DNA from: a virus
IMG/VR virus record: IMGVR_UViG_3300036399_000827
Span: 1 to 37,927 of that record
Length of the DNA: 37,927 nucleotides
Reading direction: 5' to 3' (one strand)
Shown: in pieces, positions 1-37,927 of the stretch
How the letters are laid out: each line of letters starts with the position of its first letter
Position numbering within the stretch: the first letter of the stretch is position 1
Made by a program: the position numbers and the translations under genes
Notes under the pieces: generated by a model
What the model saw: the letters and a program-made list of their open reading frames with translations, nothing else
What the model was told of the DNA's origin: nothing
The model's database searches: none

Positions 1-592
<592 letters not shown>

Positions 593-596
<4 letters not shown>

Positions 597-1042
597 CTGA
601 GATCCTGAGCGAAGAAGATATCCGCGCGCTGTTTCTCGCGGCCGGCTTCACGGTCAAGGACGGGCACGCCGACCTGAAGCCCTACGTCTACGGTGCAGCC
701 CGCGCAGTCGAGCGAGCCGCCGTCGAGAAGCTCGCGGCGATGGGCGGGGATCTGCCGGAGCCGACGACGCACTGGCCTCACTTCAACCGCGAGACCGGCA
801 TCGCCGACCTCGCTACGCCCTCGCTGCGTGTAATCGCCGACCACATCCGCGCCGAGCGTGCAAAGGGCATGGCGGCGGGGGTTGCGCAGGAACGTGCGCG
901 GTGCGTGGCGGTGTGCAAGACGAAGTGGCTGCATGACGTACAAGACGAAGTGGACAGCGGTTATCAGAAAGCCTTGTATGACTGCATCGACGCGATCCGC
1001 AGCGGTGCGGGCGCACCAGACGAGAAGGAGCAGACGCGATGA
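593..1042 (+). CDS. Hypothetical phage protein, 149 aa
   Basis: The start overlaps the previous stop (ATGA) and the end overlaps the next start (ATGA), so it sits in a tightly coupled operon. The protein begins MTEILSEEDIRALF, is mixed alpha-helical, and has Cys at about 113 and 117 and again at 139. No membrane segment or recognisable catalytic motif is visible. Proteins of this kind are common among accessory genes of betaproteobacterial phages, but no function can be given. Confidence 0.65.
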
Positions 1043-1500
1043 GCGAGAAACCAATCGCGCTGCTGCGCGAGGCCGCCGGGGTGATCGACACCATCGACAC
1101 CGACACCCACACCTCGTCGGGCGTCAGGTGTGCGCGTCTCGTTCAGCGGCAGATCGACGCGGCGGTGCGCGAGTTCTACGCCGCCCCGCCCGCACCGAGC
1201 GCGGAGTCTTATCCACTACCAGACGACATGTACGGCAGCAAGGACTGGCTAGCAGGAAACTACGCCGAGCGCGTTCATTGGTTGCATACGATGTACGAAA
1301 ACACTAAGTCGCAGTTAGATACGTATTTGAGCATTCAGTCTGCACCGAGCGCCGATCCGAGCGAGCTTGTGCAGGCGGCGAAGGATGCGGTGTCGGCTTT
1401 GCGTCGCGCGTCTAGTGAACTGCGCGGCCTGACGCCCACGCAAGACATTGACGAAGCCGTCGACGCCCTGCGCCGCGAACTGGACGCGAGCGAGACGTGA
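1039..1500 (+). CDS. Hypothetical phage protein, 153 aa
   Basis: Coupled to both neighbours by 4-base overlaps. The N-terminal 50 residues (MSEKPIALLREAAGVIDTID) and the C-terminal 45 residues, which look helical, are separated by linkers containing Ala-Pro-Ser-Ala segments (APSAES, APSADPS). This two-part build with repeated Ala-Pro-Ser linkers is typical of modular phage accessory proteins. No catalytic or metal-binding motif is visible and I do not recognise the family. Confidence 0.6.
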   Translation: MSEKPIALLREAAGVIDTIDTDTHTSSGVRCARLVQRQIDAAVREFYAAPPAPSAESYPLPDDMYGSKDWLAGNYAERVHWLHTMYENTKSQLDTYLSIQSAPSADPSELVQAAKDAVSALRRASSELRGLTPTQDIDEAVDALRRELDASET

Positions 1501-1796
1501 TCTTGTACCACGCAACCACACCCGCAAAAGTGCGTCGCTATCACGAGACAGGCTGCATCCTCGCGCCCGTGCGGGGATGGGACACGCTAACGGCTGCGCT
1601 TGCATGGGCTGCGCGCACCGGCCGTAGCGTCGTGCTACGCATTGACAGTGCAGACGCCAATGCGTACCCGCTCCCCGACCACCGCTCGCCGCTTGGTCGC
1701 GCGCACTGGATTGACAGCGACGTGCCGGAATGGGAGTGCATGGTATCGCCAGAGCGAGTGCATGCGGCAGCGGCAATGCAGGCGCGCGAACCGTGA
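1497..1796 (+). CDS. Hypothetical protein with an ADP-ribosyltransferase-like N-terminal motif
   Basis: A 99-residue protein starting at a GTG that overlaps the previous TGA. It opens MILYHATTPAKVRRYHETG, followed by ILAPVRGWDT. A strand with LYHAT/LYHGT, then a helix and a G-x-L/I-x-P turn, is how several ADP-ribosyltransferase-fold proteins (KptA-like, DUF3990-like) begin. That resemblance is from memory of family motifs, and the protein is short for a full domain. A later WECMV segment could be the core strand that usually carries a glutamate. It ends just before the DUF4224-like gene. Treat the function as unassigned. Confidence 0.55.
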   Translation: MILYHATTPAKVRRYHETGCILAPVRGWDTLTAALAWAARTGRSVVLRIDSADANAYPLPDHRSPLGRAHWIDSDVPEWECMVSPERVHAAAAMQAREP

Positions 1797-2059
1797 TTCT
1801 CTCGTCCGCCGACCTTGAGCTACTGACGGGCCGCACTCGGCACACGGCGCAGCGGCGGGTGCTAGACGCGCTTGGCGTGCCGTATCGCGTCAGGCCAGAT
1901 AGGTCTATCGTGGTCTTTCGGAGGGATGTCGATGAACAGGCCACGCAAGCGGGACCGGCATCTACCGGCGTGCATGTATCACAAGCACGGCGCGTACTAC
2001 CTCGTCCGCAACGGAAAGTGGCGCAGGCTCGGGACAGAACTCGCGCCGTCGCTGCATGA
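1793..2059 (+). CDS. DUF4224-like small protein upstream of the integrase
   Basis: An 88-residue ORF read from a GTG that overlaps the preceding stop. Residues 1-45 (ILSSADLELLTGRTRHTAQR, then a variable helix and YRVRPDRSIVV) match the pattern of DUF4224 proteins, small helical proteins usually encoded immediately before phage tyrosine integrases and suspected to act as excision or DNA-binding accessories. The last 40 residues overlap the integrase gene in another frame and look unstructured. The overlap is long (about 128 bases), so the functional part may be only the N-terminal half. Confidence 0.6.
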   Translation: MILSSADLELLTGRTRHTAQRRVLDALGVPYRVRPDRSIVVFRRDVDEQATQAGPASTGVHVSQARRVLPRPQRKVAQARDRTRAVAA

Positions 2060-2921
2060 GTACGCGCGTCTACTCTGTCAGGCCGACGGCACCATGCCTG
2101 CGCTGATTGAAACCATGTTGCCGCGCATTCTGCGGAACAAAAAGAACGGCGCGATGCACGCGGAGTCCACGCAAAAACAGTATCGTCAAGCAGCGTCCGT
2201 GCTGGCTCAGATGCTCGCGCCGTTATCGGTTCAGGACGTCTCGCCGCGCGATGTCAAAGCCGTTCGCCGCGAATTGCAGGACACACCAGCGGTCGCCAAT
2301 CGCACGGTCACGGTGCTAAAGCTCATTCTGCAGGAAGCCGTGGACGACGAGCTCATCCCGTCAAACCCGGCTGGCGGCATCAAGCAGCCCAAACTAGCGG
2401 CCCGCACTCGACGCCTGACGGACGCCGAGTTCCGCCGCATCTACGCGCATGCCGACCCGCTGCTGCGCGCGGTTATGTCGCTGTGCTACGCGACCGGGCA
2501 GCGCGTGATGGACGTTGCGTCGATCCGCTCTGAGGACATCAGCGACCAGGGCGTTTACGTCAAAGCGCAGAAAACCGGCAAAGAAGTGGTGATCGCTTGG
2601 ACGAGCGATCTGCGCGCCGCTGTAGCCGAGGCTCGCGCGCTAAAGCCCAACGCGCTGCGGCCGACGCACCTGTGGGGCTTCGCGCCACTGACGTACCCGA
2701 TGATCTACAAGCGCTGGCGCATGGCCCGTGTCGCCGCCCAGGTTGCCGACGCACGCATACACGACATCCGCGCGATGGCCGCGACGGACGCCCGCGCGCA
2801 GGGCATAGACCCGCAGGCGCTGCTAGGCCACACGGACGCGGCCACGACGCGGATCTACCTGCGCGACCGGGTTGTGCCGGTTGTGGCGGGGCCGGTGATG
2901 CGGCGGCCGAAACGGGCGTGA
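1932..2921 (+). CDS. int: Tyrosine-family site-specific integrase
   Basis: A 329-residue tyrosine recombinase that would integrate and excise the phage genome at attP/attB. The catalytic set is visible: Arg191 in TGQRVMD, Lys214 in the KAQKTGK hairpin, His277 and Arg280 in HDIR, His300 in LLGH, and the nucleophile Tyr309 in TRIYLR. Residues about 1-60 form an arm-binding-like region and about 75-155 a SAM-like core-binding domain. The start at 1932 was chosen because GGAGG lies about seven bases upstream; in-frame ATGs at 1872 and 1926 are less well placed. It proves a temperate lifestyle. I could not identify an attP core next to it. Confidence 0.95.
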   Translation: MNRPRKRDRHLPACMYHKHGAYYLVRNGKWRRLGTELAPSLHEYARLLCQADGTMPALIETMLPRILRNKKNGAMHAESTQKQYRQAASVLAQMLAPLSVQDVSPRDVKAVRRELQDTPAVANRTVTVLKLILQEAVDDELIPSNPAGGIKQPKLAARTRRLTDAEFRRIYAHADPLLRAVMSLCYATGQRVMDVASIRSEDISDQGVYVKAQKTGKEVVIAWTSDLRAAVAEARALKPNALRPTHLWGFAPLTYPMIYKRWRMARVAAQVADARIHDIRAMAATDARAQGIDPQALLGHTDAATTRIYLRDRVVPVVAGPVMRRPKRA

Positions 2922-2955
2922 CCGACCCGGATAGGCTGGTGCGCAAAGAAAGGTG

Positions 2956-2984
2956 TTGACACGTTACCGGTAACGGCGCACTAT
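2956..2984 (+). promoter_or_regulatory. Promoter with palindromic operator, copy 1
   Basis: TTGACA (2956-2961) and CACTAT (2979-2984) are 17 bp apart. The spacer contains the perfect 14-bp palindrome CGTTACCGGTAACG (2962-2975), so a bound repressor would sit between -35 and -10. The same palindrome overlaps the next promoter at 3412-3439. It lies 46 bp before the gene starting at 3030. Confidence 0.75.
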
Positions 2985-3029
2985 ACGTCCATGCGCTGCA
3001 CGACGCGGCGCGCACTAGGAGCAGACGAC

Positions 3030-3323
3030 ATGACCAAAACCACCATCCGCACACTGATCAAGCAAGTCGAGTCGGGCGTCGTGTACATGCGTTGCGAAGA
3101 CCAGTTCGTCGAAGGCAAGACGATCGAGCGCACGTTCACGGTCCGCCGCGATGGCGAGCGCGGCTACGTTTTTGAAACCTTGCCGAGCGGCGACCGCAGG
3201 CAGGTCTTCGAGAAGCTAGGCTCGCAAGGCTCGCCGCTCAGGGCCCACGCCTTGACTTTGATCGACGTTATCCGGCGCGAGCACCGCAAGGTCCGCGCCG
3301 CTGACGCAAACCGGTTCGCGTGA
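3030..3323 (+). CDS. Hypothetical protein with its own repressible promoter
   Basis: A 97-residue basic protein. The start at ATG 3030 is supported by AGGAG eight bases upstream; the earlier in-frame ATG at 2991 lies too close to the -10 element. It begins MTKTTIRTLIKQVE and is probably alpha/beta with no membrane segment. It is not coupled to the integrase but preceded by a promoter-operator unit, unlike almost every other gene here, which suggests expression in the lysogen or on a specific signal. I do not recognise the family. Confidence 0.65.
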   Translation: MTKTTIRTLIKQVESGVVYMRCEDQFVEGKTIERTFTVRRDGERGYVFETLPSGDRRQVFEKLGSQGSPLRAHALTLIDVIRREHRKVRAADANRFA

Positions 3324-3411
3324 CCGCTTAAAAACCCTCCGCCCACGCGTCGCCGCCCTGCGCAGGCTGGTGATGCGGCGAAAAATAATTTGTAACAGTG
3401 CGAGAAAGAAC

Positions 3412-3439
3412 TTGCGTTACCGGTAACGAGGCGTAGAAT
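3412..3439 (+). promoter_or_regulatory. Promoter with palindromic operator, copy 2
   Basis: TTGCGT (3412-3417) and TAGAAT (3434-3439) are 16 bp apart, with the identical palindrome CGTTACCGGTAACG at 3415-3428 overlapping the -35 and spacer. Together with the copy at 2962-2975 it defines a two-promoter regulon about 450 bp apart. Confidence 0.75.
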
Positions 3440-3475
3440 CACTACATCGAAACCGCAAACGCAACGGAACCAAAC

Positions 3476-3655
3476 ATGTACGCTAACCAACTTTCCCTTG
3501 GCCGCAACCACATTACCGCCGACTCCGTTTCGATGACGGATTTTGGTGACTGCTTTCGGGTCGACATCCGGTGGAACGACGGGGCGCATGTGTACGCCCT
3601 GTACGACACCAACGCCGAGGCGGTTGAGCACGCCCGGCGGCTGGGGTGGGCGTAA
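3476..3655 (+). CDS. Hypothetical 59-aa protein behind the second operator-promoter
   Basis: A small ORF from ATG 3476 to TAA 3655, 37 bp after a clear -10 box. The ribosome-binding site is weak (GGAA about seven bases upstream). The sequence starts MYANQLSLGRNHITADSV and has an amphipathic beta-rich look (FRVDIRWNDGAHVYALYDT) ending in a helix. No catalytic motif is visible. Its placement under the same palindrome as the gene at 3030 suggests the two products act together or under one signal. Confidence 0.6.
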   Translation: MYANQLSLGRNHITADSVSMTDFGDCFRVDIRWNDGAHVYALYDTNAEAVEHARRLGWA

Positions 3656-3659
3656 ACCC

Positions 3660-3812
3660 TTGCCCACCCCCAAACCGGTAGCCGCCCGAGTGGCTGCCCT
3701 GCGCGAGCGACGCGCGGCGCTCGGCCTAGTGCGCGTCGAAGTGTGGGTGCGACCCGAGGACGCCGAGCGCGTCAGACGCTACGCGTCGCGAGTCGCAAAA
3801 CGCCCAAAGTAA
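3660..3812 (+). CDS. Small basic protein, possibly ribbon-helix-helix-like
   Basis: A 50-residue ORF starting at TTG 3660, four bases after the preceding stop, with a GGGGTGGG stretch upstream as a possible ribosome-binding site. It contains ARVAALRERRAALGLVRVEV, then WVRPEDAERVRRYASRV. A short strand (VRVEVWV) followed by helices resembles small ribbon-helix-helix or antitoxin-like phage proteins. The strong Arg/Ala helix composition argues for a real product, but the unusual start lowers certainty. Confidence 0.5.
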   Translation: MPTPKPVAARVAALRERRAALGLVRVEVWVRPEDAERVRRYASRVAKRPK

Positions 3813-3827
3813 TAGACAACGTGTCTA
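3813..3827. promoter_or_regulatory. Inverted repeat TAGACA-ACG-TGTCTA
   Basis: A perfect 6+3+6 palindrome directly after a stop codon. A further TTAGAC half-site lies at 3836-3841 and a TGTCTA at about 3954, all in the 224-bp gap before the gene at 4037. It could be an operator; no convincing -35/-10 pair accompanies it. The rest of the gap shows nothing else I can support. Confidence 0.35.
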
Positions 3828-4036
3828 TTGTCCAATTAGACGCGACGGCGAGATCCGCATAGATAGGGCGTCTCCGGGCATGGAAAGGTACTCGGTCATT
3901 CCGTGGCTTGACAGCCCGCAAACCCGCACCAGTGGACGATGTACGTCTTGCCGTGTCTAATACGATCCGCGCCGATAGGTGCAGAATTCGCCGGGGTTTC
4001 CGGCATGTGGCTAGGTCGTTTTAGACGGGAGAGGCG

Positions 4037-4432
4037 ATGAGCGATGCGGTGCACAAAGCGGCCCGAGACGTACTGAGCGCATGGGATCACTACGGCACGG
4101 CGGAATGCCTTCGCGGGTGGATCGATAGATTGCGCGACGCACTTGCGACCGACATTGGGCCGGAGCCAGCAATGGTTAGGGCGATTCGCAATGTCACGCA
4201 GCACTACCGCAATTTGAACGCGGAGTTGGCCGCCCCGACGCCAGAGCGGGAGCCGGTGGCGCTGCCAAAGCAGGCGCACAAGGCGATGCAGGCAGCGCTA
4301 GACTGGCTCCAGGCCGAGCAGCGCGCCGCCGACGAGGATTGCGGCGACCCGGGCTGCGACGAGTGCGAAGGCGTAATTCGGCCACGGCAGCGGGTAATTG
4401 ACGCACTACGCGCACAACTAGGGGGAGCGTGA
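4037..4432 (+). CDS. Hypothetical phage protein with a Cys cluster
   Basis: A 131-residue protein with a good ribosome-binding site (GGGAGAGG) before ATG 4037. The N-terminal half is helical (MSDAVHKAARDVLSAWDHYG). Near the C-terminus, DCGDPGCDECEG places three cysteines close together, which may bind a metal, although a fourth ligand is not obvious. It ends overlapping the next gene. Such proteins are common in phage accessory operons; no function can be assigned. Confidence 0.65.
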   Translation: MSDAVHKAARDVLSAWDHYGTAECLRGWIDRLRDALATDIGPEPAMVRAIRNVTQHYRNLNAELAAPTPEREPVALPKQAHKAMQAALDWLQAEQRAADEDCGDPGCDECEGVIRPRQRVIDALRAQLGGA

Positions 4433-4737
4433 TGACTGACCGAGAGCTACTGGAGTTGGCGGCGAAGGCGGCGGGTCTGCACGACCAGTGGCCAGAACCG
4501 GACTACGGCGCCGAATGGCAGTCGGACGAGATAGGGATCTGGTGCTTCGGCAACGGAGAAGGCGTTGCGTGGAACCCGCTCACCGACGACGGCGACGCGC
4601 TGCGGTTGGCGGTGCGGATGAATCTATGGGCGGCTGTGCGGGATGGATATCAACATTTTGACTCCGACAACGACCACTACGAAGCCACTCGCCGTGCCAT
4701 CGTCCGCGCGGCGGCTTGCATCGGGAGCGCGCTGTGA
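4432..4737 (+). CDS. Hypothetical phage protein, 101 aa
   Basis: I chose ATG 4432, which overlaps the previous stop (TGATG) and has GGGGGAG upstream; a GTG one codon earlier is possible. The protein begins MTDRELLELAAKAAGL, contains WNPLTDDGDALRLAVRM, and ends with a helix bearing ATRRAIVRAAACIG. This order (WNPL..DGDAL.LAV..., then A.RRAI..AA) is a familiar pattern in small phage proteins of unknown role. No membrane segment. Confidence 0.7.
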   Translation: MTDRELLELAAKAAGLHDQWPEPDYGAEWQSDEIGIWCFGNGEGVAWNPLTDDGDALRLAVRMNLWAAVRDGYQHFDSDNDHYEATRRAIVRAAACIGSAL

Positions 4738-5033
4738 GTGATAGCGGATTAGACGCGCAATCTGCCCAATGGCTGCTTGAACGCTGCGAGCATTACATGG
4801 GCCGGGCACATGACGCCGAGCGACTGATATCCAGAATGCGAGGGCAATGGATCCACTCTGTACACGCGGACGAATGTCTGGCGCTGCTGGCTGGCGTGCT
4901 AGATGAGCGCGATCTCAGCTTCACGTCGGCGCACCAGGCCGGGCAAAACGCGGCCGCCTCCCCGGTTCCAGCGCCGGAGCTCGCCCGGCACGTCGTCCCA
5001 GCGTCCGGCCTGCACACGGCGACGCAGGGTTGA
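4734..5033 (+). CDS. Hypothetical protein whose 3' end overlaps the lysozyme gene antisense
   Basis: It starts at GTG 4734, overlapping the previous stop. Residues 1-62 look protein-like (helical, with ERCEHYMGRAHDAERLISRM). The final 40 residues are encoded antisense to the last 135 bases of the lysozyme gene and read like low-information sequence rich in Ala, Pro and Ser. The overlap is probably real, since the lysozyme C-terminus is well conserved, but the tail may have arisen by loss of an earlier stop. It is the last gene of the plus-strand operon. Confidence 0.5.
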   Translation: MSDSGLDAQSAQWLLERCEHYMGRAHDAERLISRMRGQWIHSVHADECLALLAGVLDERDLSFTSAHQAGQNAAASPVPAPELARHVVPASGLHTATQG

Positions 5034-5345
5034 CGCCCGCAGTGACGCGAGCCCGCAGTTGAAAGCGAAATCTGCCAGCGCAGCCAGCCGCCCCGGCGTG
5101 TCGATCGCCGGGCAGGAGTACAGCGTGCCGGGGATGTAGATCGTCAGCAGCGACTGACGCAGCAGCTCCATCGCCTGCACGCGGGTGATCGGCGGATCGG
5201 TGAGCGACACGGCCCGGCCATCGAGGTAACGGGTGGCGCCGACTCCGACGGTTCCGACACCAGCCGGGCACAGATACGGGCACAGGTACACGCCCTCGAA
5301 CTGCACGCACAGCGCCTCGACGATGGGCAGCGCCTCGTCGATCAT
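4899..5345 (-). CDS. GH24 lysozyme (endolysin)
   Basis: A 148-residue muramidase that would cut the glycan strands of peptidoglycan at lysis. The start ATG at 5345 overlaps the holin stop (ATGA). The catalytic region reads FEGVYLCPYLCPAGVGTVG, then VGAT: Glu of FEG is the general acid and the Thr of GAT matches the third residue of the usual E-D/C-T triad. In classical lambdoid lysozymes the middle residue is Asp or Cys; here Cys residues occupy this stretch. The C-terminal half keeps the family features (FNCGLASLRASTLRRRV). No signal-arrest-release helix is visible, so export probably needs the holin. Confidence 0.85.
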   Translation of the reverse strand: MIDEALPIVEALCVQFEGVYLCPYLCPAGVGTVGVGATRYLDGRAVSLTDPPITRVQAMELLRQSLLTIYIPGTLYSCPAIDTPGRLAALADFAFNCGLASLRASTLRRRVQAGRWDDVPGELRRWNRGGGRVLPGLVRRREAEIALI

Positions 5346-5809
5346 TTGCCGCGTGCAAGCAACGAACGGTCCGCGATGTAGATTCCGATGACCGCCGAGA
5401 TTAGCGTCCACGAGTAGCTGTCTAGATCCCACCCAGACTGCACCCAATCTCCGACGATCAGCAGCATGCACATCGTCGCCAGCGCCGGCCGAATCGCGCC
5501 GTTCCACGCGTCGACCCAGGCCACGCCGGTTGCGCGGCTCGTGGCCCTGACCGCATCTAGCCACGCATCGCCCTCGGTGCGCGACACGTCGGCCTCGCCC
5601 TGCACTCGGATGGTTTGCACTCCAAGCTCGGCCTGCACGCGGATTGCCTCTAGGTTCTGGCCGTGACGTGCTGCATCGGCCTCGGCCTGGATCTGAAGCA
5701 TTGCAAGCTCGTGGCGATGGTCCTGCCATTTCGTCCAAGCGCTACTAAGCTCTCCGAACAGCAAGCGGAACGCATTGCCACCAAGAAACGCAAACAAGGT
5801 TTCGATCAT
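5342..5809 (-). CDS. 3TM-type holin
   Basis: A 155-residue protein resembling the three-transmembrane holin family first noted for gene-transfer-agent release. The N-terminal segment (MIETLFAFLGGNAFRLLFG) is followed by a soluble helical region rich in Gln, Ala and Glu (about residues 25-85), then two hydrophobic segments (about 105-125 and 135-150) with RPALATMCMLLIVGDW. It lies between a membrane protein and the lysozyme, linked by ATGA overlaps, with AGGAA as ribosome-binding site. Role: making the inner-membrane lesion that releases or activates the endolysin. Confidence 0.8.
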   Translation of the reverse strand: MIETLFAFLGGNAFRLLFGELSSAWTKWQDHRHELAMLQIQAEADAARHGQNLEAIRVQAELGVQTIRVQGEADVSRTEGDAWLDAVRATSRATGVAWVDAWNGAIRPALATMCMLLIVGDWVQSGWDLDSYSWTLISAVIGIYIADRSLLARGK

Positions 5810-6126
5810 CTCGGTTCCTCAATCCGCAATTTTTGTCCCTTCACGCCCGCAACCGCCAACATGTAATTAAGTTGCAGCTCCACGCGCTTCATCATCTCCA
5901 TCATGTCGCTGCGAGACATCGCTTTGGCTTCCACGGCGCGCAAGTCTTGCCGCAATTCGTAGATTTGCCGGTCGTGCAACGCGAGTTGGCTCGTTAACGA
6001 TTTGACACTCTCATATGTCGCAAATGATCCGGCGCAAATGCCAATGCTAAGTGCGACAAATAAGGGGGCAAGAATTTTGTCTTTGAACCAGTCCCACGGA
6101 TGCGGTTTTTCTGCCTGCTCGATCAC
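5806..6126 (-). CDS. Single-span membrane protein of the lysis cassette
   Basis: A 106-residue protein from GTG 6126 with GGGGGTGA upstream, ending in an ATGA overlap with the holin. One transmembrane helix (about residues 18-37, ILAPLFVALSIGICAGSFAT) is followed by a charged coiled coil (about 48-90). The topology would suit an antiholin, a pinholin partner or an inner-membrane spanin. I found no nested Rz1-like lipoprotein gene. Function inferred only from position. Confidence 0.65.
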   Translation of the reverse strand: MIEQAEKPHPWDWFKDKILAPLFVALSIGICAGSFATYESVKSLTSQLALHDRQIYELRQDLRAVEAKAMSRSDMMEMMKRVELQLNYMLAVAGVKGQKLRIEEPR

Positions 6127-6127
6127 G

Positions 6128-6604
6128 TCACCCCCTAACGATGTTTTCTGTCACGTCCACGCCAATAGACAGCGTGATTGCGGCCAATTGAGCCGGGCCA
6201 AACAGCCCAGAGGCGCGCAGGTACGGCGCAGCGACCCACTCGGTGCAAAACCATTCGCCCGGACGCTGCCGGAACGGGAGCACTGTTGCAACGGCGCCCC
6301 GCACGTCATAGCGCGACCCGCGTGTCTGATTCAGCAATGCGATGCTGTCCGCCACGTCCCACGACGGCACGTCTACGACGAGCCAGCTACCGCGCGTCAG
6401 AGTTGTCCGCTTCGACCGCACGCCACCCTCGCGCAGCGTGCTCGACGCAATCGTCACCGTGCCGTCGTCGTGCACTTCGTGGATGGCCTCGACGTGCGTG
6501 GCGCGTCGCCACGGGCCGCGTTGCACAGCGCGGACGACGGCCCATCCGGCGCGGATTGACAGCGTGTCGCCTGCGTGGCGGCCTATGTAGTGAGCTATGA
6601 GCAT
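6128..6604 (-). CDS. NlpC/P60-type (YiiX-like) cysteine peptidase
   Basis: A 158-residue protein with the permuted papain-like layout of YiiX/NlpC-P60 relatives: His in RRATHVEAIHEV (about residue 37), a central beta region, and the probable nucleophile Cys in WFCTEWVA (about 120). These enzymes cleave peptide stems of peptidoglycan or related amide bonds. It lies between the last ejection protein gene and the lysis genes, so it may be a second lytic enzyme or a virion-associated wall-opening enzyme. No signal peptide is visible. Starts at the only good Met, 6604. Confidence 0.7.
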   Translation of the reverse strand: MLIAHYIGRHAGDTLSIRAGWAVVRAVQRGPWRRATHVEAIHEVHDDGTVTIASSTLREGGVRSKRTTLTRGSWLVVDVPSWDVADSIALLNQTRGSRYDVRGAVATVLPFRQRPGEWFCTEWVAAPYLRASGLFGPAQLAAITLSIGVDVTENIVRG

Positions 6605-6639
6605 AATGTGTATGGCATGGGTTACCCGAATGGGCTAGA

Positions 6640-6652
6640 CGTGACTGTCACG
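6640..6652. promoter_or_regulatory. 13-bp palindrome CGTGAC-T-GTCACG in the gap before the lysis cassette
   Basis: This perfect palindrome lies in the 142-bp gap between the largest ejection protein gene (ends 6747) and the peptidase gene (starts 6604). It is the only sizeable break in the left part of the late operon and could be an operator or an RNA processing signal. No matching promoter was found. Confidence 0.3.
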
Positions 6653-6680
6653 CCAACGCAAGGCGTGGCATGATTGGCGG

Positions 6681-6764
6681 ATGGAATTCAACCCGACGGT
6701 TCTTGGCTGGCTGGCTGGACTTGGCGTGCTGCTGTTCGTGCAATGGCTACGGAGCAGAAAGTAG
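6681..6764 (+). CDS. Possible 27-aa membrane peptide, opposite strand
   Basis: An ATG-to-TAG ORF encodes MEFNPTVLGWLAGLGVLLF, then VQWLRSRK: one hydrophobic helix with a positively charged end, a typical small membrane peptide. It lies on the plus strand in an otherwise minus-strand operon and overlaps the last 18 bases of the ejection gene. GGCGG just upstream could be a ribosome-binding site, but no promoter is obvious. Chance is a fair alternative. Confidence 0.25.
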   Translation: MEFNPTVLGWLAGLGVLLFVQWLRSRK

Positions 6765-8957
6765 CCCCGTCGCCATCACCGCAGGCAGCAGCGCGCTCCC
6801 GGTGAGCATCGGTGCAGGCTGACGCGGCGCGAGCAGGCCGCCCGACACGTTCTGCGCGTTGCGCGTGCCGATGGACAGTTGCAGCGATTGCAGCGGATCA
6901 GCCACCAAGCCACGCCCGAGCGGCAGGAACCTTGAAATACCCGCGATCCCGTCAAGCGCGCGGCCCAAAACCATCGCGCCGGAATTGCTGTTGTTAACCG
7001 CCGAGCCGACCGGCTGGACTTGCATGTAGCTTGCAACGCGACCCGCTGCACGCATCTGCGCAATCTCCTCGCGGGAGAAGAACGCGGGCAACTTGTTGTC
7101 CAGCGCGTCTAGCGCCTTGTTGTAGGCACTCTGCGAAAACTTGCCTACCTCATCGGCCGCACCGTTTAGCGCCTTGTCCTTTTTCAGATGTTCCACAATG
7201 GCCGAGCGCATCGACTGGAAGGCGTCCGGGTTGCGTTTGAGTTCGCGGGCTAACGCAGCAACGTCGTCCGCATTGGCCGATGGCGACAACACGAACTTTT
7301 GCACAAACTGATCCGGCGCAACGTCGTCCATCGTCGCCTTAATGCTCGGCGCGGACTCTTGCCAAGTGCGGCGCATGCGGGCCACCGAGCGCGCCCGGTC
7401 GAACGCCTTCATTGCCTCGGCGGGTAGCGCGTCGGCCTGCTGCATCGCCGCCGCCTGCGCGCCAGTCGCCACCGCGTTGCCGCCAAACGCCGTTTTGATC
7501 GGTGCGCCTGCGGGCTGGACGCTTTCCAGCGCGTTGCGGACTTGCGCAATGGCGGAACGGGTGTTGCCGTCCTTGCTGCTGCGCGAGGCGGCTGCAAGCG
7601 TCGTCTTAAGGTTGTCAATCACATCCACGTTGAACGGGATGGGGTAGTCCTGCCCGCCAATGACAGCCTTGCCATCGCGGATCTGACGTAGCAGGCCATC
7701 AATCTCAGCGGGCAAAAATGCACCCTTGTTCTGCTTGGCAAGGTTTTCGTATGCCGTGCGCAGGAACGCCTCGCGGTCAAGCGGGATGTCCCGGCCAGCC
7801 GCACCGCGTGCACGGTCGTACAGCGTATTTTCAACGGCGCTATACCGCGCGTCCTTGGCCCCAAGCGTGCCGATAGCGCGCTCGCCTGCGGTGAGCGCAT
7901 CGACGGGCTTGCCGCGCACCGTGTTGAGCGTGTCAATCAGCGTGCGGTTGTTCTGATTCTCGATGCGCGGCAGGCCGTATAGCTCGTCCTGCCCGCTATT
8001 GGCCGCCATTTTGGACAGGTTCTTTTCCCGAGTGATCTGCACCGGGTCGAGCGTCACCATGCCGCGCGTCGGAGTCGCGCCAATCGTCTTGAAGTCAGCC
8101 AGCCGCCGCAGTGCATCCGGGCTGATCTCGTCACCGGCTTGCAGCGTCTTGGCAAGCGCGTTGCGCAGCGAGAAGCGCACCGCCTTCGGCATCGCTTCCC
8201 AATCGACGCCTTGGTTCGTCAAGGCTTGCTGGATCTTGACGTCAATCTCTTGCGCGGTGAGTTTGGGCGTCATCAGACGCGCGCCAGCCTGCATCGTGCG
8301 ATCGAGCGCACCAGGGGCCGCGCCACCGGCCACGGAGCCAAGCAGCGCAGCCGCGAACTCAGCGCCAGGACCGCCGCCCGCTTCCTTGACGGAGCCGCCC
8401 GCCATGCCGCCGCCGGCAGCGGACGACACTTGAACCGCAGGGGCTTGCGACAGGAACTGCCCGGCGCCTCGGGACGCGGCAAGCGCCTTGTCTGAAAACG
8501 TAGCCGCCTCGGATGCCACCATCGGCGCGCCACGAGCCAGCAACTGTCCGAAGCCCATGCCGCCACCGGCCCCGGCCATGAGCTCCGCAGTGCTGCCCGC
8601 CACGCGCTCGGTAGGCGTCTCGGGCGTCGGCAGGCCGATAAAGTCAGCCACGTTTTGCGCCGTCTTGCGCGCCGTCGGCACCGCTGCATCGCGGCCGGTC
8701 CCAATGCGCGCAAGGTTTATAGCGGACGCAATCGGGTCGGACAGCACGCCAACGGCACCGCCAAGCCCTTGGATGCCCGCGCGAGCGGTTAGCCCGAGCT
8801 GGCGCGGGATGCCAGTCAGGAATTCGCCCGCAGTCTGCACGGCTTCCTTCTTGGGTTCGCCCGCTAGGACTTTGAGCCCGTCAGCGGACATCATCCGAAG
8901 GTCGCCGCGCTCAATGGCGCGCAGGTCGTCCGTGCTTAGCTTCGAAAGGTCCATCAT
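6747..8957 (-). CDS. Large DNA-ejection (internal virion) protein
   Basis: A 736-residue protein in the position of the largest ejection protein of P22-like phages. It opens MMDLSKLSTDDLRAIERGDL, an N-terminal pattern I associate with phage internal virion proteins. Residues about 40-220 are rich in Gly and Ala helices that could insert in membranes (ELMAGAGGGMGFGQLL), the centre is helical, and the C-terminus ends hydrophobic (SALLPAVMATGLLSAP). The two candidate starts are ATG 8957 (ATGA overlap) and ATG 8954, which has better spacing to GGAG. It would be injected with DNA into the cell envelope. Confidence 0.7.
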   Translation of the reverse strand: MMDLSKLSTDDLRAIERGDLRMMSADGLKVLAGEPKKEAVQTAGEFLTGIPRQLGLTARAGIQGLGGAVGVLSDPIASAINLARIGTGRDAAVPTARKTAQNVADFIGLPTPETPTERVAGSTAELMAGAGGGMGFGQLLARGAPMVASEAATFSDKALAASRGAGQFLSQAPAVQVSSAAGGGMAGGSVKEAGGGPGAEFAAALLGSVAGGAAPGALDRTMQAGARLMTPKLTAQEIDVKIQQALTNQGVDWEAMPKAVRFSLRNALAKTLQAGDEISPDALRRLADFKTIGATPTRGMVTLDPVQITREKNLSKMAANSGQDELYGLPRIENQNNRTLIDTLNTVRGKPVDALTAGERAIGTLGAKDARYSAVENTLYDRARGAAGRDIPLDREAFLRTAYENLAKQNKGAFLPAEIDGLLRQIRDGKAVIGGQDYPIPFNVDVIDNLKTTLAAASRSSKDGNTRSAIAQVRNALESVQPAGAPIKTAFGGNAVATGAQAAAMQQADALPAEAMKAFDRARSVARMRRTWQESAPSIKATMDDVAPDQFVQKFVLSPSANADDVAALARELKRNPDAFQSMRSAIVEHLKKDKALNGAADEVGKFSQSAYNKALDALDNKLPAFFSREEIAQMRAAGRVASYMQVQPVGSAVNNSNSGAMVLGRALDGIAGISRFLPLGRGLVADPLQSLQLSIGTRNAQNVSGGLLAPRQPAPMLTGSALLPAVMATGLLSAP

Positions 8958-10354
8958 CGCGCTCCGCCACCGCGACGCGAAAGCTCTTGCCGCGCGAGTT
9001 CTCTAAGGTCAGATTGGCCACCGCCGCGATTGCCGCCATTGCCGCCTACGCCCGTAATCGGAACAAAGACGTTCTGCGGGTTTGCCCCGCGTTGCGTAGC
9101 AATTCCTTCGTACGTCTGTCGCGCTGCGTTGTACTCGGTTTCGTACGACGACAGCCTACCCCGCGCTTCTTGAAGGATCTGCGTGCGCGTTGCGGGGGTC
9201 AGCTTCCCGCCCATGCCAGTCAGGCTAGCCGCTTGACCCTTGAGCCATTCTGGGATGGTTTGGCTGCGGGCGATCGTGTCGTACTCGCCTTCGCGAACAA
9301 CCGAATCCGGGTCGTACAGCTTTGCAAGGCCGTACACAAGGTTGATGTCAGCCTGCTTGTTGTTGCGGGTCGATGCATCAACGATGGCGTTATACGCGGG
9401 CGCCGCGTTGATAAATTTCTTGGTCTGCGGGAGGTCATTAAACTCCTTGCGAAGATCGGTTTCTAGCTTGCTGACATCAAGCGGCGCAAGCGGCTTCAGA
9501 TCGGCTCCCATAGCGGGCACCGCAACTCCGCTCGGGGCGTCTGCGGTCGGTCGGTATACCCAAGCCCCTCGCGCGCTGTCCCAAACGGGCTTTGCGTTGT
9601 TGGATTGCTCAACGCCAAGGCGTTGCCGCGCAACCGCATTGCTCGCCATCTCGCCCGGCGTCATGGTCTTGCCGACCGAGCCCGTCTGCTGCGCGGTGTA
9701 CGGGTCGAACACGCCAAGCGCGCCGCCTGTGTCCTGAAATTTCTTCTCGTACGCTTTAGGCAGCGCGTCGCCGATGAACCCGCCGAACTTGTCACGCATG
9801 CGGTTCACGGGCCGCCCGTCTGGGCCGGTCGTCTCGATCGTGCCGGCAACCTCGGAGCGCCCGAAGTCCTGCGCCTCAACAACCTTGCGCAAATCGTCCA
9901 AGTTGCCGCCCGCCGCTAAGTACTGCGCGGCCATTGCCGGGGTGACGCGCGAGGTGCCGGCTTGCGGCGGAACGTAGCCCGCGGGCGCCGCGCCACGCAT
10001 CGCGATATTGGCGTCCCGAAAGCCCATCTGCGGGCCTGCGAACTGCGCAAGCACGTTGCGCTGAGCGTCGGCTTGCAACTGCTTTTGAGCGAGCGCCGCA
10101 CGCTGCGCCTCAGCCAGCGCTTTGCGCTGTTCGGTCTGCGCGCCAAACTCGCCAATCTGCGCCTGCAACAGTTGCTCGCGCAGCGCGTCCTGCTGTGCCT
10201 GCCGCTTCAGCTGATTCGCCTGCAGCGCGTTCTGGTTGAACGCATCAAGCCCGGCCGCAAGACCGCCGCCCATAGCACGCGGGCGCATCAACGCAGTGCC
10301 GAGCCCAAGCAAGCCCTGCCCGATCGGGTCCGGGTTGTAGTCCAGCAAGCCCAT
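8954..10354 (-). CDS. Probable DNA-ejection protein
   Basis: A 466-residue protein. I chose ATG 10354, which overlaps the preceding stop and has GGAG about ten bases upstream, rather than the earlier ATG 10384. It begins MGLLDYNPDPIGQGLLGLGT, followed by an Ala/Gln-rich coiled coil (about residues 40-100, QLKRQAQQDALREQLLQAQI). The middle contains PDSVVREGEYDTIARSQTIP, a motif seen in many podophage internal proteins. The Gly/Arg-rich tail looks disordered. Its place between two other candidate ejection proteins supports the role; no catalytic residues are evident. Confidence 0.65.
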   Translation of the reverse strand: MGLLDYNPDPIGQGLLGLGTALMRPRAMGGGLAAGLDAFNQNALQANQLKRQAQQDALREQLLQAQIGEFGAQTEQRKALAEAQRAALAQKQLQADAQRNVLAQFAGPQMGFRDANIAMRGAAPAGYVPPQAGTSRVTPAMAAQYLAAGGNLDDLRKVVEAQDFGRSEVAGTIETTGPDGRPVNRMRDKFGGFIGDALPKAYEKKFQDTGGALGVFDPYTAQQTGSVGKTMTPGEMASNAVARQRLGVEQSNNAKPVWDSARGAWVYRPTADAPSGVAVPAMGADLKPLAPLDVSKLETDLRKEFNDLPQTKKFINAAPAYNAIVDASTRNNKQADINLVYGLAKLYDPDSVVREGEYDTIARSQTIPEWLKGQAASLTGMGGKLTPATRTQILQEARGRLSSYETEYNAARQTYEGIATQRGANPQNVFVPITGVGGNGGNRGGGQSDLRELARQELSRRGGGAR

Positions 10355-11850
10355 TATCGACGCGCTCCAAAAATGTTGGACCACAAGCCAGCCCCAGCCG
10401 CAGCGCCGCCTAGCCCGGACAGGAAGTTGTTCGGAGCTTGCACGTTCTGCGTTTGCGTGTTGTTCGTCATGCCCGTACCAGTGTTCGACGCTGTAGAGCC
10501 AAACGACGGGTTGATCGCCTGCCCGAACTGCTGATTAGCCATGAACGGCCGCTGGAACTGGTCCGCGCCGAACCCCGCAAGCGCCTGGGCGTTGTTCGTG
10601 CCGAACTGGCCAAAGTTCAGCGAGCCGCGAGAGGCGTTGTCCTGCGCCGCACGCTCGGTGTTGTAGTTGTTGGCGTACAGGTTCGACATCGTGGAGCCGA
10701 GCGCGTCCGCGTAGTTGCGGTCCTGCATGCCAAGCGTTTGCCCGAAACCGGACTTCGCGAGCACGCTGTTGCCGTCGTTGTTGTAGCCGGTGAACACCCC
10801 CGCGCGAGTGCCAGTGGCGTAAGCGTCGCCCATGCGGCGGCCGATGTTGTCTGCGACGCTATCGAGGTACGGATTCTTGCCAAGCATGCCGCCGCCGATG
10901 ACGTTTGCCTGCTGCGCGCGGGCCTGATTGACTAGCGGATCGCCCTGCGTCGCGTACTGACTCAGCAGGCCGCCGGCGGTGTCCAGGCTCGCATTGGTTG
11001 TCGGCGCGTTGGCGAGTTGCTGCGCGCGACCCACGTAGTCCTGCGCGTACCCCTGGAGCCATGGCGCAAGCGATTGCGACGACGAGCTCGACGTCAACGT
11101 ATTGCCGTTTGTGCTCTGCGTGCTGCTGATGTCGCCATTGCCCGCAACACCAGCAAGCGCACCAAGGCCCGCCGCACCGAGCGCGCCAAGACCCGAGCCG
11201 CCCAGCAGCCCAGATACGCCACTGCCGATCCCAGACAGCGCGCTTCCGGCCGCGCCTAGCGAGCCGAGCAGGCCACCGCCGCCTGCAGCAGCGCCACCAG
11301 CACCGGCAGCACCAGCACCGCCGCCAAGGGCCGCTGCAGCCTCTGCAAGCGACATCCCGCCACCCGCCGACGGCAACCCGGCAAGGGCCGCCTCTAACGT
11401 CATGCCGCCAGCACCTGCGCCAGCACCGGCAGCAGCTCCACCGCCGAGCAGCCCAGGCAGGTACGCCGCACCAAGCCCCAGCCCGGCCATACCAGCGAGG
11501 TACGGCGCGGCGTTGCTTGCCGCGTTTTGCACGAGGTCTCCAAATGACCGCTCGCGCTCAAAACCTAGATCCTGCGTGCCGTTAGGGCTCACCTGCCAGC
11601 GCTGAATGCCACCGTTTGCGTCGTTCGTTCCCTGCGCAACCGTGAATTGACCGTTGCTAGAGTCGAAGAACACATTCCTGCCATCGGGCAGATTGAAGTA
11701 CGGATCTCTCTGCCCTTCCGCGTTCTCGTATCCAACGATGGAGTACCCGCCGCCCTCGCCAGTCGATGCGTAGATAGGCGCGCCGGTCGCGCCGGCGCCC
11801 GCCATTTGTCGCGGGTCCATGTACAGGGCCATCAACTCGTCATACGTCAT
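10354..11850 (-). CDS. Gly/Ala-rich virion protein, probable ejection protein
   Basis: A 498-residue protein starting at ATG 11850 in an ATGA overlap with the gene upstream. Residues about 1-110 form a beta-rich head that includes RDPYFNLPDGRNVFFDSSNG. Then comes a stretch of about 130 residues made almost only of Gly, Ala, Leu and Ser (likely membrane-active or flexible), and a C-terminal Asn/Gln-rich part (NYADALGSTMSNLYANNYNT). P22-type ejection proteins are similarly low in complexity. High GC and repeat content create long false ORFs on the other strand. Confidence 0.6.
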   Translation of the reverse strand: MTYDELMALYMDPRQMAGAGATGAPIYASTGEGGGYSIVGYENAEGQRDPYFNLPDGRNVFFDSSNGQFTVAQGTNDANGGIQRWQVSPNGTQDLGFERERSFGDLVQNAASNAAPYLAGMAGLGLGAAYLPGLLGGGAAAGAGAGAGGMTLEAALAGLPSAGGGMSLAEAAAALGGGAGAAGAGGAAAGGGGLLGSLGAAGSALSGIGSGVSGLLGGSGLGALGAAGLGALAGVAGNGDISSTQSTNGNTLTSSSSSQSLAPWLQGYAQDYVGRAQQLANAPTTNASLDTAGGLLSQYATQGDPLVNQARAQQANVIGGGMLGKNPYLDSVADNIGRRMGDAYATGTRAGVFTGYNNDGNSVLAKSGFGQTLGMQDRNYADALGSTMSNLYANNYNTERAAQDNASRGSLNFGQFGTNNAQALAGFGADQFQRPFMANQQFGQAINPSFGSTASNTGTGMTNNTQTQNVQAPNNFLSGLGGAAAGAGLWSNIFGARR

Positions 11851-12092
11851 TTTGCAGCCCACCCTGTTGCGAGACCATCCCCGCTTTCTTTAACGTACAA
11901 GCTCGTCCCCACCCCGCCATCGGTGCGCAGGTACAGCGAGCCTCGATTAGCAAAAATCTTCCCAGCGGGCGAGCCAGCGCCGACAAAAACATAACCGGCT
12001 AGCACGTTAACTTCTTGCGCCAACTCTCGGATAACGCTCTGCGGCTCGATCGGCAATTCGCCAATGCGGCTGTCTACATAGACGCGCGGCAT
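11847..12092 (-). CDS. Small virion-associated protein, 81 aa
   Basis: An 81-residue protein coupled on both sides (TGATG and ATGA). It contains AGSPAGKIFANRGSLYLRTD, then GGVGTSLYVKESG and GDGLATGW. This G-S-L-Y-x-R-T-D-G-G-x-G-T-S-x-Y-V-K-E-S pattern is common near the ends of phage tail and decoration proteins, where it forms a small beta structure. It probably binds the tail hub encoded just upstream or the virion surface. Confidence 0.65.
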   Translation of the reverse strand: MPRVYVDSRIGELPIEPQSVIRELAQEVNVLAGYVFVGAGSPAGKIFANRGSLYLRTDGGVGTSLYVKESGDGLATGWAAK

Positions 12093-13540
12093 CAGCGCTT
12101 ACCCGCCGCCTGCGGACCGACGGAGAATCCCGTCACTTCGTATTTGCCGGTATGAGAAAACTTCATTCGATGCCATCGCGCTGCGTGCGATACGTCGTAT
12201 TTGCCGCTGACTCTGGGTACCGTAGACCCTGGCGTAAGCGTGTCGCCAAGATCCATTCGATGCGTGTGCGTCATGGTTGCCGTTGCCGGCGCAGATAGAA
12301 ACCGAACGCGCCCGCGCATCATTGACGTGACAGAATCATCGTCTCCAATGTCGCCTGTCGTAAAAGACGACACCCCAGGCTCTCCACCGCCAACAACCTT
12401 TATCTTCCGGTCTGTTTTGTCAATCACGGCCAGAGGCAAGTAGTAAAAGTTTGGCGTCGGCGACCCTGGTGCGTTAACAAACTCGAAACGAATCTCGAAC
12501 GCGCATGCAGCGTTCGTAGAAAACGCCCCCCATTTGTCAGTGTCAATGTGATAAGCAAGACCGAAAGGCTGCCCGTTATCGCTGTTTGACAAGTAAAACC
12601 GAACGCAACGCCGTACTTTATCCCATCGCGCATAGATCGCAGGGTTGAAGAAGAACGGCCCGCACTTCTCATTGATGTAGTTCCAGGGCGCCGAACCGAT
12701 CCGGTTAACGCTTGCCCCGTCGTACACATAGAACCCGTCAGGCCCAAGCCAGTACAGCCTATTCTCAGCCTCGCAAACTGCATTCCTACCCACCAGCCCA
12801 ATCGACCGGCTAATCAGCGGGAATGACCAAGTGTTCGCTGTTGCTCCGGTGTAGTCGCCTCGGTACATCGACGTCGTTTTGAAGGCAATGATACTGTCTC
12901 GATAAGACACGAGCCTAACAATGCTGCCTGACGTTGCCGTCAACCGCCCGCGTGCACATTGCGTAGCAATATCTGGCGTCCAACTCGTGTGGTTTTCCAG
13001 AGCGGAGCACCACCAACCATCCTCATATGGCCATGCAGCGTTGTAGAACGGACTAAAACAAGCAGTCATTACGAAGTTCTTGTTTACCGCAATAGTCCTT
13101 GCTGACGGGGCGCCTGACACATCTGCAAACCGGGTATACGGGGTTCCCATGGATTGCAGGATGTTTGCGCCGTTGACAGCCAAGGCAAACTCCTGGAACT
13201 GTGCAAACTGCCATCCATCAATACCGCTGACGTACGCTCCAGACAATCGCGACACATCCTGCGCAAGATTTGGCGGGAATATGTCAAGCAGGTACAACTT
13301 TCCACCTGAGCCGACATAAACGCGGATCTGGCCATCCTGAAAATAAAGTGTGTTTGCCCCTTCTGAATAGTTGGTGGCCGTCGCCGGCATTGTCATTGGA
13401 TAGGTGCTGGAATCTACTTCCGCACCGTCCGGAGCATAGCCACGCACTGTAGGAATAAGGTTTTCAACTTCAGCAATAACCCCAGGCGTAGTCGGATCGG
13501 CGTCTGGAAGCCACGAAATCAGCGGGACGTTAGGCGTCAT
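12092..13540 (-). CDS. Tail hub / packaged-DNA stabilization protein (gp10-like)
   Basis: A 482-residue beta-rich protein with the order of features seen in podophage tail hub proteins that close the portal: an N-terminal NVPLISWLPDADPTTPG, repeated blade-like segments with W-x-F motifs (about 100-330), and a C-terminal beta domain. P22 gp10 is of similar length (about 470 residues), and the position after adaptor and head genes fits. Sequence identity to gp10 is not something I can judge by eye. Starts in an ATGA overlap with the LamG protein gene. Confidence 0.6.
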   Translation of the reverse strand: MTPNVPLISWLPDADPTTPGVIAEVENLIPTVRGYAPDGAEVDSSTYPMTMPATATNYSEGANTLYFQDGQIRVYVGSGGKLYLLDIFPPNLAQDVSRLSGAYVSGIDGWQFAQFQEFALAVNGANILQSMGTPYTRFADVSGAPSARTIAVNKNFVMTACFSPFYNAAWPYEDGWWCSALENHTSWTPDIATQCARGRLTATSGSIVRLVSYRDSIIAFKTTSMYRGDYTGATANTWSFPLISRSIGLVGRNAVCEAENRLYWLGPDGFYVYDGASVNRIGSAPWNYINEKCGPFFFNPAIYARWDKVRRCVRFYLSNSDNGQPFGLAYHIDTDKWGAFSTNAACAFEIRFEFVNAPGSPTPNFYYLPLAVIDKTDRKIKVVGGGEPGVSSFTTGDIGDDDSVTSMMRGRVRFLSAPATATMTHTHRMDLGDTLTPGSTVPRVSGKYDVSHAARWHRMKFSHTGKYEVTGFSVGPQAAGKR

Positions 13541-14607
13541 GTCGTTCTCGGGACGCGAATCCAGACTTCAGCGTCGCGCGGAACCCGCGTCCACACGTTA
13601 CTACTAATGGATGCGTCCGATACGGTTACCGGAACCGTTAAATCAGCCGATGCGCTAGAGTTTGTGGCTCGAACAACGATGCTATATGAGCCGGCCGCGC
13701 CTGTAGGCGTTCCGCTAATAACGCCATTTGATGCGTTGACGTTTGCCCAGCCTGGGCCGCTTGCTTTTGAATACGTTACATCTGCACCAGACAACAGAAT
13801 CGGCGCGTAGCTAAACGCAATTCCTACCGTCGCAGTTTGCGGATTGGCAGTTCCCCATATAGGGCCAGCATAGATTGGCAGCGTGTCAAGTCCCGTTAGT
13901 ACGGCCCCAAAGACCGGCATGTCCGCGGACGTTGCCGGCGCTGAATTCATGTACCCAAAAGTGCCAAACCCCTGATTCGGCTCAATTGCCGTGCTGATTG
14001 AGGCGTCAGCAAATGAGTGGTACGACAGCAGCGAGACCGTGCTTACCGGTGCGCCCTGCCCTGCCTCTGCCGTTAACTCGGCGGCGGACAATGCTCGGTT
14101 GTAGACCTTTAGGTGCGCGAGTAGACCATTGAACCAATACGTCGTGCCGTAGGGGGCGTCGCCGAACTGAATCGACGAGAATGCCGTGTTATCCGGAGGC
14201 GTGGCGCTCGCGCTGTTTAACACCGCCTGGAAGGCCAGAGACCCAGAGCCAACGGGCTTGTGATAAATCCGGAGCCCGCTCGCTCCATAACCCACGCCTA
14301 CAAGCGCCCAAAAGAACCAATTGGCTCCTGCAGCGCCTCCCGCCGTAACCGTAGCAACGTCAGGCGAAAACGCGTTGTAGTAGTTGTCCGCAGCACGAAG
14401 CCCGGTTCCGGATGCACCGGCTAACAGCGCAGCTTCCGCAACAGAGGTTGTAAGACTGGCCGTCTGAGTGTATGCAATTGTTGCTTGACGGGCAGGCGCC
14501 GCCGTCAACAGCTTGGCAAACCCGCATAGCGTGAACGCGTTATGGGCGCTGGGAAGGCTGGTCGTTCGCCGAAGCGCGGTCTTGTCGCCGGTGAATTGGA
14601 TGCTCAT
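13537..14607 (-). CDS. Tail/virion surface protein with LamG-like and Ig-like domains
   Basis: A 356-residue protein. Residues about 25-190 look like a LamG/concanavalin-like jelly roll, ending in the signature LLAHLKVYNRALSAAELTAE. Residues about 250-330 form a putative-Ig (He_PIG-type) domain with GISGTP-like NGVISGTPTGAAGSYSIVV. The C-terminus carries a short duplicated VPRDAEVWIRVPR element. Such proteins bind surface glycans or decorate virions. GAGG precedes the ATG. It lies between the fibronectin-domain protein and the tail hub genes. Confidence 0.7.
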   Translation of the reverse strand: MSIQFTGDKTALRRTTSLPSAHNAFTLCGFAKLLTAAPARQATIAYTQTASLTTSVAEAALLAGASGTGLRAADNYYNAFSPDVATVTAGGAAGANWFFWALVGVGYGASGLRIYHKPVGSGSLAFQAVLNSASATPPDNTAFSSIQFGDAPYGTTYWFNGLLAHLKVYNRALSAAELTAEAGQGAPVSTVSLLSYHSFADASISTAIEPNQGFGTFGYMNSAPATSADMPVFGAVLTGLDTLPIYAGPIWGTANPQTATVGIAFSYAPILLSGADVTYSKASGPGWANVNASNGVISGTPTGAAGSYSIVVRATNSSASADLTVPVTVSDASISSNVWTRVPRDAEVWIRVPRTT

Positions 14608-14616
14608 ATTTGCGCC

Positions 14617-16263
14617 TCAGACAAACGGGGGGGGATTCGCTACAAGCCACGTAGCAGTAACCGACGGGGTTTGCGGCACGGATGGCGGCAACCCGGTTAG
14701 CACAACCCCCAACACAATCGGCTTCCACGTTGTCTCGAGTTGGACAAGGCGCGATTGCCCCGGCGTACCAAGCCGCCCCTGCTGATCGTAGAAATCCACG
14801 CCTAGCATTGCCCCAATTTGCAGCCCTGCAGGCACAGAGCCTGAACCGGTGTCGGTAATCAGTCGCGCCCAAAACACTGCCGCGAACGCGACGGTTCGCG
14901 CCGATGTCGCCGAAACGGACAATGCTTGACTCGGATCGGGCGTGTTCAGCTCGACCAAACACTGCCCAAGCGATAACCCAACGCCCCTAAAACTGATTCC
15001 GCCAGACGCTTCGGCGCGCGCCTCAATTGGATTGGCGTTAATGGCAAAAGTTGCTCCGACCGGCGTTCCGGTGTAATCCATCACGTTGCCGCTGACACGT
15101 AACCCACCTAGGTTGTTTAGGCCATAGGTCGGCACTTGTGCAGGTCCATAAACCAGCGTCCACGGATTTGTAAGCGCGTCGACTTTGACGGCGGCTTGGC
15201 AGTCACGAATCTGGATCCGCCAGTTTCCAGCGGGTTGCAACGCTCCTTTGGGCGGCATAAACCACGGCCACAGCACAAATGAGTTTGCGTTTCGGCCCGA
15301 TGACGCCTGCCGGGTGACTATGTAGTTTGCGTCTGTCGTCCCGACGCCCGGCTCGCTTTGCCCGAACCGTACCGGATCAATGTTTGAGCCGTACGGCGAC
15401 GTCTGGAAATAGTCGGAAATGTCCCAAAGGCTGTTAATCCAGTCCGTTGCGCCAGCCGTATTCCCGGGCGGGAAATCGTTTAACGATGTCATGCACGTGG
15501 CATACGCCTGCGCTAGCGTGTAAGCAACGTTGGCCGCAGCAACAAACGAGGCGTTTGGAGTCTGTTCGTATACAACCACCGGCACCCCACCTCGCTGGCC
15601 GTAAACGAGGGCTCGATAATAGTAGGTGGTTCCAGCTGTCAGGCCAGTGGCAGTCCAGCTAAACGTACCTGCAATCGCGCTAGTGGCAGGCAACGACAAC
15701 CACGACCCGCTATTCTCGTCGGTAGTGGTTTGAAACAGCATTAGCGCGCCGGCAGGTATTGCACCGCCAACGACTACTGATAGCGTTGCACTGCTAGATG
15801 CAATGTTGCTAACCGCCAATCCGGTCAGCGTGACACGATCAAACTCCGGGCTATTCAGAAAAAAATCGCCCATCGACACCGACCCGCCTGCAAGCAAATT
15901 GCTAGACAGAATCGCAGGCCCCGCACCGCCAGTAGCAGTTACATCCGTTGCAATGTATTTTCCGGAGTCGGCAGCGTTGATGACGTAATGCTCCCAGGTC
16001 CCAGACGATATAGCCGCTGCAGCAATCAATGTCTGAGTGGCTGCACCGGAAACCGCAAACCCGCTACCGACAATCGGCAAAAGCCCAGAGCATTGCGCTT
16101 GCCAAACCGTGACACCGTTACGCACCAGCCGGCGCAGATAGTTGGTTCCAATCTGCCCTTGCAGATACTGTAAGTACGCGGAGTTCTTAAAACCTCCCTG
16201 CGCCTGATTTGCAGCCGATGTAGCGCCAATGGACAGCGCGTCGGGTAGCTTTGTGACCGGCAT
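14617..16263 (-). CDS. Tail accessory protein with a fibronectin-III-like domain
   Basis: A 548-residue beta-rich protein. Residues about 145-225 read as a fibronectin type III-like domain, ending TGLTAGTTYYYRALVYGQRG. The N-terminal part (MPVTKLPDALSIGATSAANQ) probably docks to the virion and the C-terminal 300 residues, rich in Trp and Pro, look like further beta domains. It follows the adaptor gene by one base, so it is probably part of the tail machine or a fibre. No hydrolase motif is visible. Confidence 0.6.
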   Translation of the reverse strand: MPVTKLPDALSIGATSAANQAQGGFKNSAYLQYLQGQIGTNYLRRLVRNGVTVWQAQCSGLLPIVGSGFAVSGAATQTLIAAAAISSGTWEHYVINAADSGKYIATDVTATGGAGPAILSSNLLAGGSVSMGDFFLNSPEFDRVTLTGLAVSNIASSSATLSVVVGGAIPAGALMLFQTTTDENSGSWLSLPATSAIAGTFSWTATGLTAGTTYYYRALVYGQRGGVPVVVYEQTPNASFVAAANVAYTLAQAYATCMTSLNDFPPGNTAGATDWINSLWDISDYFQTSPYGSNIDPVRFGQSEPGVGTTDANYIVTRQASSGRNANSFVLWPWFMPPKGALQPAGNWRIQIRDCQAAVKVDALTNPWTLVYGPAQVPTYGLNNLGGLRVSGNVMDYTGTPVGATFAINANPIEARAEASGGISFRGVGLSLGQCLVELNTPDPSQALSVSATSARTVAFAAVFWARLITDTGSGSVPAGLQIGAMLGVDFYDQQGRLGTPGQSRLVQLETTWKPIVLGVVLTGLPPSVPQTPSVTATWLVANPPPFV

Positions 16264-16264
16264 G

Positions 16265-16897
16265 TCAGCCCCGCCGGATATCGTAGGGTTGCGGCACTAC
16301 CGGGATGTCTGTTCCAACAGCTGACGCGATGCCGGTTGCGTGGACCTTCAGTTTGCGCAGCATCGCTAGCCCCTCGTCATACAACGGCTTGATACGCGCC
16401 AAACGATCATCGTCGTGCAACCACGCGCGGCCGAACATCAGCACGCCCCAGAGGTACACGTCCGGATGCTCGTCGAGCAGCCAGTTAGACGATGCGTCAG
16501 TAGTGAAATCTGCCAATCGCTCATACGTGAGAATCGTTGCCGTCAGCGGCGAGGCAACGCTAGGCGCTGGCAAGAAGCGAAATTGGTAATCCTCAACGGT
16601 GTACACCTGCGGCTCTGGCTCGTAATCCTGAGCCGCATACGCCTCAAACTGCGGGCGCGCGATGTAGCGCAGTTCTCGGCCATCGTTGCGCGTAATCGCG
16701 ATGACTTCCAGAAAATCGTTAGGCAGGCTGACATACTCAGTCGTCAGCGTCCTAACGTCGCGCGTTTCCATTTGAGGAACGCGCAGCACCCTAGAGAACT
16801 GCGCGGTTGCGTAGCGGATCCACGTCGGTATGACGTCTGTTACGTCGTCGCGTTGCACGAACGATGCAACGTCGGCTTTCAGCGTTCCGTATGGCAT
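16265..16897 (-). CDS. Head-tail adaptor protein (SU10/P22 gp4-type position)
   Basis: A 210-residue protein with the layout of podophage adaptor proteins that ring the portal: N-terminal helices (MPYGTLKADVASFVQRDDVT), the segment YVSLPNDFLEVIAITRN with the L-P-x-D-F motif typical of the family, a beta insertion (YTVEDYQFRFLPAP) and C-terminal helices. It directly follows the coat gene and precedes tail genes, the expected order. The start at 16897 has only a weak ribosome-binding site. Confidence 0.8.
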   Translation of the reverse strand: MPYGTLKADVASFVQRDDVTDVIPTWIRYATAQFSRVLRVPQMETRDVRTLTTEYVSLPNDFLEVIAITRNDGRELRYIARPQFEAYAAQDYEPEPQVYTVEDYQFRFLPAPSVASPLTATILTYERLADFTTDASSNWLLDEHPDVYLWGVLMFGRAWLHDDDRLARIKPLYDEGLAMLRKLKVHATGIASAVGTDIPVVPQPYDIRRG

Positions 16898-16910
16898 TAG
16901 CGGCCTATGT

Positions 16911-16945
16911 GAAACAGCCCCGGCACCGTGTGAGCGCCAGGGCTG
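16911..16945 (-). terminator. Possible intrinsic terminator after the coat gene
   Basis: On the minus strand CAGCCC (16945-16940) pairs with GGGCTG (16920-16915), extended by a 3-bp GGC/GCC step after one mismatch, and is followed by TTTC. The T-tract is short, so it may be only partial. It lies between coat and adaptor genes. Confidence 0.45.
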
Positions 16946-16965
16946 AGTTGCTACACCGTCAGGGG

Positions 16966-18162
16966 TTAGCCGTCAGCGTGGATACGGCAAGCAAGCTCGG
17001 GCCGGATGGCCTGGGCGCCGTACAAGACGTCAAACCTTGCGGGAAATTGGTCGTCCGAGATCGTGTAGTCCCGCACGAACCGCAGCGAGATACCGTCATA
17101 GACCTGACGCGACGCCATGTCGGTGCCCTTCGGCAGCACGAGGTCGGCGGTTGCGAAAGTGAAGGCGTCCTTGTGGAACGCCATGGACGAATTCATAAGC
17201 GCATTTGCGGCGCCGCAGAGCTTGCCCACCGCCGAGTTGTCCGTGATGGTGTTCGACACGTTCTGACGAGCTCCCGTTGCCACGATCGCGGGCGAGATGG
17301 CAAGCGACGTTGCCGATGTGCCGCTGTTGGCGGTCACGACAAATTGCTTAAGAACGCCCATAGAAACCTTCGTTTCCGGGTGGATGTCAAACACGCCAGC
17401 GAACGTGATGATGTCGCCCGCGAGAAACGTGGTGGTGCCACCGTCCACATTGATCGTCGAGCCAGACTGCCCGACACCGTTGGACAGGTACGCCGTGACC
17501 GCCGCCGCAGTGCCGGTCTGGTGGTCGCTGACGTGGGTCGACTCGTACAGGTCGAAGCCCGCAATGCGCCCGAGCATGCCCTCGCGGTACTGATCCTTGA
17601 TCTGCGTTGAGTCCTGGAACAGCCCCTTAAACGCATCCACAAACTTAACAGTGTGATCGGTGGACAGCAGAACGTTGCGGTTATCGGGCGGGGCCAGCGA
17701 GTCGGTCAGGCGCTTGCGGGCGCGGTTCAAGTGGATCAGCGCGGGGGCCACGCCATCAGCGTCGACCACCTGGGCGACCGACCTGTACATCTGCGTCCAG
17801 ACGTTCGCTTCGATCTGCGCGGCCAAGCGAGCCATTGCGGGCTCGAGGTAGCGCTTGGCGTAATCGTCAATGCTCATCGTCAGTTCTTTAGACGAGAACT
17901 CAAAGTCGACGCCGAGCTGCGTGTCGACGGTCAGCGGAACGTTGGTTTCCACCACGTTCTGCACCGAGAGCGAGGCACCCGAACGCACGGTGAACTGATT
18001 CGGCTGACGAATCCGCAGAGTCGAACCGATCTTTGCGCCGTCCTGCGCGAACGAATCGTCATAGGCCCGGTTGATGTTGCCGATGAAGGTGAGTTTCTGA
18101 TGCAGGATAAGAAGCGCACGCTTGGTAATCATGTCTGCGTTAAGCAGGGTATTGGTAGCCAT
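16966..18162 (-). CDS. Major capsid (coat) protein, P22 gp5-type
   Basis: A 398-residue coat protein of the P22 podophage group, which has the HK97 fold plus an inserted domain. The start, MATNTLLNADMITKRALLIL, and the segments NINRAYDDSFAQDGAKIGST, LRIRQPNQF and VDTQLGVDFEFSSKELTMSID are characteristic of this family. Length is close to P22 coat (430). It follows the scaffold gene with an intrinsic terminator in between and is followed by a weaker one, so its message is probably tuned separately. TAGGGA serves as ribosome-binding site. Confidence 0.92.
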   Translation of the reverse strand: MATNTLLNADMITKRALLILHQKLTFIGNINRAYDDSFAQDGAKIGSTLRIRQPNQFTVRSGASLSVQNVVETNVPLTVDTQLGVDFEFSSKELTMSIDDYAKRYLEPAMARLAAQIEANVWTQMYRSVAQVVDADGVAPALIHLNRARKRLTDSLAPPDNRNVLLSTDHTVKFVDAFKGLFQDSTQIKDQYREGMLGRIAGFDLYESTHVSDHQTGTAAAVTAYLSNGVGQSGSTINVDGGTTTFLAGDIITFAGVFDIHPETKVSMGVLKQFVVTANSGTSATSLAISPAIVATGARQNVSNTITDNSAVGKLCGAANALMNSSMAFHKDAFTFATADLVLPKGTDMASRQVYDGISLRFVRDYTISDDQFPARFDVLYGAQAIRPELACRIHADG

Positions 18163-18181
18163 TTTCAGTCCCTAGAAATGC

Positions 18182-18202
18182 AAAAACCGCCCGGAGGCGG
18201 TT
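18182..18202 (-). terminator. Intrinsic terminator between scaffold and coat genes
   Basis: Read on the minus strand: stem AACCGCC, loop TCCG, stem GGCGGTT, then TTTG. The 7-bp GC-rich stem with a T-run is a good rho-independent terminator. It would lower read-through from scaffold to coat unless antiterminated. Confidence 0.75.
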
Positions 18203-18228
18203 CGTTCAGTTACGAGATGTGCCGCTTG

Positions 18229-19101
18229 TTAGCGGCGCGGTTGCTTAGCTAGGCGGGCTCGTTCCCGGCGCATGAACTCGTCAATCGGCAACTTGTCGAG
18301 ATCCACGGTCGCTTTGGACGTGGCCCCGGTGATGGTCTTGACGGGTACAGCGGGGGGGGCAGGCGGCGCCTTGCTAGCTTTGGATTGAAGGTCCATCAAT
18401 TGCTTCTGAGCGTGCAACGCCTTGACGATCCACGGATCGCGGATACTGGCAATTGCCTTCTCATCGGCGCCAAGCGACTTAGCGACTTCTCGCAAAGACT
18501 TGGCTACTTCCGGACCCCAACCCTTGATCTCGCGGCTGAGCACCTCTTGAGCTTGTTGCGCGGCCTTGGCTTGCGCCTCGGAGTCGCGCAGTGCCCGTTG
18601 GGACTCCTGCTGCTGGATCTGTGAAACAAGCCCGCCACGCGCGTCCTTCAGCTGTTGATAGGTGAAGTATTCGGACTGCGCGCGCACGGGATCGGACTGG
18701 TTGAGCGCCTGCCAATCCACGTTTGCGTACTGCTGCAAACGCTCATCAATCGCCATGACACGCGCGACTGATTGGATGTTTGCCTGTTCGGCAGATACTC
18801 TAGCCTCACGCTCTGCAAAAGACTCCTCGGCTTGTTGGCGTTGTGTCGCCAGTTCCTGAGTTTTTCGCGTGTAGTCAGCCTGCCGAAGCATCGCCGCGCG
18901 CAACTTCTCGGCGGTTGTCTTCGGGACGGCTAGCTTCTCGCCGTCTAGATCGAACTCCTCGGTCTCCTCAACGGCACTTTCTGCGTCGTCGGAGTCGTCC
19001 GAATAGTCGTCTGGCTGCTCGGTATCGGCCGGAGCCTGCTCAGGCTCGGCGGTGTTAGCGAGTTCCGCCTGCTCAGGCGAATTGTTCGCGAGTTCGTCCA
19101 T
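18229..19101 (-). CDS. Scaffolding protein
   Basis: A 290-residue protein that guides coat assembly and leaves the procapsid. It has the expected build: a very acidic N-terminus (many Glu/Asp in residues 1-55), a long coiled coil (about 60-215, TRKTQELATQRQQAEESFAE), a Pro/Ala linker, and a basic C-terminal end (FMRRERARLAKQPRR), like the coat-binding tail of P22 gp8. Position just before the coat gene agrees. It is flanked on both sides by terminators. Confidence 0.85.
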   Translation of the reverse strand: MDELANNSPEQAELANTAEPEQAPADTEQPDDYSDDSDDAESAVEETEEFDLDGEKLAVPKTTAEKLRAAMLRQADYTRKTQELATQRQQAEESFAEREARVSAEQANIQSVARVMAIDERLQQYANVDWQALNQSDPVRAQSEYFTYQQLKDARGGLVSQIQQQESQRALRDSEAQAKAAQQAQEVLSREIKGWGPEVAKSLREVAKSLGADEKAIASIRDPWIVKALHAQKQLMDLQSKASKAPPAPPAVPVKTITGATSKATVDLDKLPIDEFMRRERARLAKQPRR

Positions 19102-19123
19102 GTGTTTCTCGGTGAACGCGCAT

Positions 19124-19147
19124 AAAAAAAGCCGCCCGAAGGCGGCT
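19124..19147 (-). terminator. Strong intrinsic terminator before the scaffold gene
   Basis: Minus strand: stem AGCCGCC, tetraloop TTCG, stem GGCGGCT, then seven T in a row. The UUCG loop and perfect 7-bp stem make this the strongest terminator in the window. It separates terminase, portal and adhesin genes from the scaffold gene. Confidence 0.9.
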
Positions 19148-19172
19148 CTTGCCGTATGCGCGGGCGGCTAAG

Positions 19173-20549
19173 TCAAATTGTGACGGTCACGCCGTTGGCG
19201 ATCGCGGTCACCTGCCCGGATTGCGTGAGGGCGCAGTAAGTTATGGTCTTGCCTGCTACAAGCGACTGCAGTGTGCGGTATGCGGCTGCAAGCGCTGGGG
19301 TGACGTCGGGTGCTATGTATGGCCCATATTGCGCCCATGCGTAATGCACCGAGGATCGAACACCAAGCGCTGCCTCTACTAGCATTGCCCGAGCTCCAAT
19401 TAACAAGTCCGTAGCGCTGTCGATGCCCCGCTCTGTCTGATATAGAGGTATTGCTCCGGAAAGCCCGCCAAAGGTTGCAAGCGCCCGAACTGCTCCAATT
19501 TGCGTGACGAGTTGCACAAGCGACGTTGACGTATCCCCGAGACCGTATCCGTGATAACAGAACCCGTCGATCCAGTCCTTGCCAGTTCCTGCAGCTCCAT
19601 CACTGCCAGTCAGGAATTGCACAACGTCAGACTGTGAAGAACGCGGAGCTAGTACTTGTCCAGATGTAAATCCTGGGCCGAGTACAAGGCATGTTGCGTC
19701 GGCGGCTTTGACTGCGTTGTAGACGTTTCGAGTTTGCTGGGCGAGTTGAGCGTGCGCCGCGCACCAGTTCTCGCCAACGGTCCCGGGCGCCTTAAATGAC
19801 GGCTCGTTCCAAGCCTCTAAGCCCCATATCATTTTTGCGCCGGTAGGGTTCACAACGCTTACTGCGTTGTAGCGAGCCAGCAAAGCCGTAACGAAAGTTG
19901 CCGCGTGTGCAAGCGATGAGGGGGCTTGTCCACCTCCAGGATATCCATACGCGTCTAACGCCGCGTTAACCGCAGACCATGTAGGAGTCTGAGACAGACA
20001 AAACAGCGTCCGCCGCCCTAAAGCAAAGTGGTACGGTATAAATGAGTCAGATAGAGTCCAATCAAACGTTCCATTCGACGGATTTAGGCGTCCCCATGTA
20101 CCGCACGACGAATCAAGAGAGCGCGCCAGCCCGTATGCTCCGGACCCGGGATCAATGCTAGACATCCTGACGGTTAACGTTCCGGTACCGGCTGTTGTCA
20201 AGTCAATTGGCAATCCGTTTTGAGCCGATGAAACTTTGAATGTAGTAGCCGTCTTCTCGACTATCGAATACTCAGAGCCGGCAACCAGAGGAGCTGGCAT
20301 AACGCCCGTCGTAGCAAACTCACACCGAACGCTCCGCGCCAGAATCCCATTATTTGGTGATATTGTTAGCGTGTCAGCAGCGGCGCTAGCCGTTGCATTT
20401 GTAAACTGCGACGAGCCGAAAGCCTCCCACGGCGTGCTAGGCGTGTTGCCGACAAATGTCGCGGGTACAGCCACTCCCGCACCGCTATAGATAACCTGCA
20501 CCGGAAACGACGGGGGCGATCCTGCTGGTTTTAATAGATCCCGGTACAT
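19173..20549 (-). CDS. Clan GH-A glycoside hydrolase, probable tail-associated depolymerase
   Basis: A 458-residue protein starting at ATG 20549 (TGATG overlap with the adhesin gene). Residues 1-130 are beta-rich and likely attach it to the virion. Residues about 135-430 look like a TIM-barrel glycosidase: LEAWNEPSF carries the clan GH-A acid/base Glu249 (after Asn248), YHGYG is a typical active-site strand, and LYQTERGID provides the candidate nucleophile Glu373. GH39-, GH5- and GH30-like enzymes share this layout. The likely role is cleaving capsule or exopolysaccharide during adsorption; the substrate cannot be read. No signal peptide. Confidence 0.75.
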   Translation of the reverse strand: MYRDLLKPAGSPPSFPVQVIYSGAGVAVPATFVGNTPSTPWEAFGSSQFTNATASAAADTLTISPNNGILARSVRCEFATTGVMPAPLVAGSEYSIVEKTATTFKVSSAQNGLPIDLTTAGTGTLTVRMSSIDPGSGAYGLARSLDSSCGTWGRLNPSNGTFDWTLSDSFIPYHFALGRRTLFCLSQTPTWSAVNAALDAYGYPGGGQAPSSLAHAATFVTALLARYNAVSVVNPTGAKMIWGLEAWNEPSFKAPGTVGENWCAAHAQLAQQTRNVYNAVKAADATCLVLGPGFTSGQVLAPRSSQSDVVQFLTGSDGAAGTGKDWIDGFCYHGYGLGDTSTSLVQLVTQIGAVRALATFGGLSGAIPLYQTERGIDSATDLLIGARAMLVEAALGVRSSVHYAWAQYGPYIAPDVTPALAAAYRTLQSLVAGKTITYCALTQSGQVTAIANGVTVTI

Positions 20550-21418
20550 CAGTAGACCAACAGCAGGAACCCAGGAGCACCGTCGCCACCATTTCGTCCA
20601 ACAGAAGCGGCACCGCCTGCTCCGCCGCCGCCGTATCCCCACTGCGTCGCCGTCTGCCCTGCTACACCGCCTGCACCGCCCGCGCCGACCGAATATCCCG
20701 CCGACAGCGGAAACTGACTGGATGAGGCACACGGTCCACCAGTACCGCCGCCAGCCAATGCGCCAGCAGCCCCCCCGCCACCGACACCTGAGTTAAAGTT
20801 CAAGGCGCTACTGTTTGAGCTACCTGCGCCGCCAGCTTGTCCGACGCCAGCATTTACACCTCCACCGCCACCACCGCCACCACCAAAAAACACGCACCCG
20901 CTCAGGGTTGCAGTGGCATTTAGCCACGCTGCACCGGCGCCACCAGCTCCGGTCGTGCCAGCCGCGCCGCCGTTTCCTGCTGCCGCGCTAGTACCTCCAG
21001 CTCCTGCCGCGATAGTGGTAGACGACCCGCCTGCGATCCCCTGGAACGCTAAACAAATAGGACTGCCACTGTGGGAATCATTGCGGATTGCCGTAGTTGT
21101 TCCGCCCGTAGCAGCACCTCCACCTGCGGCACCACCGACGCCGCCACCACCAGCTGTCAGGTACAGCACTTGCCCAGGTACAACAGCCAGCGCTACGGCC
21201 GACAGCATCGCCGCCCCGCCGCCACCGCCTCCGCCAAAGCCACCGGTTGCGGCCGACGAGCCTCCCCCACCACCGCCACCGCAACCAAACACGGTAACCA
21301 GCGTCACGCCGGCCGGAACGGTCCATGTCTGCTGATTCGAGGTGGTGCCAGTGGCGGCTAGGTACAGCCGCGAATTACCAGCGAGAAATTTTGCAGCGCC
21401 AACGTCAGCAAGTGACAT
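20549..21418 (-). CDS. Polyglycine-rich tail adhesin
   Basis: A 289-residue protein. The first 45 residues (MSLADVGAAKFLAGNSRLYL, then a strand TWTVPAGVTLVTVFGCGGGG) are followed by more than 200 residues of Gly-rich runs, and it ends GGDGAPGFLLLVY. This W-T-V-P-x-G-V...-G-x-G-G-G-G start and G-x-G-(A/S)-x-G-x-(V/L)-x-V-x-Y end mark glycine-rich adhesins that pack as polyglycine II helices, as in phage S16 gp38. It would recognise a host receptor. It is coupled to the depolymerase gene and preceded by beta-rich virion proteins. Confidence 0.7.
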   Translation of the reverse strand: MSLADVGAAKFLAGNSRLYLAATGTTSNQQTWTVPAGVTLVTVFGCGGGGGGGSSAATGGFGGGGGGGAAMLSAVALAVVPGQVLYLTAGGGGVGGAAGGGAATGGTTTAIRNDSHSGSPICLAFQGIAGGSSTTIAAGAGGTSAAAGNGGAAGTTGAGGAGAAWLNATATLSGCVFFGGGGGGGGGVNAGVGQAGGAGSSNSSALNFNSGVGGGGAAGALAGGGTGGPCASSSQFPLSAGYSVGAGGAGGVAGQTATQWGYGGGGAGGAASVGRNGGDGAPGFLLLVY

Positions 21419-21426
21419 ATCGGTCC

Positions 21427-21966
21427 TTATGCGTAGGAGGCGACGGTGCCATCGCCGTTGTATGTGACGGTTCGGGTAAGCCCTCCGCCGATAACGGTAG
21501 AAACTCGCCCGCTGCCGTCGTATGTGAGCGTGTAGGTAACGCCCGACTCGACATACGACGTGATTTGTCCGTTTGTGTACACGATCGAGGTGATCGGGCC
21601 TGACGCCTGGAAAACAATCCCGCCTTCGCTAAGCCCAACGACGTTACCGCTGGAGTCAAAAGTCCACGCGGGGATCTGCTCTTGCCAATAAGCGCCTTCC
21701 GGCCCCTCATCCTGGCGAGATTCGTCCCACGTCAGCGTCATTGCACCAGTGGCGATAGCACGCATCACAACGCGCCGTAACGTGTCCTGCGTCGCCGCTA
21801 CAGCACCAGCCGGCCACGTCTGCCACACGGCCACGCGATTGCGCACGTCCGCAAGCGTGCCAGTGGTCCACTCCACATACCCGCCGGTCGCGGTCACACG
21901 TGTGCCGGGGCCGACTTCAATCGGGTCGCTAATCTGGCCCACGCGGGCCAGGGTAATTGTCGGCAT
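21427..21966 (-). CDS. Virion protein with C-terminal YD-like repeats
   Basis: A 179-residue protein. I chose ATG 21966 with AGGA upstream; the longer reading from 22005 overlaps the preceding gene. Residues about 1-60 look like a beta domain (ARVGQISDPIEVGPGTRVTA). The C-terminal end has repeats of the type YTLTYDGSGRVST and RTVTYNGDGTVASYA, similar to YD/RHS repeats or carbohydrate-binding beta hairpins. It lies in the adhesin module. Exact role unknown. Confidence 0.6.
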   Translation of the reverse strand: MPTITLARVGQISDPIEVGPGTRVTATGGYVEWTTGTLADVRNRVAVWQTWPAGAVAATQDTLRRVVMRAIATGAMTLTWDESRQDEGPEGAYWQEQIPAWTFDSSGNVVGLSEGGIVFQASGPITSIVYTNGQITSYVESGVTYTLTYDGSGRVSTVIGGGLTRTVTYNGDGTVASYA

Positions 21967-21968
21967 GC

Positions 21969-22160
21969 TTAGATTTCCTGAGGAGGCGGCTGCATCATTG
22001 CCCAATCCGCTTCGTACTGGTCGGCGTAGCTTTGGAGTTGGGCCGTCAACTCAGCGCCTGTATTGGAGCTGATAATCGTTTGATCAAACGATTGCCCGAG
22101 GAACTGTACGCGGACCGTGTAGTACAGCGGATAGGCTGCGAGGGTTGTGAAGGTCGCCAT
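21969..22160 (-). CDS. Small hypothetical protein of the adhesin module, 63 aa
   Basis: It starts at ATG 22160 overlapping the previous stop (TGATG), with AAGGA upstream. The sequence MATFTTLAAYPLYYTVRVQF is beta-like and the second half is helical (GAELTAQLQSYADQYEADWA). It probably serves as a small linker or chaperone for the neighbouring virion proteins. Not recognised. Confidence 0.6.
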   Translation of the reverse strand: MATFTTLAAYPLYYTVRVQFLGQSFDQTIISSNTGAELTAQLQSYADQYEADWAMMQPPPQEI

Positions 22161-23407
22161 CACACCGTCCTTGAGAGGATGACTTTTACCTGCCCGGCCG
22201 CCACAGCGGTAGAGTCCGCATCACCGACCGCGCCAGTAATTGCGATGCCCAGGCCAAGCGCGAACCGATGACCGATAAACCCGGCCGTGATTTGAGCGGA
22301 TCCAGGCACGCCAGCAACAGCAGCGGGCACAGCGATAATCATTGCCGGCACGTCTGTGCCAACAGTCGGGGCAGTCGCTTTGTTGTAAAGCTTCACGAAC
22401 GCCACGGTCGCGCCGATGTTGGTCGCATAAAACGCCTGCAGACCGCTCGAACCCGTCGCGATTAACGCGCCATTGGTGCCTGCCAGACTGTTTAGAATGA
22501 ACGGCGTTGCGGGGGCTGCCGGCGTTCCTGCTGAGCTAAGCGGATGCAGCGCAACAGCCAACGCCGATTGGTTGACAGCGACTGTCGTGCTGGGCTTGGT
22601 GACTGCTGCCTGCAACCACGGATTTACCGGGTCTTTGACGCTGCTAGCGTTGCACCCGGTGTCGCCGATACCAACACCGAAACACACAAACGACGGAGAC
22701 GATGCCGGCGCCGGCGAGCCATTGACCGCTAGGAACGCCAGCGGCAGCGCGGTAACGTCCAATCCTGGCAGCGGGATTGACGCATCCGGCGTCTGATTGT
22801 TGGTCACGAAAAACAGCAGTGTGTCTGCGCGCCGGGCCATAATAAACGGGATTGGCGTGTTGTTTGCCAGCCCAGCCAATGCGGTAATGTTCACCGAGCG
22901 CGGGCTGCGAACGCCAGATTCGTAGATCACCGCAGACAAACCCCCGCTACCGTCCAACTCGAAACCAAACCCGTCTGTAATTGGGGTCGTAAGCGTCGGG
23001 GTAGCCGGGATAGTCCCCATCCCGAAAAACCGCTTGGTGTTGGCGATGCTGATGTTGGGGAACAGAAACACCCCGCCGAACTCCAACAGGTTTAGCCCGA
23101 TAGCCTGAAACGTTGGCTGAGACTCAAGCCCGCCCCACGCGTTTACCGTTGTGCTGCCACTGACAGTAAGCGTTCCAGTTGCCGCGGTAACTGAACCACC
23201 AGAATTTTTGATGGTCCATCGGGTAACCGTATCAAGGGCGTCGAATTCTTCCCCAAACAACGATGTCGATTCGCCGCGCACTCGCGTCTGGCCGAGTGCG
23301 TTGATGTTTGACGCAACCCACTTTTCAGCGTGCGTGCCGTCGCCCATGTCGACAAGAGTTTTTACAGCATTACTGCCATTTGCGTGGGCAACTCGAATAT
23401 CAGGCAT
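22160..23407 (-). CDS. Beta-rich virion protein, possible decoration or fibre base
   Basis: A 415-residue protein directly after the portal gene. The start contains DMGDGTHAEKWVASNINALG, a pattern seen at the head of many phage decoration and fibre proteins. The middle resembles a lectin-like jelly roll (about 60-270). Near the C-terminus, FVKLYNKATAPTVGTDVPAM, then IAITGAVGDADSTAVAAGQV form a beta-sandwich domain widespread on phage particles. No catalytic motif. It probably anchors the adhesin module to the head or tail. Confidence 0.6.
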   Translation of the reverse strand: MPDIRVAHANGSNAVKTLVDMGDGTHAEKWVASNINALGQTRVRGESTSLFGEEFDALDTVTRWTIKNSGGSVTAATGTLTVSGSTTVNAWGGLESQPTFQAIGLNLLEFGGVFLFPNISIANTKRFFGMGTIPATPTLTTPITDGFGFELDGSGGLSAVIYESGVRSPRSVNITALAGLANNTPIPFIMARRADTLLFFVTNNQTPDASIPLPGLDVTALPLAFLAVNGSPAPASSPSFVCFGVGIGDTGCNASSVKDPVNPWLQAAVTKPSTTVAVNQSALAVALHPLSSAGTPAAPATPFILNSLAGTNGALIATGSSGLQAFYATNIGATVAFVKLYNKATAPTVGTDVPAMIIAVPAAVAGVPGSAQITAGFIGHRFALGLGIAITGAVGDADSTAVAAGQVKVILSRTV

Positions 23408-23409
23408 TT

Positions 23410-25512
23410 TTAGTCCTCTTGCTCGGGCATTGGTTCTTCGGTCGGAGGCGGCTTAGGCGGCGGCGGGGGCGGAGGCGCAAGCACCGCGCGCTCCGTCTCG
23501 GCCTGCTGTTTCATCGCCTCAATCTCAACCTGCGCCTGCAGCTTCATCGCGGCAATCTCGCGTTCCATGGAGATCTTCGCCGCAGCTTTCTCGCGCTCTA
23601 GCTGAATCGTTGATGCGTTGCGCTCGCGCTCGATCTGGAGCTCGGCCTGCGATTTAGCGCGCTCAAGCTCAAGCGACGCCTGCGCCTCGCGCTCTTTGGC
23701 CTGCATCTCCATTTGCTTGCCTTGAATCGCCTGCGCGGCCTGCTGCAATTGCTCGCCCATCTGCTGAATCTGCTGCTGCGCCTGCGATAGCTGCCCCATC
23801 AGAGCGCCAGCGTCTGGCTCGCCGTCCTGCGACTCGGCCTGCTGAATCTGAGGCGGCAACATCGCTTGGAAGCGGCGAGCAACCTTGTCGGCTTCCGGGA
23901 AGTCCTGGTTGCGCGCCACAACATCCATCAGCAGCGGCGCCGTCTGCGGATTGGCGCGCATCGTCTCAAGCAGGAACGTCGCGGCTTCCTCGCGCTTGGT
24001 CGTGAACGACGGGCCAGCCTCGACCACGAGGTCGTACTTTCCGCGCGCCAGTTCGTACACTTGGCCCTTCTCGTCGGGTGCGTTCACCTGCACCACCTCG
24101 GGCTTGCCGTCCTCACCAAGCACGCGAACCATGCGCGGCTTGTCGTACACGGCCGGAATCAGGTCGATCAGCACGCGGCCCGCGTACTTGATCGCGCGGG
24201 ACAGGTTGTCGATGAAATGGAACGTCGAGACATCGCCCTCGCGCTGCCGGGCCAGGATCGCGCGGCCGGACGTCTCATTGCTTCTAGCGCCCAGCGAGGC
24301 GTCATAGATGCCCAAGATTGACTTCATGTCATCCGAGGCGTTTAACGCCTCCTGGAGCGCTCCTGCGGGCACGCCTGCAAACTCTTGGCGCTGCGGTGCG
24401 ATCGGGCCGTCGTATTCAATGAACGGGTGGGACTTGACGTGCCCGGTCTGCCATTTGCCCATGTCGCTATCAAACGCGCCAACGGGGCCAATGAATGGCG
24501 CTTTAGGGGCGAGTGCGACTAGCTCAGTCGCGCAGGTGCGCCAGTAGTTCAGCATCTGCTGCGCGTCGCGAACATCGCGCACTAACGAGCGGAAATAGCG
24601 CTTCCCCTCAATGTTCACCTCGTCGCCGTAGACCGGCACGATGGGGATGTAGCGCCCCGCCCATTCCGTCGTTTCCAGCACCTCGGCGCCGGTCAGAATG
24701 TGGTGCGTGACCTTGTAGGACTTCGTTTCGCGCTCGCCCACAACGACGATCTGCGATGCGTCCCAGAGCTCGCGGTTCGCTTCGTACTGCTTGGCGTCTA
24801 GGATCTGCCCGTTCGACAGCGCGACGATCATCCGCGTCGTCTCGTCACGCTGCCAGTACTCGGCTACGCGCACGGACTCCTCGTCCGACCAGAGCTCGTC
24901 GCGCTCGTCGCCATCAGACGACCAGTCGAGCGTTGCGGTCTTCTTGCCGTACTTCGCCTGGAACTCGGTTTTCGGGACTAAATCCGTGACGAAGCCATAG
25001 CGCCAGTCGCTAGCGTCTGCGGCCTGCGAGTTTGGGTCGCCATAGACGGTGAACGGGTTAGCAACCCGATCAATGCAGATATCGAGGTCGAACGTATCGT
25101 CGTGCGCATAGTCGGTCTTGATGCGGATGTAGCCAATGCCGCCGTAGACGGCCGACTCAAGTGCAGTGTCATACGCAACATCGGCATTCGATGACTGCTC
25201 GATGTTGCGAATCAGACCGTTGTATATGTAGGCGGTTTTGACGTCTGCGCCGCTATCCGCCGGGTGCACCTTGATAGCGGGCTTGTTCTGCCGAGCGTCG
25301 TTTACGATCTGACGCGCAAACGATGGTATGCGGTTGATCGTCAAACACGGGCGCCCTTCTAGCTCGCGCTCGCGCTTGTATTTCTCGGGCCACTGCTCGC
25401 CAAGCCGCGCAAACTTGAGATCGTCTAGCGCGTTCTGACGGTTCTCGGACTCCGCGTCGTGCGAGAGCTTAAAACGCTCTTTCGCTTCGTCGAGGATGTC
25501 GCGTTCTGCCAT
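23410..25512 (-). CDS. Portal protein, P22 gp1-type
   Basis: A 700-residue portal, the dodecameric DNA channel of the head. The N-terminal MAERDILDEAKERFKLSHDA, the LTINRIPSFARQIVNDARQN segment and NPFTVYGDPNSQ are typical of P22-like portals (P22 gp1 is 725 residues). Residues about 560-680 form a long Glu/Gln/Arg/Ala coiled coil, as in the C-terminal barrel of P22 portal, then a polyproline stretch and an acidic end. It follows terminase with its ATG directly after the TAA. Confidence 0.93.
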   Translation of the reverse strand: MAERDILDEAKERFKLSHDAESENRQNALDDLKFARLGEQWPEKYKRERELEGRPCLTINRIPSFARQIVNDARQNKPAIKVHPADSGADVKTAYIYNGLIRNIEQSSNADVAYDTALESAVYGGIGYIRIKTDYAHDDTFDLDICIDRVANPFTVYGDPNSQAADASDWRYGFVTDLVPKTEFQAKYGKKTATLDWSSDGDERDELWSDEESVRVAEYWQRDETTRMIVALSNGQILDAKQYEANRELWDASQIVVVGERETKSYKVTHHILTGAEVLETTEWAGRYIPIVPVYGDEVNIEGKRYFRSLVRDVRDAQQMLNYWRTCATELVALAPKAPFIGPVGAFDSDMGKWQTGHVKSHPFIEYDGPIAPQRQEFAGVPAGALQEALNASDDMKSILGIYDASLGARSNETSGRAILARQREGDVSTFHFIDNLSRAIKYAGRVLIDLIPAVYDKPRMVRVLGEDGKPEVVQVNAPDEKGQVYELARGKYDLVVEAGPSFTTKREEAATFLLETMRANPQTAPLLMDVVARNQDFPEADKVARRFQAMLPPQIQQAESQDGEPDAGALMGQLSQAQQQIQQMGEQLQQAAQAIQGKQMEMQAKEREAQASLELERAKSQAELQIERERNASTIQLEREKAAAKISMEREIAAMKLQAQVEIEAMKQQAETERAVLAPPPPPPPKPPPTEEPMPEQED

Positions 25513-26778
25513 TTATGCCAGCCAGTGAATTTGATCAGCCGATTTACGCTTCGGCGCTTGCTCTTTTGCAGCTACCGCCATGTAGCGGAATGCGTCTGCA
25601 AAATGCGATGTCCAGTCGTGCAGCGGACCAAGCGACACTTGGCGCTTGTCGTCCACCTTCTCGCGGTACTGCTTGAGCGCTTCCAGCAGCGGCAACACGC
25701 GGCGCTTGTTAAACCAACAGCGCGGCAGCAACATCCGTGCAGCGTTGATGCCGTCCTGCACTGGTAGATTCGGCGTGACCTTGAAACGGATGCCGAGAGT
25801 TGCCGCCGTTTCAAGCCGCGAGCGCCCGGACCCTAGTTCGCGCACTTGAATGTCATGCGGCGCCCAATGATCGCCGTACGTGTACCCGCGCTCGTTCAGC
25901 ACCCGGACGTAGTGGTCTAGGCCCTGCCCGCTTGCGTCGTAGGCGTCAACGATGCGAACCGTGCCGCCGCGCACCGCCTGCCAAAAGACAATGGCCGTGC
26001 TATCAGCGACGCCCAAGTCCCATGACGTATGCACCGGCAGCACCGGATCAACCGGCACATCAGCAACGCGCTCATCCTTCTCAGCGGCAAGCAGTTCCTT
26101 GGCGTAGTAAGCGCCCTGAATCGCTGCCTCAAAGCTGCATTCAAACTCTTGCGCGTACTGGTCCGGCGTCATCTGCGTTGCAGCCGCTACCAGCTCGTCC
26201 GCGTCAACGATGCCAGTCTCGCTGGCTCGCAGCATTAGCCGGAACCAGTCCGCCTTGCCGTCGGCGTCCGCATAAACGCGGTAGAAGCCGTTGTGGCCTT
26301 TCGGCGTCCCAATGAACACCGCGCGGCCTTGCCTGTCAGCCAGCAGCGGGCGGATTACCTCGCCCCACAGCGACGGAGCGAAGTCGGCGTATTCGTCCAG
26401 CACCACATCATCTAGATAGATGCCGCGAAGGCGGACGTCCGCGTTGTCAGCACCGTAAAGACGAATGCGCGAGCCGTTGGCAAAGTCGGCGCGTAACTCA
26501 ACCTCGGAGAACTGCACGCCTGGAACAACGCCCGCGTACTTCTTGAGATAGCCCCAGGCTACGTCTTTGGCTTGCCCGTAGTACGGTGCAATGTATGCCC
26601 CGCGCCAATCGTCGCGCTCGGTTGTAAGCGCCCGCCGTAGCAAGTCATTGATGCACGCTACCGTCTTGCCGGCGCGCCTATGGCAGACCATGACCGCCCA
26701 CCGCGCATCCCGCGAGTGAAACGGCCGAAAAGCTTCACGGGGCGCGTAGGGAATTACGATCCGGGTTTCGCTTCCCAC
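25513..26778 (-). CDS. Terminase large subunit
   Basis: A 421-residue packaging motor and headful or site-specific nuclease. Walker A is CHRRAGKT (Lys38), Walker B VVLDEY (Asp128, Glu129), and the RNase-H-like nuclease shows Asp254 in SWDLGVADS and a C-terminal Asp in HDWTSHFADAFRYM. The start is GTG 26778, without a clear ribosome-binding site, overlapping the small-subunit gene by 25 bases. Length is normal for P22-like or related terminases. Confidence 0.95.
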   Translation of the reverse strand: MGSETRIVIPYAPREAFRPFHSRDARWAVMVCHRRAGKTVACINDLLRRALTTERDDWRGAYIAPYYGQAKDVAWGYLKKYAGVVPGVQFSEVELRADFANGSRIRLYGADNADVRLRGIYLDDVVLDEYADFAPSLWGEVIRPLLADRQGRAVFIGTPKGHNGFYRVYADADGKADWFRLMLRASETGIVDADELVAAATQMTPDQYAQEFECSFEAAIQGAYYAKELLAAEKDERVADVPVDPVLPVHTSWDLGVADSTAIVFWQAVRGGTVRIVDAYDASGQGLDHYVRVLNERGYTYGDHWAPHDIQVRELGSGRSRLETAATLGIRFKVTPNLPVQDGINAARMLLPRCWFNKRRVLPLLEALKQYREKVDDKRQVSLGPLHDWTSHFADAFRYMAVAAKEQAPKRKSADQIHWLA

Positions 26779-27041
26779 GTAAACACGTGCCGCAGCGGCG
26801 CATCATCGTCGCCAGCTACGGTAATAGCGTTCAGCCTTGGGTGAAGATAAGGCGCAGCGCTTTTAGCCGCGTCCATGCGAGTCTCGGTGTCGTTCACCTC
26901 GTCGCGCATAACGGCGAGCATGTATTCGAGCGGCGTCAGCCCTTCTTTGATCGCGCGTTCAGCAATCTCTCGGGTCTTTTGCGTGACGCTACCGGGCTTT
27001 CTGCCCGATCCTGGCCGTGCGCCGCCGTGTTGGTTTGCCAT
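26754..27041 (-). CDS. Probable terminase small subunit
   Basis: A 95-residue protein beginning MANQHGGARPGSGRKPGSVT, a Gly/Arg/Lys-rich start common in small DNA-binding packaging proteins, followed by helices (TREIAERAIKEGLTPLEYML) and DAAKSAAPYLHPRL, which closely resembles phage terminase small subunits. I preferred ATG 27041 over TTG 27053. It is the first gene after the late terminator and precedes the large subunit with overlap. Confidence 0.75.
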   Translation of the reverse strand: MANQHGGARPGSGRKPGSVTQKTREIAERAIKEGLTPLEYMLAVMRDEVNDTETRMDAAKSAAPYLHPRLNAITVAGDDDAPLRHVFTWEAKPGS

Positions 27042-27092
27042 GGTTAAGTTCAACCTTGCTGAGTTCCGTTGCCGGATTGTTCAGCGTAAGCA

Positions 27093-27120
27093 CAAAAGAA
27101 AACCGCCCACTAGGGGCGGT
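27093..27120 (-). terminator. Intrinsic terminator upstream of the late genes (tR'-like position)
   Basis: Minus strand: stem ACCGCCC, loop CTAGT, stem GGGCGGT, then TTTCTTTTG. It separates the early operon and tRNA-like sequence from terminase. In lambdoid phages a terminator here is overcome by Q antitermination, and a Q-like gene lies about 0.7 kb upstream. Confidence 0.85.
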
Positions 27121-27178
27121 CAACACGGTTACCCGTGACGAGGAGGGAGACAACAACGGAAAATTTGCGGGGCTAGCC

Positions 27179-27279
27179 AGGAGGGCGTCCGATTTGAACG
27201 GACGGCATCGGTGCGAAACCGACACGCAACCCAGAAACCTATTCCAGAGAGCCGCCTTAAACCACTCATCCAGCCCTAC
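27179..27279 (-). tRNA. tRNA-Ser-like sequence (possible anticodon GGA), degenerate
   Basis: Read on the minus strand, the D-arm region GAGTGGTTTAAGGC is that of class II tRNAs (Ser/Leu), and the T-arm is perfect: GTCCG, loop TTCAAAT, CGGAC. The acceptor arms GTAGGGC (27279-27273) and GCCCTCC (27186-27180) pair 6 of 7. The variable arm contains the hairpin TCGGT-TTCGC-ACCGA. The anticodon loop CTGGAAT would give GGA (Ser), but its stem has one mismatch and two wobbles, and the variable region is unusually long. No CCA is encoded. It may be a functional divergent tRNA or a decaying one. Confidence 0.6.
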
Positions 27280-27356
27280 CTAGCATCGCCAAACCTGCGG
27301 AGGCAATTCCCCCGTCAGAACGAAGCGTAACAAATGCTTTCGCCCCGGTGTGCGAT

Positions 27357-27379
27357 CTATAACCCGTGGGGGGTTATAG
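27357..27379. repeat. Perfect 9-bp inverted repeat overlapping the DUF551 stop codon
   Basis: CTATAACCC (27357-27365) and GGGTTATAG (27371-27379) are separated by five bases. No T-run follows on either strand, so it is not a standard terminator. It may be an operator or RNA structure at the early/late boundary. The rest of the 27042-27373 gap holds the tRNA-like sequence and the terminator. Confidence 0.6.
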
Positions 27380-27823
27380 GTGCGGCGGCTCCGGTAGCGG
27401 CATCCAGTGAGTAGCTGAATCAAGGCCCCAATGATTCTCATCCCCCATGTATCTCCAGCATAGCCCATGCCATTCCACAAGCTGCAGAACCGCGCACGTT
27501 CCGAATTTGTTTATTGTTATAACAGGCCGCCCGATTTCAGGCATCCGTTTGCTACACGCGATCCACTCCATCACATCACCCCCGACGCTGCTCTCGTACC
27601 AATGCCGTTCGAACTTTTCCGGTGCCGCCTCGTCAAACGCTTGCGCCATTTTGCACAACGCCCGGACCAACCCGTTGCGCTCCGCAACCAGACGCTGTGC
27701 GGCGCTTGCGGTGACAGTAGCCACTAACTCGTCGTCGACGGTCTCAATATCTACCTGTCCGTCCGCATGATTGCCAAAAACGAAGTACTTCGGGAACCGG
27801 TGTTCAACGTACTTGTCTTTCAT
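27374..27823 (-). CDS. DUF551-domain protein
   Basis: A 149-residue protein starting at ATG 27823 (TGATG overlap with the Q-like gene). The C-terminal 65 residues match DUF551: it opens MEWIACSKRMPEIGRPVITI and closes THWMPLPEPP, with a Trp-rich beta core between. DUF551 is common in phage and prophage early operons and its function is unknown. The N-terminal half has a helix (ASAAQRLVAERNGLVRALCK) typical of phage proteins to which DUF551 is fused. Confidence 0.8.
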   Translation of the reverse strand: MKDKYVEHRFPKYFVFGNHADGQVDIETVDDELVATVTASAAQRLVAERNGLVRALCKMAQAFDEAAPEKFERHWYESSVGGDVMEWIACSKRMPEIGRPVITINKFGTCAVLQLVEWHGLCWRYMGDENHWGLDSATHWMPLPEPPHL

Positions 27824-28176
27824 CACATAACCCCCCGTCTAGTCAGCCGAACCATCAGCATAGCCCGCGCACGCACGTAGACGACCTCCAGCGGCTCGCC
27901 GAGCGGCCTGCGCGTTCCCATCACCACGTTGTAGACGCTATCCCGCTCACGGCCCGGTAGATCGTCCACAACCGCCTGCACCGTGCGCGCCTCCTGGTCA
28001 TCGACATCCGCATACGCCTCGGACTGCGGTATGTCGTACACGCCACCTGCGCCTACCGCGACTGCACCACCCGGCTCAAACACCAGCGAGCGCGGCGGGA
28101 ACCCGATGTTAATATTTGGCCTGCGCTGCCAGTGCGCCCAATTGGCAAGAATGCCCGTCAGCCGCTGGTCTTCCAT
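27823..28176 (-). CDS. Candidate Q-like antiterminator
   Basis: A 117-residue protein with a strong ribosome-binding site (AAGGAGGGG) before ATG 28176. It begins MEDQRLTGILANWAHWQRRP, then GFPPRSLVF, and has a C-terminal helical part with DLPGRERDSVYNVV and RRPLGEPLEVVYVRARAML. An N-terminal L-x-N-W-x-x-W helix, a G-(Y/F)-P turn and a late helical DNA-binding part are what small phage Q antitermination proteins look like. Its position as one of the last early genes, ahead of a terminator and the late operon, fits. No zinc motif is visible. Confidence 0.5.
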   Translation of the reverse strand: MEDQRLTGILANWAHWQRRPNINIGFPPRSLVFEPGGAVAVGAGGVYDIPQSEAYADVDDQEARTVQAVVDDLPGRERDSVYNVVMGTRRPLGEPLEVVYVRARAMLMVRLTRRGVM

Positions 28177-28601
28177 CACCCCTCCTTCTTGCGTCGAATG
28201 GGTACCATCTGGAATGCGCAGCCGCGCCACGTTTTTGACGAAAAAAGACTGTGCATAACTTGGTCGTCGAAGACCACGTAATCGCCCTCTTGCATCTGCT
28301 GCGACATATTACCGACGTGCAGGACAATCGTGGACCTTGGAAGATCAACTAGCCAAAACATTGCCGAATATCTACGCGGCATCGGCCAGCCGCCCGCCCA
28401 TTCGTCATTATGCGGCTCAACGTAACGCAAACGGAGCGCGACGGCTGACGACTTGTCGACCATCCAACCGGCCCTTTCAGGAACATCACCTTTTCCAAAG
28501 AAATCCGGCGGCAGTCGGGTGGTAAACGTGTCGTCCGCGATACAGCGCACGATTCGCCGTTGATATGCCGTCGGCTTTTGGAAGCCGCGCTCAAATATCA
28601 T
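28176..28601 (-). CDS. 2-oxoglutarate/Fe(II)-oxygenase-like protein
   Basis: A 141-residue protein with a double-stranded beta-helix pattern. VEPHNDEWAGG contains an H-x-D pair (His64, Asp66) and GDYVVFDDQVMHSLFSS places His117 after a G-D-x-V-x-F-D strand, followed by Arg126. That is the order of the iron-binding triad and the 2OG-binding residue of this superfamily. Substrate is unknown; phage members may modify nucleic acid or protein. It is coupled to genes on both sides by ATGA and near-overlaps. The identification rests on motif order alone. Confidence 0.55.
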   Translation of the reverse strand: MIFERGFQKPTAYQRRIVRCIADDTFTTRLPPDFFGKGDVPERAGWMVDKSSAVALRLRYVEPHNDEWAGGWPMPRRYSAMFWLVDLPRSTIVLHVGNMSQQMQEGDYVVFDDQVMHSLFSSKTWRGCAFQMVPIRRKKEG

Positions 28602-28849
28602 TTGATCCTATCCTTCGGCCTGCGAGCGATCCATTCCCGGAGATCGTCCTCGACCATGTGCGGGTGCGCGTGTGCGTCATACACACCTATTACGTTGTGC
28701 GAGGTAGCCGGGTTTAGTTTTGACGCGAGCGACTTGCTAAACTTCTTGTTGTGCTTCGACCAGTATACAAACACCGCTTCATGCGATGCGGCCGCGTATG
28801 CTACGGTCTCTCGGGATACTTTTCGGATGTCGTCGTCGGTAACGGTCAT
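28598..28849 (-). CDS. Hypothetical early protein, 83 aa
   Basis: Coupled by ATGA overlaps to both neighbours. It starts MTVTDDDIRKVSRETVAYAA and contains the basic segment WSKHNKKFSKSLASKL, then VYDAHAHPHMVEDDLREWIA. No transmembrane helix or known motif. The basic stretch suggests nucleic-acid or partner binding, but that is speculation. Confidence 0.6.
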   Translation of the reverse strand: MTVTDDDIRKVSRETVAYAAASHEAVFVYWSKHNKKFSKSLASKLNPATSHNVIGVYDAHAHPHMVEDDLREWIARRPKDRIK

Positions 28850-29034
28850 GTCCCCGTCCCAACGTGAATTGCCCGCTCAATGCGCTCGCGCTCGGCCGGC
28901 GTCACGCCGATAATCTCGCGCATGTACTGCGCCCACAGACTGTCCAACAGCTCGTAATCGGGCTGGTCGCACGCCGAGCGGAATGCACATTGCTCGCGGA
29001 CGCGTCGAATAAAGCGCTCGACTGGATCGCTCAT
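28846..29034 (-). CDS. Hypothetical early protein, 62 aa
   Basis: A small helical protein (MSDPVERFIRRVREQCAFRS, then DYELLDSLWAQYMREIIGVT) coupled on both sides by 4-base overlaps. No motif recognised. Confidence 0.6.
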   Translation of the reverse strand: MSDPVERFIRRVREQCAFRSACDQPDYELLDSLWAQYMREIIGVTPAERERIERAIHVGTGT

Positions 29035-29420
29035 GTCAACTCCTCAACGGGAATGTCGGCTGCCTCTAGGTACTCAACGATCAGGTCGCGCGCCGCAATC
29101 CACCCGACGCACACCTCTGCGCGGTAACCGCGTTCCACATAGCCGGCGAGCCATTCGCGCTGCTCCGGGGTGACCGAGTAGCGGCCTGGGCGTTTTAACT
29201 CGATCCGCAGGCCGTGGTATCCGGCGCGGGGGACATCTAGAAGCACGTCCGGGACGCCACGGCGTACGCCCTCAGCTTTCAAGCGCGCGGCCGTTTTTGG
29301 GCTGCGTTTGCCACCGTTAGGCACCGCGTGCAGCCATTGCAACTCTGGGTGCTTCCGCCGCACGTTGTCCGCCCATTGGAACAGCGCGACCTGATGCGCG
29401 TGTTCGTCGCCTTGCGTCAT
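29031..29420 (-). CDS. VRR-NUC domain nuclease
   Basis: A 129-residue single-domain nuclease of the PD-(D/E)XK superfamily. Visible motifs: EHAHQVALFQWA (Glu6, Gln10), HAVPNGGKRS (residues 31-40), EGVRRGVPDVLLD with Asp58, and IELKRPG with Glu74 and Lys76. Phage VRR-NUC proteins are thought to be structure-specific or Holliday-junction-type nucleases used in replication, recombination or packaging. Here it follows the replication genes and could replace RusA. Complete catalytic set. Confidence 0.88.
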   Translation of the reverse strand: MTQGDEHAHQVALFQWADNVRRKHPELQWLHAVPNGGKRSPKTAARLKAEGVRRGVPDVLLDVPRAGYHGLRIELKRPGRYSVTPEQREWLAGYVERGYRAEVCVGWIAARDLIVEYLEAADIPVEELT

Positions 29421-29617
29421 TGCATGCCACCCAAGTGATGCGCCTCTAACAGTTCCTGAGCGCTCTTGAACGCCTCGCCGTTGAACACGCGGTAGCTGCT
29501 CGTCGTGTCGCCATGTATCAGGTGCACGTCACACGCAATCGCCCGTTTGCCCAGCGCGTCTGCGAGCGCTTGCTCGAGCATTGCGACCACCTGCGCTTGT
29601 GCTTCCGTCTGTGTCAT
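29417..29617 (-). CDS. Hypothetical early protein, 66 aa
   Basis: Coupled on both sides by 4-base overlaps. N-terminal helix MTQTEAQAQVVAMLEQALAD, then a short beta part (DVHLIHGDTTSSYRVFNG). Not recognised. Confidence 0.6.
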   Translation of the reverse strand: MTQTEAQAQVVAMLEQALADALGKRAIACDVHLIHGDTTSSYRVFNGEAFKSAQELLEAHHLGGMQ

Positions 29618-29862
29618 GCCGCCCCCACTAGTTGCTTAAACCGCCCAAACAGCGCGCCGTACTCATCCGCCGTCAGCCGACCCTGCGCCTGCTGCAGCCG
29701 CTTCCATTGCGCTTGCGTGCGCGACACGGGCCGTCCGCGTGTAGAGCGCCCCGTGCGCCCCGGCGTGTCGGCGATGTGCCGTGCCAGACAGCACAGACGC
29801 GACAGGACGTAAATCGGCCATAGTTCGGTTGCGGCGCGGTTGCAGTCGTCGCAGAGCGTCAT
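29614..29862 (-). CDS. Small Cys-containing protein, possible zinc binding
   Basis: An 82-residue protein starting MTLCDDCNRAATELWPIYVL, with CxxC at residues 4-7 and CC at about 24-25, so four cysteines could bind zinc. The C-terminal 35 residues are a helix rich in Gln and Arg (RTQAQWKRLQQAQGRLTADE). The start overlaps the stop of the next zinc-type gene (TGATG). Function unknown; likely DNA or RNA binding. Confidence 0.6.
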   Translation of the reverse strand: MTLCDDCNRAATELWPIYVLSRLCCLARHIADTPGRTGRSTRGRPVSRTQAQWKRLQQAQGRLTADEYGALFGRFKQLVGAA

Positions 29863-29999
29863 CAGTCCGCCCCCGCCTCGCGCTCGTGACGCTCGCAGAC
29901 AAACACTGCCGGCTCATCCACCAGCCGACACCACCGCACCGCCACGTACAGCGGCGGGTATGCGCGCGACTCGCAGTGCGTGCATGTGGCGCAGGTCAT
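29862..29999 (-). CDS. 45-aa zinc-ribbon-like protein
   Basis: Starts at ATG 29999, in an ATGA overlap with the helicase-loader gene. The sequence MTCATCTHCESRAYPPLYVA carries Cys at 3, 6 and 9, with further Cys at 24 and 35 and a His at 38, so at least one zinc site is likely. Tiny phage zinc proteins of this kind are common downstream of replication genes. A much longer in-frame reading exists upstream but runs antisense-like through the loader gene and is rejected. Confidence 0.6.
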   Translation of the reverse strand: MTCATCTHCESRAYPPLYVAVRWCRLVDEPAVFVCERHEREAGAD

Positions 30000-30508
30000 G
30001 CCGGCACCTCGCGGCCCGTCTCTAACAGCGCCGCGCAGGCCATCTTGTAGCTCGCATGCGCCAGAACCTTGTCGCCGCCTCGGTATCGCTCGATGACGCG
30101 ATACGCCCACGACAACGGGTCGCGGGGCTGCTCGCGCCCTACCGTCGCCACAAGCCGCTCGACCTTCGCGCGGGCCGCAGCGAGCTCGCCATCGGTGCGC
30201 GGGGCCGGCAGGGCTAGCGGCTGGTGCATGGCCACGACCGGCGCGGGCTTGCGCTTGCACAGCGCGACAAACTCGGGAAGGCTCGGCGGGAACGTCACGC
30301 CGGATTCCTCAAGCGCGCGGATACCTGCCAGGATCTGCTCGACCGAGTAGCGCCCCAGCGAGTCGCACCAGACCCCCTTCACCGCGTCGGGCTGCTGCTG
30401 ACCCCACATGCGCTTCATCGCCGCGTCGCCGTACATCGCGGCGAATCTGGCAAACAGCCGATCAACCGCGCGGAGTGACAAGCCTGGGGACATCGTTTCG
30501 GTCTGCAT
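29996..30508 (-). CDS. Lambda P-like replicative helicase loader
   Basis: A 170-residue protein resembling phage lambda replication protein P: VDRLFARFAAMYGDAAMKRM, a central helix, YSVEQILAGIRALEESGVTF and then PPSLPEFVALC, the family's P-S-x-x-E-F-x-x-x-C signature. P proteins take the host DnaB helicase to the origin marked by O. It follows the O-like gene and overlaps its end by 47 bases (or 32 if the ATG at 30493 is used). No ribosome-binding site is clear, so coupling is likely. Confidence 0.8.
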   Translation of the reverse strand: MQTETMSPGLSLRAVDRLFARFAAMYGDAAMKRMWGQQQPDAVKGVWCDSLGRYSVEQILAGIRALEESGVTFPPSLPEFVALCKRKPAPVVAMHQPLALPAPRTDGELAAARAKVERLVATVGREQPRDPLSWAYRVIERYRGGDKVLAHASYKMACAALLETGREVPA

Positions 30509-31352
30509 CGATCGTGCTCAGTTGCGTTGGGAGTCGGCCTGCAAGGCCACCCGTCAGGGCGTGCATGAAAGCGCCGTCGCGTTCATCGCGCTCATCGGCA
30601 GCGGAGCGGTAGGGCGATGCTCGGGCCTGCTTAGGAGAGCGCTCATTGCGGACAAAGTTCCTCCACGTCGCGGGCCAGTCGACCTTGCGGCCCTTCGCCC
30701 CCGGCACGCCGAGCCAGTAGTCGCGGAACTTCTCGACGACGGCCGTAGGGCTCAGGTCATCCCGCTCGGTCCTGCACCACGCAACGGCGTCGGCATCCGG
30801 GAATCCGTCAGGGATCCGGCAGCCACGGACAGAGGGCGCGACGTCAGTCGCGGGTGTCTCTATCTTTTCTTCTTGCTCCGAGAGTCCGAGAGTCCGAGAG
30901 TCCGAGAGTCCGCCGGGCTCGCCAACGCCTAGGTTCGCCCTAGGCTCGCCTTGGGTTTGCCTAGGGCTAGCCTTGGGCTCGCCTTCAGCCGCTTGCATGG
31001 GGGGCGTAGGCGCTGCCTGGGCCATGCCTTCGGGTGCCGGGATGACGCTTGCGGCCTCGCGCGGGTGGGGCTTCTGATGCTTGTGGAAAGCCGGGATGGC
31101 AAGGTAAGCCACGCCATGCACGGTGTAGCGCAAGACCAATCCGGCCTTCTGAAGACGCTGCAAGCAGGCGTCAACGTCAACCGAGTCGCACGGAAAAACA
31201 GCCATTCGAATTCGCTTCGGGCGATCTTCAAGGCGTCCCTCTCGGTCTGCCAGTGTCCACAGCCCGGCAAACAACAGGCGGTCCTCAAACGGCAGCTCGA
31301 CAAGTTCCTCGTTCGTGAAGAACCCGGGCGCGATGTTTCTGACGCGGGCCAT
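30462..31352 (-). CDS. Lambda O-like replication initiation protein
   Basis: A 296-residue protein. ATG 31352 has GGAG upstream and starts the conserved MARVRNIAPGFFTNEELVEL, followed by LLFAGLWTLADREGRLEDRP, a winged-helix-like head found in many phage replication proteins. A Pro/Gly/Lys/Glu-rich linker lies at about 110-160, and the C-terminal part has VEKFRDYWLGVPGAKGRKVD, then WPATWRNFVRNE, like DnaT/phage replication C-domains. The linker DNA contains the iteron-like array and the 8-bp tandem repeat, so the origin probably lies inside this gene as in lambda. Confidence 0.8.
   Translation of the reverse strand: MARVRNIAPGFFTNEELVELPFEDRLLFAGLWTLADREGRLEDRPKRIRMAVFPCDSVDVDACLQRLQKAGLVLRYTVHGVAYLAIPAFHKHQKPHPREAASVIPAPEGMAQAAPTPPMQAAEGEPKASPRQTQGEPRANLGVGEPGGLSDSRTLGLSEQEEKIETPATDVAPSVRGCRIPDGFPDADAVAWCRTERDDLSPTAVVEKFRDYWLGVPGAKGRKVDWPATWRNFVRNERSPKQARASPYRSAADERDERDGAFMHALTGGLAGRLPTQLSTIDADRNDVPRLVTPRG
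30880..30911. repeat. Four perfect 8-bp tandem repeats GAGAGTCC
   Basis: Four head-to-tail copies in the linker of the O-like gene. Eight is not a multiple of three, so slippage would shift the reading frame. A pyrimidine/AT-rich stretch (TATCTTTTCTTCTTGC, 30861-30876) adjoins it. Confidence 0.9.
30913..30983. repeat. Iteron-like array of 11-bp repeats, candidate replication origin
   Basis: Five contiguous 11-bp units (30929-30983): CTAGGTTCGCC, CTAGGCTCGCC, TTGGGTTTGCC, TAGGGCTAGCC, TTGGGCTCGCC. A sixth related unit, CCGGGCTCGCC, lies at 30913-30923 after a 5-bp gap. The period of 11 does not match codons and the encoded peptide is not periodic, so selection acts on the DNA. The site sits in the middle of the O-like gene next to an AT-rich stretch, the layout of the lambda origin. 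Confidence 0.7.
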
Positions 31353-31374
31353 CAGTTCCGCTCCCGAAGCTCGT

Positions 31375-31755
31375 TCACGCCGTTCCGCCGCAAACCCGCC
31401 CGCGCAGGTACTCCAAGCGCTTGCCAGCCCGGCGGCGGAACTCCTGCCACTCAATGCCCTGCTCGGCGGCCATAGCTCGCCACCGCAACAGCCGGGCGGC
31501 CCTCTCGTCGCGCGACTCGATGTGTGCCTGCCGCATCAGCGCGACGGGCATAGACAATGCGGCCGACTCCGCTTGCCAGTCGATCGTCGGCAGTTCTCGG
31601 CTCTTGCGCGGTAGCACGGGCTCGGGCTCAAGCTCGATGTCATCGGGCTCAAGCTCCTCGGAGCCTTTGACGTCAGCCAGCGGACGGTAGACGCGGCCAT
31701 GCTCGAAGCGGCGATGCGCTTCGAGTGCGGCGGATTGGTCGAACAAACTGATCAC
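31375..31755 (-). CDS. Hypothetical early protein, 126 aa
   Basis: Starts in an ATGA overlap with the CII-like gene. It begins MISLFDQSAALEAHRRFEHG, has an acidic middle (GSEELEPDDIELEPEPVL) and a basic helical end (WRAMAAEQGIEWQEFRRRAG). The acidic-then-basic layout suggests a partner-binding protein, perhaps for replication, given that it lies before the O-like gene. Family not recognised. Confidence 0.65.
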   Translation of the reverse strand: MISLFDQSAALEAHRRFEHGRVYRPLADVKGSEELEPDDIELEPEPVLPRKSRELPTIDWQAESAALSMPVALMRQAHIESRDERAARLLRWRAMAAEQGIEWQEFRRRAGKRLEYLRGRVCGGTA

Positions 31756-32219
31756 CGTCCCCTCCCGACAAGCAATTCACGAAGAAGCCTGTTCTCGTCA
31801 GCCAGCTGCAAGTTCCGCTCTTGCCCCTCGCGCACCTGTCGTTCCAACTCGGTTTCTAGGGGTCGTAGTTCGTACCCGCGCGAGTGCGCCAGCCATTCGA
31901 GCGGCGCCTCATTGCCCGCCATGTCCATCAGCGGGCCGAGCAAATGCAGCGGGAAATGCGCGCCACCGGACACCATGCGCGACCAGTGCGCGGGGTCAAT
32001 GCCGAGGCTGATGCACGCTTCCTTGTCGGCGATGCCGGCGGCCTGTAGGCAGAGCTGGATCGCCGACAACATAGACGGCTGGCGATGCACAAGCGCCGGA
32101 TCAACGTCGATCGGGTCGCCGGGCGTCACAAGCGGAATCTGCCGACTCGCAACCGCCGTCGAGCTTCTAGACGACGGTTGACGGTCTGGAATCGGCGTGA
32201 TGCGTGAGACTGTAGACAT
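31752..32219 (-). CDS. CII-like helix-turn-helix regulator
   Basis: A 155-residue protein. After a disordered N-terminus of about 45 residues, the stretch MLSAIQLCLQAAGIADKEAC, then ISLGIDPAHWSRMVSGGAHF reads as a helix-turn-helix. PLMDMAGNEAPLEWLAHSRG follows, a pattern known in phage early regulators in the CII position, and a leucine-rich coiled coil (ERQVREGQERNLQLADENRL) ends the protein, suited to oligomerisation. It is the first large gene after cro in the early operon. GAGG lies eight bases before ATG 32219. Confidence 0.7.
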   Translation of the reverse strand: MSTVSRITPIPDRQPSSRSSTAVASRQIPLVTPGDPIDVDPALVHRQPSMLSAIQLCLQAAGIADKEACISLGIDPAHWSRMVSGGAHFPLHLLGPLMDMAGNEAPLEWLAHSRGYELRPLETELERQVREGQERNLQLADENRLLRELLVGRGR

Positions 32220-32317
32220 GCAACAGACCTCAGTTCAGCGCTTTAGGTACGGGTGGGTGCCCGCGACCGTGGCAAAGTGGAAGCTCGACCAACCACGCCA
32301 CCACAGAAGGGGCACCC

Positions 32318-32587
32318 ATGAACGATTCCGAGCGCGAGAGCGCATTGACCAGCCTGATGGGCCAAGCGGTAGCGCTACAGGTATGCATCAAGCACCTGCT
32401 TGCGGAGCACTTCCGCCAGCAGCCGAATCCGGCCGACTCGTCGGATCAATTTTTCGATGCCCAGAGCAAGGGGGCTGGAGATGCGGACTTTCAGGAACGC
32501 CGGTCGACAGCAAATGCGGTTTACGAAGCAACTCATCTGACGTTGGCAATAATTCGCCAGCAAGTACACGAGCAGCTCCGGCGCTAA
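32318..32587 (+). CDS. Hypothetical helical protein, 89 aa
   Basis: A plus-strand gene with GAAGGGG upstream of ATG 32318. The composition looks like a real helical protein (MNDSERESALTSLMGQAVAL, then CIKHLLAEHFRQQ and ATHLTLAIIRQQVHEQLRR). It lies antisense to the end of the gene at 32388-32690. A promoter may lie in 32220-32317, where I see only a TAGGTAC half-site-like word. It could be expressed in the lysogen together with the repressor. Confidence 0.5.
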   Translation: MNDSERESALTSLMGQAVALQVCIKHLLAEHFRQQPNPADSSDQFFDAQSKGAGDADFQERRSTANAVYEATHLTLAIIRQQVHEQLRR

Positions 32588-32690
32588 TCCGGGCTTGGAT
32601 CTCGAAGGAAAGCGCGAGCCAGTCAATGTGCTCGCGCTCTTGTCGGCGCTTTGTCGCGTACGGCGACATGGGGCGGGCTCGGCGCTTCAT
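32388..32690 (-). CDS. Hypothetical protein coupled to cro
   Basis: A 100-residue ORF whose ATG at 32690 overlaps the cro stop (ATGA), strong evidence for translation. Residues 1-40 (MKRRARPMSPYATKRRQERE, then HIDWLALSFEIQARISAG) look like a genuine basic DNA-binding-like protein; the last 60 residues, antisense to the gene at 32318-32587, look unstructured. The original gene may have been shorter and lost its stop. Confidence 0.5.
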   Translation of the reverse strand: MKRRARPMSPYATKRRQEREHIDWLALSFEIQARISAGAARVLAGELLPTSDELLRKPHLLSTGVPESPHLQPPCSGHRKIDPTSRPDSAAGGSAPQAGA

Positions 32691-32890
32691 GCCGCAGCCT
32701 TGGCGGGCTTGACGTCGAACACGTCCGGTTCGGCCTTGAGCGCGCCGCCCGTGATCTGCTCTAGCTGCAATTGCCTGAGTGGCGGGGGGTACTTCCGCCA
32801 CTCGTAGACGGATGGAACGGATATGTCTAAAGCCTTTGCCAGCGCGGATTTAGAGCCGCCAAAGTGCGCGAGTGCGTCTGAAGTAAGCAT
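32687..32890 (-). CDS. cro: Cro-type repressor (P22 Cro family)
   Basis: A 67-residue protein from ATG 32890. MLTSDALAHFGGSKSALAKA, then LDISVPSVYEWRKYPPPLRQ and LQLEQITGGALKAEP match the P22 Cro layout: helix-turn-helix with S-x-x-x-W recognition end, then L-x-x-x-T-x-G-x-L-K. It heads the minus-strand early operon, divergent from the CI-like gene, 61 bp away. No strong ribosome-binding site is visible. Confidence 0.8.
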   Translation of the reverse strand: MLTSDALAHFGGSKSALAKALDISVPSVYEWRKYPPPLRQLQLEQITGGALKAEPDVFDVKPAKAAA

Positions 32891-32901
32891 GGCCGCATTG
32901 T

Positions 32902-32937
32902 TAGGTCTGCCGAAGCTTCTGTCAATAGGCACACCTA
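32902..32937. promoter_or_regulatory. Operator-like inverted repeat between cro and the repressor
   Basis: TAGGTCTGCC (32902-32911) and GGCACACCTA (32928-32937) are inverted copies with 9 of 10 positions matching, in the 61-bp gap between divergent cro and CI-like genes. This is the expected place of PR/PRM and their operators. A related word, TAGGTACCCC, occurs at 33366-33375, upstream of the next promoter. Confidence 0.6.
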
Positions 32938-32951
32938 CGCTCAGGCTTGGC

Positions 32952-33347
32952 ATGCTCTGCGGCGTGGATACAGGCAAGCGCATTCGGGCGTTGCGTGTCG
33001 CGCGGGGTCTCAAGCAAAAGGACCTAGCGCGAGCCATAGGCATTGCCGCGCCGTCCCTGTCTGAGCTTGAGACCGGCAAGTCAAAAGAGCCGTCTGGATC
33101 AGTGCTTGCAGCCTTGTGCCGAGTGCTGCACACCAATGGCGAGTGGCTGTTGACTGGCAAAGGCGAAGCCGGGGCGTACTTTACGCTCGACGGCGACCAA
33201 GCCGAGATGCAAGCCATCTGGGACCAGCTACCGCCCCAGGGCCAGTCCGCATTGCTGGCTACCGCTCGCGGCCTGCGTGACGCCTACGTCACCGCTCCAA
33301 GCACCGCGAATCCGTACCCGAAACGCCGCACTCCTACGCAACTCTAA
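32952..33347 (+). CDS. Short CI-like repressor
   Basis: A 131-residue protein with an N-terminal HTH_3 domain (about residues 8-60: TGKRIRALRVARGLKQKDLA, RAIGIAAPSLSELETGKS), then HTNGEWLLTGKG, which follows the HTH in many phage repressors. There is no S24 LexA-like peptidase domain, so induction cannot use RecA-dependent self-cleavage. ATG 32952 gives a nearly leaderless start, as lambda cI from PRM; longer readings extend through the operator and are unlikely. Confidence 0.8.
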   Translation: MLCGVDTGKRIRALRVARGLKQKDLARAIGIAAPSLSELETGKSKEPSGSVLAALCRVLHTNGEWLLTGKGEAGAYFTLDGDQAEMQAIWDQLPPQGQSALLATARGLRDAYVTAPSTANPYPKRRTPTQL

Positions 33348-33365
33348 CTTTTTTTCGCGCGGAGT

Positions 33366-33405
33366 TAGGTACCCCTATTGACAGACACTTCGGTATCCCT
33401 AATAC
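33366..33405 (+). promoter_or_regulatory. Candidate early promoter of the plus-strand operon
   Basis: TTGACA (33378-33383) and TAATAC (33400-33405) are 16 bp apart, about 40 bp before the gene at 33444. The direct repeat GGTACCCCTA (33368-33377) and GGTATCCCTA (33392-33401) flanks the -35 and touches the -10, so this is a likely PL-type promoter under repressor control. Confidence 0.65.
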
Positions 33406-33443
33406 TTTCTCCGTGCCGCACAGACAGCGGCCAGGAGAGCGAG

Positions 33444-33794
33444 ATGGGCCACCGGGATCACAACGTAGAGCAGGCAGCAGCGGCCGAAGACCGCGCCGCT
33501 GACATCACAACGGCGCAGTCGGCATGGCGCGCACGCCGCGAGCTTGAGCTTGTCGCGCTGCTTGAGACTCGCCCGCTGTTCGCCTGCATGCCGGGCAACT
33601 ACTCGACAGAAGGCACGCCGCCCGTCGCCGTAGAGCTTGTTTCGTGGGTGCTTACGACTAGCGCAGACCCGGACCGCACGCTGGCCGAAGCGATCTACTC
33701 GCCGACCGCGCGCTACCGGCTGCACCGGCTCTTTGCGGCTGACGCTGCCGAGCGCGAGTGCGACATGCGGCCCGAAGCGGCATGGGAGGCGTGA
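33444..33794 (+). CDS. Hypothetical protein, 116 aa, first gene of the plus operon
   Basis: ATG 33444 has GGAG about eight bases upstream and lies after a promoter. It begins MGHRDHNVEQAAAAEDRAAD and contains LFACMPGNYSTEGTPPVAVE, then helical LLETRP- and YRLHRLFAADAAEREC-type segments. No catalytic motif recognised. Its stop overlaps the next small gene (ATGA). First genes of such operons often block host defences or control functions, but nothing here proves that. Confidence 0.65.
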   Translation: MGHRDHNVEQAAAAEDRAADITTAQSAWRARRELELVALLETRPLFACMPGNYSTEGTPPVAVELVSWVLTTSADPDRTLAEAIYSPTARYRLHRLFAADAAERECDMRPEAAWEA

Positions 33795-33874
33795 TGCGAG
33801 CCGCCGCCTACGTCCTAGCGTCAGCAATCGCAACGGCGCTCATTTACAAACTCATCGCCGGACGGGTGTTCTGA
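33794..33874 (+). CDS. 26-aa membrane peptide
   Basis: An ORF coupled on both sides by ATGA overlaps encodes MRAAAYVLASAIATALIYKL then IAGRVF: one hydrophobic helix with positive ends. The double coupling in a dense operon makes translation likely even though it is tiny. Probably inserts in the inner membrane. Confidence 0.6.
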   Translation: MRAAAYVLASAIATALIYKLIAGRVF

Positions 33875-34101
33875 TGCGCGACGCCGCTGATGCACAAATG
33901 CGCCATGAGTCGTTCATGGCAGATGTCGCGGCCGAGCGCGACGAGCACCGCGCCAACATGACCGAGATTGCAATCCTGCGCGACCGCGTGGCACTGCTGC
34001 GCCGCGCTGTAGCCGACGCAAAATCGCAGGGATGGGGAAGCATGCCGATTGCGTCGCTTGAGGTGTACTTAGGCGTTGCGGGCGAGCGAGGCGAAGCATG
34101 A
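33874..34101 (+). CDS. Hypothetical coiled-coil protein, 75 aa
   Basis: ATG 33874 overlaps the stop of the membrane peptide. It has a heptad-like stretch (MADVAAERDEHRANMTEIAI, LRDRVALLRRAVADAK) and ends with SMPIASLEVYLGVAGERGEA. It may pair with the membrane peptide, as their genes are coupled. Ends overlapping the alanine-repeat gene. Confidence 0.6.
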   Translation: MRDAADAQMRHESFMADVAAERDEHRANMTEIAILRDRVALLRRAVADAKSQGWGSMPIASLEVYLGVAGERGEA

Positions 34102-34703
34102 AGACAACTCTCAACGCAATCCGCGAGCACAGCCCGTGCGCCAATGGATGGGCCAAGCTCTTGCGTCATTTGGGCAAAACCATGGCCGACGACGAGCCGC
34201 TGTCCATCGTCACGGTTTTGGATAGCAATGGGCTAAACGACGCGCTGTGGTGTACGCGCGCCGTTACCGGGCACGACAGAGAGATCCGGTTGTATGCGGT
34301 CTGGTGCGCGCGGCAGGTGCAGCATCTGATGACCGACCCGCGCTCGATTGCCGCGCTTGACGTGGCCGAGCGGTTTGCAAATGGCGAGGCGACGCGCGGC
34401 GATCTAGACGCTGCGAGGGCCGCTGCGAGGGCCGCTGCGTGGGCCGCTGCGGGTGCCGCTGCGTGGGCCGCTGCGAGGGACGCTGCGTGGGCCGCTGCGT
34501 GGGCCGCTGCGAGGGACGCTGCGTGGGCCGCTGCGAGGGACGCTGCGGGTGCCGATGCGATGGACGCTGCGAGGGCCGCTGCGTGGGACGCTGCGGTGGC
34601 CGTTGCGTGGGCCGCTGCGGGGGACGCTGCGTGGGACGCTGCGAGGGACGATCAAGCGACTCGTCTGCGTGAGGTTTGCGCCGCGTGCGAGGTGACGGCA
34701 TGA
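34098..34703 (+). CDS. Alanine-rich tetrapeptide-repeat protein
   Basis: A 201-residue protein. Residues 1-104 form a normal globular head (MKTTLNAIREHSPCANGWAK, SIVTVLDSNGLNDALWCTRA, REIRLYAVWCARQVQHLM). Residues about 105-184 are exactly 20 tetrapeptides of the form A-A-x-A/D, where x is mostly Trp, Arg or Gly. A short tail with two Cys follows. Heads of this type fused to (AAWA)n/(AARD)n tails recur in phages, and the function is unknown. The repeat would be a long helix with one face of Trp/Arg. Coupled to neighbours by ATGA. Confidence 0.75.
   Translation: MKTTLNAIREHSPCANGWAKLLRHLGKTMADDEPLSIVTVLDSNGLNDALWCTRAVTGHDREIRLYAVWCARQVQHLMTDPRSIAALDVAERFANGEATRGDLDAARAAARAAAWAAAGAAAWAAARDAAWAAAWAAARDAAWAAARDAAGADAMDAARAAAWDAAVAVAWAAAGDAAWDAARDDQATRLREVCAACEVTA
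34410..34649 (+). repeat. 20 tandem 12-bp repeats GCTGCGNGGGNC
   Basis: Exactly 240 bp made of twenty imperfect units encoding the A-A-x-A/D tetrapeptides of the gene at 34098. Unit length is a multiple of three, so slippage changes only protein length. It creates long false ORFs on other frames. Confidence 0.9.
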
Positions 34704-34939
34704 ACGGCCAGTCAATGCGTCACCGGCGCCTGCTGTCAGGCGTGCGCCGCACCGGGATACAGCTCGATTCGCAGGTAGCGCGCGGTATCTCGCCCCGGCA
34801 CGCCGAGGGCTGGCGAGATCAGCAGGACAGCGATGGCGATGGAATTCGGATGCTGCGCAACGCGGTTTGCGGCGGCATTGCGGTGTGGGTGCTTTTCGCG
34901 TTGCTGCTGCTGTGGGCCGTTGAGTTGATGGCGGCGTGA
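34700..34939 (+). CDS. Small membrane protein, 79 aa
   Basis: ATG 34700 overlaps the previous stop (ATGA). A basic N-terminal part (MNGQSMRHRRLLSGVRRTGI) is followed by a C-terminal transmembrane helix (about residues 54-75, CGGIAVWVLFALLLLWAVEL). A tail-anchored inner-membrane protein; it could be a Kil-like or superinfection-related product by position before the recombination genes, but no family is recognised. Confidence 0.6.
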   Translation: MNGQSMRHRRLLSGVRRTGIQLDSQVARGISPRHAEGWRDQQDSDGDGIRMLRNAVCGGIAVWVLFALLLLWAVELMAA

Positions 34940-34959
34940 ACACACATAACGAGGATGAG

Positions 34960-35766
34960 ATGAGCAACGTAACCGAATTCCGACACGCATCAAGCGCCGT
35001 CGCGCTGCATGACGACGAACTGATGGCCGTGCTTCGTAACAGCCTGTACCCAGGCGCAAAAGACGAGTCGATCAAGTTAGTCCTTGGCTACTGCAAAGCG
35101 GCCGGACTCGACCCGCTGCAAAAGCCCGTGCATATCGTTCCGATGTGGGACAAGAACACCCGCGACATGCGCGACGTCGTGATGCCCGGCATTGAGTTGT
35201 ACCGCGTCAAGGCCGCGCGCACGGGCCAATACGCAGGATGCAGCGAGCCGGAATTTGGGCCGGATGTCGTGCAGGTTCTTGGCGGCGCGGAAGTCACTTT
35301 CCCGGCTTGGTGCCGTATTACCGTGCGGCGCATTGTCGGCGGAAGCATCGCGGAGTTCACTGCGGTCGAGCGTTGGACCGAGAACTACGCAACGGCCAAG
35401 CGAGACAGTGCGCAGCCGAATGCGATGTGGGCAAAGCGCCCGTATGGGCAGCTCGCAAAGTGCGCCGAGGCGCAGGCGTTGCGCAAGGGGTTCCCGGAGA
35501 TCGGCAGCGGGCCGACTGCTGACGAGATGGCGGGCAAGTCGATCGACGTTGACTCACTGCCTACCGCGCACGCAGCCGAGCCGGATGACGCGCTGCTAAC
35601 CACCGCACGCACCGCTGCGATGAGCGGCACCGAGGCATTCCGCGCGTACTGGAAGTCGCTGCCCGCGCCGCACCGCGAGCAACTGAAAGGCGTGCTGCCG
35701 TCGCTCAAGGATGCCGCTGACAAGGCGGACGCGCAAACGGTTGACATGCAAGGGGGCGCGGAGTGA
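34960..35766 (+). CDS. bet: Single-strand annealing recombinase (Bet, RecT-like)
   Basis: A 268-residue protein. ATG 34960 has GAGG upstream; a GTG at 34936 is the alternative. It starts MSNVTEFRHASSAVALHDDE, with LRNSLYPGAKDESIKLVLGY, then CKAAGLDPLQKPVHIVPM, which is typical of lambda Bet. Bet anneals single strands made by the partner exonuclease, encoded directly downstream with a 4-base overlap. The C-terminal 60 residues are the variable helical part. Confidence 0.92.
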   Translation: MSNVTEFRHASSAVALHDDELMAVLRNSLYPGAKDESIKLVLGYCKAAGLDPLQKPVHIVPMWDKNTRDMRDVVMPGIELYRVKAARTGQYAGCSEPEFGPDVVQVLGGAEVTFPAWCRITVRRIVGGSIAEFTAVERWTENYATAKRDSAQPNAMWAKRPYGQLAKCAEAQALRKGFPEIGSGPTADEMAGKSIDVDSLPTAHAAEPDDALLTTARTAAMSGTEAFRAYWKSLPAPHREQLKGVLPSLKDAADKADAQTVDMQGGAE

Positions 35767-36389
35767 CTGCCGCAATTCGCGCAGATTCTTCCGGGTGGCT
35801 GTCCGCCAGGGTTGGTCTTGTCACTGCCTCGCGCATGAACGACGTTCTTGACGTTCGCAAAGACGGAAAGCCGGGCGCGGGCCGAAAACGATACATGGCC
35901 GAACTTGTCGCTGAACGGATGACGGGGCAAGCGTGCGATCACGTTGTCACTCAGCCAATGCAGCGCGGACGAGATCAACAGCCAAATGCTTGTGCCGCTT
36001 ATGAAGCGGCTACTGGCAACATCGTTGGCCCCGAAATTTTTGTCACGCACCCGTCAATCGAGTGGGCGGGCGCAACTCCCGACGGCACCATTGACCAAGA
36101 TGGCTTAGTCGAATTTAAAGTGCCGCTTGCGCACAACTTTGTTGACTGGTCGCTTGATGGAAGCGTGCCGGATCAGCACATCGCGCAATTGCAATGGCAA
36201 CTTGCGTGCACCCAAAGAAAGTGGGTGGATTTCTGCGCCTACTGTCCGGAGATCAACGGCCCCGCCGGGCTAATGATCGTCCGTTATCAACCGACAGACG
36301 ATGAGATTGTGGCCTTGGAAGAAAAGGTCCGCGAGTTCTTGTCGCAAGTTGAGCTTGCGTTTACCACGCTGACGCAGAGGGCGGCGTGA
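35763..36389 (+). CDS. exo: Lambda-Exo-like (YqaJ) 5'-3' exonuclease
   Basis: A 208-residue YqaJ-type exonuclease that would resect double-strand ends for Bet. Visible motifs: RVGLVTASRMNDVL, QRGRDQQPNACAAYE, WAGATPDGTIDQDG with Asp107, LVEFKVP with Glu117 and Lys119, and HIAQLQWQLACT. The position after the G-x-x-x pattern, usually Glu in this family (RGxxxEP), is Gln73 here. Start is GTG or ATG overlapping the bet stop (GTGA). Length is close to lambda Exo (226). Confidence 0.9.
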   Translation: MTAAIRADSSGWLSARVGLVTASRMNDVLDVRKDGKPGAGRKRYMAELVAERMTGQACDHVVTQPMQRGRDQQPNACAAYEAATGNIVGPEIFVTHPSIEWAGATPDGTIDQDGLVEFKVPLAHNFVDWSLDGSVPDQHIAQLQWQLACTQRKWVDFCAYCPEINGPAGLMIVRYQPTDDEIVALEEKVREFLSQVELAFTTLTQRAA

Positions 36390-37000
36390 TGAACAAACAA
36401 GAACGGCGGTTGTTGATGCACGTCTATCACCAGATGATTCGTCGCTGCCACAACCCTAAAACCCCATCGTTTGAAAATTACGGGGCGCGAGGAATCTACG
36501 TGTGCGCTTCTTGGCGCGATTCGTTTGAAGCGTTCTTGCGAGACATGGGCCCGCGCCCGCATCGGCACGTTGTTGATCGGATTGACAACGACAAAGGCTA
36601 TTCGCAAGACAACTGCCGCTGGGCGTCACGCAAGCTCAGTAACGAAAACCGACGGAACGTCATTTGGGTTGACTGGCAAGGGCAGCGAGTTTGTTTGAAA
36701 GACGCCGCACGGCTTGCGGACGTGTCTTATCGAATGGTCAAGAAACGAGTGGCGAAAGGGATGGATCCAATTGTTGCGTTGAAGGAGCCTAGCAAACGGC
36801 CTTTGCATAGTGATGTCATTGCCAGGGCAAAAGCCAGAGAGGCCCGAGCTTTTGTGCGGCGCACGTACTTTGTTTGCGGGCACGAAAAGTTGCCACAGAA
36901 CTCCAAGCTGACTTACCGGGGTTTCCGTGCTTGCCTGCATTGCGCCAACGGAGCGGGCAACTACCTGAGCCAAGCAAACACTGAGCGGGAGGCGGCGTGA
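36389..37000 (+). CDS. HNH-type homing endonuclease
   Basis: A 203-residue protein starting at ATG 36389 (TGATG overlap). The N-terminal part has RRCHNPKTPSFENYGARGIY, then VCASWRDSFEAFLRDMGPRP and VVDRIDNDKGYSQDNCRWAS, the standard series of phage HNH/AP2-associated endonucleases. The C-terminal FVCGHEKLPQNSKL, then ACLHC could hold a zinc site. The middle (LKDAARLADVSYRMVKKRVA) is a DNA-binding module. It sits in the recombination operon without breaking a gene, as free-standing homing genes do. Confidence 0.82.
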   Translation: MNKQERRLLMHVYHQMIRRCHNPKTPSFENYGARGIYVCASWRDSFEAFLRDMGPRPHRHVVDRIDNDKGYSQDNCRWASRKLSNENRRNVIWVDWQGQRVCLKDAARLADVSYRMVKKRVAKGMDPIVALKEPSKRPLHSDVIARAKAREARAFVRRTYFVCGHEKLPQNSKLTYRGFRACLHCANGAGNYLSQANTEREAA

Positions 37001-37203
37001 AACTTGCCCCGCAGCAATATGCCGTTGCCATGCTGTTGCGCGACGGCCTGTCGGACAAAGTCATCGCCGCAAAGCTTGGCGCATCGCCGTACACCGTCAA
37101 AAATCATCTTGCGAACGCATACGCACGGACAGGGGCAAAAAACCGCGTGCAACTCGCGCTAATGGCTGAACGCGGCCAGTTAACAAAAACGGCGGCGCAA
37201 TGA
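36997..37203 (+). CDS. Stand-alone LuxR-type helix-turn-helix protein
   Basis: A 68-residue protein from GTG 36997, with GGGAGG upstream and a GTGA overlap. It is almost only one GerE/LuxR HTH domain: LAPQQYAVAMLLRDGLSDKV, then IAAKLGASPYTVKNHLANAY and ARTGAKNRVQLAL. No sensor or receiver domain is present. It ends in an ATGA overlap with the HTH-KOW gene. It would bind DNA directly, perhaps with its neighbour. Confidence 0.8.
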   Translation: MKLAPQQYAVAMLLRDGLSDKVIAAKLGASPYTVKNHLANAYARTGAKNRVQLALMAERGQLTKTAAQ

Positions 37204-37583
37204 CCATCACGCCACGACAGGCCGAGTATGCCCGCGCGTGGGTTGCAGGCGTACCGCAGAAAGAAATCGCGCGTCGTTTTGGTGTTGGCATGCCTACCGT
37301 GTCCGCAATGCTTAGTCGAATCCGCCAGCGGTACACGGACGACCGGCGCGAGATGGCCGTAATCCTGGGCGATGCGCGCGTGCGGCACTGCAATGGCGGC
37401 GGGCGTGCGTCACGTTGGGGTTACGTGCGAGGCGACGCCCTACGCATCATCGGCGGTCGTTATGCGGGGCGTAATGCGACGTATGTCGGAGCGTCAAATA
37501 CGGATCAAGTGCGCGTGCAGATTGGCGGCGGCGTGTTTGCAATTAGGGCTAGATTTTGTCAACCGATGGAGAAAGCGGCATGA
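37200..37583 (+). CDS. HTH-KOW fusion protein
   Basis: A 127-residue protein. Residues 3-45 are a LuxR-like HTH (PRQAEYARAWVAGVPQKEIA, RRFGVGMPTVSAMLSRIRQR). After a basic Gly/Arg linker, residues about 78-120 read GDALRIIGGRYAGRNATYVG, then DQVRVQIGGGVFAIRA, the strand pattern of a KOW domain (as in NusG or ribosomal L24/L26), with the key Gly residues in place. It thus joins a DNA-binding part to a domain usually found in transcription-elongation or ribosomal proteins. Coupled with the LuxR-type gene upstream and the DUF6948-like gene downstream. Confidence 0.65.
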   Translation: MTITPRQAEYARAWVAGVPQKEIARRFGVGMPTVSAMLSRIRQRYTDDRREMAVILGDARVRHCNGGGRASRWGYVRGDALRIIGGRYAGRNATYVGASNTDQVRVQIGGGVFAIRARFCQPMEKAA

Positions 37584-37876
37584 ACACCAAACTAACTATC
37601 AACGGCATTGACTACATTACCGCAACGTCTAAGCCGACCGGCACTCGTGCCGTTGTCGTTGTGGATCGCGGCTGGATTTTTGCGGGTGATGTGACCCGCG
37701 AGGACGGCCGTATTCGCATCGGCCGCGCGCTCCACGTTTTCCGCTGGGAAAACATAGGTTTTGCAAAAATGGTCGAGACAGGGGAGGCGGATCTGCGCCC
37801 AATCTCCGATGTCGACATGCCCGAGGGCGCTGAGATTTTCTGCGTTCCGGTAGCTGATGATTGGGGCATGAAATGA
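37580..37876 (+). CDS. DUF6948-like phage protein
   Basis: A 98-residue beta-rich protein from ATG 37580 (ATGA overlap). MNTKLTINGIDYITATSKPT is followed by RAVVVVDRGWIFAGDVTRED, then the HVFRWENIGFAKM segment and [15 protein letters not shown]. This V-V-V-D-R-G-W-I-F-A-G-D core matches the phage DUF6948 family as I recall it. Function unknown. Its 3' part is duplicated at the contig start. Confidence 0.72.
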   Translation: MNTKLTINGIDYITATSKPTGTRAVVVVDRGWIFAGDVTREDGRIRIGRALHVFRWENIGFAKMVETGEADLRPISDVDMPEGAEIFCVPVADDWGMK

Positions 37877-37911
37877 CTGAGCAAATGCGGCCAGTCGGGG
37901 ACGGGTACGGG
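37786..37911. repeat. Right copy of the terminal redundancy
   Basis: Identical to bases 1-126; see the left copy. The last 16 bases of the contig (37912-37927) continue in a different order of hexamer units than the left copy. Confidence 0.9.
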
Positions 37912-37927
37912 TACGGGTACGGGGACG
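37873..37927 (+). CDS. 5' fragment of the Gly-Tyr repeat protein gene
   Basis: The same gene as at 88-333, cut by the end of the contig after about ten residues of repeat. Its repeat order (TAC-TAC-GAC) differs from the left copy (AAC-TAC-AAC-GAC), indicating another allele or a graph path in the assembly. Confidence 0.8.
   Translation, partial: MTEQMRPVGDGYGYGYGD

Follow-up and report, generated by a model that had tools for sequence, protein, structure and literature searches.

A two-part repeat array within a phage initiator gene and its probable role as a replication origin

The initiator gene and the arrays in its linker

The window, i.e. the whole stretch of DNA analysed, is a virus record of 37,927 bases. 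Gene P0001 (30462..31352, minus strand) encodes a protein of 296 aa that was identified as a replication initiator from PHROG matches and an AlphaFold2 model. It matches several 'replication initiation protein' profiles, the best being phrog_16167 (E 2e-46), and the match that places it in the PHROG 16167/1408 group covers its N-domain. No domain was found for P0001 in Pfam and NCBIfam, and a PDB sequence search with the initiator gave nothing relevant. The gene encodes, in this order, a winged-helix N-domain, a linker that bears the arrays and a helical C-domain. The winged-helix DNA-binding domain spans aa 1-105 (31038..31352, minus strand) and is modeled with confidence at residues 10-105 (pLDDT mostly 90-98). 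Residues 97-98 (P-R; codons at 31059..31064, minus strand), the two columns that predict iteron class (see below), sit in an ordered segment past the wing in the model. The linker is disordered, with pLDDT under 50. The C-terminal helical domain (aa about 177-245; 30618..30824, minus strand) was delimited from the model and from comparison with the close relative L002, in which it is exchanged (24% protein identity vs 86% in the N-domain). A P-like helicase loader gene (29996..30508, minus strand; phrog_109, E 1.6e-11) adjoins the initiator gene, its start overlapping the end of the latter.

The linker contains two arrays. Along the gene (minus) strand, five contiguous 11-bp iterons come first (30926..30980); from 30980 down to 30926 they read GAGCCCAAGGC TAGCCCTAGGC AAACCCAAGGC GAGCCTAGGGC GAACCTAGGCG, and each is a dyad of the form GCCY-N-RGGC (class B) plus a 2-bp spacer. 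Tandem Repeats Finder places this array at 30926-30985. An imperfect sixth unit, GGCGAGCCC (30915..30923, minus strand), is followed by the second array, which consists of 8-bp direct repeats, GGACTCTC (30877..30912, minus strand; Tandem Repeats Finder, 4.5 copies, 100%). A short purine/AT-rich stretch, GCAAGAAGAAAAGATAGAG (30853..30876, minus strand; AT about 0.6), lies 3' of the second array and is a possible melting site. The second array of the window is GC-rich (5 of 8), unlike a classic AT-rich unwinding element, and the AT-rich part extends only about 20 bp behind it.

Each array is the best of its period anywhere in the 37.9-kb window. In a test with 2000 shuffles of synonymous codons within the gene, p was <=0.001 for the five 11-bp units and <=0.0005 for the four 8-bp units. 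The initial annotation had described an 11-bp and an 8-bp array with a sixth 11-bp unit set apart, and this description holds. Its 11-bp units are real repeats; they are described more exactly as dyads with lineage-specific letters.

A repeated peptide cannot yield arrays of 11 or 8 bp, because neither period is a multiple of three. It is most improbable that the repeated amino acids of the linker (e.g. LIPDSLIPDS) are themselves what is selected. LIPDS-like repeats are encoded by many homologues, and periods of 21 bp are also periods of seven codons, but the periods 7, 8 and 11 do not fit codons, the arrays beat shuffles that keep the protein, and copies exist in noncoding DNA. In comparison with L002, moreover, codons for the same amino acid are 100% identical in the 8-bp array vs 46-57% in the N-domain. 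The 8-bp array is kept at 36/36 nt in L001 and at 35/36 (97%) in L002; the array flanks of L002 and the window share 42-56% of bases. Selection at the level of DNA, as first proposed, is upheld by the periods, the shuffles and the noncoding copies.

The GC skew of the window has its minimum at 31,929. It was rejected as evidence for an origin because this minimum falls on a divergent promoter/transcription boundary.

Two other repeats were observed in the window. At 111-302 there are 32 copies of a 6-bp CGGGTA-type unit, which recurs at 37896-37927; the two ends of the record were probably produced by a break within a single tandem array, the genome being circular or terminally redundant. Within an alanine-rich ORF (34098-34703), a 12-bp repeat is present in about 20 copies at 34409-34647, and since a period of 12 bp is a multiple of three, this may be a repeat at the protein level.

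Recurrence of the layout and the letters of the iterons

Homologues were drawn from viral contigs, GTDB genomes and annotated phages, and 150 non-redundant genes were kept. For each lag, the self-match of every gene was compared with 100 synonymous shuffles and the genes beating all shuffles were counted, with 1.5 genes expected. Lag 11 was significant in 61 of the 150 genes, lag 22 in 50 and lag 33 in 20. The corresponding counts for the second period were 53 at lag 7, 16 at lag 8, 34 at lag 14, 26 at lag 15, 47 at lag 21 and 13 at lag 28. Most other lags gave 0-6 genes; lags 16 (14 genes), 29 (10), 35 (8) and 36 (7) were moderately raised and are largely sums or multiples of the 11- and 7/8-bp units. 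The strong over-representation of the periods 11/22/33 and 7/8/14/15/21 is confined to the linker. Arrays of four units were found with period 11 in 78 genes, 7 in 49, 8 in 16, 12 in three and 13 in none. Among 144 control genes from the same loci, 0 were significant at lag 11, 1 at lag 7 and 1 at lag 8.

In 25 of the 26 genes in which both arrays are strong, the 11-bp one is 5' of the 7/8-bp one. About a hundred related phages share this two-part layout; about a quarter of the homologues contain no significant repeat (global p<=0.01). Across the family, average AT goes up by 0.08 over the final 30 bp of the second strip and then falls, which hints weakly at a melting site. Second arrays that are very long and perfect, or higher-order (33-bp) arrays of iterons, were observed in L044, L121, L127 and L069, which suggests recent expansion within the coding linker. 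L182 (NZ_CP081787), a 6.2-kb E. coli record, is called a plasmid, yet it is linear and its genes are early genes of phages (initiator, ATP-binding protein, Nin genes and Q); a phage-plasmid or prophage fragment is more likely.

The layout is common to the homologues, but the letters are not. The 11-bp units are dyadic, with a mean symmetry of 2.57 vs 2.14 for a column-permuted null (maximum 2.23). A count of all 4+1+4 palindromes in the linkers gave no overall excess for spacer 1; the dyad signal lies in which half-sites recur (GCAC, TAAC). Three main classes were distinguished, each with a 2-bp spacer: A (GCAC-N-GTGC), B (GCCY-N-RGGC, the class of the window) and C (TAAC-N-GTTA). The class could be called in 88 genes, 41 of them A, 31 B (window included) and 16 C. 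Other letters occur, such as the 11-bp units ending in TCGCG in Mycobacterium phage Fishburne. A second array of TGATTC type accompanies 38/41 class A, 20/31 class B and 15/16 class C genes. This strip thus spans all three classes and is mostly constant, unlike the iteron letters. The GGACTCTC array occurs only in the window, L001 and L002, and was found in no other viral contig; GGAACAGG forms the second array of three genes, that of Fishburne among them.

Similarity between iterons tracks the N-domain (Mantel r 0.44, p 0.0005). With the N-domain controlled for, the C-domain is not associated with the iteron letters (r -0.04). Columns 97-98, directly past the conserved KHQxPH and the wing, stand out. 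They were assessed in disjoint pairs of genes of different class with backbones 51-80% identical, the class labels being taken from DNA 3' of codon 99 only. In A vs B pairs residue 97 was right in 31/31 and residue 98 in 25/25, the latter being the same in six pairs. The counts were 15/15 and 15/16 in A vs C pairs, and 12/12 and 16/16 in B vs C pairs. In a held-out set of 97 new genes, 37 of which have a clear DNA class, residues 97-98 predicted the class in 34/37, compared with 30/37 for the nearest neighbour by backbone, 28/37 for the best other adjacent pair and 25/37 for the majority class. On the N-domain tree, in which branch support is weak, at least 19 changes of iteron class are counted. 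As a tree-aware independent-pairs test on well-supported branches had just 1-2 usable pairs, the phylogenetic independence of the residue code rests on the disjoint pairs and the held-out set. From these comparisons, residues 97-98 would predict which iteron letters an initiator reads.

The account in which short tandem repeats expanded by chance through replication slippage in an unconstrained linker can hardly be credited. The linkers are disordered, and the perfect copies seen in some cases (e.g. in L044 and L127) may stem from recent expansion, as slippage would have it. It would not, however, favour 11 and 7/8 bp alone, produce dyads, or lead to covariation with two residues of the protein. 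The neighbouring genes show nothing of the kind, equivalent arrays occur in noncoding DNA, and the copies are divergent yet true to their class.

Arrays in noncoding DNA and the proposed origin

A scan of viral contigs for the TGATTCC strip yielded 65 contigs. Of 67 arrays examined, the GGACTCTC ones included, 29 fall within an ORF that matches the N-domain, and the others are mostly noncoding. A homologous initiator is present in 22 of the 26 records searched. The initial annotation had regarded the same protein with no repeats in its linker as an argument against an origin. Such relatives exist: in 19 of these 22 genomes the initiator is short and its linker free of repeats, yet the same two-part array is found in noncoding DNA. 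It lies about 2.4 kb upstream in the two genomes compared (G003 and G009). Relocation of the array to noncoding DNA shows that the element belongs to the DNA level and is not tied to the peptide, and it argues for a cis-acting role.

The class of the noncoding arrays follows residues 97-98. HRRE initiators are found with CCTAGG units, HKKE initiators with GCACAGTGC and GCACCATGC units, and an HKRE initiator (G007) with a mixture of units. The HKKE initiators belong to four near-identical genomes (G009-G012), with an N-domain 81% identical to that of G001, and count as one evolutionary contrast, not four. Neither the window array nor the noncoding array matched any named phage in BLASTN.

Noncoding two-part arrays near a phage repressor gene were observed in L461 (about 2430-2600, minus strand), L423, L427, L435, L439, L446, L466 and L475. 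Behind these arrays lie what appears to be an inverted repeat rich in G+C and an AT-rich run (GAAAAAAATTAGC); the arrays are candidate stand-alone origins. In L477 the TGATTCC array is located at nt 904 of a stop-to-stop frame of 306 aa on the minus strand, at the 3' end of the gene. This gene appears ParB-like by eye and is without the initiator N-domain; no iterons were recognised by eye upstream. G002, G004, G023 and G024 (loci L427, L435, L481 and L482) contain the array, and an initiator homologue was not found in these records, which may end as fragments or may use another initiator.

Alternatively, the array might be an autoregulatory operator, through which the initiator would repress or adjust the transcription of its own gene, and not an origin. 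Initiators often autoregulate, and an operator would also fit next to a repressor gene, where the noncoding array of the 19 genomes is located. Most genomes have the array in the coding linker, however, a long way from the start codon; it would be unusual for an operator to include a second array in strict order and with a 7/8-bp period of its own, and the layout parallels lambda and RepA_N origins. The operator is considered unlikely.

The preferred reading is that the repeats are the replication origin of the phage, located within the linker of its own initiator gene and bound by the initiator, and on sequence comparison this is very probable. It is supported at the sequence level by the two arrays and their order, their restriction to the linker, their recurrence in the family, the covariation with the N-domain and the relocation to noncoding DNA. 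The candidate origin of the initial annotation is strongly supported by this comparison, the layout being family-wide and linker-specific and the 11-bp units covarying with the N-domain, not the C-domain. Binding, opening, helicase loading and the start of replication would all take place at the arrays.

In the proposed mechanism, the winged-helix N-domain would bind the 11-bp iterons, each a short dyad, and residues 97-98, just past the wing, may help to read the half-site. The pitch of one helical turn would let copies of the initiator stack on one face of the DNA and form a nucleoprotein array. Assembly of this array would open the DNA at the strip of 7/8-bp direct repeats and at the short AT/purine-rich segment that follows, and the second strip would be held as a single strand, like the TrfA and RepE repeats (PMC4081077). 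The C-domain would then hand over the helicase via the P-like loader. The iteron-filling half of this mechanism is supported by the covariation; the second strip presumably acts in opening or in helicase loading.

The wider proposal, for and against which the chances seem about even, is that of a large, previously undescribed class of phage origins. Its two-part cis element would travel with the initiator, either in the linker or as a free noncoding module. A code centred on two residues would switch the iteron letters, and a constant 7/8-bp strip would be read as a single strand by another activity that the classes have in common (initiator C-domain, loader or host factor). Initiators homologous to P0001 are found in hundreds of phage contigs, and the two-part layout makes origins findable from sequence alone. 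As the residue code predicts which iterons are read, incompatibility and module exchange become directly testable. The putative origin is located within the gene in most phages but outside it in a sister group whose protein is the same, a natural experiment that bears on why origins are embedded in initiator genes.

Comparison with known systems

As in lambda (O/P), where the origin lies within the linker of the initiator gene (PMC7466680), the arrays described here are located in the linker, with a putative role as origin. Dyadic iterons 5' of the unwinding region and a C-domain with a P-type loader downstream are also shared with lambda (PMC7466680), and the adjacent loader gene found here (phrog_109) conforms to lambda-type origins. 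The lambda iterons are 18 bp long, with starts 20-24 bp apart (39034, 39054, 39078, 39101), and precede an AT-rich tract, whereas the present array consists of contiguous 11-bp units with 7/8-bp direct repeats behind it; the initial annotation was correct in noting longer, differently spaced iterons in lambda. Its term 'lambda-O-like' applies to layout and role, but not to homology. A profile comparison with lambda O, the lambda side being a single sequence, gave a probability of 0.2%, and the Pfam lambda O family matched none of 64 family members. Membership in the lambda O family was rejected, as sequence homology is not detectable and iteron size and spacing differ.

In the RepA_N plasmid pSK41 (staphylococcal), a winged-helix N-domain binds repeats in the center of the rep gene, the linker is dispensable as protein and the C-domain is DnaD-like and host-specific (PMC5703833). 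N-domains are swappable there, an example being pPR9, with an N-domain that resembles a phage replication protein (PMC5703833). The repeats described here share with RepA_N origins their position inside the initiator gene between N- and C-domains. Unlike here, pSK41 has four Rep boxes with A+T-rich tracts. RepA_N initiators took ranks 1-2 in Foldseek, with weak scores (E 0.013; Z 6.4-7.2, values equalled by unrelated winged helices), and the structures 4pt7, 4pql and 5kbj were among the top rows of the fold search. The nearest solved folds to the model thus appear, weakly, to be RepA_N plasmid initiators. The Pfam RepA_N domain (PF06970) gave no match in 64 members at E<=0.01.

Unlike the present initiators, plasmid Rep proteins have two winged-helix domains, and the 13-mers of RK2 lie within an AT-rich unwinding element. 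In iteron plasmids such as RK2 the origin is located outside the rep gene. RK2 (TrfA) is nevertheless similar in combining duplex-bound repeats with further direct repeats of which one single strand is bound, and is the model used here for the role of the second array (PMC4081077).

Pseudomonas phage F10 and Mycobacterium phage Fishburne encode homologous initiators that are annotated as proteins only, with no origin annotated in the stretches shown; both contain significant 8-bp arrays (CTGATTCT and GGAACAGG, respectively). Mycobacterial cluster-A phages with RepA have an experimentally tested origin with repA, in which the authors found no repeats (PMC7157519). No description of the 11-bp plus 7/8-bp layout was found in the literature searched, which comprised open-licence papers. 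An iteron origin inside a phage initiator gene is of a known kind; the contiguous 11-bp array combined with a 7/8-bp array appears to be new.

Follow-up and report, generated by a model that had tools for sequence, protein, structure and literature searches.

Gene organization of the recombination operon

The DNA analysed here, referred to as the window, comprises the 37,927 bases of a virus record in IMG/VR. The last 142 bases of the window repeat the first 142 with two mismatches and the matches of a relative span the junction, and therefore the map closes into a circle. The source is a temperate bacterial virus with a lambda-like plan, and the features that define this plan and the operon of interest are listed below.

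1872-2921: integrase
25513-26778: terminase large subunit
minus strand: replication genes, with a Holliday-junction-resolvase-like match
31755-32219: weak CII-like match (E=0.0018)
32690-33217, minus strand: Cro-like gene
32823..33347, plus strand: CI-like repressor gene of a lambda-like switch
33378..33406, plus strand: candidate pL-like promoter of the operon (TTGACA-17-AATACT, 10/12; consensus match only)
34936..35766, plus strand: RecT-like annealing protein (PF03837, E=6.7e-25)
35763..36389, plus strand: YqaJ/RecE-like exonuclease (PF09588, E=2.8e-20)
36386..37000, plus strand: HNH endonuclease-like gene (phrog_3377, E=3.6e-43; 4-bp overlap)
36997..37203, plus strand: stand-alone LuxR-type HTH gene (class A), 68 aa (GerE, E=8.9e-12, 44.9 bits)
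37200..37583, plus strand: HTH-KOW gene (class B), 127 aa (open reading frame with an ATG start; GerE, E=2.1e-4; KOW from several weak lines in agreement)
37203..37370, plus strand: LuxR/GerE-type HTH of the HTH-KOW protein, residues 2-57 (Pfam GerE; VIA fold match)
37413..37565, plus strand: KOW/SH3-like domain of the HTH-KOW protein, residues about 72-122, strongly basic (profile, predicted fold and charge)
37580..37876, plus strand: downstream gene D1, 98 aa (open reading frame; 4-bp overlap with the HTH-KOW gene)

Six plus-strand genes, recT-yqaJ-HNH-HTH-HTH/KOW-D1, overlap by 4 bp at each junction, and the HTH-KOW gene is the fifth of them, sharing the sequence ATGA with the stand-alone HTH gene (36997-37203 and 37200-37583). 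The candidate promoter is 3.8 kb upstream of the HTH-KOW gene, and the pL-like region repeats the divergent pR-like promoter region at 32901-32937 in inverted orientation over 37 nt (78%). Among the repeats in 26900-33900, this promoter-region inverted repeat was the sole regulatory candidate, and no operator for the HTH was found there. Set against the gene order of lambda, including its N and Q positions, the HTH-KOW gene is in the lambda-like left (pL-type) recombination operon and not at the N or Q position. The best terminase match was Rhodoferax phage P26218 (52%), and the RecT relatives in genomes came from four betaproteobacterial records, among them Limnohabitans; therefore, the host is likely in Burkholderiales.

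The last gene of the operon, D1, is a widespread uncharacterised protein of uncultured phages, with 296 relatives among IMG/VR contigs and no match in 50,697 GenBank phage records, nor in Pfam, PHROGs or NCBIfam. Just 3' of D1, inside the terminal repeat at the contig end, is a hexamer repeat (CGGGTA/CGGGAA, 111-302 and 37896-37927), and similar long repeats are also found 3' of D1 in three other loci (L040, L062 and L089). Repeat proteins were seen as well: the window has an alanine-rich one at 34098-34703 (AAWDAARDAA type, 12-nt repeat), L089 has a similar one, and in L040 a pentapeptide-repeat-like protein is encoded upstream of the HTH-KOW gene. On the minus strand, the non-coding stretch at 27140-27290, upstream of the terminase genes, contains a T arm like that of a tRNA and, after it, a good terminator hairpin. 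ARAGORN found no tRNA near 27200 and no Rfam match exceeded the gathering score, and this tRNA-like stretch was set aside.

Domains of the HTH-KOW protein

The HTH and the KOW together take up the 127 residues of the window protein. The GerE score of its HTH (21.3 bits) is below the Pfam cut-off of 23.5 bits (PF00196), the exception among five scanned proteins, four of which exceed the cut-off. The relatives scored E=3.9e-12 and 46.1 bits (first gene of locus L003), E=2.3e-7 and 30.8 bits (second gene of L003), and E=1.9e-9 and 37.4 bits (L062). In VIA, the predicted fold of the window HTH matched the ComA DNA-binding domain (3ulq_B) with Z 10.0 and 1.8 A over 57 residues, and TraR (1l3l_C) with Z 9.7. 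Because of the scores of the relatives and the fold, we counted the window HTH-KOW protein in the LuxR/GerE HTH family. The Pfam and NCBIfam scans gave no match to the NGN domain, and neither these scans nor that of PHROGs matched the Q or AlpA families.

For the C-terminus, the single-sequence scores are all non-significant. Pfam KOW (PF00467) gave E=0.084 for the window fragment, and E=0.027 (fragment) and 0.095 (whole protein) for the second gene of L003, all below the cut-off, and it did not match the fragments of the first gene of L003 and of L062; the best score was 14.7 bits against a cut-off of 22.3, a threshold that no scanned sequence reached. The L062 sequence departs strongly from the KOW core motif. 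The NCBIfam UpxY antiterminator model matched the KOW region of the first gene of L003 with E=0.0051, covering the KOW part only. When a three-row KOW profile was compared with the PDB, ribosomal protein L24 came top (E=0.011) and eL27 fifth, with IMP dehydrogenase, HIV-protease and polymerase-subunit entries between them, and a four-row profile, A8, placed covalent dimers of HIV-1 protease top and L24 fourth. We took the HIV-1 protease matches of A8 and the IMP dehydrogenase matches of the three-row profile as spurious. When the four-row profile was aligned with 44 E. coli proteins by hhalign, RfaH ranked first and L24 second, with the alignment at the KOW motif, and NusG was not among the eight matches listed.

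AlphaFold2 predicted, with middling confidence, a run of strands in the C-terminal part of the full window protein (pLDDT 70.4, pTM 0.43, from 6 sequences) and five strands for the KOW alone (pLDDT 71.9, pTM 0.58). Foldseek matched the KOW-only model to ribosomal, RfaH, Spt5 and NusG chains, none with E below 0.001. In VIA, the C-terminal domain (CTD) of V. cholerae RfaH was the best match of this model (1.9 A over 48 residues), with a Z of 6.5 that, like any below 8, may reflect a common arrangement; NusG, Spt5 and ribosomal KOW proteins followed, and 21 of the 50 rows had titles naming RfaH, NusG, Spt5 or DSIF. The predicted fold of the C-terminus, chosen beforehand as one of the points on which the original prediction of an HTH-KOW fusion could be refuted, thus came out KOW-like and did not refute it.

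These results also bear on the alternative that the C-terminus is not a true KOW and that the likeness is a chance glycine-rich strand-turn-strand. The Pfam values, the HIV-1 protease dimers that outrank L24 and the VIA Z below 8 would be compatible with such a coincidence. However, independent methods agree on KOW proteins and align them at the KOW motif, and more than two-fifths of the VIA rows name factors of the RfaH, NusG, Spt5 or DSIF kind, and we regard a chance likeness as very unlikely. Sequence, profile and predicted fold converge on RfaH, NusG, Spt5 and ribosomal L24, each test being weak alone. We assign the C-terminus as a KOW because several tests agree, no single one being decisive, and consider this assignment well supported, though short of proof.

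Relatives, paralogues and rarity of the fusion

Relatives were collected through RecT (37 viral loci) and through D1 (the best 80 of 296 loci, 69 of them with at least 2.5 kb upstream of D1). By the family profile, HTH-KOW genes were confined to the loci of the window, G001, its duplicate G003 and G002, joined later by L062; the HTH family was present in three of the 69 D1 loci, namely L060 (which is G002), L062 and L089. We refer to five distinct records, the window, G001, G002, L062 and L089, leaving out G003 (L002), whose 5295 bp match G001 with 100% identity, and L039, which has an HTH only in another setting. G001 (L003) carries tandem HTH-KOW genes (11759-12142 and 12139-12531), and G002 carries two copies (L040, 4827-5201, and L042, 1-373; 97.6% DNA identity) that have different gene surroundings at opposite ends of a single phage contig; the contig break falls within one of the copies. 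L062 has a single HTH-KOW gene and L089 a single HTH-only gene.

The HTHs fall into two classes. Class A comprises the stand-alone gene of the window, the first gene of L003, L062 and L089 (44-57% identity), and class B comprises the window HTH-KOW gene, the second gene of L003 and L040 (37-97%); identity between the classes is 22-35%. Both classes have genes with a KOW, and two of the four class A genes are without it. The stand-alone HTH, which had been correctly recognised as a LuxR-type neighbour, is 52% identical to the HTH of the first gene of L003 vs 28% to that of the second, and by these identities it is the orthologue of the first gene minus its KOW. We read it as a KOW-less form because G001 has two tandem HTH-KOW genes. 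The suggestion that the two genes form a pair held in part: an adjacent pair occurs in two of the five distinct records (the window and G001), but the partner in the window is a KOW-less paralogue, and L062 and L089 have single genes.

The two copies in G002 differ by nine silent and no amino-acid changes, a pattern with a neutral chance of about 1e-5; therefore, the protein is under purifying selection. In G001, the KOWs of the paralogues are 69% identical and the HTHs 29% identical, with dN of 0.20 for the KOW vs 0.97 for the HTH. This pattern would fit a common effector on different DNA readers, or an exchange of the KOW between the genes.

Outside these records, the fusion was hard to find. 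Tblastn searches of 50,697 GenBank phage records yielded no fusion relative; one such search returned 55 records, with none of the 30 listed covering 80% of the query and none of the three examined carrying a KOW, and three further matches with E of 2 to 7 were set aside as chance. No fusion relative was found in 72,556 plasmid records, where none of the 41 matches covered 80% of the query and the 10 listed extend over the HTH and at most the linker. Searching viral contigs with the window protein alone also gave none, in scans that use exact peptide patterns and miss distant relatives such as L062, which was found only through D1. In genome contigs, profile A2 gave 85 stretches, none confirmed, and in four betaproteobacterial genomes it matched in the HTH part only, never past profile position 79. 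The KOW profile A8 matched 1 of 399, 0 of 399 and 1 of 398 in three genome draws, which may overlap, and recovered all four KOW-bearing records and not the HTH-only record in a positive control. Both genome matches were judged to be chance, one being in a His/Ala-rich frame and the other a 30-residue match in a 188-aa frame. An HTH-KOW or LuxR-KOW fusion was not found in print among open-licence PMC papers. The fusion itself, borne out by the open reading frame, the GerE match, the agreeing KOW lines and the predicted fold, looks new, and the combination of a LuxR-type HTH and a positively charged KOW in one protein looks rare.

Charge of the KOW and possible roles of the protein

The net charge of the KOW is +6, +6, +6, +6 and +7 in five family sequences, a value that is only a proxy, as the DNA is GC-rich and this favours arginine. 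For comparison, 58-aa segments taken from 37 other proteins of the window (1642 in all) have a mean net charge of -0.39 (sd 3.33), and 4.1% of them reach +6. The window HTH-KOW protein has a pI of 11.3, and none of the 37 other proteins reaches 10.8. The corresponding E. coli domains are at -3.0 (NusG) and -1.9 (RfaH). According to PMC7593976, the NusG loop I164-F165-G166 contacts Rho and the NGN domain is the polymerase-binding part of NusG proteins. When the five KOWs were aligned with E. coli NusG, the loop position read I-G-G or I-G-A in the window and L003/L040 and was absent in L062; the Rho-contact loop is thus not kept in the family, and RfaH is also without it. Because the KOW is strongly basic and without this loop, nucleic-acid binding looks likelier for it than contact with Rho or S10.

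In bacteria, most known KOW domains belong to NusG-like factors or ribosomal proteins. The likeness of the phage protein to RfaH, NusG and UpxY is the KOW domain, and it differs from them in having an HTH instead of the NGN, a basic KOW and no NusG Rho-contact loop. L24 and eL27 are RNA-binding KOW proteins whose KOW motif aligns with the phage KOW, and the L24 KOW is likewise basic and binds nucleic acid; unlike the phage protein, L24 and eL27 are ribosomal and have no HTH. GerE and PedR are HTH-only proteins of about 70 aa, without the added C-terminal domain of the HTH-KOW genes, and the class A genes in the window and in L089 resemble them. In the family scans above, the HTH-KOW protein shows no match to the phage Q antiterminators and AlpA, which also have a different gene position.

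The computations show both domains and that they are conserved, the paralogy of the genes, the operon in which they lie and the basic charge; from these we infer that the protein binds DNA, that its KOW binds nucleic acid and that its role is regulatory, and it is probably a regulator of genes. We give about an even chance to the reading that it is a phage DNA-binding transcription regulator with a nucleic-acid-binding KOW clamp, which we favour in view of the basic KOW, the missing Rho-contact loop and the lack of an NGN. The regulator would be made early or delayed-early from the lambda-like left operon, and its LuxR/GerE-type HTH would recognise a specific DNA site of the phage (or the host). 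Its basic KOW might add contacts to flanking DNA or nascent RNA, strengthening or positioning the protein, and might possibly contact the transcription machinery. The HTH-only neighbour is a paralogue that lost, or never gained, the KOW tail, and may compete with the HTH-KOW protein for sites or share them. A KOW that serves as a dimer contact or binds a host protein would fit the same data.

The original prediction went further and proposed a processive antiterminator that DNA recruits. As such a DNA-addressed elongation factor, the protein would be loaded by its HTH at a site near a promoter, and its KOW would act on elongating polymerase, the ribosome (S10) or Rho, giving read-through of downstream terminators in the manner of RfaH or Q. 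RfaH is the closest KOW among the 44 E. coli proteins and its CTD the best structural match, and the UpxY match is to an antiterminator. DNA recruitment is already known for antiterminators: a DNA element recruits RfaH, which opposes termination (PMC7593976), and the Q antiterminators and AlpA are DNA-addressed factors acting on RNA polymerase (PMC6606751, PMC9371919). However, the phage protein lacks an NGN domain and the NusG Rho-contact loop, its KOW charge is opposite to that of NusG and RfaH, and its gene is away from the N or Q position. The argument that the phage has terminators to overcome also proved weak: the hairpins at 27121-27101 and 18203-18184 (minus strand) are intergenic and look good, but terminator-like sites on both strands are just modestly above shuffles (24 in 1-19000 vs 17.8, sd 3.9; 25 in 18900-37927 vs 18.5, sd 4.0). 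We consider this elongation factor rather unlikely.

Equally doubtful, in our judgement, is that the protein is an ordinary repressor or activator of the phage whose SH3-like domain has no task other than dimerisation or solubility, on the model of DtxR and KorB, which are HTH plus SH3-like regulators. SH3-like barrels commonly partner HTHs, GerE-type HTHs are usually dimeric on binding, and the HTH-only versions in the window and L089 imply that the tail is dispensable in some genes. For a pure dimer contact, however, neither so positive a charge nor the conservation of arginines and glycines in the KOW motif would be expected, and KOW proteins account for many of the structural matches listed. 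A broader idea, to which we assign a low probability, is a class of phage processivity factors in which a LuxR-type HTH, replacing the NGN, would bring the KOW to the transcription machinery at selected sites on the DNA. Paralogues that differ in their HTHs would then direct one and the same KOW effector to different sites, with HTH-only paralogues as natural antagonists.

A phage protein in which a KOW is joined to a sequence-specific DNA reader would represent a new means of bringing a KOW to a gene. The HTH-KOW protein could give a compact tool for studying a KOW acting alone, and the HTH-only and HTH-KOW paralogues, side by side, are a built-in comparison.
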